64,000 bases of DNA, taken from Rhodomicrobium vannielii ATCC 17100 (GTDB taxonomy: Bacteria > Pseudomonadota > Alphaproteobacteria > Rhizobiales > Rhodomicrobiaceae). Of this stretch, positions 1-64,000 are shown piece after piece. The stretch is from NCBI RefSeq assembly GCF_000166055.1, contig NC_014664.1, positions 558,001 to 622,000 of the forward strand, in the 5' to 3' direction. The position numbers were made by a program, and so were the translations under genes. Every line of letters begins with the position of its first letter. The first letter of the stretch is position 1. Under the pieces are notes generated by a model that made no database searches, was not told the DNA's origin, and saw nothing but the letters and a program-made list of their open reading frames with translations.

Positions 1-461
1 CCCGGAGGCGCGACGTTGACCGCGATGGCCGCCAGCATCCATTGATCGCCCGTAATCTGGAAAGCGATGTCGAAATTAACGTGCTCCGGCGCTGTCGCGA
101 AGAAGCCGGTCAAACGGAGCACTTGCCCTTCAAGCATGTTCGGCTGAGCGGTGAGCCTTGGCGGGAAAAACATGACGGGGGATATGTCGATCTTGCGGTT
201 GCGCAAGGTCGCAAACGCCTCGGCAAGTTTTGCGGGGTTGTTCGTCTGCTGGAACGTGGGCGTGCCGAGTTCGCGCAGCACCGAATAATTGCCGGTGATG
301 TTGGCCTGATTGAGGGCAACGATCGCATTGCGGATCATGAGGATCAGGCGAAGCTCGTCGGGCGACTGCGCCTGCTGCTGTCCCGCCGGCTGCGCCGAAG
401 CCGTGACAGGCGCCATCGCTAGGGCTACCGCACAAAAAAGGCTCAGGCTGTATTTTCTCAC
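1..461 (-). CDS. Secreted conserved hypothetical protein, C-terminus cut by window edge
   Basis: The reading frame opens at a GTG (461) preceded by GAGGGG and runs off the left edge after about 153 codons. The N-terminus (MRKYSLSLFCAVALAMAPVT, then ASAQ) is a clear Sec signal peptide with an Ala-X-Ala cleavage site, so the product is probably periplasmic. The mature part starts with a Gln/Ala-rich stretch, then a helical segment with DELRLILMIRNAIVALNQAN, and a conserved-looking patch ISPVMFFPPRLT. I do not recognise a functional family. The frame is more credible than the overlapping ones because only it has a ribosome site and a signal peptide. The 250 bases between it and the next gene hold nothing I can support. 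Confidence 0.7.
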   Translation of the reverse strand, partial: MRKYSLSLFCAVALAMAPVTASAQPAGQQQAQSPDELRLILMIRNAIVALNQANITGNYSVLRELGTPTFQQTNNPAKLAEAFATLRNRKIDISPVMFFPPRLTAQPNMLEGQVLRLTGFFATAPEHVNFDIAFQITGDQWMLAAIAVNVAPP

Positions 462-708
462 GGGTACCCCTCGACCATCGCCAGTCTGCCAGCCATTCTT
501 AATAGCCGGACCGGGTGACTTCAAGATGAAAGGGCCACGTGCAGGGGTTATGCACGCCTTGGTTGCGCGCAGGCATGGTGGGCGCGTGATGCTTCGGCGC
601 GGTGGTTTGGTCGGCGTCTGGCGGCACGACGCGGAGCGCGCACCGTTTCAGGCCGCTCCGCACGGCGTGACCCTGCCGCGCAAACATCCATGACCGCGAC
701 GCTCGTCG

Positions 709-2832
709 TCAGCTCCTCGGCAGTTTGCGGCGCGCCGTGGCTTTCGGTGCCGGTGATGCCACCGTTTCGCCGCCGCTGCGAATGCGCGCGGGTTGCCGGG
801 GCTTCCTTGGCGTCGGCGGCGGCACAAGCGGCGGGGTCGCAGCGGCCGCCGCCGCTTTTGGGCCAGCCGCTTTTCCCCGTTCATTGGCGGGCAAATTTGC
901 TACGCTGCCTTCCCTCGAACGAACAGCCGCCTCTCTTGAAACCGCTTTGGCTCCTTTGCGCGCCGGTGCTCGTCCAGGTGCATCGCTCGCATCACCGAAT
1001 GCACTTCGAGAGCGAGCGTCCTCAATGTCAGGGCGTGGCTTCGCCCTTCCGCGCACTGCGGCCGCGATTGGCGTTGCCTCGGGCGCCGCTGAAAGGTCCG
1101 GCTTGAAGGCTCTCGGCGACCTGCGCGCGCGCGGTGCGGCACCGGTCGCTTCGGCCGCAAGCGCTATTTCGGCGGTAGCGGGTGTTTCGGGCCGCTTGCG
1201 ACGGCTGGCGGCTCCGCTGGGCACCTTTGCCGATGCGATGCCAGTTGGCAGGTTCGCTCCCTGATCGTCGTCGGCTTTGGGAACGGGTGTGACCGGCGGA
1301 GACGCGGCGGTTTTGGGAGCCTTGCGTGAGCGCGTCACCGGGGGCGACACTTCCCCCTCGGCCTTTGGCGGCGCGTCTGGTGCCTTCGCCGACGGACGCG
1401 GCTTCGCACGCCGCGCCTTCAACTTTGGGGTCTCGGCGACGGCGGGAGCGCCTCGCTCGTCCGCATCGCCCCACGCGCCCATCAGAACATAATAAAGCAG
1501 TTGCTCGAACTTCGGCCGGAACTCGGCGATGATCGCCTCCGGGTCCGGCACCATGGCCGCGTCCGTAATCAGCCCGAACTGCACCATATCGTTGAAGGAC
1601 AGGATCGAAACGCCCATGCCGATGTCGCCCGATTGCGGCACCCAGAACATGATCTGCGAGACCCTCGCGCCGCCGAGATAGAGCGGCTCCTTCGGCCCCG
1701 GCACGTTCGTCATGACGGCGGTGGCGCGCTTCATGAGCATGTTGAAAAGCCGGTCCTGCACCATCTGCGGCGCGTGGCCGATCACCTCCAGCAGGCCGAG
1801 TGTCACCGGCGGCTCCAGCGACTGCTTGAGCGCCTGCATGCGGCGCTGAACCTCAGCGAGACGCGCCAGCGGGTTTTCGATCCCGGCCGGAAGCTCGACG
1901 CCCACCAGCCCGAAGCGGTTGCCGAGCTGGCCCGCCTCGTGGCTTTGGCGCATGTCCACCGGAATGAACGCGCGTATTTCCACGCCGTCGGTTTCGTCGC
2001 CCTTCGCCTTGAGATATTCGCCGAGCGCGCCCGCCACGGACGCGAGCAGCATGTCGTTCAACGTGCAGCCGAGCGCGTGGCTGACCGCCTTCACCTCCGG
2101 CAGCGGGATCGGATCGGTCCACGCCACGCGCTTGTTGCCGGACGCCTTGCCCTTGAAGCGCGTCGGACTGTCCTCCGGCATCATGAGCAACCACGCAAGT
2201 TCACCCGCGACGCCCGCGCCCAGTCGCGCGGCCTGCGTGGGATTCTGCGCCAGCGCTGCGGCCTCCTTCCAGAGATCGACGCCCGTGCCGAGGCCGCGCT
2301 TCAGAAGTCCGAGGCCGGGGAGGGGAATGCGAAAACCAGACTGGCGCTCCCGCGTCGCGGTCCAGACAGAGCGATCGCCGCCATCGGTGATCGAGAGCAT
2401 CACGCCCACCAGCGCCATGCCGTCCCCGATGGCGTGATGGATGCGAAGGACGAGCGCCGCGCCGCCTTCATAATCCTCCACGAGCCGGATTTGCCAGAGC
2501 GGGCGCGATTTATCGAGCGGCTCGGATGCGAGGCTCGCGATATAGCGTTGAAGCTCGGCCTGGCCAGCCTTGCCCGGCAGGCGTACGCGCTGAATGTGCC
2601 TTTCGCGGTCCAACCAGGGATCGTCGACCCACCAGTACTCGCCCGAGCGGGTCTCGATATGCTGCCGAAAGCGGGGGATCGCAAGGAAGCGCTCGCACAA
2701 GGTGGCTTCCAGCGTGTTGAGATCGAGCGGCCCCTCAAGTATAAGTACACCTACAATGACCATCGGGTTGGACGGCCGGTCCATTCGCAGCCACGTGGTG
2801 TCTACCGCTGAGACGCGTTCCGCTTTCGACAT
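709..2832 (-). CDS. Wax ester synthase/diacylglycerol acyltransferase (WS/DGAT) with long basic C-terminal tail
   Basis: The first ~455 residues are a full-length bacterial WS/DGAT, which joins an acyl-CoA to a fatty alcohol or diacylglycerol at the membrane or lipid-body surface. The catalytic HHxxxDG motif is HHAIGDG at residues 132-138; the N-terminal MDRPSNPM and the NVPGP motif of the second half are also present. The start at 2832 has AAGGGG upstream. The unusual part is residues ~460-707, a low-complexity tail rich in Ala, Pro, Arg and Lys, similar in style to PhaF or histone-like tails. Typical family members end near 460-500 residues, so this is an added extension. It may bind nucleic acid or coat inclusions; that is inference. 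Divergent from the next gene. Confidence 0.88.
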   Translation of the reverse strand: MSKAERVSAVDTTWLRMDRPSNPMVIVGVLILEGPLDLNTLEATLCERFLAIPRFRQHIETRSGEYWWVDDPWLDRERHIQRVRLPGKAGQAELQRYIASLASEPLDKSRPLWQIRLVEDYEGGAALVLRIHHAIGDGMALVGVMLSITDGGDRSVWTATRERQSGFRIPLPGLGLLKRGLGTGVDLWKEAAALAQNPTQAARLGAGVAGELAWLLMMPEDSPTRFKGKASGNKRVAWTDPIPLPEVKAVSHALGCTLNDMLLASVAGALGEYLKAKGDETDGVEIRAFIPVDMRQSHEAGQLGNRFGLVGVELPAGIENPLARLAEVQRRMQALKQSLEPPVTLGLLEVIGHAPQMVQDRLFNMLMKRATAVMTNVPGPKEPLYLGGARVSQIMFWVPQSGDIGMGVSILSFNDMVQFGLITDAAMVPDPEAIIAEFRPKFEQLLYYVLMGAWGDADERGAPAVAETPKLKARRAKPRPSAKAPDAPPKAEGEVSPPVTRSRKAPKTAASPPVTPVPKADDDQGANLPTGIASAKVPSGAASRRKRPETPATAEIALAAEATGAAPRARRSPRAFKPDLSAAPEATPIAAAVRGRAKPRPDIEDARSRSAFGDASDAPGRAPARKGAKAVSREAAVRSREGSVANLPANERGKAAGPKAAAAAATPPLVPPPTPRKPRQPARIRSGGETVASPAPKATARRKLPRS

Positions 2833-2959
2833 TGGCGGGCACCCCTTGAGGTTCTAAATTGGCGGTTATGCGTCGTGTACGAAACCTTCATGCGCCGGCA
2901 GGAAACAATCGTCCAAAACGGGCGACGCTTCTTAGTAAATACATCACAAAGGAAAACGA

Positions 2960-3670
2960 TTGACTACCAGGAACGAGATTGCCAGGCGCATTGAATCGCT
3001 GCTCGACGCCTCGGCGGAGCTTCGGGCGCGGCTTGCGGCCCGGCCGCAGGGAGAGGCCGCTCGCGATGCGTTGCGGCAGTGGCAGGCGGAGCGGCTTCAG
3101 CGCGAACACGCCGACATCGTGGCCAATCCGCTCTATTCGAAGACGGCGCTGTTTTTTCTGAGCGACATTTACGGCCCGAAAGACCTGAGCCGCCACGAGG
3201 AAGAAGTGCGGCGCATCCTTCCCGTGATGAAGGCGGTGCTGCCTGAAGCGGGCCTCGATACTGTGGCGGATGCCATCGAGGTCAACACGATTTCCGAGTC
3301 GCTCGACACCGACATGCTGGAGGCGCTCGGGCAGGATGTGTTTGCGCTCGACATCGACAAATGGGTGGCGGCTTACAAGAAGGTCGGCCGCCGCGACGAC
3401 CGCGAGCGCCAGATCGCACTGATCGCGAGCCTCGGCCGTTCGCTGGACCGGTTGACGCGCAAGCCGTTCATCGGCACGGCGCTGTCGATGATGAAAAAGC
3501 CCGCCGAAATCGCGGGGCTGTCCGATTTGCAAAGCTTCCTTGAGCGCGGCTATGACGCGTTCCGCTCCATGAAGGGCAGTTCGGCCGCGTTCGTGCGCCG
3601 TGTGACCGAGCGCGAGACGGAATTGATGAACGAGTGGCTACCTGAAGAGCGCGCTGCCGCGTCGAACTGA
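2960..3670 (+). CDS. Conserved hypothetical protein, FFLEELY-motif-like
   Basis: A 236-residue soluble, mostly helical protein starting at TTG, with AAGGA eight bases upstream. Around residue 60 it carries ALFFLSDIYGPKDLSRHEEE, which resembles the FFLEELYGPxD signature of a family known only as FFLEELY motif proteins in Proteobacteria. The remainder is charged helices with a C-terminal GYDAFRSMKG segment. There is no signal peptide, membrane segment or catalytic motif. It is divergently transcribed from the WS/DGAT gene across about 127 bases, which should hold both promoters. Function is unknown; family assignment rests on the single motif. Confidence 0.7.
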   Translation: MTTRNEIARRIESLLDASAELRARLAARPQGEAARDALRQWQAERLQREHADIVANPLYSKTALFFLSDIYGPKDLSRHEEEVRRILPVMKAVLPEAGLDTVADAIEVNTISESLDTDMLEALGQDVFALDIDKWVAAYKKVGRRDDRERQIALIASLGRSLDRLTRKPFIGTALSMMKKPAEIAGLSDLQSFLERGYDAFRSMKGSSAAFVRRVTERETELMNEWLPEERAAASN

Positions 3671-3805
3671 TGGCGCGGCGGCGGCTGTGACGTGTGTCAT
3701 CCGCTTCAGAACCTTGAAGCGGAATGTGGACTCTGTCACCACCCAAAGTGTCAATCCATACTGTAGCCACGCAAAGTGTTCAGTGCCATGGAACAACCAT
3801 GATTG

Positions 3806-3967
3806 ATGAGGGCCGAAGTAAAACCGGTATTCCGGCGCATGGCGAAGGAAGCGGGCGGCGTGATCCGGCTCGACGCAATCAACCCACTCCACGCCACCTA
3901 TCGCATTTCACCGCCCGGCGACGGCAAGGTGCTGGCCCGGCTAACTATCAAGCAAACTAATTATTAA
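3806..3967 (+). CDS. Possible 53-residue hypothetical protein
   Basis: A short frame (MRAEVKPVFRRMAKEAGGVI onward, ending TIKQTNY) in the 430-base stretch between 3670 and 4098. Codon use looks coding up to the AT-rich end, but there is no good ribosome site. It may be a gene remnant. I see nothing else in this stretch apart from an AT-rich patch at 3955-3990. Confidence 0.25.
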   Translation: MRAEVKPVFRRMAKEAGGVIRLDAINPLHATYRISPPGDGKVLARLTIKQTNY

Positions 3968-4098
3968 CAATAATTTCGCGCTATCTACACACAAATTCGT
4001 ACTCGGAGTTTTACGGCGCACTGAAAGCGCGCCGTCTGTCATCTCGCGACGCATGACCACAGAGCGAAATGCGTTGTAAGATCCCTGGTGCCCCGTAA

Positions 4099-4596
4099 TC
4101 ATTCTGGCTCGGGCTGTCCCTCTTGGCTTCGTGCCTCCCCAACGATCGAAGCAAGCCTGCGCGGACCAGCGCCTTCATGGCCTAGTTCGTCGCCGGGGTT
4201 GCGCAGCGGACATTCCTCAAGCGACAGGCATCCGCAGCCGATACAATTTATGAGATGCTCGCGCAGCTCGGTCAGCGCGGCGATGCGCTCGTCGAGCATG
4301 TCTCGCCACGCAGTTGAAAAATTCTTCCAGTCTTCGACGTCGGGCGGCCGGTCGTGCGGGAAATCCCTCAGCGCTTCCCGGACGACCTGCAAGGGTATGC
4401 CCGCGCGCTGGGCAACGCGGATGATCGCAACGCGGCGCAGCACGGAGCGGTGATAGCGCCGCTGGTTGCCGTCGGTCCGCCAACCCTCGATAAGTCCTTT
4501 CGACTCGTAAAAATGCAAGGTGGACACCGCCACCCCGGCACGTTTGGCGACCTCGCCGACGCTGAGCGTGATCTTGATATCGTCGTCCGTTTCCAT
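4099..4596 (-). CDS. soxR: SoxR, redox-sensing MerR-family activator
   Basis: A 165-residue MerR-type regulator. The N-terminal winged helix (residues ~10-80) contains LSVGEVAKRAGVAVSTLHFY. A dimerisation helix follows, then the SoxR-specific [2Fe-2S] cluster motif C-X2-C-X-C-X5-C at Cys118, 121, 123 and 129. This separates it from other MerR proteins and from ModE. Oxidation of the cluster by redox-active compounds switches the protein on. The start at 4596 is chosen because GAGGGAAG precedes it; an upstream in-frame start at 4677 would run into the SoxR operator. It is divergent from the efflux genes it probably controls, an arrangement like soxR with mexGHI-opmD in Pseudomonas. Confidence 0.92.
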   Translation of the reverse strand: METDDDIKITLSVGEVAKRAGVAVSTLHFYESKGLIEGWRTDGNQRRYHRSVLRRVAIIRVAQRAGIPLQVVREALRDFPHDRPPDVEDWKNFSTAWRDMLDERIAALTELREHLINCIGCGCLSLEECPLRNPGDELGHEGAGPRRLASIVGEARSQEGQPEPE

Positions 4597-4664
4597 CGCT
4601 TCCCTCTCGATGACGGCCTTCGCACTTGCGACGTTGCGACGCGATAAAGCGCGCACACCCATGC

Positions 4665-4695
4665 TTGACCTCAACATTAGTTGAGGTTTTATAGT
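4665..4695 (+). promoter_or_regulatory. SoxR-box promoter with 19-bp spacer for the RND operon
   Basis: A -35 element TTGACC (4665-4670) and a -10 element TATAGT (4690-4695) are 19 bp apart, the over-long spacing typical of MerR/SoxR-activated promoters. The spacer holds the dyad CCTCAACATTAGTTGAGG (4669-4686), a near copy of the E. coli soxS SoxR box. It reads toward the efflux genes. Confidence 0.9.
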
Positions 4696-4758
4696 CCGTG
4701 TCGGCTTGCAGGGGCAAGTCCCGCGACGTCTCAGCGGACGTTTTCAGGAGGGGCCGAC

Positions 4759-4956
4759 ATGTTCACCAGTTTCAAGGCATGGCTATATCGCAGGCAGCCG
4801 GATTTGGGGCCTGCGCTGTTTATCGGTTTTCTGGCGCTCATTGCCGTTTTGATGTGGCTTGAGACGCTGAGGGTCAGCACCTTTTTCTGCGAAAACGATC
4901 TTTGCTGCTCGTTATGGGTGGCTGCCTCTGACGTGCGGGAGGCGACCCATGGTTGA
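4759..4956 (+). CDS. Small single-pass membrane protein ahead of the efflux genes
   Basis: A 65-residue protein with a strong ribosome site (AGGAGGGG) and one hydrophobic helix (GPALFIGFLALIAVLMWLET). After it comes a short Cys-containing segment FFCENDLCC. It overlaps the adaptor gene by 8 bp, so the two are translationally coupled and share the SoxR-box promoter. It occupies the place MexG has in the SoxR-controlled mexGHI operon of Pseudomonas but is much shorter and not obviously related. It may be an accessory subunit of the pump; that is inference. Confidence 0.7.
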   Translation: MFTSFKAWLYRRQPDLGPALFIGFLALIAVLMWLETLRVSTFFCENDLCCSLWVAASDVREATHG

Positions 4957-6043
4957 TCTGCAGTCGCGCTCCTTTTTCGCGAAATCCGTCTCAGTTCACA
5001 TCCTCGCTCTCGCGATCCTGACCACCGTGTTTTCCGGGGTCTATGCGTGGCGCTCCATGAGACTGCAATCGTCAGGTCCACAAGCCTTGCCTCCCATCGA
5101 GGTCGAGGCCTGGACCGTCGAGCCCAAGGCCGTGCCGCAGGAGTTGGACGCCATAGGCTCGCTCTCGTCCGTGAACGAGGTGACGATTGCGCCCGAAGTG
5201 GCAGGCCGAGTGATCGCGATCGATTTCGAAGCCGGGGTGGAGGTGGCAGCAGGCGCCGAACTCCTTCGCCTGTACGATGCACCGGAGCGCGCCGATCTTG
5301 AAACGGCGAAGGCAAAACTGGAATTTGCCCGGCTTCAGTTCGACCGCGCGCAGGAACTCGCACCCAAAGGCGCCGAGTCCCGCCAGATGCTCCAGCAGCG
5401 CGCCGCTGAACTCGCGCAAGGCGAAGCGGCGGTGCGATTGGCGGAGGCACGCCTCACGCAACGCACGATCCGCGCGCCATTCGCCGGTCGGCTGGGCGTG
5501 CGCCGCGTCAACCTCGGACAATATGTGAACGCGGGCGAGCCGCTCGTAACGTTGACCGCGCTCGATCGGCTGTACGTCAATTTTACTTTGCCACAGCAGG
5601 AATTATCGAAGCTCGCGAACGGCGGCAAAGTGTCGGTTCGGACCGACGCATGGCCTGAACGCGACTTCGAGGCTCGCATCAATGCCATCGAGCCTGTGGT
5701 CGCCGCCGAGACGCGCAATATTTCGGTGCAGGCCACGCTTGGAAACGCGGACGGTGCGCTCCGCCCCGGCCTCTATGTCACCGCGAAAGTGATCCTGCCA
5801 CCTCGGGCCAGAGCGATCCTTGTCCCCGTGACAGCGGTCGTTACAGGTCCGTCCGGCGACACCGCGTATGTGGTCCGCGGCGGCAAGGTCGAGATCGTTC
5901 CGGTCGAAACGGGCCGAAGATTTGGGCCGCACGTCGTCGTGGAGCGCGGTCTCAAGGGCGGCGACGTCGTTATCACCACCGGCCAACTCCGCCTCCAGCC
6001 CGGCGCGGCTATCACTCTTGCTACCACCATGGCGAAGAAATAG
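4949..6043 (+). CDS. RND efflux periplasmic adaptor (membrane fusion protein)
   Basis: A 364-residue adaptor that links an inner-membrane RND pump to an outer-membrane channel. It has an N-terminal membrane anchor (residues ~12-32), then the split lipoyl/barrel-sandwich halves (VTIAPEVAGRVIAIDFEAG and IRAPFAGRLGVRRVNLGQYV) around a helical hairpin, and a C-terminal beta-barrel and membrane-proximal domain. It overlaps the small membrane protein and lies 7 bp before the pump gene. Sequence and context resemble MexH more than AcrA. No outer-membrane factor gene lies in the operon, so the channel must be encoded elsewhere. Confidence 0.9.
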   Translation: MVDLQSRSFFAKSVSVHILALAILTTVFSGVYAWRSMRLQSSGPQALPPIEVEAWTVEPKAVPQELDAIGSLSSVNEVTIAPEVAGRVIAIDFEAGVEVAAGAELLRLYDAPERADLETAKAKLEFARLQFDRAQELAPKGAESRQMLQQRAAELAQGEAAVRLAEARLTQRTIRAPFAGRLGVRRVNLGQYVNAGEPLVTLTALDRLYVNFTLPQQELSKLANGGKVSVRTDAWPERDFEARINAIEPVVAAETRNISVQATLGNADGALRPGLYVTAKVILPPRARAILVPVTAVVTGPSGDTAYVVRGGKVEIVPVETGRRFGPHVVVERGLKGGDVVITTGQLRLQPGAAITLATTMAKK

Positions 6044-6050
6044 GCGCGCG

Positions 6051-9000
6051 ATGCGATTTACCGATCTGTTCATTCACCGGCCGATCCTGTCCGTTGTCGT
6101 CAGCCTGCTGATTTTGCTGGCCGGCATCAACGCGTTCTTCTCGCTGCCGGTGCGGCAATATCCGAACCTGCAAAGCGCGACGATCACGGTGGACACGAGC
6201 TTCCCGGGTGCCACGCAAGACGTGATGCAAGGCTTCGTCACTACGCCGATTGCCCAGGCGATCGCGACCGCGAGCGGCATCGAGTATCTGACCTCCACCA
6301 CGACCATGGGTCAGAGCCAGATCAAGGCGAAGCTCGTCCTAAACGCGGATTCCGATCGTGCGATGACCGAGGTTCTGTCCAAGGTCCAGCAAGTCAAATA
6401 TCGGTTGCCGCAAGGCGCGTTCGACCCCGTCGTGACCAAGATCACCGATGGCGCTTCCGCCGTCCAATATATCGCTTTCGTCAGCGACACGCTGACGATC
6501 CCCCAGATCACCGATTTCGTGACGCGGGTCGGTCAGCCGCTGATCACCTCGGTCAAGGGCGTCGCTTCCGCAGACTTCGCAGGCGCGCAGGCGCTCGCCA
6601 TGCGGGTTTGGATCGATCCTGTAAAGCTCGCCGCTCGTAATCTGACGGCTGGCGACATAGCGACGGCGCTGCGCGCGAACAACGTGCAAGCGGCACCGGG
6701 CCAGCTTGAAAGCGACCGCAGCATTACCAGCATCACGGCGACAACCGACGCCAGCTCTGTCGGCGATTTCCGGGAGATGGTGATCAAGACCAGCGCCAGC
6801 GGCCTCGTTCGCCTTCGCGATGTGGCCGATGTCGAAATCGGTAGTCAGAACCAGAAGACACTCGGTTGGGCGAGCGGCCGCCGGGCCGTCTATCTGAAAA
6901 TCTCGCCGACGCCCGACGGCAACCCATTGGAAATCGTGGCGGCGACAAAAGCACTGATCCCGAGCATGCAGAGTGTCGCCCCGCCCGGGCTCAAGGTGGA
7001 GAACCAGTTCGACGTCGCCCATTTCGTCCATGCTTCGATCGACGAGGTGCTGCATACGCTCGTCGAAGCTGTCGTCATCGTTGTCGTCGTTATCTTTCTG
7101 TTCCTTGGCTCGCTCCGCGCGGTCGTCGTTCCCGTCGTCACCATCCCGCTGTCGCTGGTCGGCACGGCGGCGCTGATGCTGGCGTTCGGCTTCTCGCTCA
7201 ATCTGCTGACGCTGCTCGCCATGGTGCTGGCGATCGGGCTTGTGGTCGATGACGCCATCGTAGTCGTGGAGAACATCCATCGCCATATCGCGGAGGGCCG
7301 CTCCCCTATAGACGCCGCGCTCGCCGGTGCGCGGGAGATCATAGGCCCGGTCATCGCGATGACGATAACGCTCGCCGCCGTCTACGCGCCGATAGGTCTG
7401 ATGGAGGGCCTGACCGGCAGTCTGTTCCGGGAGTTCGCATTCACGCTGGCCGGATCAGTGGTCGTGTCGGGAGTTGTCGCGCTGACCCTGTCGCCGATGA
7501 TGTGTTCGCGGCTCTTGAGCGGCGAGGCCAGCGAAAGCCGCTTCGCCAGGCTGACCGAGCGCTTTCTGACGACGCTCGCCTCCCGCTACGGGAGTCTTCT
7601 GGAGCGAACGCTGACCATGCGGTCTGTCGTGCTGCTCGTCGCGGGCGCGATGCTCGCCGCCATCGTGGTGCTGTTCCTCGGAGCCAAGCGCGAACTCGCC
7701 CCGCAGGAGGATCAGGGCTACGTGTTCACCGCCGTGCGCGCCCCGCAATACGCCAATCTCGACTACACGGCTTCCGCAGCCGCCCACGTTCAGCGGATCT
7801 TCCAGTCTTTCCCCGAATACGCGGCGAACTTCTTCGTCGTCGGTACCGATGGAATGAACAACGCTTTCGGCGGCATCATTCTAAAGGAGTGGAGTGAACG
7901 CCAACGAACGTCGACCGACATTCAGGCTCAACTCTACCGAACCGTCAGAAGTGTGCATGACGCCTCGGTCACGCCGTTCCAGCCGATGGCGCTGCCCGCC
8001 TCGACGGGCGGCCTGCCATTCCAGATGGTGCTGCGCTCGCCAGCCGGTTACGACGGGATCTATCAGGAAATGGAGGGCCTGAAGGCGGCAGCACGGCGCA
8101 GTGGCCTTTTCGTGTTTGTCGACAGCGATCTCGCCTTCGATAGTCCGACCGCGCGGATGCGCATCGACGTCGCCAAGGCGGGTGAGGTCGGGGTGACCAT
8201 GCAGACGATTGCCGACACTCTGGCCGTGCTCGTCGGCGAAAACTACGTCAACCGTTTCAACTATTACGGCCGATCTTACGACGTGATCCCGCAGGTCCGC
8301 CAGCCTGACCGTGTGTCGCCGGACGCGCTCGGTCGCTTCTACGTTCGCGCCAGATCAGGCGCGATGATGCCGCTCGCCTCCCTCATCAAGCTCGATGTCA
8401 TGCCGCAGCCCAACCGCTTGCCGCAGTTCAATCAGATGAACGCTGCCACGCTTTCGGCCGTATTGAAGCCCGGCGTGACCATGGGGCAGGCCGTTGCATT
8501 CATGGAGTCGCTGCCACGCGCGCCCGGCGTCACCATCGACTGGCTCGGCGACAGCCGCCAGTATGTGCAGGAAGGCAACCGTCTGACCGTAACTTTCGGT
8601 TTCGCGCTGATCGTGATCTTCCTTGTGCTAGCTGCGCAGTATGAAAGCTTTCGCGATCCGCTGGTGATCCTCGTCACCGTGCCTCTCGCGGTCTGCGGAG
8701 CGCTCGTGCCGCTCTGGCTCGGCTATACGACGCTCAACATCTACACGCAGATCGGGCTCGTGACGCTGATCGGGCTCATTTCGAAACACGGCATCCTGAT
8801 GGTTGCGTTCGCGAACGACATCCAGCGACGCGAGGGCGCGGGAAAGCGGGAGGCCATCCTCAAGGCGGCGATGGTGCGCATGCGGCCGATCCTGATGACG
8901 ACGGCGGCGATGGTGACGGGCCTCGTGCCGCTTCTCTTCGCGACCGGCGCGGGAGCAGCCAGCCGCTTCGCAATCGGCATCGTGGTGGTCATGGGAATGC

Positions 9001-9083
9001 TGATCGGGACGTTGTTCACCCTCTTTGTGTTGCCGACATTCTATGTCCTGCTCGGGAGCGAACGAATGCAACGTCCGAGTTGA
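6051..9083 (+). CDS. RND efflux permease (HAE1 family, MexI-like)
   Basis: A 1010-residue inner-membrane proton antiporter, full length for the family. It begins MRFTDLFIHRPILSVVVSLL, the standard first helix, and repeats the 1+5 helix plan twice around two large periplasmic domains. The TM4 proton-relay pair is visible in IGLVVDDAIVVVENIHRH. The start at 6051 is chosen because it opens with the family N-terminus; the open frame extends upstream into the adaptor gene without biological support. Control by SoxR suggests export of redox-cycling compounds such as quinones or phenazine-like metabolites; the substrate is not knowable from sequence. Confidence 0.92.
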   Translation: MRFTDLFIHRPILSVVVSLLILLAGINAFFSLPVRQYPNLQSATITVDTSFPGATQDVMQGFVTTPIAQAIATASGIEYLTSTTTMGQSQIKAKLVLNADSDRAMTEVLSKVQQVKYRLPQGAFDPVVTKITDGASAVQYIAFVSDTLTIPQITDFVTRVGQPLITSVKGVASADFAGAQALAMRVWIDPVKLAARNLTAGDIATALRANNVQAAPGQLESDRSITSITATTDASSVGDFREMVIKTSASGLVRLRDVADVEIGSQNQKTLGWASGRRAVYLKISPTPDGNPLEIVAATKALIPSMQSVAPPGLKVENQFDVAHFVHASIDEVLHTLVEAVVIVVVVIFLFLGSLRAVVVPVVTIPLSLVGTAALMLAFGFSLNLLTLLAMVLAIGLVVDDAIVVVENIHRHIAEGRSPIDAALAGAREIIGPVIAMTITLAAVYAPIGLMEGLTGSLFREFAFTLAGSVVVSGVVALTLSPMMCSRLLSGEASESRFARLTERFLTTLASRYGSLLERTLTMRSVVLLVAGAMLAAIVVLFLGAKRELAPQEDQGYVFTAVRAPQYANLDYTASAAAHVQRIFQSFPEYAANFFVVGTDGMNNAFGGIILKEWSERQRTSTDIQAQLYRTVRSVHDASVTPFQPMALPASTGGLPFQMVLRSPAGYDGIYQEMEGLKAAARRSGLFVFVDSDLAFDSPTARMRIDVAKAGEVGVTMQTIADTLAVLVGENYVNRFNYYGRSYDVIPQVRQPDRVSPDALGRFYVRARSGAMMPLASLIKLDVMPQPNRLPQFNQMNAATLSAVLKPGVTMGQAVAFMESLPRAPGVTIDWLGDSRQYVQEGNRLTVTFGFALIVIFLVLAAQYESFRDPLVILVTVPLAVCGALVPLWLGYTTLNIYTQIGLVTLIGLISKHGILMVAFANDIQRREGAGKREAILKAAMVRMRPILMTTAAMVTGLVPLLFATGAGAASRFAIGIVVVMGMLIGTLFTLFVLPTFYVLLGSERMQRPS

Positions 9084-9360
9084 CCAACAGGTGGGCCAAG
9101 GTGACGATATGCGGCGTCTGCTATCTGCTCGAAAGCCGGCGGGGCGATAAATGTAAGGGATGTCAGCTTGTTGTGATCGAAAACGTTCACAATTGCCGCC
9201 CCCCCTCGAGTTCCCTTTGATGAAAGGTCTCAGCCTTATCGTCGAGGGCCTTCGAATTCAGTTCCGAAGGATCATCACTGGCGTTTCGAGGCCGTCTAGC
9301 TTGACGGACGCCGTGCCGCGAGGGTAGCGACCCTGGCACAGCCCGCGAACGCACAGCCGG
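9084..9360. other. Intergenic stretch without a supported gene
   Basis: No frame here has a ribosome site or coding character. The stretch leads into the remnant at 9365 and, with it, forms an 830-base gene-poor region between the efflux operon and the metal operon. I see no clear terminator for the RND operon. Confidence 0.5.
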
Positions 9361-9364
9361 TTTA

Positions 9365-9436
9365 CTACTTCAAACGATAGCCGACGCCGGTTTCGGTGAT
9401 GATGTGCTGGGGGCTCTCGGGATGAGCCTCGATTAT
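9365..9436 (-). pseudogene. Remnant of an OmpR/KdpE-type response regulator C-terminus
   Basis: On the minus strand 24 codons read IIEAHPESPQHIITETGVGYR, then LK and a stop. This is the end of the winged-helix domain of KdpE-like response regulators, where ITETGVGYRL is highly conserved. The homology stops abruptly near 9436, and no receiver domain or kinase is nearby. It is the leftover of a deleted or displaced gene. Confidence 0.7.
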
Positions 9437-9554
9437 ATGAGAACTTCGAACATGGGACTCCTCACCCGATGCGTTATTCACCGGCGAAGGATAGGTCGCG
9501 GTGGCATATAGGTTCGACGGAGGAGAAAGCGCGAAAAAATAGGGTTCTCATATA
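9434..9554. repeat. 11-bp perfect inverted repeat bracketing about 100 bp
   Basis: TATATGAGAAC at 9434-9444 is the exact inverse of GTTCTCATATA at 9544-9554. The left arm coincides with the point where the response-regulator homology ends. This could be the end pair of a lost small element or a deletion scar; no transposase is present. Confidence 0.45.
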
Positions 9555-9690
9555 CAAACAGCGCAAATGCGCGCTGCTTTCGCTAGCTGAGCGGGGTGCC
9601 GAGTGCATCGGCATGCTACTGGCACAGCCGGCGCCATGATGACGATCGAGCGCAGGCGGCGACGCGACGTCAGGTGATCGGCGAATGTTC

Positions 9691-9734
9691 GTACCACCTT
9701 GGACTAAACATCTCAGATTCGTACGTTTCAGTAC
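9691..9734 (+). promoter_or_regulatory. Two VnfA-type activator sites upstream of fecB1
   Basis: GTAC-CACCTT-GGAC (9691-9704) and a perfect GTAC-GTTTCA-GTAC (9721-9734), 30 bp apart. The known Azotobacter VnfA target is GTAC-N6-GTAC and near variants. They lie about 90-130 bp before the sigma-54 promoter at 9821, the usual enhancer distance. Confidence 0.75.
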
Positions 9735-9820
9735 GAATGAAGCCGCGACTGGCATCATTTTCAGATGCCGGTTTGATACGGGGCCGCTACTTAAGAGCCG
9801 CAAATCAGTCAGGAAGACAC

Positions 9821-9836
9821 TGGCATGACGCTTGCT
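9821..9836 (+). promoter_or_regulatory. Sigma-54 promoter of the metal-uptake operon
   Basis: TGGCATGACGCTTGCT, with GG and GC separated by exactly 10 bases and a good TTGC -12 element. It implies transcription from about 9848 and supports the fecB1 start at 9921 rather than the open-frame start at 9825. Confidence 0.8.
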
Positions 9837-9920
9837 GACGGTCCCGTGCCGCCAGTCGATCAAAATGGTCGTGCGCATTTCCGCTTGCCCCTTTCGTCCC
9901 TCCCAAAACGATCCCCAACG

Positions 9921-10928
9921 ATGCGATACCGACTGTTCTCCCTTCTCGCCGCCTTGGTCGTCCTGTCGTCAGCGACAGCGAGCGCGGGGGAAGTCGTCGA
10001 CATGAGCGGTCGACAGGTAAGCCTCACGGATCGCCCGGCGCGTGTCTTCGCCGCTATGTCCACCACGACGACGCTTGTCTTGTCGGTTGCCCCCGAACGG
10101 CTGATCGGAACCTATCTCGGCTCAAATTCCAAAGCGGATCGATTCCTTCCGGCAGGCGCACTCGGCAAGCCCCTGATGGAAGTCGCCGGCGTTCAGACCA
10201 TCGACATTGAAAAGGTGGCACAAGCGAAGCCCGACGTAGCCATCTCGCTTGCGGTGCCGGGCATAGGCGACCGGTTCAGGGGCGATATGGCCCGCATCGG
10301 CGTGCCGGTGTTCGAAGTCAAGGCGGAGCGTCTCGAAGACTATCCCGCAGCCTTCCGCAGCCTCAGCACTTTGCTCGGCGAAGCGGAACGAGCCGAAGCA
10401 TGGGCCGCGTTGCTTGAGCGACGGCTCGCAGAGCTCAAGGCTGCTCGCGACGCCATCCCAGCCGCCGCGCGCCGCCGAGTCTATTACGCTGAAAGTCCGA
10501 ACGGCATGACAACGCAATGTGCCAATGCCGCACGCGCCGAGGTGCTCGCACTGGGAGGCGCGATCAACACCGTTCCCTGCTCCGGTCCAACCGGAATGGC
10601 TTTCACCACGACCATCGATCCGGAAATGCTGCTGCTGCTCGACCCGGACATCATAGTCGCGCGCTTTCCCCAGGCGAGAACTGCGTTCATGACGGATACC
10701 CGCTTCCAGAAGCTGCGCGCGGTCAGGGAAGGCCGAATTTTCGTCATTCCCGATCTTCCGTTCAACTGGTTCGACCGACCGCCATCGCATTTCCGGCTGC
10801 TGGGCGCGATCTGGCTGATGGATTGTCTTTATCCGGACCGGACAAAGCCGGATCTGGCGGCTACGACCCGGGAGTTCATGCGCCTGTTTCTGGCGCGCGA
10901 CCTGAGCGCCGATGAACTCGCAAACTGA
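9921..10928 (+). CDS. FecB/TroA-type periplasmic binding protein, first copy
   Basis: A 335-residue class III binding protein for siderophores, cobamides or metal chelates. The signal peptide is MRYRLFSLLAALVVLSSATA with cleavage near ASA-G. The mature start VVDMSGRQVSLTDRPARVFA is the classic opening of FecB-like proteins. Two cysteines near residues 196 and 215 are at matching positions in the second copy (13880), as is the tail motif FNWFDRPPS. It is the first gene of the sigma-54/VnfA-type operon. It has no permease directly behind it; the permease and ATPase at 14923-16783 probably serve both binding proteins. The ligand is unknown; context suggests a vanadium or molybdenum complex. Confidence 0.82.
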   Translation: MRYRLFSLLAALVVLSSATASAGEVVDMSGRQVSLTDRPARVFAAMSTTTTLVLSVAPERLIGTYLGSNSKADRFLPAGALGKPLMEVAGVQTIDIEKVAQAKPDVAISLAVPGIGDRFRGDMARIGVPVFEVKAERLEDYPAAFRSLSTLLGEAERAEAWAALLERRLAELKAARDAIPAAARRRVYYAESPNGMTTQCANAARAEVLALGGAINTVPCSGPTGMAFTTTIDPEMLLLLDPDIIVARFPQARTAFMTDTRFQKLRAVREGRIFVIPDLPFNWFDRPPSHFRLLGAIWLMDCLYPDRTKPDLAATTREFMRLFLARDLSADELAN

Positions 10929-10943
10929 CGGGCGCGCGTTGAT

Positions 10944-11954
10944 ATGCTGGATGCGCTGGACGAGGAACCGGTTTTCCCGGAAGAGGATGACGCCCGCGTG
11001 CGGCGGCGGCTCGATTATCTCGCGCGCCCTTATCCGCCGCTGCAACGCGAAATGCGCCGCAGCATTCATCTTCTTCTGCGCGACGAGCACCGGCGCAGCG
11101 GCCTCGAAGCGGCGTGGTACGTCGCCCGCGTCGGTCCCGCGCAACCCTACGACGACATTGCAGAGGCGACAGACCCCGACACCATCCCCGCGCTGATTTC
11201 CGATCCGGGCCTTGGCGGCATTGCGCGCCAACCCTTCGTCGAACGCTGGCTCGATACGGGCGTTTTCGAACAGCGACAGCAAGTGTTCGCGCGGCGTGAC
11301 TTCACCGAAGCGGGGTTCGCCGACCCGACTGGGCTGTTTCAGGTCGACGGCGCGGGGAGCTGGGTGATCCTCGTCGACAAGACGCGCCTCGCCGGTCGCC
11401 CGATACCGCGAAGCTGGGAGGATCTGCTTCACCCGCAATGGCAAGGCGACATTCTATCGAGCGGGCAGAACGGGGTCGTTCTGGCGTTGCTGCTGGTCAA
11501 TCTCGCGCAGGACTTCGGGCTCGACGGCATGCGCGCCTTCGCCCGTAACGTGCGCGAGGTGCGCGGCGGTGCGGCGATGGCGCGTTACGTCGGCACTGAC
11601 GACCCCCGCAGCGCCGCGATCTGCGTTCTGCCGAATTTCTGGGCGCATACCGTCGTGCGGCGCGACAGGAGCGAGTTGGTCTGGCCGCGGGAAGGCGCCT
11701 ACGCCCCTCCGATCCTGCGCCTGAAGAAGTCGGAGACGACGCCTGCGGCCAACTTCATCGAGGCCTACATCACCGGGAGGGAGTGGGCGGCGCGGATGGA
11801 ATCGGCCCGATGTTTTTCCGTCCGCGACGACGTCCCCGCCGAGCCGCCGGGCGGGGCGCTGCGCTGGATCGGCTGGGAGCGCGCCCGCTCCCTCGACTTC
11901 ACCTACATCCGCGAAACGCTGGTCGCCGCATATCTGAAGGAACGCACGCCATGA
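10944..11954 (+). CDS. Binding-protein homologue without signal peptide (triad 1)
   Basis: A 336-residue protein with the fold signature of type II extracellular binding proteins for iron-like ions: PRSWEDLLHPQWQGDILSSG, then FGLDGMRAFARNV, then a C-terminal RWIGWERARS. It has no signal peptide or membrane segment; the N-terminus is acidic (MLDALDEEPVFPEEDD), so it should stay in the cytoplasm, odd for this family. Its stop overlaps the start of the GTPase gene (ATGA). The minus-strand gene at 21938-23041 is a homologue with the same gene neighbours. A cytosolic metal or oxyanion carrier handing ligand to the GTPase is a plausible role, but this is inference. Confidence 0.72.
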   Translation: MLDALDEEPVFPEEDDARVRRRLDYLARPYPPLQREMRRSIHLLLRDEHRRSGLEAAWYVARVGPAQPYDDIAEATDPDTIPALISDPGLGGIARQPFVERWLDTGVFEQRQQVFARRDFTEAGFADPTGLFQVDGAGSWVILVDKTRLAGRPIPRSWEDLLHPQWQGDILSSGQNGVVLALLLVNLAQDFGLDGMRAFARNVREVRGGAAMARYVGTDDPRSAAICVLPNFWAHTVVRRDRSELVWPREGAYAPPILRLKKSETTPAANFIEAYITGREWAARMESARCFSVRDDVPAEPPGGALRWIGWERARSLDFTYIRETLVAAYLKERTP

Positions 11955-12655
11955 ACCTCATCACGGTCGCGGGGCCGCCATCGGCCGGAAAAACATCGCT
12001 CATCCTGAAGGCGGCGCGCCATCTCCGCGAAGGCGGCCTGAAGGTCGGCGCGGTGAAGTTCGATTGCCTTTCAGGGCGCGACGGCGACCGCTATCGCGCG
12101 GCAGGCATTCCCGTGCTGACCGGCTTTTCGGGCAATTTCTGCCCCGACCACTTCTTCGTCACGAACATCGAGCGCTGTGTCGAGTGGGGACGCAAGCAGG
12201 GCCTAGATTTCCTCGTCAGCGAATCTGCGGGGCTATGCAACCGCTGCGCGCCGCATATTCGCGGCTTCCTCGCAGTTTGCGTGCTCGACAATCTGTCGGG
12301 CATCGATACGCCCGCCAAGGTCGGTCCCATGCTGAAGACCGCCGACCTCGTGGTTGTCACCAAGGGCGACATCGTGAGTCAGGCCGAGCGCGAAGTCTTC
12401 GCCTACCGCGTCCGGCAGGTGAACAGCCGCGCCGATATCATGTTCGCCGACGGCATCACTGGGCAGGGATCGCTGGAGATCGCCATGATGTGGCGCGAAG
12501 CACCATCGGGTACGCCGCTGACAGGCGGGCGCCTGCGCTTTTCGGTTCCGTCGTCGGTGTGCTCCTATTGTTTCGGGCAGACGCGCATCGGCAAGGAATT
12601 TCAGCACGGCATTGTGCGAGAGATGCCGATCGAGGACTTGAATGATGCCCGATGA
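11951..12655 (+). CDS. HypB/UreG-like metal-type GTPase (triad 1)
   Basis: A 234-residue P-loop GTPase of the SIMIBI class. The Walker A loop is GPPSAGKTS (8-16). A CPDH motif at 64-67 occupies the place of the metal-binding CPH of UreG. Next come ESAGLCNRC (91-99), a Walker-B-like segment with CxxC, the guanine-specificity motif TKGD (137-140), and a second CxxC (CSYC, 204-207). Three sets of metal-type ligands fit a metallochaperone such as HypB, UreG or CooC, yet the sequence is none of these. The start at 11951 overlaps the upstream stop. The partner copy at 21243 keeps every motif at the same place. Confidence 0.82.
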   Translation: MNLITVAGPPSAGKTSLILKAARHLREGGLKVGAVKFDCLSGRDGDRYRAAGIPVLTGFSGNFCPDHFFVTNIERCVEWGRKQGLDFLVSESAGLCNRCAPHIRGFLAVCVLDNLSGIDTPAKVGPMLKTADLVVVTKGDIVSQAEREVFAYRVRQVNSRADIMFADGITGQGSLEIAMMWREAPSGTPLTGGRLRFSVPSSVCSYCFGQTRIGKEFQHGIVREMPIEDLNDAR

Positions 12656-13625
12656 AATCGAAATCCTCGACAAGACTGCCGAAGCATTCCTTGCCGCACG
12701 GGGCTTCCCGCCCGTCAGCGAGCATCGCAAGCTCGAAGCTTACTGGGCCGCGCTGCCTTGGGAGTTTCGCGATACCTGCGGCTGGACGCTCGAAACGCTT
12801 CGGCAGGGGCTGCGAGACTATCGCGCCGCCGAGCGCGAGGGCGCTGCCTCGCTTTCCGTCGAGCGGCTCGACGTGCTGCCAGGCCGGAGCAAGTCGGGCG
12901 AACCTGAGTCCTTCAGCCTGACGTTCAGGCCCGGCGACGTGACGGCCATCGTCGGCCCCACCGGCTCGGGAAAAAGCCGCCTGCTCGGCGATATCGAGTG
13001 TCTCGCGCAGGGCGATACGCCATCCGGGCGCGTGGTGCTCGTCGATGGCGGCAAGCCCGACCGCAAGACGCGCTTCACGGCCGAGGGGCGGCTCGTGGCG
13101 CAAATTACGCAGAACATGAACTTCGTGATGGACCTCGAAGTCGAGACGTTCTTGCGCCTTCATGCTGAAAGCCGTGGATCGCAAACGCCGGATACAGCCG
13201 CCGCCGATGTCCTCGAAGCGGCCGTTTCTATGGCGGGTGAGGCCTTCACCGGCAAGACGCCGCTGACGCAGTTGAGCGGCGGCCAGTCGCGCGCGCTGAT
13301 GATCGCAGGTGCGGCGCTGCTCAGCCCGAAGCCAATCGTGCTGCTGGATGAGATCGAGAACGCAGGCGTCGACCGCGCCCGCGCGTTGGCGCTGTTCACC
13401 GACCGGGGCAAGATCGTTCTGCTTTCAACGCATGATCCGCTGACGGCGCTGTCGGGAAGCCGCCGCATCGTGATCCGCAACGGAGGTATCGCCGCAATTC
13501 TGGAGACGACGGACGAAGAGCGCGGTTACGCGGAAGTCCTCCTGCGCAGGGAGCAGCGCCACAACGCCTTGCGTAACGCGATGCGTTCCGGCACGCCGCT
13601 CGCGCAGGCGTGGCAGGAGCTTTGA
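12642..13625 (+). CDS. Orphan soluble ABC ATPase (triad 1)
   Basis: A 327-residue single ABC domain behind a ~75-residue helical N-terminal region. Motifs: Walker A GPTGSGKS, Q-loop QNMNFVMD, signature LSGGQ, Walker B IVLLDEIENAG and H-loop STHDP. The DEIENAG continuation is unlike ordinary importers (DEPxxxLD). No permease partner is adjacent, so it may act as a soluble mechanical or assembly ATPase, as AtwA-like ABC proteins do in methanogen cofactor activation; that comparison is by analogy only. It overlaps the GTPase gene by 14 bp. The minus-strand copy at 20225 shares the motifs but has a different N-terminal region. Confidence 0.8.
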   Translation: MMPDEIEILDKTAEAFLAARGFPPVSEHRKLEAYWAALPWEFRDTCGWTLETLRQGLRDYRAAEREGAASLSVERLDVLPGRSKSGEPESFSLTFRPGDVTAIVGPTGSGKSRLLGDIECLAQGDTPSGRVVLVDGGKPDRKTRFTAEGRLVAQITQNMNFVMDLEVETFLRLHAESRGSQTPDTAAADVLEAAVSMAGEAFTGKTPLTQLSGGQSRALMIAGAALLSPKPIVLLDEIENAGVDRARALALFTDRGKIVLLSTHDPLTALSGSRRIVIRNGGIAAILETTDEERGYAEVLLRREQRHNALRNAMRSGTPLAQAWQEL

Positions 13626-13745
13626 CGCCCGTTTCATCCGTATGCCGCGCAAGATCGCCACGCTTGCCCGCCGCCGTCGCGCGGCTGCGGCATTAGGTCA
13701 AGCGTCGACTTGGCTGTTCATTTTGCGCTCTATGATGTATCAGAA

Positions 13746-13805
13746 CGTATATAGCTTTCGGGATGTGTAACGGTCATTCGGCCTACACACACACGGACCG
13801 AATGA
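13746..13805 (+). promoter_or_regulatory. Possible leader: half Mo-box and inverted repeat before fecB2
   Basis: CGTATATAGCT (13746-13756) matches one arm of a ModE box but lacks a convincing second arm. TCATTCGG (13774-13781) pairs with CCGAATGA (13798-13805) to form a hairpin. No sigma-54 promoter with correct spacing was found here, so fecB2 may have its own weak promoter or be read through from the upstream operon. Confidence 0.3.
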
Positions 13806-13879
13806 GAGGCATGCAGGGTGGCGAGGATTGCGGACCGCACGTTCGCAGCTCTGCCAAACGGCAATCCAAGGATATCGAC

Positions 13880-14926
13880 ATGTGCGCCCGACCGAAAAAA
13901 TCCGCGTTCTTCCGCGCGGCGGCCCTTTCCCTGTGCCTGGCGTTGGCTGGTCTGCAAGCGACCCAGACGGCCTCGGCGCGCGAAATCGTCGATATGTCAG
14001 GGCAGAAGCTCACCGTGCCGGACGACATCCGAAGCGTCTACGCGATGACGCACGCCATGCCGCTTCTGGTGGCGCTTGCGCCCGATCTGATGGCGGGCTT
14101 TGCCATGCCGGTTGCGCCCCGACCGGACGTTTTCCGTTTCCTGCGGCCAGAAATGGCGAAGCTGCCCAATCTCGGCGGCGGCCCGAACGTCAACCTCGAA
14201 AAGCTCAAGGATGTCGGCGTTCAGGTGGCGCTTGGCTGGACGAGCCCGAGCGAGCAGTTCCCCGCGAAGAAATACACCCGTATCGATATTCCGGTTGTGA
14301 ACATCGAGGTCGACAAGCTGGCGCTCTATCCGGCGTCCTTCCGCTTTCTGGGCACGCTCTTCCATCGCGAGGCGCGTGGCGAGGAACTGGCGCGCGGGCT
14401 TGAAGAGACGGTGGCGGCCGCGAAAGCCGCAACGCAAGACATCCCCGACGCTGAAAAGCCGAAGATTTATTATGCCGAATCCGTCGACGGCCTCGTCTCG
14501 CAGTGCGACACGTCCGACCGCTCCGAGGTCATTACGCTCGCGGGCGGCATCAACGCGCTTCACTGCACCGGCCCCGTATCGATGAAGGACAATTATCCGA
14601 TCGACATCGAAAAGCTTCTCACCGTCGACCCGGACGTGATCGTGACCCGCTTCCCGCAGACGGCGAAGACCATTCAAGCGGACCCGCGTTGGGCTGGGCT
14701 CAAGGCGGTGAAGACGGGCCGCGTTTACGCCGTGCCGGGATACCCATTCAACTGGTTCGACCGGCCGCCGTCCTTCATGCGGGCGATGGGCGCGCGGTGG
14801 CTGGCGGCGAAGCTCCATCCCGAACGCTGTGCCTTTGATCTCCGGGGCGAGACGAAGAAATTCTATACGCTGTTCTTCGGCGTGACGCCGACCGACGCCG
14901 ATCTCGACCTGCTGTTTGCCCAGTGA
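13880..14926 (+). CDS. FecB-type periplasmic binding protein, second copy
   Basis: A 348-residue binding protein with signal peptide (basic MCARPKK, then AAALSLCLALAGLQATQTA, cleavage at ASA-R) and the mature start EIVDMSGQKLTVPDD. It resembles the protein at 9921: both have YYAES, a QC...C pair and FNWFDRPPS. The start is set by AAGGA eight bases upstream; the open frame extends back to 13763 without a signal peptide. Its stop overlaps the permease GTG (GTGA). It delivers its ligand to the permease/ATPase encoded next. Confidence 0.87.
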   Translation: MCARPKKSAFFRAAALSLCLALAGLQATQTASAREIVDMSGQKLTVPDDIRSVYAMTHAMPLLVALAPDLMAGFAMPVAPRPDVFRFLRPEMAKLPNLGGGPNVNLEKLKDVGVQVALGWTSPSEQFPAKKYTRIDIPVVNIEVDKLALYPASFRFLGTLFHREARGEELARGLEETVAAAKAATQDIPDAEKPKIYYAESVDGLVSQCDTSDRSEVITLAGGINALHCTGPVSMKDNYPIDIEKLLTVDPDVIVTRFPQTAKTIQADPRWAGLKAVKTGRVYAVPGYPFNWFDRPPSFMRAMGARWLAAKLHPERCAFDLRGETKKFYTLFFGVTPTDADLDLLFAQ

Positions 14927-16002
14927 GCGAAGCCGGAATTTCGACCACGCGGGTGCGTAAAGCCGCGCCGCTTCTTCGCGCTCCCGCATTCGCCGCGCTG
15001 GGCTGGACAGCCCTGCTTGCACTTGTGCTTGCTGTCGCGGTGATCGGTGCGCTCGGCATCGGCAGATATCATGTCGAAAGTGGCGAGATCGTCACCTTTC
15101 TGCTCGCCACGGTGGGGCTCGCGGACATGCCCGCCGAACGCTATGCCACGCTTCAAAACGTGATCGTGGATATAAGGCTGCCGCGTATCGCAGCGGCGGT
15201 GCTGGTCGGCGCGGCGTTGGCTTCGTCGGGCGCGGCGTTTCAGGCGGTTTTCCGCAATCCGCTGGTGTCGCCTGGGCTGCTTGGAGTGCTTGCGGGCGCG
15301 TCGTTCGGGGCCGCGCTCGGCATCGTTCTCGATGCGTCATGGGGCGGAATCCAGTGGCTCGCCTTCTTGATGGGGCTTGCGGCGGTGGCTATCGGCGTCG
15401 GCATCGCGTCAATGTTCGCAGGCGCGTCGCTCATCATGCTCGTACTCGGCGGCATGATTTCCAGCGCGCTTTTCGCGTCGCTCCTCTCCATCGTGAAATA
15501 CGTCGCGGACCCGATGAACCACCTGCCCAACATCGTTTACTGGCTGATGGGAAACCTCGGGCAGTCGGACCTTGGTCAGGTGACGCTTCTCGCATGGCCG
15601 ATGGTCGCGGGTATCGTCACGCTTTCGCTACTGGGCCGGTCGCTCGATGTGCTGTCCATGGGCGACGACGAGGCCCGCAGTCTCGGACTTCCCGTGACCA
15701 CCATCCGCTACGGAACGATTGCACTGGCGACGCTCGTTTCTGCGCTGACCGTGTCAATGGCCGGAATGATCGGCTGGGTGGGGCTCATCATCCCGCACAT
15801 CGCCCGGCTCGCGCTCGGAGCCAGCAACACGCGGCTGATACCGGCGAGCGCCTTGATGGGGGCAATCTTCCTTGTCGCCACGGACGCGCTCTCGCGCACG
15901 GTGATGGACGCGGAAATACCGATCGGCATCCTGACCGAGCTGCTCGGCATTCCGGTTTTCCTGCTGGTGCTCGGTCGAAGCTGGCGAGGCTGGCGTGAAT
16001 AG
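14923..16002 (+). CDS. FecCD-family ABC permease
   Basis: A 359-residue inner-membrane permease of the BtuC/FecCD family with the expected 9-10 helices. Family motifs include DIRLPRIAAAVLVGAALASSG near the N-terminus, FRNPLVSPGLLGVLAGASFG, and the conserved MIGWVGLIIPHIARL near the end. Start is GTG overlapping the fecB2 stop. It would import a siderophore-like metal chelate or cobamide together with the ATPase and one or both FecB proteins. Neighbours and the Mo-box ahead of the TonB receptor point to a Mo or V complex; haem, B12 and iron cannot be excluded. Confidence 0.9.
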   Translation: MSEAGISTTRVRKAAPLLRAPAFAALGWTALLALVLAVAVIGALGIGRYHVESGEIVTFLLATVGLADMPAERYATLQNVIVDIRLPRIAAAVLVGAALASSGAAFQAVFRNPLVSPGLLGVLAGASFGAALGIVLDASWGGIQWLAFLMGLAAVAIGVGIASMFAGASLIMLVLGGMISSALFASLLSIVKYVADPMNHLPNIVYWLMGNLGQSDLGQVTLLAWPMVAGIVTLSLLGRSLDVLSMGDDEARSLGLPVTTIRYGTIALATLVSALTVSMAGMIGWVGLIIPHIARLALGASNTRLIPASALMGAIFLVATDALSRTVMDAEIPIGILTELLGIPVFLLVLGRSWRGWRE

Positions 16003-16783
16003 CGCGAGGCAGCTCACCGCAGAGGGCATCGTCTTTCGGCGTGGACGCAGGCGCGTGCTTGACGGCGCGACCCTGGCTTTCAGCGGTGGTGAAATCGTCT
16101 CGCTGCTCGGCAGCAACGGAGCGGGAAAGACGACCTTGCTGCGCATCATGCTCGGGCTTGTCGCGCCGGACGAAGGCAGCGTCAAACTCGACGGTGTCCC
16201 TATCGCGCACCTCAGGAGACGCGAACTTGCCCGGCGGATCGCCTATGTTCCGCAAGGCCATCACGCGCCTTTCCCGTACCTCGTTCGCGAAGTCGTCGCG
16301 CTCGGACGGTTTCCGACTCAAGGGTTCTTCGGTCGAACCGTTTCCGCCGACGCGACGGCGGTCGAAGCGATCCTCGCGAATCTCCGCATCGCTCACCTCG
16401 CAGACCGGACCTACACGCATCTTTCGGGCGGCGAGCGTCAACTCGTCATGATCGCGCGGGCACTGGCGCAAGATGCGTCGCTCCTCGTCATGGATGAACC
16501 GCTGAGCGGCCTCGATTACGGCCATCAGATCGAATTGCTTCGCAGCCTCCGCGACCTCGCGGCCCAAGGCTTCGGCATCCTGATGACGACGCATCACCCC
16601 GACCAGGCTCTTATGGTTTCGACGCGCATTGCGACGCTGATCGACGGTCGCATCGACAGCGACGGCGCGCCGCGCGATGTGATCACCCCGGAGACAATCC
16701 AGCGGCTCTATGGCGTTACGCTCGCGCCGGACGAGATCCACGCACAGGGCTTGCTGGCCAGCGTTTCACCGAACGGTAAATAG
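15995..16783 (+). CDS. FecE/BtuD-type ABC transporter ATPase
   Basis: A 262-residue ATPase with Walker A GSNGAGKTT, Q-loop YVPQGH, signature LSGGERQ, Walker B LLVMDEPLSGLD and H-loop TTHHPDQ. It is full length and overlaps the permease gene by 8 bp, with a GTG start. It completes the FecB-C-E importer and, unlike the two orphan ABC proteins in this window, has the canonical DEPLSGLD sequence. About 135 bases separate it from the TonB receptor, which has its own regulatory site. Confidence 0.9.
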   Translation: MNSARQLTAEGIVFRRGRRRVLDGATLAFSGGEIVSLLGSNGAGKTTLLRIMLGLVAPDEGSVKLDGVPIAHLRRRELARRIAYVPQGHHAPFPYLVREVVALGRFPTQGFFGRTVSADATAVEAILANLRIAHLADRTYTHLSGGERQLVMIARALAQDASLLVMDEPLSGLDYGHQIELLRSLRDLAAQGFGILMTTHHPDQALMVSTRIATLIDGRIDSDGAPRDVITPETIQRLYGVTLAPDEIHAQGLLASVSPNGK

Positions 16784-16853
16784 CATTCAGAAAACGCATG
16801 GCTGATGTGACCCCAGCTTGGCCTAGACCTCAAGATTTTGACACAATAGCGCG

Positions 16854-16903
16854 TTGACAGACGCCCCTCCTTTTTTAAAAGTTATATCGGGCAGTATATA
16901 ACT
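16854..16903 (+). promoter_or_regulatory. Mo-box (ModE-type operator) over the TonB receptor promoter
   Basis: AGTTATAT-N8-ATATAACT at 16880-16903 is a perfect dyad and fits the ModE/MopA/MopB consensus (GTTATATA-type arms, 24 bp in all). TTGACA at 16854-16859 is a likely -35 element; the -10 would overlap the left arm. Binding of molybdate-loaded ModE should block transcription, so the receptor would be made only when Mo is scarce. Confidence 0.8.
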
Positions 16904-16918
16904 TGGTGGGATAACAAC

Positions 16919-19246
16919 GTGAATAAGGCATTATTTTCTCTTGCAGAAATGCAGGAGATCAAGGGGCGTGCGCGCCTTCTCGTGACGGTTTCGGCGCTTG
17001 CACTCGGGTTCGGTTTGGCGTCTTCGGCATCGGCGCAGGATGCGCAGATCCTTCCGCCCGTACGGGTCACGACACCGGCGGATGCTCCGAAGAAGGTGAA
17101 ACGGCAAGCGCCGCAAACTGCATCCGTCGATCGGAGCCTGGGCCAAGACCAAGGGCAGGGCGGACAAGGCGGTGAGGCGCGGCAGGGCGGCGATTCCGGC
17201 CCGAGCGGCTTCACTCCGCAAACGGCCTCGATCGGACCTTTCGCGAACGTCAAACTTCTCGACACGCCCTATTCCATCGACGTTGTCGATCAGAAGGTGC
17301 TCGACAACCAGCAAGTTCGCAGCCTCGATCAGGCGCTGAAATATGTCCCATCGGCCCAACTCGAACCGCGCGGCGGTATCGACGTGGGGCGCCCTCAGTC
17401 GCGCGGCTTTGAAGGCGACACCTTCGCCAACACGCGCCTCGACGGCATGAACATCTTTGCCGTGACCGCGCAGCCGCTTGAGATGATCGACCATATCGAG
17501 GTCGTCAACGGTCTCACGGGTGCGTTCTACGGCCCGGCGAACCCCGCCGGCATGTTCAATTTCGTGGCGAAGCGGCCGACGGATTATTTCCTGAACGAAT
17601 TCACGACCGGCTATTCGACAAACGGCGGCTGGCTTTCCCATGCCGATGTCGGCGGGCGTGTCGGCCCGAACGGCTTCTTCGGTTACCGCCTGAACTTCGT
17701 GAATGAAGAGGGGAGCGGCTACGTTTCGACGAGCCATCTCGACCGCAAGCTCGCCTCGGGCGCGTTCGACTTCCGCTTTTCGAACAATACTGTGCTTGAA
17801 GTGAACGCGAGCTACTACAACTACCAGAAGTCCGGCTACCCGGGCGGGTTCTCGGTGCCGAACTACTTTTCGAATGTCCCCACGAGCATTCAGCTTCCGA
17901 AGCTCGATCCCACGCAAGCGGGCTACGGGCAAGAATTCACCTCATCGCGCTATGAGGTCGATACGGAAAGCGCCAAGATCAAGCACGACTTCGGCAACGG
18001 CTGGAACCTGACGGCGGGCGTCCTTCACAACCGAACGGATCGCTTCTTCTCATCGGTCTCGAACGCCATCTCCGCCGATGGAACGAAGTTCACGCAAAGC
18101 CTGTCCGCCAATCCGGCCACCCCGCCTGCTCGCACGGATGCGTTCAGCAACACTGCAAATCTGAACGGCAAGCTCGACACCTACGGCATCGGCCACGAGG
18201 TGGTTCTTGGCACGACCGGCTATCGGACAGAGGCGTATAGTTCTCCCCAAACCAGCGCGTTGACGAAAACTCTCGTCACAAATCGGGATATTTACGATCC
18301 GCTTGAGGTGGCTCCGATCTACATTCCGGGACGTCCGCCGATGTACAAGAGTTCGGACGGATGGCAGCAGAGCGTGATCGTCGGCGACACCATCACCTTG
18401 AATCGCTATTTCTCGGCAATGGCGGTGGGCAGCTATAGCTGGATCGGCTCGCACGGCTACAACGCCAGCGGCGTTCAGACGAGCGAAACCTATACGGACG
18501 GTTTCAGTCCGACCGCAGCGCTGATGTTCAAGCCGCTTCAGAATATCACGACTTACGTGGCCTACGCCGACAGTCTGCAAAAGGGCGATACGCTCACGGC
18601 GGGCGGCGTAACCCGGACGCTTGACCCGTATCGCAGCGAACAATACGAGGCGGGCGTCAAAGCGAAGCTCGGCGGCATCGACGCGCGCGTCGCGATATTC
18701 CAGATCGAGCGCCCCTTCGCCTATGTCGATGGCACCGTCGTTAATGAAGCGGGTAACCAGCGAAATCAGGGCGTCGAATTTCAGGCGGGTGGACAGGTCT
18801 ACGAGAATATCCATTTGCTCACAGGCGTGACGTTCCTCGACCCGAAGCTCCTTGATGCGGTCGATCCGAATGCCGAGGGCAAGCAGATCATCGGCGTGCC
18901 CGAAGTTCAGGCCAACATCCTCGTGGAATACTATGTGCCGTGGGTCGAAAACCTCGTGGCCAGCGCCAACGTGCATTATGTGGGAGAGCGTGCGGTGAAC
19001 AACGTGAACACGTCATGGGCCGATGCTTTCACAACCGTCGATCTCGGCGCGCGCTATGAAACGGAGGTTTTCGGCCGAAAGACCACACTGCGGCTGAACG
19101 TCAACAACGTGTTCGACGAAAAATCTTGGGCGGCGGTCATGCCGGGCAGCATCATCGGCGACCCGGGCACAGCTACAAAGGGTGCTAACACGGCTTTTCT
19201 TGGCTCCCCGCGCGAAGTTGTGTTCACCGGCACGGTTCGCTTCTAG
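16919..19246 (+). CDS. TonB-dependent outer-membrane receptor for a siderophore-like ligand
   Basis: A 775-residue receptor starting at GTG, with GGTGGG upstream and an extended signal peptide ending ASAQ. A TonB-box-like LPPVRVT follows, then a Gly/Gln-rich linker, a plug domain (DTPYSIDVVDQKVLDNQQVR, SRGFEGD, GLTGAFYGPANPAGMFN) and a 22-strand barrel ending in VVFTGTVRF with the terminal Phe. The plug is of the FhuA/FpvA class; there is no N-terminal signalling (STN) domain. Together with the FecB-C-E importer it can bring a chelated metal through both membranes. The Mo-box makes molybdate or vanadate complexes with catecholates attractive ligands, as in Azotobacter; this is inference. Confidence 0.9.
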   Translation: MNKALFSLAEMQEIKGRARLLVTVSALALGFGLASSASAQDAQILPPVRVTTPADAPKKVKRQAPQTASVDRSLGQDQGQGGQGGEARQGGDSGPSGFTPQTASIGPFANVKLLDTPYSIDVVDQKVLDNQQVRSLDQALKYVPSAQLEPRGGIDVGRPQSRGFEGDTFANTRLDGMNIFAVTAQPLEMIDHIEVVNGLTGAFYGPANPAGMFNFVAKRPTDYFLNEFTTGYSTNGGWLSHADVGGRVGPNGFFGYRLNFVNEEGSGYVSTSHLDRKLASGAFDFRFSNNTVLEVNASYYNYQKSGYPGGFSVPNYFSNVPTSIQLPKLDPTQAGYGQEFTSSRYEVDTESAKIKHDFGNGWNLTAGVLHNRTDRFFSSVSNAISADGTKFTQSLSANPATPPARTDAFSNTANLNGKLDTYGIGHEVVLGTTGYRTEAYSSPQTSALTKTLVTNRDIYDPLEVAPIYIPGRPPMYKSSDGWQQSVIVGDTITLNRYFSAMAVGSYSWIGSHGYNASGVQTSETYTDGFSPTAALMFKPLQNITTYVAYADSLQKGDTLTAGGVTRTLDPYRSEQYEAGVKAKLGGIDARVAIFQIERPFAYVDGTVVNEAGNQRNQGVEFQAGGQVYENIHLLTGVTFLDPKLLDAVDPNAEGKQIIGVPEVQANILVEYYVPWVENLVASANVHYVGERAVNNVNTSWADAFTTVDLGARYETEVFGRKTTLRLNVNNVFDEKSWAAVMPGSIIGDPGTATKGANTAFLGSPREVVFTGTVRF

Positions 19247-19260
19247 CAAAACTCACGCGA

Positions 19261-19290
19261 GAGGTGCCGCACTGCATTGCGCGGCACCTC
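19261..19290. terminator. Bidirectional hairpin between convergent genes
   Basis: GAGGTGCCGC, a 10-base loop, and GCGGCACCTC: a perfect 10-bp stem between the receptor (plus) and the small gene at 19303 (minus). There is no long U-tract in either direction. Confidence 0.6.
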
Positions 19291-19302
19291 GGCTGCCAAG
19301 CC

Positions 19303-19515
19303 TCAGTTAGAGAACGCCTTTTCCTGCTTCTGGTCATAGTCCGAGAAAGCCTTGGCGAGGCCCGTCAGCACCTCGGCGCTCGTCTCGAACATGGCGCGAA
19401 ACTTCGGCTCGTCGACCTTGTCGATGTCCTCGCGCATGTGCTTTGCAAGATCCGTGAGCGCCGCATGCATCTTCTGGGTGTGATGGTGCGGATCGGAAAC
19501 AGACGTGTCGGCCAT
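19303..19515 (-). CDS. Small histidine-containing helical protein
   Basis: A 70-residue acidic helical protein with AAGGAAG before its ATG. The N-terminus MADTSVSDPHHHTQKMHAAL carries a His cluster that could bind metal; the rest is two amphipathic helices (DLAKHMREDIDKVDEPKFRA). I know no family. It lies 145 bp downstream of the nitroreductase gene on the same strand and could be the last gene of the vnf-associated operon; no separate promoter is obvious. Confidence 0.6.
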   Translation of the reverse strand: MADTSVSDPHHHTQKMHAALTDLAKHMREDIDKVDEPKFRAMFETSAEVLTGLAKAFSDYDQKQEKAFSN

Positions 19516-19659
19516 TGTGCTTCCTTTCGATTATACGGGCGCCCGCAGGAGCGTCAGCGCGTCCTGTATGGGCGGGGATACAACCGAAACTCAAATGGCG
19601 GGTGCCGGTTCCGGCGGTCGCGATCAACGGCGTAGAGCGGAAGACTGCAACCCACCCGC

Positions 19660-20208
19660 CTAAAGCATCCGCACATAAGCGGATGCATCGACGACCGGCG
19701 CGGGCGCGGGCTCTTCCTTCGGCGTGCCCAGATAAAGGAAGCCCACGATCTGGTCCTTCTCGCCAAGCTCAAGCAGGTGATGCAGGTTGCGGTCGAACAT
19801 CGCCCAGCCGGAGCGCCAGATGCCGCCGAACCCCTGCGCCACCGCTGCCATCTGCATCGCCATGACGGCGCAACCCGCCGTAAGTTGTTGCTCGAACAGA
19901 TGAACGACGTCGCTCTCGCGCGCCTTGGCCACCACCACGATGACGAGCGGCGCGCGCAGCGGCATTTTGGGCGCGCGCTTCACGATCTCCTCGCTCTTGC
20001 CCGATGCTTTCGCCGCCACCTCCATCAGCGCGCCGAGGCGCGCAAGTCCATCGCCCCTGGCAACGATGAACTCATACGGCCGCAAGTGCTGGAAGTCGGG
20101 CACGCGAAGCGCCGCCTTCAGGATCGCATCGAGCGCCTCGCCTTCTGGAGCGGGTTCGGTCAGCGCAGAACAGGAGCGGCGTTCGTGAAGCAGCTTCAGC
20201 GCGTCCAT
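19660..20208 (-). CDS. Nitroreductase-family flavoprotein, YdjA-like
   Basis: A 182-residue FMN-dependent oxidoreductase of the short YdjA type: LLHERRSCSALTEPAPEGE at the start binds FMN phosphate; LRPYEFIVARGDG and the GFGGIWRSG loop (family motif GxGxxWxSG) follow. Length matches YdjA (183). The start at 20208 is preferred because AAGGGA precedes it; the in-frame ATG at 20238 lies inside the ABC gene. It follows the orphan ABC ATPase by 17 bp, so it belongs to the triad-2 operon. A redox role in metal or cofactor handling is possible but unproven. Confidence 0.8.
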   Translation of the reverse strand: MDALKLLHERRSCSALTEPAPEGEALDAILKAALRVPDFQHLRPYEFIVARGDGLARLGALMEVAAKASGKSEEIVKRAPKMPLRAPLVIVVVAKARESDVVHLFEQQLTAGCAVMAMQMAAVAQGFGGIWRSGWAMFDRNLHHLLELGEKDQIVGFLYLGTPKEEPAPAPVVDASAYVRML

Positions 20209-20224
20209 GCATAATCCCTTCTTT

Positions 20225-21253
20225 TCAATCCTTCGCAAGCAAACCGGCCCACGCCAGCGGCGCGTCGATGCGCTCGCCGCTGCGCAGGCGGTGCCTCAAG
20301 GCCATCAGTTCGCAGTCGATCCGTTCGAGCACCGCGAGGTTCGCGCGCTCGTCAGCCCCCGTTTCGATGACGCCTGCGACCGCCCCATTTCTCACGGCGA
20401 TTCGCCTCGTCCCCATCAGCGCAAGAATCGGATCATGCGTCGAGATGAGAACGATTTTTTCGCTCGCGATCAACAGGTCGAGCGAGCGCTTCCTGTCGAT
20501 GCCCGCATTTTCGATCTCGTCGATAAGCACCACGGGGGAAGCAGAAAGAAGTGCCGTGTCGGCGATCATCAGCGCACGGCTCTGCCCACCGCTCAACTGC
20601 GTCAACGACACGGCCGCGGAGAAGCTCTCGCCTGCGAGTTCGTTCGCGCAGGCAATTACTTCGTCCACGATACGGTCGCGGTCCTCGACCATGCGGCAGT
20701 CGGCGTGCATCGCCACGAACTCGCCCACGGTGAGGTCGACCACGAAATTCATGTTCTGCGAAAGCTGCGCGATGAGCTTTCGATCCGACGCATAGCGCCA
20801 GGATGGGTCCGGCGCTTCGCCATTGACCAGCACGCGGCGGCGGGACGGCGTATCGCCCTGCGCAAGACACTCGATGTCGGCGAGAAGGCGGCTCTTGCCG
20901 GACCCCGTCGGCCCGACGATGCACAGCACGTCGCCCGCGCGAAGTTCGAGATCGAGGCGCTCGGCTTCGCCCTTCTTGTCGCGTCCGCCGAGGATCGTCA
21001 GCGAGCGCACTGTGACCTGAGAAGGAGCCTTCAGCGCTTCCACCTGTTCTGCGAGCGCCACGATATGAGAGAGCAGTTGTTCGCGCCCCATGCCGATGTC
21101 GGAAAGCCGCTCGTCGGTGAGCGAGGCTAGCCACGAGGCGACCGTTCGCGATGGCTTCGCGCCCTCGCCGCCCGTCTGGGCGAGGAGGTCGGCAAAAGCC
21201 GGGTGCGTGCGCGTCAGGTCTCCAAGCGTGAGCATCAGCGGATCAACCTTCAT
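20225..21253 (-). CDS. Orphan soluble ABC ATPase (triad 2)
   Basis: A 342-residue homologue of the protein at 12642. The ABC domain has Walker A GPTGSGKS, QNMNFVVD, signature LSGGQ, Walker B VVLIDEIENAG and H-loop STHDP, the same unusual DEIENAG line as copy 1. The first ~90 residues form a separate helical region (LTLGDLTRTHPAFADLLAQT) that vaguely recalls ScdA/DUF1858-type N-terminal domains but lacks their cysteines. No permease is adjacent. It overlaps the GTPase gene by 11 bp. Role inferred as ATP-driven step in metal or cofactor handling. Confidence 0.8.
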   Translation of the reverse strand: MKVDPLMLTLGDLTRTHPAFADLLAQTGGEGAKPSRTVASWLASLTDERLSDIGMGREQLLSHIVALAEQVEALKAPSQVTVRSLTILGGRDKKGEAERLDLELRAGDVLCIVGPTGSGKSRLLADIECLAQGDTPSRRRVLVNGEAPDPSWRYASDRKLIAQLSQNMNFVVDLTVGEFVAMHADCRMVEDRDRIVDEVIACANELAGESFSAAVSLTQLSGGQSRALMIADTALLSASPVVLIDEIENAGIDRKRSLDLLIASEKIVLISTHDPILALMGTRRIAVRNGAVAGVIETGADERANLAVLERIDCELMALRHRLRSGERIDAPLAWAGLLAKD

Positions 21254-21947
21254 GTCCGGCGCATCCGAAGGTCATCTTGCGGACATTGCCGCGCTGATAG
21301 TCCTCGCCGATGACCGTTTCGCCGATGCAGTAAGGACATACGGCGGACGGCATCGGAAAGCGCAGGCGGCGCCCTTCGAGGCGTTCGATGCTCTGCGCGG
21401 CTTCGAGGCGATGCGCAAGTTCGCCCGCCCCCTGTCCGGTGATGCCGTTGAAGAACAGGATGGTCGCACGCGGATTGGCGAGCCGGACGTTGAACGCGAA
21501 AACCTCGCGCTCGGCCTGGCTCACGATGTCGCCCTTGGTGATGACGACGATGTCGGAGAGCTTCAGCATCGGCCCGATCTTCTTCGGCGTATGCACGCCC
21601 GAGAGCGCGTCCACCACGCAGACGGCGAGCGTGCCTTGCACGTGGGGCGAGCAGCGGTTGCACAGCCCCGCGCTTTCCGCGATCAGCATGTCGAGCGCCT
21701 GATCGCGGCCCCAGCCGAGGCAATCGTCGATGTTGCTGACGAAGAAATGGTCCGGGCAGACATTGCCCGCGAGGCCCACCGTCACCGGCAGCCCTGCGCG
21801 CTGATAGAGCTTGTCGTCGGATGTCGACAGCGAGTCGAACTTGACGATGCCGACGCGCTGGCCGGGCCTGTTCAGAAGTTCGGCCGTCTTGAGGATGACG
21901 GCGGTCTTGCCGACAGACGGCGGTCCCGCAACGGTGATCACGCGCAT
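21243..21947 (-). CDS. HypB/UreG-like metal-type GTPase (triad 2)
   Basis: A 234-residue paralogue of the GTPase at 11951, the same length. Walker A GPPSVGKT (8-15), CPDH (64-67), ESAGLCNRC (91-99), guanine motif TKGD (137-140) and a C-terminal CxxC (CPYC) are all kept, whereas intervening sequence has drifted. A further cysteine occurs in the tail (FGCAGHEG). Conservation of the possible metal ligands between diverged copies argues that they matter. It overlaps its neighbours on both sides, so the three proteins are probably made in step. Confidence 0.83.
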   Translation of the reverse strand: MRVITVAGPPSVGKTAVILKTAELLNRPGQRVGIVKFDSLSTSDDKLYQRAGLPVTVGLAGNVCPDHFFVSNIDDCLGWGRDQALDMLIAESAGLCNRCSPHVQGTLAVCVVDALSGVHTPKKIGPMLKLSDIVVITKGDIVSQAEREVFAFNVRLANPRATILFFNGITGQGAGELAHRLEAAQSIERLEGRRLRFPMPSAVCPYCIGETVIGEDYQRGNVRKMTFGCAGHEG

Positions 21948-23041
21948 GGCAGAAACTCCTTTCGCGCGGCAGCCGCCGCATCCTGCGCCGCTTCAAAGGC
22001 GCGGCACGCGGCCTTGATGACTTCGCCCGTCGAACGATGACGGACGAAATCCCAGCCGATCCATTTGAAGCGCGCGCCGGGCGGCAAACGCGGCGCGACA
22101 CCCGGCGCAAGCGCGGGATAGCGGTTGGCGTTGAGCGTGCGGGCGAGCGCGTCGCCGTGAAAATAGTCGACGAGCGGCGCCACGGCATTCGCGCGGGCCG
22201 CCTTGACGGTGAGCCACAGCGGGTAGGCGAGCGCGCCGTCTTCGGGCCAGACGACCTGCGTGCGGTCGCGGCGCGGGCACATGTCGGCCATAGACCACGG
22301 CAGCACGTAGATGCCGCCCATCGAAGCGTCGGTTCCGGCAAGGCGCGGCATCTGCGCAGAATGCATCAGCCCTGGCACGTTCGCGACGAGGCGGCGCACG
22401 CCATCGAGCCCGAACTCCTTCGCCATCGCGAGCAGGAAGAACTTGTTGTAGGCGCTGTAGCGGCGCTGATCCTCGCGCTTCCAGCCGCCGAAGACGACTT
22501 GTCCGCGATAGTCCGGCTCCATCAGGTCGGCCCATCGGCGGGGCACGGGGAGGGAGCCGATCTGCGTGCGGTCGATCAGGAGCACGAACGGCGCGACCGC
22601 ATAGACGCCGATGAACCCTTTCGGATCGACGAGGCCGCAGTCGGCGAATACATCCGCCACGCCGTCCGGCTGGCAGGACGCGAACGCACCCCGCTCCACG
22701 AACTCCGCCTGAAAGCGCCGGTTGAAGATGTTGCCGTGTTCCGCCGAGACGATCATGTTGGGATAGTCGGCTAGATCGCGGATGAAACGCAGCCGGTCGA
22801 AAGGCGTTTCTCCGCCGCGCCCGTGCGGGAAGCAGCATTTGAGCGGACGGCCTCCGGCGGCGAAGTGCTCGATCACCCGCGCCTCGACGCCGTCATGGAT
22901 GCGATGGCGCAGCGGCACCGGAACATTGCCGAGGAAGTCCCACACCTTCGGCGCTCCCACCGCTTCGGCGGCGTGGCCGAACAGTGCGCTCGGCGGGGCC
23001 ATGTCTTCGAGGATGGTGGAAGCGCTGGTGAGCACACCCAT
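21938..23041 (-). CDS. Binding-protein homologue without signal peptide (triad 2)
   Basis: A 367-residue homologue of the protein at 10944. Shared features: PRRWADLMEPDYRGQVVFGG, FGLDGVRRLVANV, a CPRRDRTQVVWPEDGALAYP stretch matching VRRDRSELVWPREGAYAPP, and a C-terminal KWIGWDFVR. It has no signal peptide. The N-terminal third is longer than in copy 1 and includes LKCCFPHGRGGETPFDR, with adjacent cysteines and a histidine that could be ligands. GGAAAG precedes the ATG. It heads its own transcript from the sigma-54 promoter at 23096. Confidence 0.75.
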   Translation of the reverse strand: MGVLTSASTILEDMAPPSALFGHAAEAVGAPKVWDFLGNVPVPLRHRIHDGVEARVIEHFAAGGRPLKCCFPHGRGGETPFDRLRFIRDLADYPNMIVSAEHGNIFNRRFQAEFVERGAFASCQPDGVADVFADCGLVDPKGFIGVYAVAPFVLLIDRTQIGSLPVPRRWADLMEPDYRGQVVFGGWKREDQRRYSAYNKFFLLAMAKEFGLDGVRRLVANVPGLMHSAQMPRLAGTDASMGGIYVLPWSMADMCPRRDRTQVVWPEDGALAYPLWLTVKAARANAVAPLVDYFHGDALARTLNANRYPALAPGVAPRLPPGARFKWIGWDFVRHRSTGEVIKAACRAFEAAQDAAAAARKEFLPCA

Positions 23042-23095
23042 TGACTATTCTTTCCACTTCGCCAACTGGCAAACGCTTTCAATGCGTTGAGTACA

Positions 23096-23110
23096 GCAAG
23101 GGTCGTGCCA
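23096..23110 (-). promoter_or_regulatory. Sigma-54 promoter of triad 2
   Basis: On the minus strand TGGCACGACCCTTGC, a textbook -24/-12 element with GG-N10-GC. It lies about 55 bp before the first triad-2 gene. Confidence 0.88.
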
Positions 23111-23133
23111 GCTATATATCGCGCGATATTTAT
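23110..23133. promoter_or_regulatory. Degenerate Mo-box and 14-bp palindrome next to the triad-2 promoter
   Basis: AGCTATATAT at 23110 matches one ModE arm; the second arm is poor. Inside is the perfect palindrome ATATCGCGCGATAT (23116-23129). The element touches the -24 end of the promoter, the position where Mo-boxes lie at vnfA and near vnfD. Confidence 0.4.
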
Positions 23134-23141
23134 TCGTGATC

Positions 23142-23185
23142 GTACCGGAGCGAACGAAACGACGCCGTCGTGTACCGCCACGCAC
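23142..23185. promoter_or_regulatory. VnfA-type activator sites of triad 2
   Basis: GTAC-CGGAGC-GAAC (23142-23155) and the weaker GTAC-CGCCAC-GCAC (23172-23185), 30 bp apart as at 9691/9721. They lie 35-75 bp upstream of the -24 element. Confidence 0.6.
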
Positions 23186-23193
23186 CTTTCAGC

Positions 23194-23667
23194 TCAGTCG
23201 TCTATCGAGGTGATCAGATCGTGCCGCGCGGGTTCGATGCCGGACAGCGTCGGCTGCGTCTTCGCCGCCTCGGCGCGTGCCTTTGCCTTGTCGACCCAAG
23301 GCAGGCCGCCATGCACGATCGCAAGGCTGACTTCATTCAAGAGGTCGATGATGTCGTGGCCCTCGTCCACGATAATCGGCTGCACGCCAAGCGCCATCAG
23401 GCGGCGGATCGAAGACGCGCCGATGGAGGCCGCATAGACGGCGGCGCATTCCTGCACGAAGTCGAGCTTCGGAATGACCTTGTCCTTGTCGGTCCCGGTC
23501 AAGCCGACGCGGGTCGTCTCCCCTTCCTGTTCAGCCTTCGGAAACTCCATGAACCCGACGAGATCAGCCTGCCCTGGAGCCACATCGTAAAGCATCAGCG
23601 CTTCCGCGCCGCCGAAATGAAGGTTGACCGTCTGGCGGTCGCTCGTGGCAAAGGCAATTCTCAACAT
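23194..23667 (-). CDS. vnfX: VnfX, nitrogenase cofactor-carrier protein of the NifX family
   Basis: A 157-residue NifX/NafY-core protein, which binds cofactor precursors in transit to the dinitrogenase. It opens MLRIAFATSDRQTVNLHFGG, the family start with the conserved NxHFG, then FLVYD-like LMLYDVAPG, and ends in a helical tail. The start at 23667 overlaps the vnfN stop by 7 bp, giving the classic vnfE-N-X order of Azotobacter. Two further NifX-family genes lie in this window (29797, 34859). Likely role: holding FeVco or its precursor. Confidence 0.87.
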   Translation of the reverse strand: MLRIAFATSDRQTVNLHFGGAEALMLYDVAPGQADLVGFMEFPKAEQEGETTRVGLTGTDKDKVIPKLDFVQECAAVYAASIGASSIRRLMALGVQPIIVDEGHDIIDLLNEVSLAIVHGGLPWVDKAKARAEAAKTQPTLSGIEPARHDLITSIDD

Positions 23668-25040
23668 GCTTTTCGATCCGTTTCGTCGTCGCGGGGCGTG
23701 CCCTGCCAGTAGATCGAGCGGTAGGGCGCGAGTTCGCGGTAATGGGCGGCGAGCAGGTTCGCAGTCTCGAATAGCGTGCTTCGCGCACCGCCATAGCCGA
23801 CCCACACGCGGCTGTGCGCGCCGTAGCTGTCGTAGAGCGGGAAGCCCGCGCGAAAGAGCGTCGTTTTCGTCCGCTTCGCGATCTCCGCGCCGTGGGAATT
23901 CGTCACGATCATTTCCGCGCCCGTTTCGCGCACGAGCCATTCGAAGTCTTCGAGGTCGCCGACGACGACTTGCGGCAGTGGCAGCGTCGCAAGGTGCTGC
24001 GCCCGGGCCGACGCGACGGCCGCGACGATCTCAGCACCCATCGCCTGATAAAAGCGCACGAGGGTTGCCAGCAGGTCCGGGTCCGCCGCGATGGCGATTT
24101 TCGCGCCGCCAATCTGGAACTGCGTATCCACCATCGCGTCGAGAAGCTGCGCGCGCTTGCGCTGGAAGCCGGCAGGCACGGGCACGCCCGCGATGCCGGA
24201 CAGCGCGCGGCTGAAGGCGTCGCATTCGTCGACGCTCATGAGGCCGGAGAAACGCCAGTCCGTAACGCCCGTCCGCTCGCGCAAAGCGTCGGCGGCCTTG
24301 TCGAGCGACGGGCCGATGACGAGCGTCGCCGCCGATTCTGCCATGGTCGCGATGCTCGCACGCGCCGCGCCGCCATAGGTCAGCGTGCGATAGCCATCAT
24401 CGGTAAGGTGGCCATCGAGCGAGTCCGCAATGTCGGGCACGACAACCGCCGAGAGCCCGAACGACGCGATCCAGTCTTTCACGGCCTCGACGTCGCCCGG
24501 CGTCAGCATCGCCGAGGGCAGCACGTTCACCTGACGCGGGCGGGCCACGTTCGACGCGGCCTGCGGCACGAGCGTATCGAGGATTGCCTCGACGCCCGCC
24601 GCAAACCCTGTTTCGAGATTGCCGAGCGTATCCGACGCGCTGATCGGGACAATCGCCACGCCGTCATATCCCGGGTGGCGCTGGCGGAAGGCGCGAATCG
24701 TGGACGGCACGTCTGCACCCTGCACCTCGGAAAGCCCGGTCGTGATGAGGCCGATGACCTCCGGTTTGTCCTTTGCGCAGATCGTGGCGAGCGCCTCGAC
24801 CACATTGCCGTCCGCGCCGAGCACCGTGGTGAGTTGGTCCATCGCCGTCGTCTGGAGTGCGATGGGGTCGCGGAAATGGCGCATGAAGAACAGTTTGTTG
24901 AAAGACGTGCAGCCGCGCGCGCCATGCTCCAGCGGCATCGCTTCGGCGAGGCCGAGGATCGCAAGCGACGCGCCGATGGGCTGGCTGGTCTTCAGCGGAT
25001 TGACGGCAAGCGCCTTCGTGGGCAGAACGATCTCAGCCAT
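23661..25040 (-). CDS. vnfN: VnfN, cofactor-assembly scaffold subunit
   Basis: A 459-residue NifN/VnfN homologue that pairs with VnfE to form the scaffold where the vanadium cofactor is finished. Landmarks are KTSQPIGASLAILGL, EHGARGCTSFNKLFF (one cluster cysteine), LITTGLSEVQGADV in the place where NifD/K have a Cys, and the C-terminal GYGGARSTLFETANLL. The start at 25040 follows the vnfE stop by two bases; a longer in-frame start inside vnfE (25091) is less likely. Assignment to Vnf rather than Nif rests on operon context and the VnfA-type promoter. Confidence 0.88.
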   Translation of the reverse strand: MAEIVLPTKALAVNPLKTSQPIGASLAILGLAEAMPLEHGARGCTSFNKLFFMRHFRDPIALQTTAMDQLTTVLGADGNVVEALATICAKDKPEVIGLITTGLSEVQGADVPSTIRAFRQRHPGYDGVAIVPISASDTLGNLETGFAAGVEAILDTLVPQAASNVARPRQVNVLPSAMLTPGDVEAVKDWIASFGLSAVVVPDIADSLDGHLTDDGYRTLTYGGAARASIATMAESAATLVIGPSLDKAADALRERTGVTDWRFSGLMSVDECDAFSRALSGIAGVPVPAGFQRKRAQLLDAMVDTQFQIGGAKIAIAADPDLLATLVRFYQAMGAEIVAAVASARAQHLATLPLPQVVVGDLEDFEWLVRETGAEMIVTNSHGAEIAKRTKTTLFRAGFPLYDSYGAHSRVWVGYGGARSTLFETANLLAAHYRELAPYRSIYWQGTPRDDETDRKAC

Positions 25041-25042
25041 GG

Positions 25043-26428
25043 TCAAGCCGCCCGCCGCTGGACTTGCGGGCGCATTCCGGCCTTGCGCCACACGGGCGAA
25101 TTGACCGCGCGCTCCACATTGCGGGCAAGCTCGATGGCGCCCTCATAGCCCGCATAGCCGATGCGCCGCACGTGGTCGATGTCGAGGAACGGAATGCGCG
25201 ATTTGAGCGACGAGTAGATATAGCGGTCGCCCGCAACCATCAGATCCGCAGCCCCGTCGTGGAACGCGCGGATCAGGCCGTTCTGGTCGTTGTCGGAGAT
25301 CATCAGCGCGTCGTCGCCCATGAGCGCCTTGATGCGCGCCTTGTCTTCCTCGGTGGATTTCTCCGTGCCGGTGGCGACCACGATCATGCCTAGATCCTGC
25401 ATGGCGGAAACGAGCGACCATGATTTGTAGCCGCCCGCGAAGACGAGCACGCGCTTGCCGGAAAGCCGGTCGCGAAAGGGCGCGAGCGCCGATGTCACGC
25501 GGGCTTCCTCCCGCGCGATCATCGCTTCCGTGCGGTCGGTGAGGTTCGCATCGCCGATGAGCCGCGCGAAGTCGCGGAACGCGTTCGAGGTATCGCGCAC
25601 GCCGTAGAAGCTGCCCTCGAAGAACGGTGTGCCGTGATCTTCCTTCAAATGGCGCGCGACATGGATCATCGCCTTCGAGCAAACGACCATGTTGGCTTCC
25701 GCGCGATGCATGGTCTGAACCTCGCGAAATCGCGCGTCGCCGGAGAAGGTGCAGAGCACGCGCAGCCCGAGTTCATCGAACAGCGGCGCGACGTTCCAGA
25801 ACTCGCCGCCGACGTTCCACTCGCCGATGAGGTTCACATCGTGAGTGCGGATGCCGGGGCGTTCGGCGGAGGCGGGTACCGGGTCCGGCTCGCGCGTGCC
25901 GATGACGCGCTTGTAGACGACATCGCCCGCGATGCGGTTGCCAAGATTCTTGTTGCCGTAGAATCCCGCGCAATCGACCGGGATGACGGGCAGGTCGAAG
26001 CGCTTCGACGCCGCCTTGGAGACAGCGACGATGTCGTCGCCATGCATGGCGGGCACGCAGGTCGTGTAGACGAAGATCGCAGGCGGTCGGTGGGCCTCGA
26101 CGCACTGGCGGATGGCGTGAAACAGCCGCTTCTCACCGCGACCGAGGATCACATCCATGTCGGAGAGGTCGGTCGTCATGCCCATGCGGAAGGTATCGGC
26201 GCCGGAGGACCGCGAGCCGCGATTGTCCCATGACGACCCGGCGCAGCCGATAGGGCCGTGCACGATATGGGCGGCGTCCGCGATGGGCAGGAGCGCATTC
26301 CTCGCGCCGTCAAAGCAACACCCGCCCTGGGTCGAACCGGGCTGGGGCCGCGCGCAACCGGACTTCTCTTTGTTATTATGGGCGCAGTCTGGCTCGGTCT
26401 TGAGCGCTAGGATTTCGTCGGCGTTCAT
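25043..26428 (-). CDS. vnfE: VnfE, cofactor-assembly scaffold subunit
   Basis: A 461-residue NifE/VnfE homologue. The cluster-binding pattern is visible: [27 protein letters not shown] and [13 protein letters not shown] supply the three cysteines, and [14 protein letters not shown] the fourth, cofactor-type one. With VnfN it should convert the NifB product to FeVco. The start at 26428 has AGGAG upstream; the open frame runs further back but across the sigma-54 promoter. First gene of vnfENX, with vnfN and vnfX downstream in tight coupling. Confidence 0.9.
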
Positions 26429-26457
26429 TCGGCTCACTCCTGTATTGATGACGATAC

Positions 26458-26473
26458 AGCAATGAATGTGCCA
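26458..26473 (-). promoter_or_regulatory. Sigma-54 promoter of vnfENX
   Basis: On the minus strand TGGCACATTCATTGCT, exact GG-N10-GC with consensus TGGCAC and TTGC. It lies about 30-45 bp before the vnfE ATG. Confidence 0.9.
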
Positions 26474-26556
26474 GCACCACCGCCGGGCGCGAAAAAGCGT
26501 CAGGCCGCCGCAGCGCGTCGGGGTACGTCGGGCCAGCGAGGAGCAGCCGGCGAACT

Positions 26557-26590
26557 GTTCGAGAATGTACGGCTGCTCTCCCAATTGTAC
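26557..26590 (-). promoter_or_regulatory. VnfA-type activator sites of vnfENX
   Basis: On the minus strand GTAC-ATTCTC-GAAC (complement of 26557-26570) and a half-matching GTAC-AATTGG-GAGA (complement of 26577-26590), 20 bp apart. They lie about 90-120 bp upstream of the vnfE promoter. Confidence 0.65.
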
Positions 26591-26698
26591 GCGCGACGCT
26601 GTCCAGCTTGCAGTTGGGCCTCGACGGTGCGGGACCACCCCCAGCAGCCGACCGCATCCATGTCTATCATGATGATTTTGACCCCAAAGAGTTCGGAT

Positions 26699-26714
26699 TG
26701 TTCGGCAGCGTACA
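26699..26714 (+). promoter_or_regulatory. Possible NifA-type upstream site of vnfA
   Basis: TGT-N10-ACA (26699-26714), the NifA upstream activator consensus, about 90 bp before the vnfA sigma-54 promoter. A single such match is not rare by chance, so confidence is limited. Confidence 0.35.
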
Positions 26715-26776
26715 GCGGCATGGATAACCCTTTCGTGACCGGCATGACCTCTCCAAGAGCAATTGCCAGGCCAAAA

Positions 26777-26800
26777 AGCTATTCCTATGTCGATATAGCT
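26777..26800. promoter_or_regulatory. Mo-box abutting the vnfA promoter
   Basis: AGCTAT-N12-ATAGCT, the same 24-bp geometry as the operator at 16880; the right half GATATAGC is close to consensus, the left half is weaker. It ends one base before the sigma-54 element at 26802, so molybdate-bound ModE could exclude RNA polymerase. Confidence 0.6.
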
Positions 26801-26801
26801 A

Positions 26802-26817
26802 TGGCAGGATGCTTGCA
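26802..26817 (+). promoter_or_regulatory. Sigma-54 promoter of vnfA
   Basis: TGGCAGGATGCTTGCA, GG-N10-GC with a perfect TTGCA. It would give a leader of about 205 bases before vnfA, in which I see no convincing gene or terminator. Confidence 0.75.
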
Positions 26818-27034
26818 TTCGATGGCGAACGCACTCTGCGGAAGTCTGAAACGCTACAAAATGTTCGTTTCCTCCCGCTATCGCCGCCCCTTGAGGGCCA
26901 TCCGCCGTCTGGCGGCTGAAAATGTGAGAAAAAATGAACGGTTACTTTCTCGTTGATGGCGGCCTTCCGCCTGCCTTCCCGGCATTTCGTTCCTATTCGT
27001 GCCGCGCCTGCCTGACCGCAGCGGGGAGGCGCTG

Positions 27035-28648
27035 ATGCCGATCCAACGCTCGGTCTCTGTCGAACTTGACGACATTTCCGATGATTTCACGCATTGTTTT
27101 ACGGGCGAATGCCGCGTCAACGTGCTGCCGATCCTTTATCAGATCAGCGAAATCATTAACGACAGCGAAGATCTCGCAAGCTCGCTTTCCATCATCCTGA
27201 ATGTGATGCAGCAGCGCCTGAAGATCGTTCGCGCCATGGTGACGCTCTATGACCGCCAGTCCGAAACGATCTTCATTCACGCGAGCTTCGGCCTGACGGA
27301 CGAACAGAAGGCGAAGGGCATCTATTCGCCGGGCGAGGGCATAACCGGCAAGGTGGTGGAGGCGGGAAAGCCGATCATCATCCCGAAGCTTCGCGACAAC
27401 CCCGGCTCGGCCAATCAAACGATCAGCGGCGACGGCGTGAACGGGAACACTTCGTTCTTTTGCGTACCAATCGTTCATTCGAAGCGCGTGCTCGGAACGA
27501 TCAGCGCCGAGCGCGTCTATATCAATCGTCGGCTTCTGAAGCAGGATGTGGAGCTTCTCGCGACGATTGCTTCGATCATCGCGCCCGCCGTAGAGCTTTA
27601 CCTCCTCGAAAACGTGGACAAGGTGAGGCTCGAAGCCGAAAACAAGCGCCTCAACGCGGAACTGAAGGAGCGCTTCAAGCCATCCAACATCATCGGAAAT
27701 TCAAAGCCGATGAAGGACGTGTACAGCCTCATTCACAAGGTTGCCTTCACCAAAGCTACCGTGCTCATCCTCGGTGAAAGCGGCGTGGGCAAGGAACTCG
27801 TCGCGAACGCGATCCACTATAACAGCATCACAGCGGACGGCCCGTTCATCAAGTTCAACTGCGCGGCGCTGCCTGAAAACATCGTCGAAAGCGAGTTGTT
27901 CGGCCACGAGAAAGGCTCGTTCACTGGCGCCATCGCAATGCGCAAGGGCCGCTTCGAGATGGCGCATGGCGGCAGCATCTTCCTCGATGAGGTGGGAGAG
28001 CTTTCGCTGTCCATGCAGGCAAAGCTTTTGCGCGTGCTTCAGGAGAAGACGTTCGAACGCGTCGGCGGCATGAAGCCGGTGAATGTGGATGTCCGCATCA
28101 TCGCTGCCACGAATCGCAACCTTCTGGACATGGTGGACAAAGGCACGTTCCGCGAAGACCTCTATTACCGGCTGAACGTGTTCCCGATTACCATCCCGCC
28201 ACTGCGCGACCGGTCGAGCGATATCATCCTGCTCGCGGATTATTTCGTGACGAAGTACGCGGCCGAGACGGGCAAGGACGTGACGCGGATTTCCACGCCC
28301 GCGCTGAACATGCTCATTGCCTATCATTGGCCGGGCAATGTCCGCGAGTTGGAAAATGTCATCGAGCGCTCGGTGATCCTCGCGGAGGATGGCGTCATTC
28401 ACGGTTACAATCTGCCGCCGTCGCTTCAGACGCCCGAAACTACGCCCGGCGCACCGTCGGGCATGACGATTGAAGCCAAGCTTCAAGCCGTTGAATACGA
28501 AATGATCGTGGAGGCGCTGAAAGCGCACCATGGCAATATGACCGAAGCGGCAAGGGAGCTTGGCCTGACCCGGCGCATGCTCGGGCTTCGCATGGAAAAA
28601 TACGCCATCAACTACAAACAGTTCCGTCGTAAAGAGGCAGCAGCATGA
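27035..28648 (+). CDS. vnfA: VnfA, sigma-54-dependent activator of vanadium nitrogenase genes
   Basis: A 537-residue NifA-class enhancer-binding protein: N-terminal GAF domain (~30-185), AAA+ domain (~210-445) with Walker A GESGVGKE, the sigma-54-contact loop ELFGHEKGSFTGA and Walker B GGSIFLDEVGEL, and a Fis-type helix-turn-helix at the end (MTEAARELGLTRRMLG). Ahead of the GAF domain is a C-X4-C pair (Cys21, Cys26) like that of Azotobacter VnfA, where an N-terminal Fe-S cluster senses redox state; the third, more N-terminal cysteine of that protein is not seen. The linker lacks the cysteines of alphaproteobacterial NifA. GGGGAGG precedes the chosen ATG. VnfA rather than AnfA because the structural genes are vnfDGK. 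Confidence 0.9.
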   Translation: MPIQRSVSVELDDISDDFTHCFTGECRVNVLPILYQISEIINDSEDLASSLSIILNVMQQRLKIVRAMVTLYDRQSETIFIHASFGLTDEQKAKGIYSPGEGITGKVVEAGKPIIIPKLRDNPGSANQTISGDGVNGNTSFFCVPIVHSKRVLGTISAERVYINRRLLKQDVELLATIASIIAPAVELYLLENVDKVRLEAENKRLNAELKERFKPSNIIGNSKPMKDVYSLIHKVAFTKATVLILGESGVGKELVANAIHYNSITADGPFIKFNCAALPENIVESELFGHEKGSFTGAIAMRKGRFEMAHGGSIFLDEVGELSLSMQAKLLRVLQEKTFERVGGMKPVNVDVRIIAATNRNLLDMVDKGTFREDLYYRLNVFPITIPPLRDRSSDIILLADYFVTKYAAETGKDVTRISTPALNMLIAYHWPGNVRELENVIERSVILAEDGVIHGYNLPPSLQTPETTPGAPSGMTIEAKLQAVEYEMIVEALKAHHGNMTEAARELGLTRRMLGLRMEKYAINYKQFRRKEAAA

Positions 28649-29025
28649 ACACCGAAACTCTGGAGCGTCTATCGCCCACGCAGTTGTACCATCGCGTACT
28701 CCTCGATATCGCGACGGCTGCGGCGGCGAGCGCACTCGGTACGTCGACGAACGGTGCTGCCCGCGCTACCGAAGAAAGCTACGTTCCAGGACGGTTGCGT
28801 GAAAGTCTGCTCGCCGAGTGCGACGAGGGAATGCGGCGGCGCCTCTCGTCGCTTGCGAACTCGGCAGTCGCAGCCCTAGCGATGCAGGGCCCGGACAATC
28901 TCGCGCAATCGGCCCGCAAACACGGCATCGATTTGTCAGCGGAAGAGGCGCTCCAGATCTCCGAGCATTTCGAAGCGAAACGCAATGCCGTGCTGAGCTA
29001 TCAGCGGGGCCGTGAGCTGAGTTGA
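28645..29025 (+). CDS. Unknown protein translationally coupled to vnfA
   Basis: A 126-residue soluble, helical protein whose ATG overlaps the vnfA stop (ATGA). It contains a disordered Ala/Thr-rich section and a C-terminal helical half (MQGPDNLAQSARKHGIDLSA). No family, cysteine cluster or DNA-binding motif is recognisable. Coupling to an activator gene often marks a partner or anti-activator, as NifL is to NifA, but it does not resemble NifL. A terminator-like hairpin follows. Confidence 0.65.
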   Translation: MNTETLERLSPTQLYHRVLLDIATAAAASALGTSTNGAARATEESYVPGRLRESLLAECDEGMRRRLSSLANSAVAALAMQGPDNLAQSARKHGIDLSAEEALQISEHFEAKRNAVLSYQRGRELS

Positions 29026-29035
29026 GCCGAACGAC

Positions 29036-29063
29036 GCCGGAGCCGAAAGCGGTTCCGGCGGCG
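29036..29063. terminator. Hairpin terminator between convergent genes
   Basis: GCCGGAGCCG-AAAG-CGGTTCCGGC, a 10-bp stem with one G-U pair, followed a few bases later by GTTTT. It separates the vnfA-coupled orf (plus) from the Nif11 gene (minus). Confidence 0.65.
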
Positions 29064-29071
29064 GCGTTTTG

Positions 29072-29269
29072 TCAAAGTGGCGAGATGCCGAATTCCTCAT
29101 AGATCGTGTCGCGCGCTTTCTGAAATTCCTCCAGCGTGAAGTCGTAGCCCTGCTCGCGGATCAGAGCCCACGCGGCTTCCTCGTCATCGCTCTTCGCGTT
29201 GATGAGATGGTGGAAATCGTTGTCCTCGCGCATGCGGGTGATATAGGCGATGGCGGATTCGACGGACAT
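29072..29269 (-). CDS. Nif11-domain protein
   Basis: A 65-residue Nif11 family protein (MSVESAIAYITRMREDNDFH, then EEAAWALIREQGYDFTLEEF), named for small proteins of nitrogen-fixation loci; relatives serve as leader peptides of ribosomal natural products. No core peptide (no Cys- or Gly-rich tail) and no modifying enzyme is present, so this is the plain nif-locus type, function unknown. AAGGAGC precedes the ATG. It is third in the operon NifX-like, glyoxalase, Nif11. Confidence 0.8.
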   Translation of the reverse strand: MSVESAIAYITRMREDNDFHHLINAKSDDEEAAWALIREQGYDFTLEEFQKARDTIYEEFGISPL

Positions 29270-29335
29270 GTTAGCTCCTTGCGTTCGGCGATGTACGAAA
29301 ACGCGCGAGGCGTTCGCGGGGGTGCCTTCTTGGGA

Positions 29336-29800
29336 TCAGGTTGCGGCGACGCTTTCCGCCGGTTCGGCTGCGTTTTCGGCCGGTACGGGCTCGAACAGCT
29401 CGATGCGATGTCCGTCCGGATCTTCGATGAACGCGATTGTCGTGTGGCCGTGCTTCTGGGATCGCGGCTCGCGCGGCATGGGCACGCCCGCTTCCTTCAG
29501 CCGGTTGCACAGCCCGTAGATGCCCTTTACTTCGATGGCGATATGGCCGAAATCCTGCCCGCGCTGGTAGGGCTCGTCCTGCATCCAGTTGAACACCAGT
29601 TCGAGCGCCATCTGATCGAAGCCGCCCGCATAGCCGAGATAGACCTGCGTGAACTGGTTCTTCTTGTGGTCGCGCTGCTGAAGCACGCGCATGCCGAGCT
29701 TGCCGGTGTAGAAGTCGAGCGCCGCGTCGAGGTCGCTCACGCGCAGCATCGCATGCGCGAGGCGGAAGCCGGTGCTGTCGATTGCGAGTGTGCCGCTCAT
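29336..29800 (-). CDS. gloA: Lactoylglutathione lyase (glyoxalase I)
   Basis: A 154-residue glyoxalase I: LAHAMLRVSDLDAALDFYTG gives the first metal His, ELVFNW a Glu, FGHIAIEVKGIY the second His and IEDPDGHRIELFEP the last Glu. The enzyme turns the methylglyoxal-glutathione hemithioacetal into lactoylglutathione using Ni or Zn. The C-terminus has an extra Ala/Glu tail (PAENAAEPAESVAAT). It overlaps the NifX-like gene by 4 bp and is therefore under the sigma-54 promoter at 30211, an unusual placement for a detoxification enzyme; a cofactor-related side role is possible. Confidence 0.9.
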   Translation of the reverse strand: MSGTLAIDSTGFRLAHAMLRVSDLDAALDFYTGKLGMRVLQQRDHKKNQFTQVYLGYAGGFDQMALELVFNWMQDEPYQRGQDFGHIAIEVKGIYGLCNRLKEAGVPMPREPRSQKHGHTTIAFIEDPDGHRIELFEPVPAENAAEPAESVAAT

Positions 29801-30174
29801 GACGCCTTCTCCGCAAATACCGCGGCGAGTGCCGTTTCGACCTGTTCGCCCTTGTACTTTTCGATTGGCTCGATGCCCGCCGCTTCAAGCATCGCGCGCG
29901 GATTGGCGCCGACCTTTTCGAGCAGAAGCACCTTGCAGTCAGCGAGGATGCGGCATGCGGTATCGCGCACGTCTTCTCCTTCGAGCGCCAGTTCCGAGAT
30001 GGACCGCTTTTCGACGAGCACCGCGCCTTCTACGCTGGCATCGTAGATAAAGAACGTGTCCGTCGCGCCGAAATGCAGGTTGATCTTCCGGCCGTCACGG
30101 GTCGAAACCGCCGCGCGGATAACGCCCGCGTGCGAAGTTTCGGATTTCGTTCGTTCAAGTACGTTTTCGGGCAT
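29797..30174 (-). CDS. NifX/VnfX-like cofactor-binding protein
   Basis: A 125-residue NifX-family domain. RAAVSTRDGRKINLHFGATD has the conserved NLHFG turn and KVLLLEKVGANPRAMLEAAG the C-terminal helix. It starts with a polar extension (MPENVLERTKSETSHAG) after a strong AGGAG. First gene of a three-gene operon divergent from vnfD, with which it shares activator sites. It probably carries a FeVco intermediate; distinct from vnfX at 23194 and the longer NifX at 34859. Confidence 0.82.
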   Translation of the reverse strand: MPENVLERTKSETSHAGVIRAAVSTRDGRKINLHFGATDTFFIYDASVEGAVLVEKRSISELALEGEDVRDTACRILADCKVLLLEKVGANPRAMLEAAGIEPIEKYKGEQVETALAAVFAEKAS

Positions 30175-30210
30175 TGGCTCTTCTCCTGATGCGATTTCGC
30201 GAATAGGTGC

Positions 30211-30225
30211 GCAACCATCGTGCCA
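30211..30225 (-). promoter_or_regulatory. Sigma-54 promoter of the NifX-like/gloA/Nif11 operon
   Basis: On the minus strand TGGCACGATGGTTGC, perfect GG-N10-GC with consensus boxes, about 40 bp before the NifX-like ATG. Confidence 0.9.
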
Positions 30226-30266
30226 GACGTGCTTCGGATCGTTTATCAGATCGTGGGCCCGAAATA

Positions 30267-30302
30267 GTACGCGCGCGGACGGTCGCCTGTACGGCAAAGA
30301 AC
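30267..30302. promoter_or_regulatory. VnfA-type activator sites shared by divergent promoters
   Basis: GTAC-GCGCGC-GGAC (30267-30280) and GTAC-GGCAAA-GAAC (30289-30302), 22 bp or two helical turns apart, so both face the same side of the DNA. They lie about 45-80 bp from the minus-strand promoter and 150-185 bp from the vnfD promoter. Confidence 0.75.
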
Positions 30303-30360
30303 GAAGATGTGCGAAACCATACGCACGCGAACGCCCATGGGACAGCGGTTTGCGCCTCAT

Positions 30361-30440
30361 AGCTATATATAATGCGTAATAGCACGCCCGCGCGCTCATT
30401 CTCCGGGCGACATTAAAGTTATATCGCATAGGGAACAGCT
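30361..30440. promoter_or_regulatory. Two Mo-box-like sites upstream of vnfD
   Basis: AGCTAT-N12-ATAGCA (30361-30384) and AGTTAT-N12-ACAGCT (30417-30440), both with the 24-bp geometry of the site at 16880; the second begins with the same 10-mer AGTTATATCG. The second ends 12 bp before the sigma-54 element. Each has an imperfect arm. Confidence 0.5.
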
Positions 30441-30452
30441 TTTGGCGCAGTT

Positions 30453-30468
30453 TGGCACGCTCCCTGCA
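30453..30468 (+). promoter_or_regulatory. Sigma-54 promoter of vnfDGK
   Basis: TGGCACGCTCCCTGCA, GG-N10-GC with consensus -24 box and CTGCA at -12. Expected start near 30480, about 60 bases before vnfD. Confidence 0.9.
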
Positions 30469-30529
30469 ATAGGCTGGATCACAACGCTCCGTCTTCTGCC
30501 GAACGGATAGCATAGACCAGCAAGTTTGA

Positions 30530-31960
<1,431 letters not shown>

Positions 31961-31962
31961 CC

Positions 31963-33781
<1,819 letters not shown>

Positions 33782-33795
33782 GCAAGCGACCCTTT

Positions 33796-33820
33796 CGCGA
33801 CCGGCCCTGAACCGGTCGCG
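33796..33820 (+). promoter_or_regulatory. Hairpin after vnfK
   Basis: CGCGACCGG-CCCTGAA-CCGGTCGCG, a perfect 9-bp stem 15 bases behind the vnfK stop, with no U-tract. It could stabilise the vnfDGK message or partly terminate before the two downstream genes. Confidence 0.5.
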
Positions 33821-33934
33821 GCACTCTACCAGCAGTTATGAGCGCTTCTCGCGCTTCCCGGCTTCGGGGGTGTTCCTGGCAGTTCGCCCCGATGACGCCA
33901 GCTAAGGATTTTCCGTAAACGGATCGAGTGAAAC

Positions 33935-34828
33935 ATGCCGCTTCTCGACGATATCGTCGCCGGTCTTTCCGACAGCTGTTCACCGCAGCTTCGCCTGCCC
34001 GAACATCGGCAGATAGAGCTGTCCACGGCGCGAAAACTTATCTCATTCGCGCCGGCAGACGCAGACTCCGAAGCGCCAATGCCGCTGGCCCTCGGAGCGT
34101 GCAGAACCTTCATGATGCTCGACGCATTTCATGAAGCGCGCCTTGCGGGGGCGGAAGGTGTATCATACTGGCAGAGATATACCGACCTTCCCCGCAAGTC
34201 GCTCTCCGACAAGATCGGAGCCGAGATTTATCGCATCCTGCGCGTTGTGCGCCTCTTGACCTTCCACCGCCTCGGCGAAATCTCGATGAAGAACGGCCTT
34301 CTCGACATCAAGGGAGAGGTCGCGCGCGAAGTACTGTGGCTGCGCATTTCACCCGCTGGATTAAAGCTGATCGAAAGCGCCGCCGTCTGGTACATGGACG
34401 CAGTCCGTCAGCCTTACCCGGACGCCTATATCGATGCGATGATGGCGGAGTATTACGCGGACATCATCGGCGAGATCAAAAAATACTCGGACGAGAAGCG
34501 AAGCCTGAACCAGTTCAGGAAGCCGTTTGCGACGTTCAACCGCCATTTCCGCCTCGACTGCGCGAGTTTCCCGCTGAAGATCGGCACGGATGCGCTCGTC
34601 ATCGAGATAACCGAGTTGCACCGGAACGCCTCCGTCTATCCAGTCGACTTCTATCTGCCGTATGGCGAAGACCTCTACATCGTTCCGGCCGAGGCGCTGG
34701 AAAACGGGAAGATCACGCTCGCCGAACTTCCCAAATGGCAGGCACGCTCGCCGGATGGCACGCTGCCTGCAAGATACCGAGCACGCCTCGGCTACGAGGT
34801 GCCGGTCAAGAACCAACCCATGACGTGA
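33935..34828 (+). CDS. Unknown protein downstream of vnfK
   Basis: A 297-residue soluble protein I cannot place in a family. It has a central helical section (SYWQRYTDLPRKSLSDKIGA, EVAREVLWLRISPAG) with aromatic patches VWYMDAVRQPYPDAYIDAMM, and a C-terminal section with RHFRLDCASFPLKIGTDALV and VYPVDFYLPYGEDLYIVPAE. Two isolated cysteines (in LGACRTF and RLDCASF) do not form a cluster motif. It sits where Fe-only systems carry anfO but does not look like AnfO. It is followed by a NifX-family gene 30 bp on, so both probably act on the nitrogenase or its cofactor. Confidence 0.75.
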   Translation: MPLLDDIVAGLSDSCSPQLRLPEHRQIELSTARKLISFAPADADSEAPMPLALGACRTFMMLDAFHEARLAGAEGVSYWQRYTDLPRKSLSDKIGAEIYRILRVVRLLTFHRLGEISMKNGLLDIKGEVAREVLWLRISPAGLKLIESAAVWYMDAVRQPYPDAYIDAMMAEYYADIIGEIKKYSDEKRSLNQFRKPFATFNRHFRLDCASFPLKIGTDALVIEITELHRNASVYPVDFYLPYGEDLYIVPAEALENGKITLAELPKWQARSPDGTLPARYRARLGYEVPVKNQPMT

Positions 34829-34858
34829 TCGACCGCCAGCAACGAGAGGACTTATCCA

Positions 34859-35344
34859 ATGGACGCCGCGCATCTTCGCATAGCCGTCACGACCAACAGC
34901 CTCGTGCAATGCGATGCGAATTTCGCATCGGCGAAGCAGGTCGTGTTCTACGATGTCGGCCGCGACGGTGCCGAATTCGTCGACGTGGTTAGCTTCTCGA
35001 AGACCGGCCGCAAAGCCCCGGCTGGCGGCAAGGCCGCCAATAACGGCCGCTGCGTGATGGAAGACATGGGCGACGACGACGGCACGGGCCACGATCCGCT
35101 CGTCGAGCGCGTGGAAGTGCTGGAGAACTGCTCCGTGCTGTTCACACTCGGCATGAGCGATCTCGCCGCCGTGCGCGTTCACAACAAGCGCGTCTTTCCG
35201 GTGAAGAACTCGCGCATCCGCGATATCGACGACGTGATCGTCCAGATGCAGAAACTGATGCAGGGGACGCCGCCGCTCTGGATGCGCCGCGTGATGTTCG
35301 ACGGCAAGGGCAGGCGCCTGCCGCTCGACGAGCAAGAGATTTGA
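34859..35344 (+). CDS. NifX-family protein, long form
   Basis: A 161-residue NifX-family protein of the alphaproteobacterial nif type: LRIAVTTNSLVQCDANFASA at the start, a disordered Gly/Lys middle, RVEVLENCSVLFTLGMSDLA with the conserved Cys, and a C-terminal LMQGTPPLWMRRVM. The family binds cofactor precursors in assembly or reserve. The last gene of the vnfDGK transcript, and the third NifX-type protein in the cluster. An alternative name would be NifX2/VnfX2; I leave the symbol empty. Confidence 0.83.
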   Translation: MDAAHLRIAVTTNSLVQCDANFASAKQVVFYDVGRDGAEFVDVVSFSKTGRKAPAGGKAANNGRCVMEDMGDDDGTGHDPLVERVEVLENCSVLFTLGMSDLAAVRVHNKRVFPVKNSRIRDIDDVIVQMQKLMQGTPPLWMRRVMFDGKGRRLPLDEQEI

Positions 35345-35356
35345 AGGGGCCGGCGG

Positions 35357-35382
35357 CTGACTTTGGGATTCGCCGAAGTCAG
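35357..35382. terminator. Hairpin between convergent nifX-type gene and phnE
   Basis: CTGACTT-N12-AAGTCAG, flanked by an outer AGGGG/CCCCT pair (near 35345 and 35389). It separates the vnfDGK transcript from the phnCDE transcript. Confidence 0.45.
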
Positions 35383-35422
35383 TATGCTCCCCTTTCGCCG
35401 AACACATTCGAGAATCAGTTCT

Positions 35423-36244
35423 CTACATCTGACCCAAAAAATGCCGCCGGAGCCGTGCGCCGAGGATCGTGATCAGCGTGACGAGCACGAGCAGCACGAT
35501 GATCAGCGCCATCGCCTCGCGATACTCGAACAGGTTGAACGCGGTGATGATTTCGAGGCCGAGGCCTCCCGCACCCACGACGCCGAGCGTCGTCGCCGCG
35601 CGGAGATTATGCTCCCAGCGGTAAAGTGTGACGTCGACCAGTTGCGGCAGAATTTGCGGCACGACGGAAAAGCGCAGCACGCCGAGCTTCGACACGCCGT
35701 GGCTCTTGAGCGCGTTACCGGGGCCGGGGTCCACGTGCTCCATGGTTTCGGCGTAGAACTTGCCGAGCATGCCGGTCGAATGCGTGGCAAGCGCGAGGAC
35801 GCCGGGGAGCGGTCCGAAGCCAACCGCCGCGACGTAGATCACGCCCCAGATCAGGCCGGGGATCGAGCGCAGCATATTCAGCACGAAGCGAACCGGCACG
35901 TTGATGAAGTTGCTCCGCGTCACGTTGCGCGCGCCGAGCGCCCCCAGCGGCAAGGCCATGCACACGCCAAGCACGGTGCCCGCGACGCTCATCGACAGCG
36001 TTTCGAGAAGCGGCTTGCCCCAGCTTTGCCAGCGGCTGAAGTCGGGCGGAAACGCATCCGACGCGAGCTTCAGGATCGTGGGAATGGCGTCGGCGTAGCG
36101 CTTCGGATTCAGCGCGCCCGCATAGAGGAAGGCGGCAAGGATCACGACTGCCAGCGCCGCTCCGGTGAGGATCGCGGCGCGCAGCTTGCGGCGGCTATCC
36201 GCGAGAATAGCCGCCATCTCGGGCCGAAGGGCCTCTGCCGTCAT
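35423..36244 (-). CDS. phnE: PhnE-type ABC permease
   Basis: A 273-residue permease of phosphonate/phosphite importers with about six helices. The binding-protein-dependent transport motif is VVGAGGLGLEIITAFNLFEY; LETLSMSVAGTVLGVCMALP and FVLNMLRSIPGLIWGVIYVA are typical of PhnE. The start overlaps the phnD stop (ATGA). Together with phnD and phnC it makes a complete importer. No phosphonate-degradation gene lies nearby. Confidence 0.9.
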   Translation of the reverse strand: MTAEALRPEMAAILADSRRKLRAAILTGAALAVVILAAFLYAGALNPKRYADAIPTILKLASDAFPPDFSRWQSWGKPLLETLSMSVAGTVLGVCMALPLGALGARNVTRSNFINVPVRFVLNMLRSIPGLIWGVIYVAAVGFGPLPGVLALATHSTGMLGKFYAETMEHVDPGPGNALKSHGVSKLGVLRFSVVPQILPQLVDVTLYRWEHNLRAATTLGVVGAGGLGLEIITAFNLFEYREAMALIIVLLVLVTLITILGARLRRHFLGQM

Positions 36245-37131
36245 TGAGGTGCCGGGATCGCTTCGGGGTTGGCGTTCTTGATCGCGTCCATCCAGGTGCG
36301 GACGCGATCCACGTCGGAATCGACGGCCGGGATGAAGGCTTCGGCGCGGAACACCTTCAGCGCTTCAGGGTCGTTCACGCTGGTGAACGCCTTGCGGATT
36401 TCCTCGCGGAACTCGGGATCGAGGCCCTCGCGGAACGTCCACATATATTCGGGGATCGGCGGCGAAAGTTCGAGAATGCGCGTGGCGTCCTTGTCGATCT
36501 TGCCCTCTTTCAGAAGGCGCTGGTAGATCGGGTAGGAAAGCCCGCCAGCCGCAACCTTCTTGTTCACGACCGCGAGCGCCACGGCGTCATGCGCGCCAAG
36601 CACGCGAAGCTGGTAGTCTCGGCCCGAAACGAGGCCCGCCGCCAGAAGCTGGTACCGCGGAACCCATGTGCCAGATGTCGACGCCGGGTCGCCGAACGCG
36701 ATTTCGCCGCCCTTGAGGTCCGCGAGCGTCTTCGCGGGGCTGTCAGCCGGCACGATGACGACGGCCTGAAAGGTCGGGCCGACGACAGCGTGCGAGGGCC
36801 GCGCGAAGGGTTCGAGCTTGGCGCTTCGGGCACGGAGCAGATACGTCACCGGGCCGAGATAGGCGATGTCGAGGCGGCCGAAACGCAGCGCCTCGCCGGT
36901 GGCGGCGTAGTTGGCGCCGACGACCAGTTCCACGGGGATGTTCAGTTTCTTTTCAAGATAGGCGCGCAGCGGCTCGTTGAGGCGCATTACGGTTGGCGCG
37001 GACTCGCCGGGGAGGAGGCCCACGACAAGTTTCTCGGGGCGGGGCGACTGTGCGGCCGCCGTCATTACGCCGCCGATGAGCATGGCGGCTGCCATCGCAA
37101 GTTTTGCGATGAGTGCAGGTGTTTTAAGCAT
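36241..37131 (-). CDS. phnD: PhnD-type periplasmic binding protein
   Basis: A 296-residue binding protein with a signal peptide (MLKTPALIAKLAMAAAMLIG, cleavage near AAAQ). Features of PhnD/PtxB are LVVGLLPGESAPTVMRLNEP, GRLDIAYLGPVTYLL, and GEIAFGDPASTSGTWVPRYQ, the anion-binding Ser/Thr loop. The start is set by GAGGAG; the open frame continues upstream through phnC in another sense. Ligand could be phosphonate, phosphite or, given the neighbours, a phosphate mimic such as vanadate; only the class is certain. Confidence 0.9.
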   Translation of the reverse strand: MLKTPALIAKLAMAAAMLIGGVMTAAAQSPRPEKLVVGLLPGESAPTVMRLNEPLRAYLEKKLNIPVELVVGANYAATGEALRFGRLDIAYLGPVTYLLRARSAKLEPFARPSHAVVGPTFQAVVIVPADSPAKTLADLKGGEIAFGDPASTSGTWVPRYQLLAAGLVSGRDYQLRVLGAHDAVALAVVNKKVAAGGLSYPIYQRLLKEGKIDKDATRILELSPPIPEYMWTFREGLDPEFREEIRKAFTSVNDPEALKVFRAEAFIPAVDSDVDRVRTWMDAIKNANPEAIPAPQ

Positions 37132-37946
37132 TACATCTCCTCTTGGGGTTGAAACGCGCGACTGCCCGCTTTCTGGGCAGGCGAAAAAATTCGTGCTTCG
37201 GCGTCCGCATCGAATTCCGCAGCAGGGCCATCGAACGCGATCCGTCCACCCGACAGGCCGACGATCCGATCCGCGAGCGCGCGAGCCATCTGAAGCTGAT
37301 GCAGCACGAGGATCACGGTGATGCCGTGCTTGGTGATGAGGCTTTTGAAGTTTTCGGCGAGGCGCTGTGCGAGCACCGGATCGACCGACGCGAATGGCTC
37401 GTCGCCGAGCAGGATCACTGGCTTGCGTATCAGCGCGCGGGCGATGCCGACCCGCTGGCGTTCGCCGCCCGAAAGCTGGTCCGCGCGAACGGCTGCCTTG
37501 TCCAGAAGGCCGACCTGCTCCAGCGCTTCCGCTGCGCGCAGGCGCAACTCGCCCGGCCATGGCAGCGGCGAGAGGGGATGGCGCATGTCGGCAAGCCCGA
37601 GCAGCACGTTGTCGATGGCCGAAAGCCGCCCGATAAGGGCGTGATCCTGAAAGATAGTCGCGATGCGGTGTCGCGCGGCCTTCAGCGCCGCCGGGTTGTC
37701 GAGCGCACCGATACCCGAGACGGCGATGCGCCCTTTCTCCGGCAGAAGGAGCCCGTTTATCGCGCTGACGAGCGTCGTCTTTCCGACGCCAGACGGTCCG
37801 ACAACCGCAGTCACGGAACATTCGCGGAAGGAAAGCGACAGATCACGAAGGACTTCGACCTTGCCGCGGCGGAGAGTGAGTTGCTCCACGACAATGGCGA
37901 GCTTCTGCTCCTCGCCTATGCGCCGCACACTCGCGGTCATTGCCAT
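37131..37946 (-). CDS. phnC: PhnC-type ABC ATPase
   Basis: A 271-residue ATPase with Walker A GPSGVGKTT, signature LSGGERQRVGIARAL, Walker B VILLGDEPFASVD and an H-loop VLHQLQMA. The FQDHALIGRLSAIDNVLLG segment is typical of PhnC. The stop overlaps the phnD start by one base. Upstream (37947-38160) I find no sigma-54 element, GTAC site, Mo-box or Pho box, so its control is unclear. The extra C-terminal residues after ARIFSP form a short tail. Confidence 0.9.
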   Translation of the reverse strand: MAMTASVRRIGEEQKLAIVVEQLTLRRGKVEVLRDLSLSFRECSVTAVVGPSGVGKTTLVSAINGLLLPEKGRIAVSGIGALDNPAALKAARHRIATIFQDHALIGRLSAIDNVLLGLADMRHPLSPLPWPGELRLRAAEALEQVGLLDKAAVRADQLSGGERQRVGIARALIRKPVILLGDEPFASVDPVLAQRLAENFKSLITKHGITVILVLHQLQMARALADRIVGLSGGRIAFDGPAAEFDADAEARIFSPAQKAGSRAFQPQEEM

Positions 37947-38020
37947 GCCGAACCCGCAGGAGAGCCGGGTAACGGCATTGGGATGGCTGTCGCCCCGTGA
38001 AATTTTCCGAGGTTTCTGAA

Positions 38021-38557
38021 GGGGACGTCTAAGGACATTATGCCCCGTAAGTTGGTTCGATGAAGATACAGCTTCTAAATCAGGCTAGAGCAAAGATCGA
38101 GCCAAAAAAGTTTATAAAACAATGCACACCCCAGCCGCGGGAGGGATTGACGCAAATGTAAAATGTGCGCCGTTTTCTACGTGGGTGTAAAAAGCCGAAG
38201 TGCAGGAGAAGACAAAGTGAAGCGAGCAACGAACGTGACGAGGCCGCGCCTCCGCCGCCATCACGTTGGTCAAGAAAAATCCATAATCGAACCGGTCGCG
38301 TCAGGTGTGGCGCGCGGGCTATGTGCGCGATACGCGCGGAGGCCGCGCCTTCTACGAACCGAAAGGCTGCCGAAAATCGGAAATCAGCGCGTTTATGTCA
38401 TTCGCATTCCGAACGGCGACGACGGCGACGAGTTCGCGGCTGTTTCGCTCGCGCCTTGGTAATGGGAAAAACGGTGAGGCAGATGAGGCAAGGCCGCAAG
38501 GAATTATGCTGCACCCGCCACAAATGATGTGAGGCAAAAGCCATAGGGCATTAGCGT
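38021..38557. other. Gene-poor stretch between phnC and the cas3 remnant
   Basis: AT-rich to 38160, then short overlapping frames without good ribosome sites. One frame ends with IGNQRVYVIRIPNGDDGDEF and another has GYVRDTRGGRAFYEPKG, which together may be a frameshifted small gene. I do not support a gene here. Confidence 0.4.
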
Positions 38558-39606
38558 TCAGACCTCCGTTTGGGGAAAGCCAAATTGCGGCACCTGAGTG
38601 ATGTAGCCCTGCAACTGCCGGGCTAGCTTGCCCGAAGGGATGGCCTTATTGCTGAGATCGGCGACCGCCTTTTGGGCTGCCCCGTCGCCCGGCACGATCA
38701 CTGGCAGGAGGCCGCCTTCGATCATGCGAAACTTCTCGCCGAGTGCGATACTGGAAATACGTTCTGTTGCGATCAAACTTGAACTCTATCAGAATCTTCT
38801 TGCCGTCGAGCCTGTCGCCCACGCGCCAGAACACTTCCTCGAAGTAGTCCTGAATGGCGGCGGGCGCGAACAGATCAGCATGCTTGTGTCTGATACGTCC
38901 GAAATCGCCGATGAGCCCCTTGATCTCGCTCGGCACCGAATAGCCCACAGCCTCGAACACAGTGACGGCGCTGGCATCCGGATCGCGGCGGCCTTCACGG
39001 TTGCAGCGACCAGCCGCCTGCGCGATCTGGTCCAGCCCTGCTTCCGCGCGAAAAACGCGAGGAAAATCGACGTCGACCCCGGCTTCCACCAGGGAAGTAG
39101 CGATCAGCCGACAGGGACGGTCGTTTTCCAGTCGCGCGCGCACATCTTTCAGGATTCGCGCCGATGCACCGCATAGTGCCGTGTGGTGAGGTGCAAAACG
39201 CCGTCGAGCCCGGCCGCGATAGAGGTCGAGCGCGTGGGCGCGGCTGTTGCCGATGACGAGCGCCCGTTGCTCACTCCCAAGCGCATCCACCAGCGCGGCA
39301 TTGTCCATCGGCCCCGCAAAGTCGAGCCGCGCTCGCCGTGGGCGATCAGTTCGGCGACCCCCCTTTCGCGCGGATTTCCTGTGAGAAAGGAGAAGTGCCG
39401 CACCGGCAATCGAATGCTCGACACGGATGTCGCTACCCTCGAGACGGCGTTGGAAATCAGGATGGTATTTGCCAAGGTCGTGCAGCAGCCCGGCCCCCAG
39501 GGACACCGAATTGCGCAGCAAGCGCCGAAACTTCTAACAAATGCTCAGCAAGAGGCTGCCAGTCACCCTTACCGCCATCCTTTGAAGAATGCGCAAAATA
39601 CCTGGT
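38558..39606 (-). pseudogene. cas3: Decayed CRISPR cas3 (type I, I-C-like)
   Basis: The minus strand keeps pieces of Cas3 in order but in shifting frames. From 39606 downward: YFAHSSKDGGKGDWQPLAEH; after a one-base shift the HD motif LLHDLGKYHPDFQRRL and EHSIAGAALL; then, after loss of the helicase Walker motifs, the helicase C-domain ATSLVEAGVDVDFPRVFRA and IAQAAGRCNREGR; and after another shift the C-terminal KFRMIEGGLLPVIVPG. No start codon remains, and about half of a normal Cas3 is missing. No other cas gene and no repeat array occur in the window. Confidence 0.88.
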
Positions 39607-39718
39607 TAATCAATCGTCTATTAACTAGGCTCAGGACTCATTAGCGGAGAAAAAATGTGTCTCGCTCGCTGTCTCACCATAAAGAATATGGTGCAAAATC
39701 AATGACTTACGAACAAAG

Positions 39719-39803
<85 letters not shown>

Positions 39804-39956
39804 TGTGGGCGTAGTACGTAGATGGCGCCGCGGGCTTTGTCAATCGCGCTCGAACGGTCTTTTGACCATCTCAGCTTTTCATTCGAGAGAAGGCGCGATA
39901 TGCGTTATGATTAATTCCCTCTCCCTCACGCACGCTTGATCTCCACAGGGTTTCGC

Positions 39957-40940
39957 ATGGCATCTGCAAATGGAAATTCGACCGTGGTCACCGTTTTCGG
40001 CGGCTCCGGATTTCTCGGCCGATATGTGGTTCAGGCGTTGGCGAAGGCGGGGTTCCGCATCAAGGTGGCTGTGCGCCGCCCGGAACTCGCGCTGTATCTC
40101 CAGCCGCTCGGCTCGGTCGGCCAGATTGCGCTTGTCAGCGCCAATGTACGTGACGAGAAGTCCGTCGCCGAGGCCGTGAGAGGCGCGGACGCGGTCGTGA
40201 ACCTCGTTGGCATCCTCGCGCCGTCGGGCCGTCAGCGCTTCAAGGCGGTGCATGCGGACGCGCCGGAACTTATCGCGAAGGCGGCGCGCGCGGCAGGCGT
40301 GAAACGCTTCGTCCATGTCTCCGCCATCGGCGCGGACCGGCTTTCGCACTCGGCCTATGCCCGCACGAAGGGGGAGGGCGAGGCCCGCGCTCTGGCCGCT
40401 TTCCCGCAAACCGTGATCCTGCGTCCGTCGCTGGTGTTCGGGCCGGAGGATCAGTTTTTCAACCGCTTCGCCGGGCTCGCGGCCCTGTCGCCGGTGCTGC
40501 CGCTCATCGGTGGCAACACGCGATTCCAGCCCGTCTATGTCGGCGATGTCGCGCGCGCCGTGACGGCGGCAGTCGAGGGACGCGCCACAGAGGGCGCCGT
40601 TTACGAACTCGGCGGCCCGAGCGTCTACACCTTCCGCGAAATCCTCCAGAAAGTCTGCGAGTGGACGCAGCGGCCCCGCGTTCTGCTGCCGGTGCCGTTC
40701 TGGGCGGCGAAAATACAGGCGTTTTTCGTTCAGGCGCTTCCGGGCGCGCCGATCACGCTGGATCAGGTTCGCCTGCTCCAGAACGACAACATCGTCGGAG
40801 CCGAGGCGATCCGCGACCAGCGCACACTTGAGGGCCTGGGTGTCACGGAGCCGAAAAGCATCGAGGTCATCGTGCCGCCCTATCTCCAGCGCTACCGGCC
40901 GAGGGGTGAGTTCTCCACCGGCCGCGCCGCCGCGTTTTAG
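39957..40940 (+). CDS. NAD(P)-binding Rossmann protein related to complex I subunit NDUFA9
   Basis: A 327-residue atypical short-chain dehydrogenase. The nucleotide loop is TVFGGSGFLGRYVVQALA; NLVGILAPSGRQRFKAVHAD and VHVSAIGADRLSHSAYARTK carry the residual Ser-X-Lys active-site area. The family includes mitochondrial NDUFA9 and bacterial proteins often called complex I NDUFA9 subunit, which bind NADPH without known catalysis. The ATG at 39957 follows a weak CAGGG site. It is followed by the GST gene after 11 bp. Confidence 0.85.
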   Translation: MASANGNSTVVTVFGGSGFLGRYVVQALAKAGFRIKVAVRRPELALYLQPLGSVGQIALVSANVRDEKSVAEAVRGADAVVNLVGILAPSGRQRFKAVHADAPELIAKAARAAGVKRFVHVSAIGADRLSHSAYARTKGEGEARALAAFPQTVILRPSLVFGPEDQFFNRFAGLAALSPVLPLIGGNTRFQPVYVGDVARAVTAAVEGRATEGAVYELGGPSVYTFREILQKVCEWTQRPRVLLPVPFWAAKIQAFFVQALPGAPITLDQVRLLQNDNIVGAEAIRDQRTLEGLGVTEPKSIEVIVPPYLQRYRPRGEFSTGRAAAF

Positions 40941-40951
40941 CCCGCCGCCCC

Positions 40952-41644
40952 ATGCCGACGACGCTGATTCATTTTCCGCTTTGCCCGGCCTCGCGCGCTA
41001 TTCGTGTGGCGCTGTTCGAGTGCGGCATCGAGGCGGATCTGTCGGAGGTGAAGCCTTGGGCGCTCGCGCGCGACTTCCTCAACATCAACCCGGCGGGGAC
41101 GTTGCCCGTTCTCATGCTCGATGCTCGGGCGATTTGCGGTGTATACCCGGTCGTCGAATATCTCTCCGAATCGACGCCGCGCGAAACGGGTGCCGCGGCA
41201 CGGGCGCAGATCTGGCCGGGATTGCCCGTGGAGCGGGCGGAGGCGCGGCGCGTGGCCGACTGGTTCCTCACCAAATTCGATGCCGAGGTGAGCCAGAGCC
41301 TGCTCGACGAGAAGCTTTACAAGCCGATGGCGCGCGGGCGCCTCGCGCCGGACCTTCCTGCGATCCGCGCTTGCCGCTCGAATTTGCGTTATCATCTCTC
41401 CTACATCAGCTTTTTAAGCGATCAGCGGAAATGGCTCGGCGGCGATCATATCAGTTTCGCCGATGTCGCGGCGGCGGCGCAGCTTTCGGTGATGGACTAT
41501 CTGTCCGAGATCCCGTGGACGGAGTTCCCCGAGGCGAAGGCGTGGTATCAGCGCCTGAAATCGCGGCCGTCGTTCAGATCCATTCTCGCCGATCGAATAC
41601 CGGGCTTCAGCCCTCCGGAGACTTATGCGGATCTCGACTTCTGA
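40952..41644 (+). CDS. Glutathione S-transferase family protein
   Basis: A 230-residue GST. The thioredoxin-like N-terminal domain has FPLCPASRAIRVALFECGIE and the cis-Pro NPAGTLPVLMLD followed by VVEYLSE; the all-helical C-terminal domain has ISFADVAAAAQLSVMDYLSE. CPAS near residue 11-14 suggests a Cys- or Ser-type enzyme. It overlaps queG by 20 bp, so the two are co-translated. Substrate not predictable. Confidence 0.88.
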   Translation: MPTTLIHFPLCPASRAIRVALFECGIEADLSEVKPWALARDFLNINPAGTLPVLMLDARAICGVYPVVEYLSESTPRETGAAARAQIWPGLPVERAEARRVADWFLTKFDAEVSQSLLDEKLYKPMARGRLAPDLPAIRACRSNLRYHLSYISFLSDQRKWLGGDHISFADVAAAAQLSVMDYLSEIPWTEFPEAKAWYQRLKSRPSFRSILADRIPGFSPPETYADLDF

Positions 41645-42782
41645 GCATGCGCGGTCGGCAGCGGCGGGAGATAATCTTTCCGGCGTCGTGAAGGCGCGCG
41701 CGCTTGCGGAGGGGTTCGACACGGTCGGCATCGCGGACCCGGCGTCCATCGGCGGGGCAGGAGAGGGGCTTATGGGGTTCCTCGCGGCGGGTTTTCACGG
41801 CGACATGGGCTGGCTCGAAGCGAACGCGGACAAGCGCGCCGATCCGCGCGTGCTGTGGCCGGATGTGCGCTCCGTGATTCTCGTCACGCTGAGTTACGGC
41901 CCCGACGTCGATCCGCGCACCGCGCGCAACGATCCTTCGCGAGGCGCCGTATCCGTCTATGCGAAAGGCGCGGACTATCACGACATCATCAAGGCGAAGC
42001 TCAAGGCGGTGGCGCGGGATTTCGCCAGCATCGCGGGCGCCGACGTGAAGGTGTTCGTCGATACCGCGCCTGTCATGGAGAAGCCGCTTGCGCAGGCGGC
42101 GGGCCTCGGCTGGCAGGGCAAGCATACGAATCTCGTCGCGCGCGATCTCGGCTCGTGGTTTTTTCTCGGCGCGATCTTCACCACCGCAAAGCTTGCGCCC
42201 GACGCACCCGAGCGCGACCGCTGCGGCACCTGCCGCGCCTGCCTCGACGCGTGCCCGACGCGCGCCTTCCCCGCGCCGCATCGCATCGACGCGCGCCGGT
42301 GCATCTCCTATCTCACCATCGAGCACAAGGGCCAGATCGCGCCGGAATTTCGCGAGGCCATCGGCAACCGCATCTATGGCTGCGACGAGTGCCTCGCGGC
42401 GTGCCCCTGGAACAAGTTTGCGCAGGAAGCGAGCGAGATGCGCTTCCATGCGCGCGACGGGGCCGATAATCCGCTGCTCCGTGAGCTTCTGCGCCTCGAC
42501 GATGCCGCCTTTCGCGCGCGCTTCGCGGGCTCGCCGATCAAGCGCATCAAGCGCGACCGATTTGTGAGGAACGCGCTGATCGCGGCGGGCAATTCCGGCG
42601 ACGCGGCGCTTCTTGACGACGCGCTGTCGCTCCTGTGCGACGACTCGCCGCTCGTGCGCGGCATGGCTGTCTGGGCCGTAAGGCAATTAGGCGGGCTTGA
42701 GCTTAAATCGAAACTGAAAGAAAGTTATAGTTCAGAAGAAAAAGACGTCGCCGTGCGCGAGGAATGGGAGCGGACGCCATGA
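41625..42782 (+). CDS. queG: Epoxyqueuosine reductase
   Basis: A 385-residue QueG, the cobalamin and Fe-S enzyme that makes queuosine in tRNA from epoxyqueuosine. Two 4Fe-4S ferredoxin motifs are CGTCRACLDACPTRAF and CDECLAACPWNKF. The N-terminal DUF1730-type cobalamin domain and a C-terminal HEAT-like repeat (VRGMAVWAVRQLGG) are present. Length is normal. It depends on a corrinoid, which is of interest next to a FecBCD-type transport system elsewhere in the window, but no direct link is seen. Confidence 0.95.
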   Translation: MRISTSEHARSAAAGDNLSGVVKARALAEGFDTVGIADPASIGGAGEGLMGFLAAGFHGDMGWLEANADKRADPRVLWPDVRSVILVTLSYGPDVDPRTARNDPSRGAVSVYAKGADYHDIIKAKLKAVARDFASIAGADVKVFVDTAPVMEKPLAQAAGLGWQGKHTNLVARDLGSWFFLGAIFTTAKLAPDAPERDRCGTCRACLDACPTRAFPAPHRIDARRCISYLTIEHKGQIAPEFREAIGNRIYGCDECLAACPWNKFAQEASEMRFHARDGADNPLLRELLRLDDAAFRARFAGSPIKRIKRDRFVRNALIAAGNSGDAALLDDALSLLCDDSPLVRGMAVWAVRQLGGLELKSKLKESYSSEEKDVAVREEWERTP

Positions 42783-43642
42783 GCAATCTTTTCGTTTTCG
42801 GACTTGGATATTCCGCGCTTGCAACCGCCGTCCATCTGGCTGATGGCGGCTGGCCGGTGACGGGCACGGTGCGCTCGCGCGACAAGCTTGAACAAATCGC
42901 GCGAGACGGGATCACGCCGATCCTCTTCAGCGACGCCGAAGCTGTCGCGGCCGGGCTTCAGACGACCTCGCACTGCCTCGTTTCGGTGCCGCCGGATGCG
43001 GAGGGCGATCCGGCGCTGCTTGCCTATCGCGACGCGTTGCTGGAGGCACCGGAGCTTCACTGGATCGGGTATCTTTCCACCATCGGCGTTTATGGCGACC
43101 ACGGCGGCAAGTGGGTCGATGAGGAAACGCATGTGGCCGCCACCGGTGGCAGGCGGTCGGCGCGCGCCGAGGCCGAGATCGAATGGACGGCGCTCGCGAA
43201 AGAGAAGGGCATCGCGCTCGACATCTTCCGGCTGGCGGGCATCTACGGTCCCGGACGCAGCCCCATCGACCGCATCCGCTCGGGCGAGGCGCGTTGGATA
43301 CACAAGGCGGGGCAGGTGTTCAACCGCATCCACGTCGAAGACATCGCGCAGACCGTGCTTGCCGCGATTCGCCGAGACCGGCTGGGCGGCGTCCACATCT
43401 TCAACGTGACCGACGACGAACCGGCCCCGAACCCGGACGTGCTGGCCTATGCGGCGGACCTTATCGACGTGCCGAAGCAGCCGCTCATTCCTTACGAGGA
43501 GGCGGATCTATCGCCGATGGCGCGCAGCTTCTACGAAGGCAACAAGCGCGTGCACAACGCCAAGATCAAGCGCGAGCTTGGCGTGCTGCTGCGCTATCCG
43601 ACCTATCGCGAGGGTCTGCGCGCGCTTGCACGGGAGGGCTGA
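42779..43642 (+). CDS. NAD-dependent epimerase-like SDR protein (YeeZ type)
   Basis: A 287-residue extended short-chain dehydrogenase starting LFVFGLGYSALATAVHLADG. The glycine motif is GLGYSA, and STIGVYGDHGGKWVDE contains the Ser-Thr and a Tyr of the altered active site. IYGPGRSPIDRIRSG and VHIFNVTDDEPAPN are family motifs. The start overlaps the queG stop (ATGA). Function of YeeZ-type proteins is not established. Confidence 0.83.
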   Translation: MSNLFVFGLGYSALATAVHLADGGWPVTGTVRSRDKLEQIARDGITPILFSDAEAVAAGLQTTSHCLVSVPPDAEGDPALLAYRDALLEAPELHWIGYLSTIGVYGDHGGKWVDEETHVAATGGRRSARAEAEIEWTALAKEKGIALDIFRLAGIYGPGRSPIDRIRSGEARWIHKAGQVFNRIHVEDIAQTVLAAIRRDRLGGVHIFNVTDDEPAPNPDVLAYAADLIDVPKQPLIPYEEADLSPMARSFYEGNKRVHNAKIKRELGVLLRYPTYREGLRALAREG

Positions 43643-43649
43643 CGCGGGC

Positions 43650-44426
43650 TTACAAAAATTCCGCGAGCGTTGCGAACAGCAGCGCGAGATCCTGCGGGCG
43701 CGATAGGCGGTGTTCCGCGTCCTTGACGAGGGTCAGGCGGATGTCGGGCGCGGCAAGACGGTCGATCAGGTCCAGCGAGTGCCGCCACGGTATGTCCGCG
43801 TCCTGCTGCCCGTGGATGATACGGACGGGTGCGCTGATGCCGATGGTTTCGCCGAACAGATGCCGCTCGCCGTCGTCGACGAGCGTCTTCGTGATCGGAT
43901 AAGGCTCCGCGCCATAGGCGGACGGACGCAGGAAAACGCCGTCGCGTTCGAGCGCGGCTTTCGCTTCGGGCGGGAAACGGTCGAGCATGACGCGCGTCAT
44001 GTTCCAGGCGGGCGCGATCAGCACGAGCGCGGCGGGCGAGGGGCGATCCAGTTCAGCGAGCCGTCGCGCAATCAGCAGCGAGAGCCACCCGCCCATGCTT
44101 GAGCCGACGAAAACCGAACGCCCGGAAACCGCAGCCGCCGCAATGACCGCGTCAGCCTCGTCGAGCCATCGGCTGATCGTGCCGTCTTCGCACGCGCCGC
44201 TGGAAAGCCCATGGCCGGAATAATCGAAACGCAGGCACCCCGCGCCATTGCTGCCCGCCCACGCGTCGAGCGCCATCGCCTTCTCGCCGTCCATCTGCGA
44301 TCTGAAACCCGAGAACCAGACAAATGTCGTCCTATTTTCTTCAGCTTTCCGAAATCGCCACGCGATAGAGCTTGTAGAGCCGTCCGCTGCCGGAACGGGG
44401 AGCAATTGCAGTTTTCCGCTGTTCAT
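43650..44426 (-). CDS. Alpha/beta hydrolase
   Basis: A 258-residue alpha/beta hydrolase: oxyanion region FVWFSGFRSQMDGEKA, nucleophile elbow GSSMGGW with the catalytic Ser, an acid after IIHGQQDADIPW and the catalytic His in KDAEHRLSRP. It resembles ABHD10/short esterase-type thioesterases. It ends 8 bp from the convergent SDR gene. Natural substrate unknown. Confidence 0.87.
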   Translation of the reverse strand: MNSGKLQLLPVPAADGSTSSIAWRFRKAEENRTTFVWFSGFRSQMDGEKAMALDAWAGSNGAGCLRFDYSGHGLSSGACEDGTISRWLDEADAVIAAAAVSGRSVFVGSSMGGWLSLLIARRLAELDRPSPAALVLIAPAWNMTRVMLDRFPPEAKAALERDGVFLRPSAYGAEPYPITKTLVDDGERHLFGETIGISAPVRIIHGQQDADIPWRHSLDLIDRLAAPDIRLTLVKDAEHRLSRPQDLALLFATLAEFL

Positions 44427-44518
44427 CTTATGCTTCTCCCATGAGACCGAGCAGAAGAGTGAGGTCCGTTCGCCCTTTGTCCGCGACCCCTCGCCGTATA
44501 GTGTGATATTTTGGGGCG

Positions 44519-45775
44519 ATGATGCTCAAACGAAGCCCTTGGCCGGTCATTCTTCAGGTTGTCCCCGAGCTTTCCACGGGCGGCGCGGAGCGTACCGCCA
44601 TCGAGATCGCCGAAGCGGTGACAATGGGCGGCGGCAAGGCGCTTGTGATATCCGAAGGCGGGCGCCTCGAAGACGAGCTTGCGGCTGTCGGCGGCGAGCT
44701 TATCCGCATGTCCGCTGCGACGAAGAACCCGGCGCTTGTACTCGCCAACGCGATGCGGATCGCGCGGCTTGTCCGCGAGCGCGGCGTGAGCCTAGTCCAC
44801 GCCAGAAGCCGTGCGCCTGCCTGGAGCGCGTGGATCGCGGCGCGGCGGGCCAAGCGCACCTTCGTGACGACCTATCACGGCATCTATAACCAGACGGGCC
44901 GGGTCAAGGCGTTCTATAATGGCGTCATGGCCAAAGGCGACGCCGTGATCTGCAACTCCGAATATACCGCGCGCATCGTGCGCGAACGTCACCCGAAGGC
45001 GACGGATCGCGTTGGCGTTATCTATCGCGGTCTCGATGTGGAGCGGTTCGACCCCGCGCTGATCTCGCCTGAGCGCGTCCGCGCGCTTCGCGAAGCGTGG
45101 GGTGTGCCGCCCGGCAAACGAATCGTCCTCATGCCCGCGCGACTCACCCGGTGGAAGGGGCAGCGCGTGCTGGTTGAGGCAGCCGCCCTGCTCAGCGCGC
45201 GCAACCGCGATGGCGATCTCGTTTTTGTGCTCGTCGGCGACGATCAGGGCCGCACGCCCTACCGCGCGGAACTGGCGGCCCTCGTCGAAGCGCGGGGCCT
45301 TGCCGATCGCGTCATCATCGCGGGGCATTGCGACGACATGCCCGCCGCCTTCAAGGCTTCGTGGCTGACGGTCATCGCGTCGATCGAGGCGGAGGCGTTT
45401 GGCCGCGTGTCGGTCGAGTCGCAGGCGATGGGTTGCCCGGTGATCGCGTCGAACATCGGTGCCCTTCCCGAGACGATCGCGCCTGAGCCCGGCATTCTCG
45501 CCAACGCAGGGGCAGACGGCTTTTCCGAGCCGGTGCCAGCAGCCGGGCAAAGACCGTGGCTTTTCGAACCCGGCAATCCCCAGGCTTTGTGCGATTCAAT
45601 TTCGGCCGCGCTTGCGCTCGACGCGGCTGTGCTCGACGCATTCCGTCAGCACGCCATGGAGCGGGCGCGCACGTCTTTTTCGAAGCGCGCCCTTCAGCAT
45701 CAGACGCTTGCGGTCTATGATCGACTCATCGGGACGCAGCTCGCAGCGAATTTCGCTAATGCCGCTTCACGCTGA
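44519..45775 (+). CDS. GT4-family glycosyltransferase
   Basis: A 418-residue GT-B enzyme: N-terminal acceptor domain with PELSTGGAERTAIEIAEAV and TYHGIYNQTGRVKAFYNGVM, C-terminal nucleotide-sugar domain with MPARLTRWKGQRVLVEA and the E-X7-E motif EAFGRVSVESQAMGCPVIAS. Such enzymes build lipopolysaccharide or exopolysaccharide in the cytoplasm. It stands alone, so the product cannot be stated. Confidence 0.9.
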   Translation: MMLKRSPWPVILQVVPELSTGGAERTAIEIAEAVTMGGGKALVISEGGRLEDELAAVGGELIRMSAATKNPALVLANAMRIARLVRERGVSLVHARSRAPAWSAWIAARRAKRTFVTTYHGIYNQTGRVKAFYNGVMAKGDAVICNSEYTARIVRERHPKATDRVGVIYRGLDVERFDPALISPERVRALREAWGVPPGKRIVLMPARLTRWKGQRVLVEAAALLSARNRDGDLVFVLVGDDQGRTPYRAELAALVEARGLADRVIIAGHCDDMPAAFKASWLTVIASIEAEAFGRVSVESQAMGCPVIASNIGALPETIAPEPGILANAGADGFSEPVPAAGQRPWLFEPGNPQALCDSISAALALDAAVLDAFRQHAMERARTSFSKRALQHQTLAVYDRLIGTQLAANFANAASR

Positions 45776-45875
45776 AAACCGCCAGGCGAGGGCCCGAAAA
45801 CGCGCCGCTAAATTCTTATGCATCAATATGGCGCTTGACTTGTCTAGGCGGTTTTTTATCCTCATTTTATGGGCG

Positions 45876-45894
45876 CGTGCTCGGTTCGAGCACG
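45876..45894 (+). promoter_or_regulatory. infC leader hairpin and promoter region
   Basis: CGTGCTCG-GTT-CGAGCACG, an 8-bp stem in the leader, 40 bases before infC. TTGACT (near 45836) and TATCCT (near 45857) upstream form a plausible housekeeping promoter. Confidence 0.45.
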
Positions 45895-45934
45895 GCCAAA
45901 TTGCCGTTTTCATAAACTACGACAGGAGAGTCCG

Positions 45935-46468
45935 ATACGCCGTCCCATGAGAGGCGCCCCCGTTAAAGAAGGGCCGCGCATTAACGAAGGCATCATCGCT
46001 CGCGACGTCCAATTGATCGACGAAGCTGGCGAAAATCACGGAACAGTTTCGAAGCGCGACGCGCTTGCGAAAGCCCAGGAAGCCGGTCTCGATCTCGTCG
46101 AGATCGCAGTGAACGGGGAAGTCCCCGTCACCAAGATCATGGATTTCGGCAAGTACAAGTTTCAGGCGCAGAAGAAAGCAGCCGAAGCGCGCAAGAAGCA
46201 GAAAACAGTCGAGGTCAAGGAAATCAAGCTTCGGCCGAACATCGACACGAACGACTACAATGTGAAGATGCGGTCGATCAAAAAGTTCTTCGAGGAAGGC
46301 GACAAGGTCAAAGTGACGCTTCGTTTCCGCGGCCGTGAAATGGCTCACCAAGACATCGGCATGCAGCTTTTGCTCCAGGTGAAAGAGGAAACGACCGCCA
46401 TCGCCAAGGTCGAGCTGGAGCCGCGACTCGAAGGCCGTCAGATGATCATGGTGCTCGCACCTAGATAA
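45935..46468 (+). CDS. infC: Translation initiation factor IF-3, with ATA start
   Basis: A 177-residue IF-3 that binds the 30S subunit and checks start codons. [11 protein letters not shown], the N-domain, the Lys-rich linker [20 protein letters not shown] and the C-domain [20 protein letters not shown] are clear. The start is most probably ATA at 45935: AGGAG lies 6 bases before it, and the resulting [15 protein letters not shown] matches relatives. The first ATG (45947) is too far from that site. Rare starts at infC are known for autoregulation, since IF-3 rejects them. Confidence 0.93.
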
Positions 46469-46511
46469 CGCTGAATCGGCACGGCTGGAGATGCGCCGCA
46501 AGTTGCGGATG

Positions 46512-46538
46512 CCGGGTTCTTTGCCCGGTTGATTTTTT
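46512..46538 (+). terminator. Rho-independent terminator after infC
   Basis: CCGGG-TTCTTTG-CCCGG followed by TTGATTTTTT. Confidence 0.7.
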
Positions 46539-46671
46539 GCGCGAACGCGCGCATGTTTTCCCCGTGTTGAAATAGTTTTTTACCTGTTGCCCAATATTCG
46601 CCTGATCCTATATTATGGTGGGTGGGTGACCGGCGACTGAATCCAGAACGGTGCAACACAAAAATACTGAA

Positions 46672-47271
46672 ATGACAATCAAAGTAACCGGCAAAAATAT
46701 CGATCTCGGAGAAAGTCTCCGCGAATACGCTCTCAATCGGGTCGAGTCCGCGCTTGATAAATACTCGGGGCGCTCGGTTTCAGGGCAAATCAGCGTTGAG
46801 AAAAACACCGACGGATTCTTCTCGCATTGCGCGATTCACCTTGAGAGTGGCCTCGACCTTCAGTCGACCGGCACCGGTGTGGATGGCTATGCCAGTGTGG
46901 ATTCCGCCATGGAGCGCCTGGAAAAACGGTTACGCCGTTACAAGCGCCGGATTGATGACCATGGCCAGGGCGACGCAGCCGCGCTGCAATTTGAAAGCGC
47001 GGGTGTCGACTATATCATCGATGTGGAAAGCGCGGACGAGTCCGCCGATACGCATGACGGGGACGGTGCGCCCGCGGTGATCGCGGAGAGCCCGGTGCAG
47101 GTCAAGGCGCTCTCGGTCAGCGACGCGGTGATGCAACTGGATCTTGCCGACAAATCTTTTCTTGTGTTTCGCAACGCTGCGCACGGCGGAATCAACGTCG
47201 TTTATCGGCGCGCTGACGGCAACATCGGATGGATTGACACCGGCGGCGCTGTCACAAGCGCGAAATCGTAA
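46672..47271 (+). CDS. hpf: Ribosome hibernation-promoting factor, long form
   Basis: A 199-residue long HPF that forms inactive 100S ribosomes in stationary phase. The N-terminal S30AE domain starts TIKVTGKNIDLGESLREYAL; an acidic linker (ESADESADTHDGDGAP) leads to the C-terminal dimerisation domain (KSFLVFRNAAHGGINVVYRR). In many proteobacteria rpoN precedes this gene; here infC does. The start is uncertain: ATG 46672 or GTG 46651. ptsN follows. Confidence 0.92.
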   Translation: MTIKVTGKNIDLGESLREYALNRVESALDKYSGRSVSGQISVEKNTDGFFSHCAIHLESGLDLQSTGTGVDGYASVDSAMERLEKRLRRYKRRIDDHGQGDAAALQFESAGVDYIIDVESADESADTHDGDGAPAVIAESPVQVKALSVSDAVMQLDLADKSFLVFRNAAHGGINVVYRRADGNIGWIDTGGAVTSAKS

Positions 47272-47307
47272 TGGTGCTTGATGCGGGCAGCATATGGAGG
47301 ATTACGC

Positions 47308-47784
47308 GTGGGACACGATATGGATTTGAGTGACCTGATAACGCCCTACGGCGTGATCCCGTCTCTCAAGGCAGCGAACAAGAAGCAGGCGCTTAAAATT
47401 CTGTCCGAACGCGCGGCCGATCTGACAGGGCTGAACAGCGTCGAGATCTTCAACATCCTGATCCAGCGTGAGCGGCTCGGTTCGACCGGCGTCGGCTCCG
47501 GCATTGCGATCCCGCACGGCAAATTGACCACCATCAAGGCGAGCGTCGGCGTATTCGCCCGCCTTGAAGAGCCGCTCGATTTCGATTCGATCGACGAGGA
47601 GCCCGTCGACATCATCATGCTGCTTCTTGCGCCGGAAAGTGCTGGCGCGGATCATCTGAAAGCACTGGCGCGCGTGTCGCGTCTGCTGCGCGACCAGAAA
47701 TCCGTGGATAAGCTGCGTGCTTGCCGCGACCGGGCCGCGATCTATGCGGTGCTCACCGAGAAGGCCGCGTCGCACGCCGCTTAG
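47308..47784 (+). CDS. ptsN: PtsN, EIIA-Ntr of the nitrogen phosphotransferase system
   Basis: A 158-residue EIIA-Ntr. The phosphorylated His is in GSGIAIPHGKLTTIK; IIMLLLAPESAGADHLKALA is the other family motif. It passes nitrogen and potassium status to targets rather than moving sugar. The GTG at 47308 with GGAGGA six bases upstream is preferred over the ATG at 47320. The hpf-ptsN pairing is typical of proteobacteria. Confidence 0.93.
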   Translation: MGHDMDLSDLITPYGVIPSLKAANKKQALKILSERAADLTGLNSVEIFNILIQRERLGSTGVGSGIAIPHGKLTTIKASVGVFARLEEPLDFDSIDEEPVDIIMLLLAPESAGADHLKALARVSRLLRDQKSVDKLRACRDRAAIYAVLTEKAASHAA

Positions 47785-47830
47785 GCGGACGGGCCTCCGC
47801 GCCGCCTTATCCTTTCGATGGCAAGTGTTT

Positions 47831-47860
47831 GCGGCCGGTTTTCTCCGGCCGTTATTTTTT
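47831..47860 (+). terminator. Rho-independent terminator after ptsN
   Basis: CGGCCGG-TTTTCT-CCGGCCG followed by TTATTTTTT. The remaining bases to 48058 hold nothing evident. Confidence 0.85.
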
Positions 47861-48058
47861 GCGGTTCAAGCAAGCGTCCATGCGCCGAGCAACAGGCTGC
47901 GATTTCGCAGATGTAAGCCAACGCCGGATCACCCTGCGATCCGATGCGATTCGACGCAGAGAACTCGACCCCAACCGAAATTGGTCCGCAATCTAAGCGC
48001 TGCGAGTCGTTGCTGGCGCGACATGTTCTCGAATGGCGGCGTGTCGCGCCAAGCTGCC

Positions 48059-48814
48059 TTAAGGCCGCGGCTTCTCATAAACGGCGATCATCGGTCCAAG
48101 CCCGAACAGCACATTGCCGCTGCGCGTGCCGGGCACGAACAGTGCGGGCGCGGTGCCGCCGTCGAGAAACAGCGCGTTCCTGCATTTCAGCCCATCGCGG
48201 AACAGCCGCATGAATGTGTCGAACGGAACGCCGCCGTCCGAGATCGCGAAAACGACGCTCTTGTCGCCGCGAACGCAGACGCCGTCGCGCGGTTTCGCAG
48301 AGACGTTTGCCTTCGCGATTCGCGGATGCAATTTGCCGTCGATCACCAGCATAGGCCCCGATTGCGTCGCAAAATTCGCCTTCGGCTTCTTCTTGAGGAA
48401 GGCGCCAGTCTCCATCACCCCAGCTTCAGCTTCCCCAAAATAAAAAATGCCGTTCGGCCTGAGGTGGAAATTCCCGGGGCCAGGCCGCGTGTTGGCGCGC
48501 ACGAGTTCGCGGCCGTTCTCGACATGGAGGCCGACGGGCTTGTAGTCCGGGTGGAACATGCCGCCATTAAGGGCGAAGGCGAGCCGCCCGCCGCGCTCGT
48601 CGGTTTTGGGCAGCGCGCTGAGATAGGTATAGGGGCCGCCGTCAGGCTTCTGCCAGAACAGCCTGACCGCGAAGCGGTCCAGCGAAGCCTCGCACAACGT
48701 ATAGCCGTTGCCCTCGAAAGCGTACGGCTTGCACGTTTGCGCCGCTGCTTCACTTGAGCCACAGAACGCCGCCATCGCGATGAAAGCAGTAGCGCGGAGC
48801 ATGATCTTTCTCAT
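48059..48814 (-). CDS. Secreted phosphodiester glycosidase-domain protein (NAGPA/DUF2233)
   Basis: A 251-residue protein with signal peptide (MRKIMLRATAFIAMAAFCGS, cleavage near AAAQ). Family motifs are LAFALNGGMFHPDYKPVGLH, SGPMLVIDGKLHP, VFAISDGGVPFDTF and LFLDGGTAPALFVPG. The family includes the human uncovering enzyme that removes GlcNAc from mannose-6-phosphate; bacterial members act in the envelope on unknown substrates. Paired cysteines at the N-terminus may form a disulfide. Confidence 0.85.
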   Translation of the reverse strand: MRKIMLRATAFIAMAAFCGSSEAAAQTCKPYAFEGNGYTLCEASLDRFAVRLFWQKPDGGPYTYLSALPKTDERGGRLAFALNGGMFHPDYKPVGLHVENGRELVRANTRPGPGNFHLRPNGIFYFGEAEAGVMETGAFLKKKPKANFATQSGPMLVIDGKLHPRIAKANVSAKPRDGVCVRGDKSVVFAISDGGVPFDTFMRLFRDGLKCRNALFLDGGTAPALFVPGTRSGNVLFGLGPMIAVYEKPRP

Positions 48815-48982
48815 TCTGTTCACTAGGAAACGAAGATTGATTCGATGCGGAGATTTACTCCGAGGCGTTTCTTGAGGCGGGCGGGCTACGGGCACAAAAC
48901 CTTGGCTTGTCCGACCACGATATCGGCTTTGGGCATCTCGCCGGCAGCGACGGGATGCGCTTTCGGCGGGCGGAGCGGGACT

Positions 48983-50017
48983 ATGCCGGACTATGGGAAC
49001 AGCCAGGCGCAGGGTCAAGTCCGTGCTCGCGCGCGCAAGCTTCCGATTGCGAGACGGCGCGCATTCGGCCAATCATCGTTTCGTAACCGCTCGAATGCGA
49101 ATTTCAGCGACTCCCTGAGGAATGCCGCCTTGTCGTTCAATGTCCGGGCCAGAGCCGCCAAACTTGCATTCGCCAGGCAGCGGAAGCGGTACACGCCGCT
49201 TCACGTGCTGGTGCGCGTGTGGAAGTCGATCGCGGCGGACAATATCAGCCTGCTGGCGGCCGGTGTCGCGTTCTATGCGCTGCTCGCGATTTTCCCGGGC
49301 CTCGTGTTCTTCGTCGCGGTTTTCGGGCTGCTAGCGGAGACGGGGCAGGTGCAGAATTTTCTGCTCACGCTGAAGGACGTGCTGCCGACGGAAGCGTGGG
49401 AGGCGATCAACGCGCAAGTCGAGGTGCTCGTCCGCCAGAATACGACATCGCTTTCTCTCGCCACGATGATCTCGCTCGGCCTTGCCTTTATCAACGCCCG
49501 GCTTGGTGTCTATGCGCTGATGAGTGCGCTCAACGGCGTCTACAGACGAACCGAGACGCGAAGTTTTGCGCATACGAACAGCCTCGCGATCCTGTTCACG
49601 CTCGGCGCGCTCGCCGTGCTCGCCTTCAATATCCTCGTGGTCGCGGCGGTTCCCGGCATCTTCCGCCTCGTCGGCATTTCGGAATTCACCAACGCGGTGC
49701 TGCATTATGCGCGATGGCCGGCGCTTGCCATTATCGTGGCGTTGAGCCTCGCGGTGGTGTATCGGTACGGACCGGATCGGAAAGACGCGCATTGGCGATG
49801 GGTTTCGCTTGGTTCGCTTGCGGCAACAGCGCTCTGGCTTGCGGCATCAACGGGCTTTTCATGGTACGTGTCTGCGTTTAATTCATACGACCGGATCTAC
49901 GGCTCGTTCGGAGCCGTTGTTATTCTGCTCTACTGGCTCTGGCTGACAGCTTTTGCCGCACTCATGGGAGCAGAACTGGACATGCAAATTCAGACCGCGC
50001 TAGAAGAACGCCAATGA
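48983..50017 (+). CDS. YihY/BrkB-family inner-membrane protein
   Basis: A 344-residue membrane protein with an Arg-rich cytoplasmic N-terminus of ~75 residues and six helices. Family motifs: NISLLAAGVAFYALLAIFPG, and the end GSFGAVVILLYWLWLTAFAA followed by LMGAELD. It was once misread as ribonuclease BN; function is unsettled. The ATG at 48983 has GGAGCGG upstream; earlier starts are possible. Its stop overlaps bchI by 4 bp, which ties it to the bacteriochlorophyll operon. Confidence 0.85.
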   Translation: MPDYGNSQAQGQVRARARKLPIARRRAFGQSSFRNRSNANFSDSLRNAALSFNVRARAAKLAFARQRKRYTPLHVLVRVWKSIAADNISLLAAGVAFYALLAIFPGLVFFVAVFGLLAETGQVQNFLLTLKDVLPTEAWEAINAQVEVLVRQNTTSLSLATMISLGLAFINARLGVYALMSALNGVYRRTETRSFAHTNSLAILFTLGALAVLAFNILVVAAVPGIFRLVGISEFTNAVLHYARWPALAIIVALSLAVVYRYGPDRKDAHWRWVSLGSLAATALWLAASTGFSWYVSAFNSYDRIYGSFGAVVILLYWLWLTAFAALMGAELDMQIQTALEERQ

Positions 50018-51042
50018 CCCGCCCAGTTTATCCTTTTTCCGCCATCGTAGGACAAGACGAGCTCAAGCTTGCCTTGATCATCTCCGCTATCGATCCATCG
50101 ATTGGCGGCGTCCTGGCTTTCGGTGATCGCGGAACCGGCAAGTCGACCACGGTTCGGGCGCTTGCCGCACTGCTTCCCCCGGTTCGCGCCGTGCGCGATT
50201 GCCGCTTCAACTGCGACCCCGACGGGTCCAACCTGTGCGAGGAATGCCGCGAGAAGCTGCGCGAAGGCGAGAAGCTCGTCGCGCGCTTCATCCGCGTGCC
50301 GGTGGTCGACCTGCCGCTCGGTGCGACGGAAGATCGCGTCGTGGGCGCGCTCGACCTCGAAAAGGCACTGACGCGCGGCGAGAAAGCATTCGAGACGGGG
50401 CTTCTGGCCCGCGCTAATCGCGGCTTCCTCTATATCGACGAAGTGAACCTCCTCGAAGACTTCCTCGTGGACCTGCTGCTCGACGTGGCGGCTTCCGGCG
50501 AGAACGTCGTCGAGCGCGAGGGCATGAGCCTGCGCCATCCCGCGCGCTTCGTGCTTATCGGTTCCGGTAACCCGGAAGAGGGCGAGCTTCGCCCGCAGCT
50601 TCTCGACCGCTTCGGCCTTTCGGTTGAGGTGCGTACGCCGCAGGATCTGGCATCGCGCATCGAGGTCGTCCGCCGCCGCGACGGCTTCGAGCGTGATCCG
50701 CACGGCTTCGCGGCCGCGTGGCGCGGTGAAAACCGCAAGCTCCGCCGCAAGGTGGCGACCGCGCGCGCCCGCGTCAACCTCATCGCCGTGCCGGATTCGA
50801 TCCTCGAAGATTCGGCCAAGCTCTGCCTCGCTCTCGGCACCGACGGGCTTCGCGGCGAACTTACGCTGATGCGTGCCGCCCGCGCGCTCGCCGCGTATGA
50901 GGGCGCGGAAACCGTGACGCAAAAGCATCTCATATCCATCGCGCCGCCCGCCCTGCGCCATCGCCTGCGCCGCGATCCGCTCGACGAGGCGGGTTCGTCG
51001 GTGCGCGTCGATATGGCGCTTGAGAAAGCGTTCAGCGCATGA
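50014..51042 (+). CDS. bchI: Magnesium chelatase subunit I
   Basis: A 342-residue AAA+ ATPase that, with BchD and BchH, inserts Mg into protoporphyrin IX, the first committed step to bacteriochlorophyll. Walker A is GDRGTGKST (37-45), Walker B GFLYIDEVNLLED; IVGQDELKLALI opens the domain and the arginine-finger region is LLDRFGLSVEV. Cysteines in CRFNCDP and CEEC may make the enzyme redox-sensitive, as in plant CHLI. Overlaps its neighbours by 4 bp on both sides. Confidence 0.97.
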   Translation: MTRPVYPFSAIVGQDELKLALIISAIDPSIGGVLAFGDRGTGKSTTVRALAALLPPVRAVRDCRFNCDPDGSNLCEECREKLREGEKLVARFIRVPVVDLPLGATEDRVVGALDLEKALTRGEKAFETGLLARANRGFLYIDEVNLLEDFLVDLLLDVAASGENVVEREGMSLRHPARFVLIGSGNPEEGELRPQLLDRFGLSVEVRTPQDLASRIEVVRRRDGFERDPHGFAAAWRGENRKLRRKVATARARVNLIAVPDSILEDSAKLCLALGTDGLRGELTLMRAARALAAYEGAETVTQKHLISIAPPALRHRLRRDPLDEAGSSVRVDMALEKAFSA

Positions 51043-52856
51043 TGAACGGCGGCGGCGAGGCGGAAGAACGCTCGCTGTGGGAAGAAGCCGTCATGGCGGC
51101 TTCCCTGTTCGCCGTCGACCCGGTGGGGCTTGGCGGTATCGCCGTCGCCTCGAAATACGGGCCGGTGCGCGACAGCTGGATGGACTTCCTGAGAAGCATC
51201 GTGCCGGGCTGGGCGCCGTTCCGCAAGCTGCCGCTCTACGCGGCGGACGAGCGGTTGTTCGGCGGCTTGGACCTCGCGGCGACGCTCGCGCGTGGCAAGC
51301 CGGTCGCCGAGCGCGGCCTTCTCGCTGAAATGGATCGCGGCTTCCTCGTCATCCCATCGGCCGAGCGCATGGAGTCGGGGCTAGCCTCGCGGCTCGGCCT
51401 CGTGATCGACGCGGGCGCGGTGCATGTGGAGCGCGAGGCGGCTTCGCTGATGCATCCCGCGCGCTTCGGCGTGATCGCGCTCGACGAGAGCGAGTCTGGC
51501 GACGACGAAACGCCACCCGCCGCGCTTCTGGAGCGCCTCGGCCTTCGCATCGACCTTACCGACGTGACGTGGCGCGATGTCGGCCTGTCCGATACGACGC
51601 TCGAAGAGATCGAGGCGGCGCAGGCGCGTCTGCCGAAGGTCGTCGTGCCCGATAACATCATCGCGGGGCTTGTATCGGCCGCCGTGTCGTTCGGCATCCA
51701 GACGCTTCGCGCGCCGGTTTTTGCCGTCCGTGCCGCTCGCGCTTCGGCGGCGCTTGCGGGCCGCGACGAAGCCAACGAGGAAGACGCAGGGCTTGCCGCA
51801 ATGTTCGTGCTCGCCCCTCGCGCGACGCGCATGCCCGAGCCGATGGAAGATCAGGCTCCGCCCGAGCCACCTCCGCCGGAGCCGCAGGACGACAAGGAAG
51901 AGGACGGCAAGGGCGGTGGCGAGAGCGGCGAGAACGAAACCGCCCCCGAGGACGACAAGGCGCTTACCGACATGATCATTGCGGCAGCCGCTGCCGCAAT
52001 GCCGAAGGAAATGCTGGTGAAGGCCGCCGCGAAGCCGTTTCGCGTGCCGCCATCCGCGCCCATGGGCAAGGCCGGGGCCGAACGCACGAATGCCGCGCGC
52101 GGCCGTCCGGCTGGCGTGCGCCGTGGCATGCCCAAGCCCGGATCGCCGTTGAGCCTGCTCGAAACGCTGCGGGCCGCAGCACCGTGGCAGAAAATTCGCA
52201 AATCGATGCTCGATAAGGCGATCGGCGCCGGTGGACGCCTCGACAGGATCGAGGTCCGAAGCGACGACTTCCGCATCAAGCGGCTGAAGGCGCGCTCGCA
52301 GACCGCCACGATCTTCGCTGTCGACGCCTCCGGCTCCGCCGCCATGCAGCGCCTCGCCGAGACGAAGGGCGCGGTCGAGCTTCTGCTCGCCGAATGCTAC
52401 ATCCGCCGCGATCAGGTGGCGCTCGTCGCCTTTCGTGGCACGCGGGCGGAAATTCTCCTGCCGCCGACTCGGTCGCTGACGCGCGCCAAGAAAAGCCTCG
52501 CGGCGCTCGCGGGCGGCGGCGGTACACCGCTCGCCTCGGGCATCGATGCGGCTGGCGCGCTGGCGCTCAACATCCGCCGTCGAGGCATCTCGCCCCTCGT
52601 CGTGTTCTTAACCGACGGGAAAGCCAATATCGCGGCAGACGGGAAGCCGGGCCGCGAACGCGCTCAAAATGACGCGAACACAGCCGGTCGGCGCTTGCGC
52701 GCGGAGGGTATCGCCACGATCTTGGTAGATACATCTCCGAGGCCGCAGGTGCAGGCTGAGAAGCTTGCGCAGGAGATGGCGGCACGCTACGTGCCGATGC
52801 CCTACGCGAACGCGGCCGCGATATCGAAGGCTGCGAAAATGGCTGCTAAGGGATGA
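51039..52856 (+). CDS. bchD: Magnesium chelatase subunit D
   Basis: A 605-residue BchD: an N-terminal degenerate AAA+ domain without a working Walker A, a Pro/acidic linker (EDQAPPEPPPPEPQDDKEED), and a C-terminal von Willebrand A domain with a MIDAS-type start IFAVDASGSAAMQRLAE. It forms the ring with BchI that powers BchH. bchH itself is not in the window. In the tight order bchI-bchD-bchO. Confidence 0.97.
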   Translation: MMNGGGEAEERSLWEEAVMAASLFAVDPVGLGGIAVASKYGPVRDSWMDFLRSIVPGWAPFRKLPLYAADERLFGGLDLAATLARGKPVAERGLLAEMDRGFLVIPSAERMESGLASRLGLVIDAGAVHVEREAASLMHPARFGVIALDESESGDDETPPAALLERLGLRIDLTDVTWRDVGLSDTTLEEIEAAQARLPKVVVPDNIIAGLVSAAVSFGIQTLRAPVFAVRAARASAALAGRDEANEEDAGLAAMFVLAPRATRMPEPMEDQAPPEPPPPEPQDDKEEDGKGGGESGENETAPEDDKALTDMIIAAAAAAMPKEMLVKAAAKPFRVPPSAPMGKAGAERTNAARGRPAGVRRGMPKPGSPLSLLETLRAAAPWQKIRKSMLDKAIGAGGRLDRIEVRSDDFRIKRLKARSQTATIFAVDASGSAAMQRLAETKGAVELLLAECYIRRDQVALVAFRGTRAEILLPPTRSLTRAKKSLAALAGGGGTPLASGIDAAGALALNIRRRGISPLVVFLTDGKANIAADGKPGRERAQNDANTAGRRLRAEGIATILVDTSPRPQVQAEKLAQEMAARYVPMPYANAAAISKAAKMAAKG

Positions 52857-53776
52857 CAGCGTTAAAATGGGAACGGGACGGCCTTCACTGGCCGAACCGT
52901 GCCGCGAGTCGATTTGTGTCCGCCGGCGGGCTGCGCTGGCATGTGCAGGAAATGGGTAGCGGGCCGACCGTGCTTCTGCTGCACGGGACGGGGGCTTCCA
53001 CGCATTCGTGGCGGCATTTCATGCCGATCCTCGCACGGCGCTTCCGCGTGATCGCGCCGGACCTGCCCGGCCACGGCTTCACGGAAGCGCCGCGCACCTC
53101 GTCGCTGCTCACGCTGCCGCACATGGCGCAGGCCATCGCGACCTTGCTCGGCACGCTTCACGTCAAGCCCGACCTCGCCATCGGCCACTCCGCGGGCTCG
53201 GCGATCCTGTGCCGCATGGCGCTCGACGGCAAGCTCGGCGCACAGGCGATCATCAGCCTGAACGGCGCCTTCCTTCCGTTCCCCGGCATCGCCTCGCAAC
53301 TCTTTCCCATGATCGCGCGCGCGCTGTTCCTGAACCCTTTCGTGCCCGGCTATTTCGCCTGGAAGGCCCGCGACAAGGTCACCGTCCGCAGGCTGATCGA
53401 AGGCACCGGCTCTCATCTTGATGCGGAGGGACTTGCCCAGTATGGACTTCTTCTCGGAAACTCGACGCACATTGCATCCGCGCTCGGCATGATGGCGAAC
53501 TGGGATCTGCAATCCCTGTCGAACGACCTGCCGAAACTCAAGACGAAGCTGACGCTCATCGCCTGCACCGAAGACAAGGCCGTGCCGAGCCAGGTTGCGT
53601 TCAAGGTTTACAACATGGTCCCCGGCTCGAAGGTCATCCTCCTGCGGCACATGGGCCATCTCGCCCACGAGGAAAAGCCGCAGGAAGTCGTCGATATCGT
53701 CTTTGCCGAAGCCGAAAGATACGGAATACTCGCGAAGGACGAATACCCGGCAGAACCGCAACCCGCCGCAGAATAG
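52853..53776 (+). CDS. bchO: BchO, magnesium-chelatase-associated alpha/beta hydrolase
   Basis: A 307-residue alpha/beta hydrolase found with bchID in purple bacteria and needed in an undefined way for bacteriochlorophyll. LLHGTGASTHSWRHFMPILA is the oxyanion region, GHSAGSAI the nucleophile elbow, and HMGHLAHEEKP carries the catalytic His. The start overlaps bchD (ATGA). Confidence 0.93.
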   Translation: MTALKWERDGLHWPNRAASRFVSAGGLRWHVQEMGSGPTVLLLHGTGASTHSWRHFMPILARRFRVIAPDLPGHGFTEAPRTSSLLTLPHMAQAIATLLGTLHVKPDLAIGHSAGSAILCRMALDGKLGAQAIISLNGAFLPFPGIASQLFPMIARALFLNPFVPGYFAWKARDKVTVRRLIEGTGSHLDAEGLAQYGLLLGNSTHIASALGMMANWDLQSLSNDLPKLKTKLTLIACTEDKAVPSQVAFKVYNMVPGSKVILLRHMGHLAHEEKPQEVVDIVFAEAERYGILAKDEYPAEPQPAAE

Positions 53777-53820
53777 CGGGTGCACGATTCGCGAATCATC
53801 CGACCTGAAGGAGGCGACCC

Positions 53821-53946
53821 ATGGGCGTGGAAGCGGAGCTTCTTCTGGTACTCGGAGTTCTCGCCTTCGCAGTCTATGAACTCATCAAGACGCGGCGGGC
53901 GTTGCGAAAATCCCGTGAGGAAAAGCCGCCGCCGAAGGGCGAATAG
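53821..53946 (+). CDS. 41-residue single-pass membrane protein after bchO
   Basis: A small frame with a near-perfect ribosome site (AAGGAGG seven bases before the ATG). It encodes MGVEAELLLVLGVLAFAVYE, one membrane helix, then LIKTRRALRKSREEKPPPKG and a final Glu: a positive cytoplasmic tail. It follows bchO by 44 bp in the same direction. No family known; the arrangement suggests a small accessory membrane protein. Confidence 0.7.
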   Translation: MGVEAELLLVLGVLAFAVYELIKTRRALRKSREEKPPPKGE

Positions 53947-54159
53947 CGCTATGGACCGCGCGCGGTGCCGTTATTCCGTCTCATTATAAACCGATTTTGA
54001 CGCTCGACCTCGGAGCCGCTCATCGAAAAGTCATGCTTCGAGCGTTGCGTTTCGACACCCATTGAGAAACCTTGTCCCAAATCGGCCAGATCGAGCCCGC
54101 CAAACCGACGAAGCCGCTCATAGCCAAAACGCCAGGACACGACATTGCAGGCATCTGAC

Positions 54160-55983
54160 ATGCTGACATCGGATTTCGTTCGCCGCATCTCGCTACGCAA
54201 TACGTCTCGTGCGTTGGTGGCTGCCTGCCTCGCCATTCTGCTGGCATACCCGGCCGATGCGCGCGCGGCGCCGAACCAGAGCAAGGCCCCGGTCCGGTCC
54301 GAGAGCTTTGGCAGCAATTCGCTCCTCGGAAGCTATCTGGCGGGGCATGTGGCGCGGTCCGCCCGCGACAGCGAAAACGCGGCGCTGTACTACCGGCGCG
54401 CGCTCCAGAAAGACCCGGCGAATTCCGATATCCTTGACGATGCGTTCCAGCTCGAACTGGCGTCGGGCGCGTTCGCATCGGCCAAGACACTCGCGCTGCG
54501 GCTCATCAAGCGTCCGGGCGAGGCCGCCATCGCCTACGATTTCCTTGGCCTCGACGCGTTCAAGCGCAAGGATTACGCGAAAGCCGACGAATATTTCCGC
54601 CTGGCCGCGAAAGGGACATCACCCGAAGAGCCGACGATGAAGCTCGCCCGCGCCTGGGTCGCGGTGGCGCAGGGCCAGTCCGACCAGGCCATCGCGACGC
54701 TGTCCGAGCCGAGCAAGGCGGCTTGGGCCACCCATTTCGAAACCGTGCAGCGCGCCTTCGTCGCGGATGTGGCAAAGAAGAAGGCGGCGGCGACCGAAGC
54801 CTATAAGGCGGTTTACGAGAAGAAGCCGACGAACATGCGCATCGCGGAGGGCTATGCCCGCCACCTCGCGGTGTGGGGTGACAAGCAGCAGGCCCTCGCC
54901 GTGCTGAAGGAAAGCGGCGCCGAGGATACGCCGCTCGGGTCGGCGCTGATGGCGGACCTGAAGGCCGGCAAGACGCCGAAGCTCATGGTTTCGACCGTGG
55001 ATGAGGGGCTTGCCGAAACATTCCTTGGCATCGGGCAGGTGCTGGCGTCAAACAATGGCGTCGATGCCGCGCAAATCTATCTTCGCCTCGCGCTCTATCT
55101 CAACCCGGCCTCGGACATCGCGAAGCTTGAACTGGCTGAAATCTACGGCAATCTCGAACAGTACCATAAGGCCGTGTCGGTTCTCGATGCGATCCGCGAG
55201 ACGTCGCCGTTCCGGCTGAACGCGCAGGTTCGCAAGGCGCTCTATCTCAACGCTTTGCAAAAGACGGACGAAGCGACGGCTCTGCTGACGGCGCTTTCCG
55301 AAAAGCACCCGAAGGAAGAGTCCGTTCTTCAGACGCTCGCTTCCATCGACAGCGCCGCGAAGCGCTACGACGCAGCGATCCCCTATTACACGCGCGTGAT
55401 CGAGCTGGTCGACGAGCCGGAAAAGCGCCACTGGACGCTGTTCTATCAGCGCGGCATCGCCTATGAGCGCACCAAGCAATGGGCCAAGGCGGAGGCCGAT
55501 TTCAAGCGGGCGCTCGATCTCGATCCCGAGCAGGGCGCAGTGCTCAACTACCTCGGCTATTCCTGGCTCGACCAGAACATCAACATTCCCGAGGCGTTCG
55601 ACCTTATCAAGAAGGCGGTCCGCCTGAAGCCGAACGACGGCTACATCATCGATAGTCTTGGCTGGGGCTACTATATCCAGAAGGACTACGTGCAGGCCGT
55701 GAAGCATCTTGACAAGGCGGTGGAGCTTCGGCCCGAAGACCCGACGCTGAACGATCATCTCGGCGATGTTTACTGGCGGCTTGGGCGCAAGCTCGAAGCG
55801 AAGTTCCAGTGGACGCAGGCCTTAAGCCTCAATCCGGAGCCGGATGACGTGGTCAAGATCAAGAAGAAGCTCGAAGCCGGGCTTCCCGACGAAGCAGGCC
55901 CGCACGCCGAGTTGCAGACGCAGCCGGAGGCGGTCCCCGCAGTCGCGTCCGAGCCGCAACCGCAGGCCACGGCAAACCCATAA
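54160..55983 (+). CDS. Secreted tetratricopeptide-repeat protein
   Basis: A 607-residue protein with an N-terminal signal segment (LVAACLAILLAYPADARA) and TPR units over most of its length, for example SENAALYYRRALQKDPANSD, KAEADFKRALDLDPEQGAVL and YVQAVKHLDKAVELRPEDPT. The C-terminus is Pro/Gln-rich. Such proteins scaffold complexes in the periplasm or at the outer membrane. The ATG at 54160 is preferred over a TTG at 54145. The next 227 bases have no gene I can support. Confidence 0.85.
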   Translation: MLTSDFVRRISLRNTSRALVAACLAILLAYPADARAAPNQSKAPVRSESFGSNSLLGSYLAGHVARSARDSENAALYYRRALQKDPANSDILDDAFQLELASGAFASAKTLALRLIKRPGEAAIAYDFLGLDAFKRKDYAKADEYFRLAAKGTSPEEPTMKLARAWVAVAQGQSDQAIATLSEPSKAAWATHFETVQRAFVADVAKKKAAATEAYKAVYEKKPTNMRIAEGYARHLAVWGDKQQALAVLKESGAEDTPLGSALMADLKAGKTPKLMVSTVDEGLAETFLGIGQVLASNNGVDAAQIYLRLALYLNPASDIAKLELAEIYGNLEQYHKAVSVLDAIRETSPFRLNAQVRKALYLNALQKTDEATALLTALSEKHPKEESVLQTLASIDSAAKRYDAAIPYYTRVIELVDEPEKRHWTLFYQRGIAYERTKQWAKAEADFKRALDLDPEQGAVLNYLGYSWLDQNINIPEAFDLIKKAVRLKPNDGYIIDSLGWGYYIQKDYVQAVKHLDKAVELRPEDPTLNDHLGDVYWRLGRKLEAKFQWTQALSLNPEPDDVVKIKKKLEAGLPDEAGPHAELQTQPEAVPAVASEPQPQATANP

Positions 55984-56210
55984 GGCGAAAAGCCTCGGAT
56001 GCGGCACGGTGCGCCTCGCGTTCGCCGGAGTCGACAATCGCTGCGAGGCCGCTTAGACATGGAATGCCAGCGTTGTGTCGAGCGGTCCAGCAGCGGCGCT
56101 TCCGAGACGTTGGGCGTTGCGGGCAGTCGCGCAGCGCATGAAATCGCCATCGCACGACTCGCACGCAGTCGCTGAAGCCCACGACATCCGCAGAGTAAGC
56201 CAAGGTTGCC

Positions 56211-57140
56211 ATGACTCACTCTTCCGAAGCCGACATCATCCAGGCTACCGCCCATGAGGATACCTGGCCCGTGACGATCCGCGAGCGCGCCCGCGCCAAG
56301 GTCAACTTGACACTTCACGTCAAGGGCAAGCGCCCGGACGGCTACCACGAGCTTGAAAGCCTCGTTGTGTTCGCAAACGACGTGGCCGACGAGCTGGAAT
56401 TCAGCCCGGATATCGACGACCGTCTGGAGATCGACGGCGCGTTCGCGCCGCTTCTCGAAGGCGACAACCTCATCCTGAAGGCCAAGCGCGCAGTCGCTGA
56501 ATGGTTCGACATGGACATTCACGGCCATTTCCGGCTGCGCAAGAACATCCCCGTCGCGGCGGGCCTCGGCGGCGGATCGTCGGACGCGGCCGCGACAATA
56601 CGCGCGCTCGTTGCGATCTACGGCGAGAATCGCAAAGCCCATGAGTTCATCGAAGCGAGCAAAGAAATCGGCGCGGACGTGCCCGTGTGCCTTTATGGTC
56701 GCGCGGCGTGGATGTGCGGCTTGGGCGAACGCATCACGCCGGTGACGCGTCTCGCGCCGCTGCCCGCGATCCTCGTCAATCCGCGCATCAAGCTATCCAC
56801 GGCCGACGTGTTCCGCACACTCGCGGCCAAGCCGCTTGAGCCGGGTGCGGAAAACGCGCCGTTCTCGGTATCGACGGATTGGGATTCGCCCGAAAGCGCG
56901 GCCGCGTGCCTCGCCCATGGCCGCAACGACCTCGAAGGCCCGGCGATCGCGCTGGAGCCGCAGGTCGCGCGGGTGCTCGACACCGTCCGCGCGCTCGACG
57001 GCTGTGTGCTCTCGCGCCTGTCCGGCAGCGGTCCGACCTGCTTCGGTGTGTTCGCTACGGCGGAAAAGGCGAAGGCGGCGGCTGGTGCGCTGGCGGCGGC
57101 TCACCCGAACTGGTGGGTCGCGGCGACAATTCTGGCGTAA
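56211..57140 (+). CDS. ispE: 4-diphosphocytidyl-2-C-methyl-D-erythritol kinase
   Basis: A 309-residue GHMP kinase of the MEP isoprenoid pathway, which also feeds carotenoid and bacteriochlorophyll side chains. ARAKVNLTLHVKGKRPDGYH opens the enzyme; PVAAGLGGGSSDAAATIRAL is the ATP loop and SRLSGSGPTCFGVF the third GHMP motif. It has an N-terminal extension of about 20 residues (MTHSSEADIIQATAHEDTWP). Length otherwise normal. Confidence 0.95.
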   Translation: MTHSSEADIIQATAHEDTWPVTIRERARAKVNLTLHVKGKRPDGYHELESLVVFANDVADELEFSPDIDDRLEIDGAFAPLLEGDNLILKAKRAVAEWFDMDIHGHFRLRKNIPVAAGLGGGSSDAAATIRALVAIYGENRKAHEFIEASKEIGADVPVCLYGRAAWMCGLGERITPVTRLAPLPAILVNPRIKLSTADVFRTLAAKPLEPGAENAPFSVSTDWDSPESAAACLAHGRNDLEGPAIALEPQVARVLDTVRALDGCVLSRLSGSGPTCFGVFATAEKAKAAAGALAAAHPNWWVAATILA

Positions 57141-57184
57141 GCGCGTTGCCGGTGACGTTGCGAGGCCGACAGATCAGAACGCCA

Positions 57185-57907
57185 GTGGATGACCGTCACG
57201 CATTTCCCGAGAGCGCGGCTGGCGGAGCAGGACGGTCATCGGTCTTGATTCGCTTCGCCGGGCTTGCGGTCGTCCTCGACGGCTCCGGCGCTGCGTATCT
57301 GCCGGATCATGCCATGCTGATCGTTTCCGACCTCCACCTCGAAAAAGGCTCGGGCGCGGCTGCGCGTGGTCGCCTCGTGCCCGCGCTCGACAGCCACGAC
57401 ACGCTTGCCCGGCTTCGGCGCGCGGTGGAGGCATGGCGCCCCCGGTGCGTCATTTGCCTCGGCGATAGCTTTCACGATGGCGCGGCGGGCTCACGCATGG
57501 CTGAGGCGGACCGCGCGGCGCTGGCCTCGCTCTGCGCGCTGGCGGAGGAGTGGATCTGGATCGGCGGCAACCATGACCCGCATGCGCCGGACTTCTGCGA
57601 AGGCGCACGACTGCCGGAACTTCGCCTCGACGGCGTTGTGCTCCGCCACGAGCCGGGCGAGGAGCACAAGCCGGAGCGCGGCGCGCCCGAAATCGTTGGG
57701 CATTTCCATCCGAAGGCGCGTCTCAAGGGCGGCGGCTACGGCTTTTCGGGGCCGTGCTTCTGCGTCTCCGACGATCTGATGATTCTGCCAGCGTTTGGCG
57801 CCTACACTGGCGGGTTATCCTGCTCGGCACCAGTTCTGCGCGCGCTACACAGAAATGAGCCGCGCCTGTTCATGCTGCATGGCGGAAAAGTCTGGCGCGT
57901 GGCGTGA
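57185..57907 (+). CDS. pdeM: Ligase-associated metallophosphoesterase, PdeM type
   Basis: A calcineurin-like phosphoesterase of the PdeM group, usually found with an ATP-dependent DNA ligase and a DEXH helicase. Metal motifs are SDLHLEKG, CLGDSFHDG, GGNHDPHAPD and GHFHPKA. The partner ligase and helicase genes are not adjacent here. Start uncertain: GTG 57185 (240 residues) or TTG 57245 (220 residues, closer to the usual length). Confidence 0.82.
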   Translation: MDDRHAFPESAAGGAGRSSVLIRFAGLAVVLDGSGAAYLPDHAMLIVSDLHLEKGSGAAARGRLVPALDSHDTLARLRRAVEAWRPRCVICLGDSFHDGAAGSRMAEADRAALASLCALAEEWIWIGGNHDPHAPDFCEGARLPELRLDGVVLRHEPGEEHKPERGAPEIVGHFHPKARLKGGGYGFSGPCFCVSDDLMILPAFGAYTGGLSCSAPVLRALHRNEPRLFMLHGGKVWRVA

Positions 57908-58084
57908 GCGCGGAGCCGTCGTTTTGGGGAGGCGCGCCGACTCGCTCGCCGAGAGCTGTAGAAATGCGCTTTTCAGCGCAGGCGATTCAGGACAGGTTCT
58001 TTACGGTCGGAAGCGGTTTTCCGTTGACATCAAGAGTAAACTGCAATTCCAGCCGCCTCAGCGCGGACGGATCGAGGGGGACGG

Positions 58085-58633
58085 ATGAGACTTCGCTTCG
58101 CGTTCTGGCTCGCTTCTCTGGCGGCGGTCGCCGGGACGACGCCGATGCCGCACTCTGCGTTGGCACAAGGCTTTGGCCAGCCGATGCGTGGCCCGACCAA
58201 CATCCTCGGTCGCAGCTATCCCGGCAAGATCAAGGCGATCGGGGTGGAGAGCATGACCGTCAATCTGCGCGAGGGCGGCCCGCAGACGGTGCTCTACTCA
58301 GACATTTGGCGGCTCAGGCGTTCGTTTGCGTCCGACGAGCCGAACGGTTCGTCCATCGTGGATTTTGGTAACAACCGCATGTTCATCGCCGCCTCATTCG
58401 ATGCGCTTGTTGCTGAAGTGAGCAAGAAACTGCCGCTGACCAAATTCACGGCGCCCAATGGCGACACGGTCTACCTCGTCGCGAACAAGGTGACCGACAT
58501 CACGGGCGCGATTCCCGGCCTGCATAACCCGGCGAGCAAGACGGTGGTTGGCACGCGCAACGGCTCGCAGCAGGTGCTCGAAACGATCGCCGATACGAAG
58601 AAGGTCATCGCGGCCGCGAGCATCGCGAGGTAG
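58085..58633 (+). CDS. Secreted hypothetical protein
   Basis: A 182-residue protein with signal peptide (MRLRFAFWLASLAAVAGTTP, cleavage near ALAQ). The mature part contains GPTNILGRSYPGKIKAIGVE, SIVDFGNNRMFIAASFDALV and ends in basic/Ala-rich residues. No family or catalytic motif is recognised. GAGGGGG precedes the ATG. Confidence 0.7.
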   Translation: MRLRFAFWLASLAAVAGTTPMPHSALAQGFGQPMRGPTNILGRSYPGKIKAIGVESMTVNLREGGPQTVLYSDIWRLRRSFASDEPNGSSIVDFGNNRMFIAASFDALVAEVSKKLPLTKFTAPNGDTVYLVANKVTDITGAIPGLHNPASKTVVGTRNGSQQVLETIADTKKVIAAASIAR

Positions 58634-58662
58634 GCGACCACGAGTTGCCGTAGGGGCTTGTC

Positions 58663-59571
58663 ATGTGGCGAGTTGGAGTGGATCTCGGGGGGACGAAGAT
58701 CGAGGCGCTTGCGCTATCGTCCGATGGCGAGGAGCGGGCGCGCCTGCGAATGGCGACGCCGCGCGGGGATTACGAAGCCACGCTCGATGCGATTGCGGCG
58801 CTCGTCGCGCGCTGCGTCGATGGTCTGCCGCCGTCGGACATCGCGGGCGTTGGTGTCGGCATCCCGGGCAGCCTTTCGCCCGCAACCGGCCTCGTTCGCA
58901 ATGCCAATTCCACATGGCTGAACGGGAAGCCGCTGCATCGCGATCTGCAGGCGCGTCTGCCTTGGCGTTGCGTCGTCGAAAACGACGCGAACTGTTTTGC
59001 GCTGTCCGAGGCGGCTGATGGGGCAGGCGCGGGCTATCGCACCGTTTTCGGCGTGATAATAGGCACGGGCGTCGGCGGCGGCATCGTGATCGAGGGGCGC
59101 TCGCATCTGGGGTTGAACGCGCTGGGTGGCGAGTGGGGGCACAACGCGCTCCCTTGGCCCGACGCGGACGAATGGCCGGGCGAGCCTTGCTATTGCGGCA
59201 AGCGCGGCTGTATCGAAACCTTCCTCAGCGGTCCGGCGCTCCAGCGCCAGTATGCCGCGCTTTCGGGGGAAACCGTCAAGGCGAAGACCATTTCCGTGCG
59301 AGCAGAGGCGGGCGAAGCGGCGGCCATTGCGGCGCTCGAAACCTATTCGCGGAGGCTGGCGAAGGCGCTCGCTTCGGTTGTCAATATTCTCGATCCCGAC
59401 GTCATCGTGTTCGGTGGCGGGGTCTCCAACATCGATGCGGTCATTACCGGAGCCGCGCATCGGTTGCCCGATTGGGCTTTTTCCGACAGTTTCGCAACAC
59501 AGCTGCTAAAGAACCGCTGGGGCGACTCGAGCGGCGTCCGGGGCGCTGCACGCCTAATAATACTCGGGTAA
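58663..59571 (+). CDS. ROK-family sugar kinase (fructokinase/N-acetylglucosamine kinase type)
   Basis: A 302-residue ROK protein without a DNA-binding domain, so an enzyme rather than a repressor. ATP-binding start VGVDLGGTKIEALAL, catalytic VVENDANCFALSEAADG, GTGVGGGIVIEGRSHLGLNA, and the zinc motif GHNALP with CYCGKRGCIETFLSG. It resembles E. coli Mak. The stop lies inside an inverted repeat. Confidence 0.88.
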   Translation: MWRVGVDLGGTKIEALALSSDGEERARLRMATPRGDYEATLDAIAALVARCVDGLPPSDIAGVGVGIPGSLSPATGLVRNANSTWLNGKPLHRDLQARLPWRCVVENDANCFALSEAADGAGAGYRTVFGVIIGTGVGGGIVIEGRSHLGLNALGGEWGHNALPWPDADEWPGEPCYCGKRGCIETFLSGPALQRQYAALSGETVKAKTISVRAEAGEAAAIAALETYSRRLAKALASVVNILDPDVIVFGGGVSNIDAVITGAAHRLPDWAFSDSFATQLLKNRWGDSSGVRGAARLIILG

Positions 59572-59598
59572 CTCCATATAATTCCTGAGTTACCCGAG
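59563..59598. repeat. 12-bp inverted repeat spanning the ROK stop codon
   Basis: CTCGGGTAACTC (59563-59574) and GAGTTACCCGAG (59587-59598), perfect arms around 12 bases. It can fold as a terminator-like hairpin but lacks a U-tract. Confidence 0.6.
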
Positions 59599-59993
59599 CA
59601 GTATCACTGCAAAACGTGAAGTTATTACAGATTGGTGCTTACAAACCAATTATGCCGGAGTGATAACGCGCTGTTCCGTTGGTTGCATCACCTATTCGGA
59701 TGAAATTTGGCATAGGCAGCTATGTTTGCGCGATTTGTTGCATTCCGGTTACAGATGGAAAAGGTGATTTGTCGGAAGCGCACAGCGCATCAAGCCTTTT
59801 TGCACAAGGTTGTTGACCTCACGTCTGGTGCGGCAACGTGGCGTCGGCACGCAAGAATTGCAGGGGGCGCGGCGACGCTTGCGGTTGGATCGGTGGAGAG
59901 GGTGGCAAACATGAAGTCGCGTGCTGCAAACCAGGCCGCCGGTGGCATATCGGGCGAGACGTGGCGCGCGGCTGACGTCGCCAGTGCAAGCGG
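59599..59993. other. Stretch without a supported gene
   Basis: The 395 bases between the inverted repeat and the nnr stop show no coding frame with a ribosome site. The first 150 bases are AT-rich for this genome. Confidence 0.4.
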
Positions 59994-61487
59994 TCAGGAA
60001 AAAATCTTGCCGCGCTTGTCGAGGCGTTGCAGCACGGCCGGAAGGACTTCCGTCAGATCCTCCGCGATGAGCCCGGGACCGTAGGTCGTCGCGAGCTCGC
60101 CGTGGATCCACACCGCCGCCGAGGCCGCGTCGAAGGCAGCCATGCCCTGTGCGAGAAGGCCGGTGACGAGGCCCGCGAGTACGTCGCCCGAGCCCGCAGT
60201 GGCAAGCCATGGCGGTGCGTTTTCGCTGATCGCGGCCAGCCCGTCAGGGGCGGCAACCACGGTATCCGCGCCCTTCAGGATGATGACGGCGCCGGATAGC
60301 TCAGCTGCGCGGCGCGCCCGTTCAAGCTTCGACACCTCGTTTTCGAGCTCCGGGAAAACCTTGAGGAATTCGCCCTCGTGCGGTGTCATGATCGTCGGCG
60401 CCGGGCGTGCCCGGATCTGGTCGAAAAGCTCGGCGGGCGCGTCTTCGAATGCCGTGATGCCCTCCGCGTCGAGGACGGCGACTGCGTCGCTCGCCAGCAC
60501 GCTCAGGACGAGATCTTTCACTTCGGGATCGCGGCCCGCGCCGGGACCGATCAGCGTCGCGCGGATGCGAGGGTCGGACAAATAGTCGGAGAGACCAGCC
60601 GCACCGTCGAAGGGGGCGACCATGATTGCGGTGAGTTGCGCGGCGTTGATGTAGAAGGCGGCTTTCGACGTGGCCACGCTGACGAGGCCCGCACCGGAGC
60701 GCAGCGCCGCGCGCGCCGCAAGCCGCGCCGCGCCCGTGCTCTCCATAGGGCCGGAGACGACGATCGCATGTCCGCGATCGTATTTGTGTCCTTCGAGGCG
60801 TAGCTTAGGATAATAACGCAGCCAGAAATCGGGGTCGTTCGCGAAGGTCCGTGGCGCTATGTCGGCCAGCACCGTCGCGGGGATGCCGATCTCGACGGCG
60901 CGAACGTCGCCGCAATAAAGGCGGCCAGGCAGCAGCACATGCCCGGTCTTGCGTCGGAAGAAGGTGATCGTCGCCGCCGCCTTGAAGGCGAGACCTCGCA
61001 CGTTGCCGCGCGTCGCGTCGATGCCGGTCGGCACGTCAACGGAGACCACCGGCAGCTTGCGCGCGGTCACTTCCTCGATGATCTGCGCCACAGCGCCGCC
61101 GATGTCGTCGCGCAAGCCCGTGCCGAAAATCGCATCGACAATGATCTGCGCGCCTTCGAGCGACTGGAGCGACAAGGGTTCGATGGCCTCATCCCAGCGC
61201 CGCGCCATTTCCTTGGGATCGCGGTGCAGTTCCTCCTGCTTGCCGAGGAGGGCGAGACGCACCTGATAGCCGCGCTCGCGCAGGTATCGCGCGCAGACGA
61301 ACCCGTCGCCGCCATTGTTGCCCGGTCCACACAGCACCGTGACGCGGCTGCCACGGGGATAGCGGCGCACCACCTCCTCCGCGACCGCGCGGCCCGCGTT
61401 CTCCATCATGGTGAGCGTGGACGTTCCGGCCTCGGCGGCAAGTTGCTCGGCGCGGGCCATTTCTTCGGAGGTCAGAAGTTCAAGCAA
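59994..61487 (-). CDS. nnr: Bifunctional NAD(P)H-hydrate epimerase/dehydratase
   Basis: A 497-residue repair enzyme for hydrated NADH/NADPH. The N-terminal epimerase (YjeF_N) has VLCGPGNNGGDGFVCARYLR; the C-terminal ADP-dependent dehydratase has IGPGAGRDPEVKDLV, TMTPHEGEFLKVFP-like MTPHEGEFLKVFPEL and TAGSGDVLAGLVTGLLAQG. Full length. Divergent from glnB across about 400 bases, a neighbour order common in Hyphomicrobiales. Confidence 0.95.
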   Translation of the reverse strand: MLELLTSEEMARAEQLAAEAGTSTLTMMENAGRAVAEEVVRRYPRGSRVTVLCGPGNNGGDGFVCARYLRERGYQVRLALLGKQEELHRDPKEMARRWDEAIEPLSLQSLEGAQIIVDAIFGTGLRDDIGGAVAQIIEEVTARKLPVVSVDVPTGIDATRGNVRGLAFKAAATITFFRRKTGHVLLPGRLYCGDVRAVEIGIPATVLADIAPRTFANDPDFWLRYYPKLRLEGHKYDRGHAIVVSGPMESTGAARLAARAALRSGAGLVSVATSKAAFYINAAQLTAIMVAPFDGAAGLSDYLSDPRIRATLIGPGAGRDPEVKDLVLSVLASDAVAVLDAEGITAFEDAPAELFDQIRARPAPTIMTPHEGEFLKVFPELENEVSKLERARRAAELSGAVIILKGADTVVAAPDGLAAISENAPPWLATAGSGDVLAGLVTGLLAQGMAAFDAASAAVWIHGELATTYGPGLIAEDLTEVLPAVLQRLDKRGKIFS

Positions 61488-61691
61488 GGCGAGCCTGCGT
61501 AGTGCGGGGTTTTACACGATACCATTAGAGGGACTTGTGCGGCGAATGTAGCGAAAATTTGCACATGGCGAAAGAAAAGCGATGCGCGTCGAGCGCTGCT
61601 GGTAAACTCCGACTTTCCACTTTCGCCGTGAGATCGATGGCCCCACGCGGCCGCGCGCGTTCGCGCCCTGCCGGGGAGACGCCCCGGGCGT

Positions 61692-61722
61692 CGCGCGGTG
61701 CATTGCCGCGCGGAACATTTTT
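61692..61722. terminator. Hairpin with downstream T-run between nnr and glnB
   Basis: CGCGCGG-TGCATTG-CCGCGCG followed by GAACATTTTT. It lies between divergent genes where no plus-strand gene ends, so it may attenuate an upstream transcript or be incidental. The remaining nnr-glnB gap shows only the glnB promoter. Confidence 0.35.
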
Positions 61723-61812
61723 GCTCCTCTGCGTAATTTTCGAGCAATGCGCCTTCTTTTTTGGCAGAGTGGTTTCGTTTCGTGGGCCTTAACCTTTGTT
61801 GTCAAAGAGTGA

Positions 61813-62223
<411 letters not shown>

Positions 62224-62328
62224 CCTGCTGACCTGCCTCATCAAACCAATAATATCCGAACCCACACCATTCCATCCGGCGCTCACGCGCTGAACATCAC
62301 CTCACGGCTAACAGGACGAGGGAGTTAC

Positions 62329-63738
62329 ATGGCTAACGCTAGCGAAGTTGTTAAGAAACTGAAGGACGAAGACATCCGTTTCGTCGATCTCCGCTTTACC
62401 GATCCGCGCGGCAAATTGCAGCACGTGACCATGGAAACGAGCGAGATGGGCGAGGATGCCTTCGCCGAAGGCATCATGTTCGACGGTTCCTCGATCGCCG
62501 GCTGGAAGGCGATCAACGAAAGCGACATGACGCTGATGCCGGACCCCGAGACGGCTCACCTCGATCCGTTCTTCGCGCAGTCCACCCTCGCGATCTTCTG
62601 CGACATTCTTGAGCCGGCCACCGGCGAGCGCTATGAGCGCGACCCGCGCGGCATCGCTCGCAAGGCCGAGGCTTATCTGAAGCAGACCGGCATCGGCGAT
62701 ACGGCTTATTTCGGTCCGGAAGCTGAATTCTTCATCTTCGACGACGTTCGTTTCTCGGCCGACCCGTACAATTGCGGTTATCGCCTCGACTCGTCCGAGC
62801 TGCCTTCCAACATGGGCACCGAGTACGAGATGGGCAATCTCGGCCATCGTCCGCGCACGAAGGGCGGCTACTTCCCGGTGCCGCCGGTCGACAGCGCTCA
62901 GGACATCCGCTCCGAGATGCTCTCGACGATGGCTGCCATGGGCGTCAAGACCGAGAAGCACCACCACGAAGTTGCGGCCGCCCAGCACGAACTCGGTATC
63001 AAGTTCGGCACGCTGACCACGACCGCAGACGCGATGCAGATCTACAAGTACGTGACCCACAACGTCGCCCAGTCCTACGGCAAGACGGCCACCTTCATGC
63101 CGAAGCCGGTCTTCGGCGACAACGGTTCGGGCATGCACGTCCATCAGTCGATCTGGAAGGGCTCCGAGCCGGTGTTCGCAGGTAGCGAATATGCCGACCT
63201 TTCGGAAACCTGCCTGTTCTACATCGGCGGTATCCTGAAGCACGCAAAGGCGCTGAACGCTTTCACCAACCCGTCGACGAACTCCTACAAGCGTCTCGTC
63301 CCGGGCTATGAAGCGCCGGTGCTTCGCGCTTATTCCTCGCGCAACCGTTCGGCCTCCTGCCGTATCCCGGTCGTGTCGAGCCCGAAGGGCAAGCGCGTCG
63401 AAGTCCGCTTCCCCGATCCGACGGCGAACCCCTACCTCGCGTTCTCCGCGATGCTGATGGCCGGCCTCGACGGCATCAAGAACCGCATCCATCCCGGCCA
63501 GCCGATGGACAAGAACCTGTACGACCTGCCGGAAGCGGAACTCCGCGAAATCCCGACGGTTTGCGGTTCGCTCCAGGAAGCCATCGACTCGCTCGACGCA
63601 GACCGCACCTTCCTCAAGGAAGGCGGCGTCTTCACGGACGACCAGATCGATGCGTACATCGCGCTGAAGGTTGAGGAAATCGACCGCTTCCGCATGATGC
63701 CGCACCCGATCGAGTTCGAGATGTATTACTCGGCCTAA
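62329..63738 (+). CDS. glnA: Glutamine synthetase type I
   Basis: A 469-residue GSI that joins ammonium to glutamate with [20 protein letters not shown], the metal-site [27 protein letters not shown] and the adenylylation site Tyr in [10 protein letters not shown] are all visible, so it should be regulated by GlnE. Length standard. It assimilates ammonium made by the nitrogenase. Confidence 0.98.
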
Positions 63739-63781
63739 GGGCTTGATCCCGCGGTGCCTCGCATCGCAGCCGCAGAACATG

Positions 63782-63809
63782 AAGGCCGGGAGCTATCCCG
63801 GCCTTTTTT
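63782..63809 (+). terminator. Rho-independent terminator after glnA
   Basis: GGCCGGG-AGCTAT-CCCGGCC followed by TTTTTT. The last 190 bases of the window show no gene I can support. Confidence 0.92.
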
Positions 63810-64000
63810 GTTGGGTCGATTTCGCAGCGTCTTTTGGTGGCGGCGAAGTTGACGCTCGGCGGAGGCTTCACGCGTGCGGCATCTGCAAGGGCCGCGCATC
63901 GCGGCGGCCTCATGCCGACGAGAACCACGACTCTTCGTCCGGTGTTCGAATATTCACGGTATCGGTTCCGCTTGGGGCGGATAATTCGCCCATTCCACGC

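Follow-up and report, generated by a model that had tools for sequence, protein, structure and literature searches.

The segment at positions 13880 to 19246 of the Rhodomicrobium vannielii ATCC 17100 DNA analysed here (a 64,000-nt stretch, referred to as the window, within which coordinates are given) is, we judge with somewhat better than even confidence, a path for scavenging molybdenum, in which a TonB-dependent receptor and a FecB2-C-E importer would operate under ModE control on what is likely a chelate. The original observation of FecB2, FecC, FecE and a TonB-dependent receptor at this place is confirmed; all four genes, each on the + strand, are intact open frames in an ORF check of the window, and the two-membrane path described in an earlier sequence-only reading (receptor, binding protein, permease and ATPase) stands together with its family assignments. 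FecB2 (13880-14926; Pfam Peripla_BP_2) is a periplasmic binding protein of a MolA-like class, whose start was judged by eye to be the ATG at 13880, which yields a signal peptide where the longer frame from 13763 yields none. It is followed by the permease FecC (14923-16002; FecCD, 265 bits) and the ABC ATPase FecE (15995-16783; Pfam ABC_tran). The receptor (16919-19246), with a plug and a TonB barrel, belongs to a siderophore-type family (TIGR01783, 280.9 bits against a cut-off of 223.5), its top solved matches being FemA (184 bits) and BauA (142 bits), and it stands apart from FecB2-C-E as a unit that has a Mo-box to itself. The same reading had the segment joined to a VnfA-type operon, which needs correcting in that the VnfA-type unit is the upstream FecB1-triad (9921-13625), not FecB2-C-E.

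Molybdenum control of the segment, as had been proposed, is borne out at the level of sequence as Mo-boxes before both the receptor and FecB2. Mo-box 1 (GTTATATCGGGCAGTATATAAC; 16881-16902, + strand) lies 16 bases 5' of the receptor start codon, matches GTTATAT-N8-ATATAAC with 0 mismatches, is the sole perfect match in the 4,014,469-base genome and was equalled in 0 of 200 shuffles; allowing up to two mismatches, this core pattern occurs once in the window against 0.07 expected. Mo-box 2 (GATGTATCAGAACGTATATAGC; 13734-13755, + strand) precedes FecB2 with one mismatch to GYTRTAT-N8-ATAYARC, and shuffling the intergenic region 200 times gave no site as good. Sites with at most one mismatch number 11 genome-wide, and four of the 11 fall inside the window (p about 2e-5). 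As internal controls, 1-mismatch Mo-boxes precede modA (138930; name from NCBIfam) and a 68-aa TOBE (Mop-like) gene (142090) in the genome, which also holds a ModE-like frame with HTH_1 and two TOBE domains (ModE_repress 92.3 bits, slightly below the cut-off of 98.5). Taken together, the promoter Mo-boxes, the like sites before mod genes and the ModE-like protein point to a ModE regulon that would include the segment. One more Mo-box-like site (26439-26460, - strand, one mismatch) lies between the vnfE start (ATG 26428) and the vnfE -24/-12 site (26458-26473, 0 mismatches), with which it shares three bases.

Under the molybdenum-scavenging reading, a low level of cellular molybdate would take ModE off both Mo-boxes, such that the receptor and FecB2-C-E are expressed. 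The receptor would let molybdenum through the outer membrane, most probably in chelated form, for FecB2 to capture and for FecC-FecE, as a MolBC-type permease-ATPase, to import; ModE reloaded with molybdate would then switch the genes off. We infer all four elements of this scheme, namely ModE repression, molybdenum as the ligand, a chelate, and a receptor that feeds the importer.

The importer itself appears, from its nearest matches, to belong with MolBC-A of Haemophilus influenzae (HI1470-1472), a type II ABC importer of molybdate and tungstate. When solved chains were searched with phmmer, the best match of FecC was HI1471 (MolB, 2nq2_A; 208 bits), above FhuB (175), the hemin permease 5b57 (147), HmuU (145) and BtuC (124 or less), and among these chains the permease is as such nearer MolB than the permeases for iron, haem or B12; for FecE, the scores (FhuC 143 bits, HI1470 or MolC 120) do not discriminate. 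FecB2 has 4pag as its best solved match (196 bits), and a FecB profile placed 4pag, 4ovk and 4hn9 first, then MolA (165 bits) and, below it, YiuA (120), BtuF (78), IsdE (76) and FhuD (52). The predicted structure of FecB2 (pLDDT 86.8) gave VIA-align Z values of 34.2 to 4pag, 27.1 to MolA (3psa), 24.7 to YiuA and 19 to BtuF. By profile and Z, MolA is the nearest binding protein of known ligand in the match lists, with 4pag, 4ovk and 4hn9 nearer still, the last of which carries the label of an iron-transport protein. In single-sequence comparisons MolA leads by little, both for FecB2 (42.7 bits against 37.4 for YiuA) and for FecB1 (27.4 against 25.8 for BtuF). The R. vannielii importer differs from MolBC-A in that it is accompanied by a TonB-dependent receptor, that both units carry Mo-boxes, and that the locus adjoins vnf genes. 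According to PMC4031551, molB of H. influenzae is repressed by molybdate and MolBC-A there is a low-affinity system; by analogy, such low affinity would be odd in a scavenger and argues against that role.

The same genes might instead constitute an iron path under molybdenum control, in which receptor and importer take up a ferric siderophore and are induced without molybdenum because alternative nitrogenases need more iron. We regard this as unlikely. The siderophore type of the receptor accords with it, as do a fold class common to iron proteins and a Foldseek tie between MolA and the iron-binding YiuA (E 1.5e-17 and 3.8e-17, TM 0.70 each); against it stand the proximity of the permease to MolB and the result that no Fur, RirA or Irr-like site before the segment genes was better than shuffles; control by iron is not indicated. 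Uptake of cobalamin or haem is hardly tenable: BtuC and haem-transporter models do occur among the general matches, but every such match falls below its curated cut-off, the Mo-boxes are present, no cobalamin riboswitch exceeded threshold in the window, and the genes did not qualify as a cobalamin-uptake (BtuCDF) system. Scores and the missing riboswitch match led us to rule this reading out.

Relatives of the importer in other genomes provide a second line of evidence. Among 22 loci with a complete FecB-C-E set, 14 have Mo/W genes (ModA, TupA, Mop or ModE) as neighbours and eight do not, whereas none of the 20 control stretches has one; were the four loci dropped from this count entered as misses, the figure would be 14 of 26. 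The linkage extends to genomes without alternative nitrogenases, which further disfavours the iron path. Mo-boxes with at most one mismatch number seven in 457 kb of relatives' loci and zero in 390 kb of controls, although only four of the 22 loci have one, and a receptor was detected at only three of the 22. The pump's relatives thus often adjoin Mo/W genes, and the segment most likely scavenges molybdenum.

The 26 non-own FecB loci that were fetched comprise 20 of the 24 places of one search (the four weakest, G351, G274, G178 and G292, were omitted) and all six of another; a profile scan of genome contigs with a two-row FecB alignment gave only six loci. Those dropped were L089 (a 3.9-kb contig), L111 (a 10-kb contig, no permease found), and L125 and L126 (no FecC or FecE match). 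The 22 genomes are not independent, given that G075, G364 and G286 belong to one genus, all without a Mo/W gene, and G135 and G318 to another, both with one. The 13 reference Mo/W proteins were taken in part from the counted loci, as were two of the eight receptor queries, and the matches of L109 come solely from its own reference proteins. As controls, 20 stretches of 19.5 kb were picked by hand at round coordinates; they come from 18 of the 22 genomes, two of which supplied a pair, and stand against loci of 13 to 20 kb and joined stretches of 35 kb (G388) and 40 kb (G387). On checking the references, four ModA were named by NCBIfam, TupA and TupB were named below equivalog cut-offs, and TOBE was over cut-off in both Mop references as well as in Mop of L110 and of L114. 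HTH_1 and TOBE both exceed cut-off in the G388 ModE; the ModE-like protein of L075 has HTH_1 only, that of L120 has HTH_1 below cut-off, two ModB references have a general ABC-permease domain only, and no locus was counted on these last four proteins alone. In L075, a deltaproteobacterial relative, ModABC-like genes and a TOBE protein are present besides the ModE-like HTH.

Congeners retain the receptor-importer pairing. In G387 a receptor (47%), FecB, FecE and FecC (67%) follow one another, with a 1-mismatch Mo-box 58 bases 5' of the receptor's likely ATG; in G388 receptor, FecB, FecC and FecE adjoin ModE, there is no alternative nitrogenase, and the best Mo-box is no better than four mismatches. 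FecB2 matches the FecB of G387 at only 28%, against 67% for the permeases, and the ligand forms may therefore differ. Further receptor and importer pairs occur in G266, Bartonella sp. HY328 and Paracoccus aminovorans. A point against the molybdenum reading is that the receptor family shows no tie to molybdenum elsewhere, no related FecB or FecC being found in the fetched stretches around its matches in G158, G256 (two) and G334. The receptor and importer pairs bear on whether the importer might take up tungsten or mixed oxyanions without any chelate, while the receptor belongs to some other function that is likewise induced without molybdenum. TupA and TupB as neighbours in several relatives, and the scarcity of receptors among the 22, would suit such an arrangement, but the pairing kept in the two congeners and the three further genomes, together with Mo-boxes on both R. 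vannielii units, makes it very unlikely. In any case, the presence of a TonB-dependent receptor is the sole reason to think that the ligand is perhaps a chelate; the identity of metal and chelate we infer purely from sequence.

The sequence-only reading had proposed a vanadophore or molybdophore importer, and the two halves of that proposal fared differently. Molybdenum (or tungsten) appears favoured over vanadium as the ligand of the segment because of the MolB and MolA kinship, the linkage at 14 of 22 loci against 0 of 20, and G388, which has ModE and no alternative nitrogenase. Import of a vanadium chelate for the V-nitrogenase by the four genes has the adjoining vnf genes in its favour, as well as the coincidence of derepression without molybdenum with a need for vanadium, and the position of FecB1, the sister of FecB2, in a unit with VnfA-type sites. 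However, shuffle comparison revealed no VnfA site above chance 5' of either FecB2 or the receptor, the window holds a VodABC-like transporter, and FecB-C-E with the receptor occurs in G387 (AnfD, no VnfD) and G388 (neither). VnfD was absent from all 28 non-own genomes checked, FecB carriers included; two of these, G385 and G387, have an alternative nitrogenase, and AnfD was confirmed in both and in the R. vannielii genome. In G043, the other genome found with VnfD, a search at E 1e-25 gave no related FecB. The system is as such not confined to V-nitrogenase and VnfA control, the relatives without VnfD rule out a vanadium-only reading of the four genes, and we consider vanadophore import distinctly unlikely.

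In the window, other candidates for carrying vanadium are the FecB1 unit and the VodABC-like transporter. FecB1 (9921-10928, + strand) is a sister duplicate of FecB2 (38% identity; tree support 100/98) with no permease of its own alongside. Two VnfA-type sites (motif from PMC9542535) lie before it at 9691-9734 (+ strand), of which 9691-9704 has one mismatch and 9721-9734 is a perfect GTAC-N6-GTAC that 0 of 200 shuffles equalled; the window holds 17 such sites against 4.8 expected. A -24/-12 (sigma-54) promoter-like site (TGGCATGACGCTTGCT; 9821-9836, + strand, one mismatch) precedes FecB1, and its position supports a role as the FecB1 promoter, although -24/-12 matches as a set show no excess over chance (29 in the window against 25.3 expected). 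Triad copy 1 (10944-13625, + strand) follows, with an SBP_bac_6-type protein, a HypB/CobW-like GTPase (11951-12655) and an ABC-type ATPase (12642-13625). In a bolder reading, which is less likely than not, a single permease would serve both metals, with FecC-FecE shared along with the Mo-box receptor, FecB2 for molybdenum and FecB1 for vanadium. Molybdenum starvation would then open the shared trunk, FecB2 under ModE would deliver molybdenum, and FecB1, only with VnfA active, would dock on FecC-FecE with vanadium as oxyanion or chelate, to be passed to V-nitrogenase maturation. A metal-chaperone-like GTPase/ATPase triad follows FecB1, and a swap of binding proteins under metal-specific regulators would decide which metal enters.

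Triad copy 2 with a nitroreductase (19660-23041, - strand; family matches) is preceded by a -24/-12 site (TGGCACGACCCTTGCT; 23095-23110, - strand, 0 mismatches) and VnfA-type sites at 23142-23155 and 23172-23185 (one mismatch each). Compared by content and order only, it equals Avin_02430-02400, a VnfA1-dependent operon of binding protein, GTPase, ATPase and nitroreductase (PMC9542535), and gene order with the sigma-54-like and VnfA-type sites marks copy 2 as an operon of that type. The triad of FecB1 is a second copy of this known VnfA-dependent operon, differing in that it is headed by FecB1 and has no nitroreductase after it; the GTPases of the two copies are 59% identical. G043 has triad and nitroreductase in identical order (60-74% identity), and at E 1e-30 the GTPase occurs in two of 385 alphaproteobacterial genomes, which are also the two whose VnfD is over cut-off. 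It also occurs in a Fusobacterium vincentii record, with no nitrogenase match in the stretch read, and we therefore dropped the notion of a strictly V-specific triad and do not claim its exclusiveness to vanadium. The V-nitrogenase context is given by vnfD (30542-31960; VNFD 966.6 bits, cut-off 823.1) and vnfK (32384-33781; best family 833 bits, slightly below its cut-off of 874), both on the + strand. A PhnCDE-like ABC transporter (35423-37946, - strand) has PhnE and a PhnD-type subfamily over cut-off, a Phosphonate-bd domain, and a best PhnC match below cut-off; judged by family, it is of the same kind as VodABC, the predicted vanadate transporter of Azotobacter vinelandii (PMC9542535), and differs in lying outside the 13880-19246 segment.

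How nitrogen fixers take Mo and V complexes through the outer membrane is, to our knowledge, poorly defined. The receptor and the MolBC-type importer with their Mo-boxes supply a specific candidate that can be deleted in a phototroph, and further systems may be located through the recognisable family of MolA-like FecB proteins that have Mo/W genes nearby; if the molybdenum reading is true, some alphaproteobacterial 'iron ABC transporter' annotations (e.g. Azospirillum, Paracoccus) would denote molybdenum or tungsten importers. The idea has a partial precedent in the A. vinelandii class B TonB receptor/ABC operons Avin_30860, 39890 and 47130, which VnfA1 activates via sigma-54 in the absence of both Mo and V (PMC9542535). 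There, too, a TonB receptor and ABC components act in the metal response of the alternative nitrogenases, whereas the R. vannielii genes have Mo-boxes and no above-chance VnfA site. A vanadium review (PMC13102585) contained none of the transport terms sought in it. As regards the earlier remark that no siderophore biosynthesis gene is present, there is a 1359-aa frame with AMP-binding and carrier domains near the other alternative-nitrogenase region (L037).

The genes for the binding protein FecB2, the permease FecC, the ATPase FecE and a TonB-dependent receptor, as recognized by gene and domain calls, occupy 13880-19246 on the plus strand of the window (558001-622000 of a one-contig genome of 4,014,469 bases), and the 135 bases between the end of FecE and the start of the receptor give the latter an upstream region of its own. 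Sixteen bases separate the receptor start codon from a perfect upstream inverted repeat, GTTATAT-N8-ATATAAC, and this Mo-box (the site of the molybdate-sensing regulator ModE) is the sole match without mismatch in the genome. The Mo-boxes 5' of FecB2 and the receptor were better than all 200 shuffles, and no Fur, RirA, Irr, VnfA or NifA motif there rose above the shuffles. The opposite pattern is observed 5' of FecB1, the duplicate of FecB2 in the upstream unit, where a perfect VnfA site is present and the same shuffle-based comparison found no Mo-box. The sequence-only reading had joined molybdenum control to a VnfA-type operon; given this comparison, Mo-boxes hold for the four-gene segment, but the VnfA side belongs to FecB1 and triad copy 1. 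The window has 17 VnfA-type motifs where 4.8 would be expected; the available text of PMC9542535 gives the motif as GT(T/A)C-N6-GTAC.

The degenerate form GYTRTAT-N8-ATAYARC has 11 sites at no more than one mismatch genome-wide, four of them inside the window (p ~2e-5). Seven lie 5' of the receptor, FecB2, modA (site at 138930), a Mop-like gene (142090), vnfE (window 26439-26460, one mismatch), a second TonB receptor and a small frame; another (1423424) lies 142 bases 5' of a frame that by eye resembles a secreted methyltransferase, and the remaining three are at 1819666, 1990753 and 2717924. The second receptor (minus strand, G000:C1 ~3778115-3780505, or 11116-13506 of fetched locus L129) has its one-mismatch site (3780574) some 70 bases 5' of the frame, and is 35-36% like the FecB-adjoining receptors of two compared genomes, G073 and G285. 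The small frame, of about 70 residues (window ~19303-19515, minus strand), has a one-mismatch Mo-box at 19563-19584, and a -10-like TATAAT is also found upstream. Allowing up to two mismatches yields 57 genome sites, compared with 39 when the pattern is reversed, and one repeated sequence accounts for many of those listed; the genome has many copies of the 22-base two-mismatch match GCTATGTCGACATGAAAATAGC, which probably belongs to a repeat element. As such, the two-mismatch sites 5' of vnfD, a vnfA-like gene, a PhnC-like gene and a NifA-family gene of the AnfD region are weak evidence. With that qualification, the sites of one or two mismatches at vnfE, the vnfA-like gene, vnfD and the PhnC-like gene (window 26439-26460, 26778-26799, 30362-30383, 30418-30439 and 38051-38072) suggest that molybdenum may directly repress the vnf genes and the VodABC-like set. 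A ModE-like frame (~3794082-3795149) combines HTH_1 with two TOBE domains, its ModE_repress score of 92.3 falling just below the 98.5 cut-off.

The top solved relative of FecC is HI1471 (208 bits), the permease of the Haemophilus influenzae molybdate importer MolBC-A, followed by FhuB (175), the hemin permease 5b57 (147), HmuU (145) and BtuC (at most 124). A profile built from nine FecB relatives matched 4pag (375 bits), 4ovk and 4hn9 foremost, the last of which bears the label of an iron-transport protein; MolA (165) came next, above YiuA (120), BtuF (78), IsdE (76) and FhuD (52). As single sequences, FecB2 and FecB1 give MolA only small leads (42.7 versus 37.4 bits for YiuA, and 27.4 versus 25.8 for BtuF, respectively). 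The structure model of FecB2 (pLDDT 86.8) gave Z scores of 34.2 for 4pag, 27.1 for MolA, 24.7 for YiuA and 19 for BtuF, and Foldseek returned a tie between MolA and YiuA. The solved matches of FecE do not discriminate.

The neighbours of related loci were also considered. Hits to the FecB profile came from 24 of 385 alphaproteobacterial genomes and from 7 of 61 relatives, the own genome being included in both counts, and FecB, FecC and FecE were complete in 22 of the 26 other loci fetched. ModA, TupA/TupB, Mop or ModE occurred in 14 of these 22, versus none of 20 control stretches, in a census from which some rows were dropped, in which some genera are shared and whose reference proteins come partly from counted loci; the other eight showed no molybdenum or tungsten gene. 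Mo-boxes at no more than one mismatch numbered seven in 457 kb (four of 22 loci) against none in 390 kb of controls. A receptor was detected in at least three of the 22 loci and at least one of the 20 controls; with a query set of eight receptor sequences, both figures are minimum counts. FecB2 also matches 31 plasmid records, and among the three whose neighbours were read, TonB receptors adjoin FecB-C-E in Bartonella sp. HY328 and Paracoccus aminovorans, and an MsrPQ pair does so in Azospirillum argentinense; MsrP is a molybdoenzyme. In three deltaproteobacterial loci (L073, L074 and L075) FecB is clustered, in combinations that vary by locus, with FmdE-type genes, DUF364 ('putative heavy-metal chelation')/DUF4213 genes, SAM methyltransferases, TonB receptors and TonB/ExbB-like genes. 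FecC-FecE accompany FecB in L074 and L075, and L075 also has ModABC-like genes, a ModE-like HTH protein and a TOBE protein. An island for a metallophore or for handling metals is one possible reading of these clusters; metal-ion transporter genes adjoin most FmdE members, according to the available text of PMC2954224.

Two congeners bear upon the choice between molybdenum and vanadium. Three of 29 genomes, a few of which are less than 90% complete, passed the alternative-nitrogenase cut-off: the own genome, G385 and the congener G387, the latter two with AnfD. G387 (AnfD 1102 bits, cut-off 874; no VnfD) has the order receptor (47% identity)-FecB (28%)-FecE (53%)-FecC (67%), with a one-mismatch Mo-box 58 bases 5' of the receptor's likely ATG. 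G388, in which no alternative nitrogenase was found, has FecB (40%), FecC (62%) and FecE (55%) with a different receptor, in which Plug is the only domain over threshold, adjoining a ModE-like gene; its intergenic region holds no Mo-box better than four mismatches. VnfD is present in one more of the 385 genomes, G043, and at E 1e-25 no FecB relative was found there. The permease is thus kept without vanadium nitrogenase while receptor and binding protein vary, a pattern that would fit changing chelates around one metal. The receptor's own family is of little help: close matches occur in 2 of 31 relatives and 4 of 385 genomes, the own genome being in both, and no FecB or FecC relative lies near any of the four matches retrieved from G158, G256 and G334.

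The vanadium side is represented by two triads, each encoding an SBP_bac_6-type protein (no signal peptide evident by eye), a HypB/CobW-like GTPase and an ABC-type ATPase, at 10944-13625 (plus strand, copy 1) and 20225-23041 (minus strand, copy 2). Copy 2 and its nitroreductase have the content and order of the VnfA1-dependent operon Avin_02430-02400, which is conserved among Proteobacteria that have V-nitrogenase, according to the available text of PMC9542535. G043 carries the same block, and the two of 385 alphaproteobacterial genomes with the GTPase at E 1e-30 are the two with VnfD. The GTPase also occurs in a Fusobacterium vincentii record, in which the binding protein has a DUF1858 domain. 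FecB1 and FecB2 are sisters (support 100/98), the FecB1 branch being longer (1.91 versus 1.06) in a tree where the placement of long rows is unsure. The PhnCDE-like genes at 35.4-37.9 kb form a set of the type called VodABC in Azotobacter (PMC9542535, available text).

From the observed genes, sites, relationships and linkage, we infer the action of ModE, the ligand, its chelation and the cooperation of receptor with importer. Low molybdate would free the Mo-boxes, whereupon the receptor, FecB2 and FecC-FecE would be produced; molybdenum, probably chelated, would then enter across both membranes until ModE represses again. MolBC-A itself is already known, and its low affinity in H. influenzae (PMC4031551, available text) argues against a simple transfer of its role. 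TonB receptors and ABC components in the alternative-nitrogenase response are likewise known from Azotobacter, under VnfA1 (PMC9542535, available text). Our literature search, which covered few subscription journals, found no report of a TonB receptor with a MolBC-type importer under Mo-boxes among the papers listed, nor any paper containing 'Mo-box' and 'TonB' together.

Two further frames were observed. One of 1359 aa, with AMP-binding, carrier and hexapeptide-transferase domains, lies in the AnfD-cluster stretch (170-4249 of fetched locus L037, minus strand; G000:C1 ~3652169-3656248), and may be a chelator source or something else. The other, of 291 aa, lies near a tRNA gene (window 38646-39521, minus strand) and has Cas3-like matches (type I-G Cas3, Cas3 HD), all under curated cut-offs.
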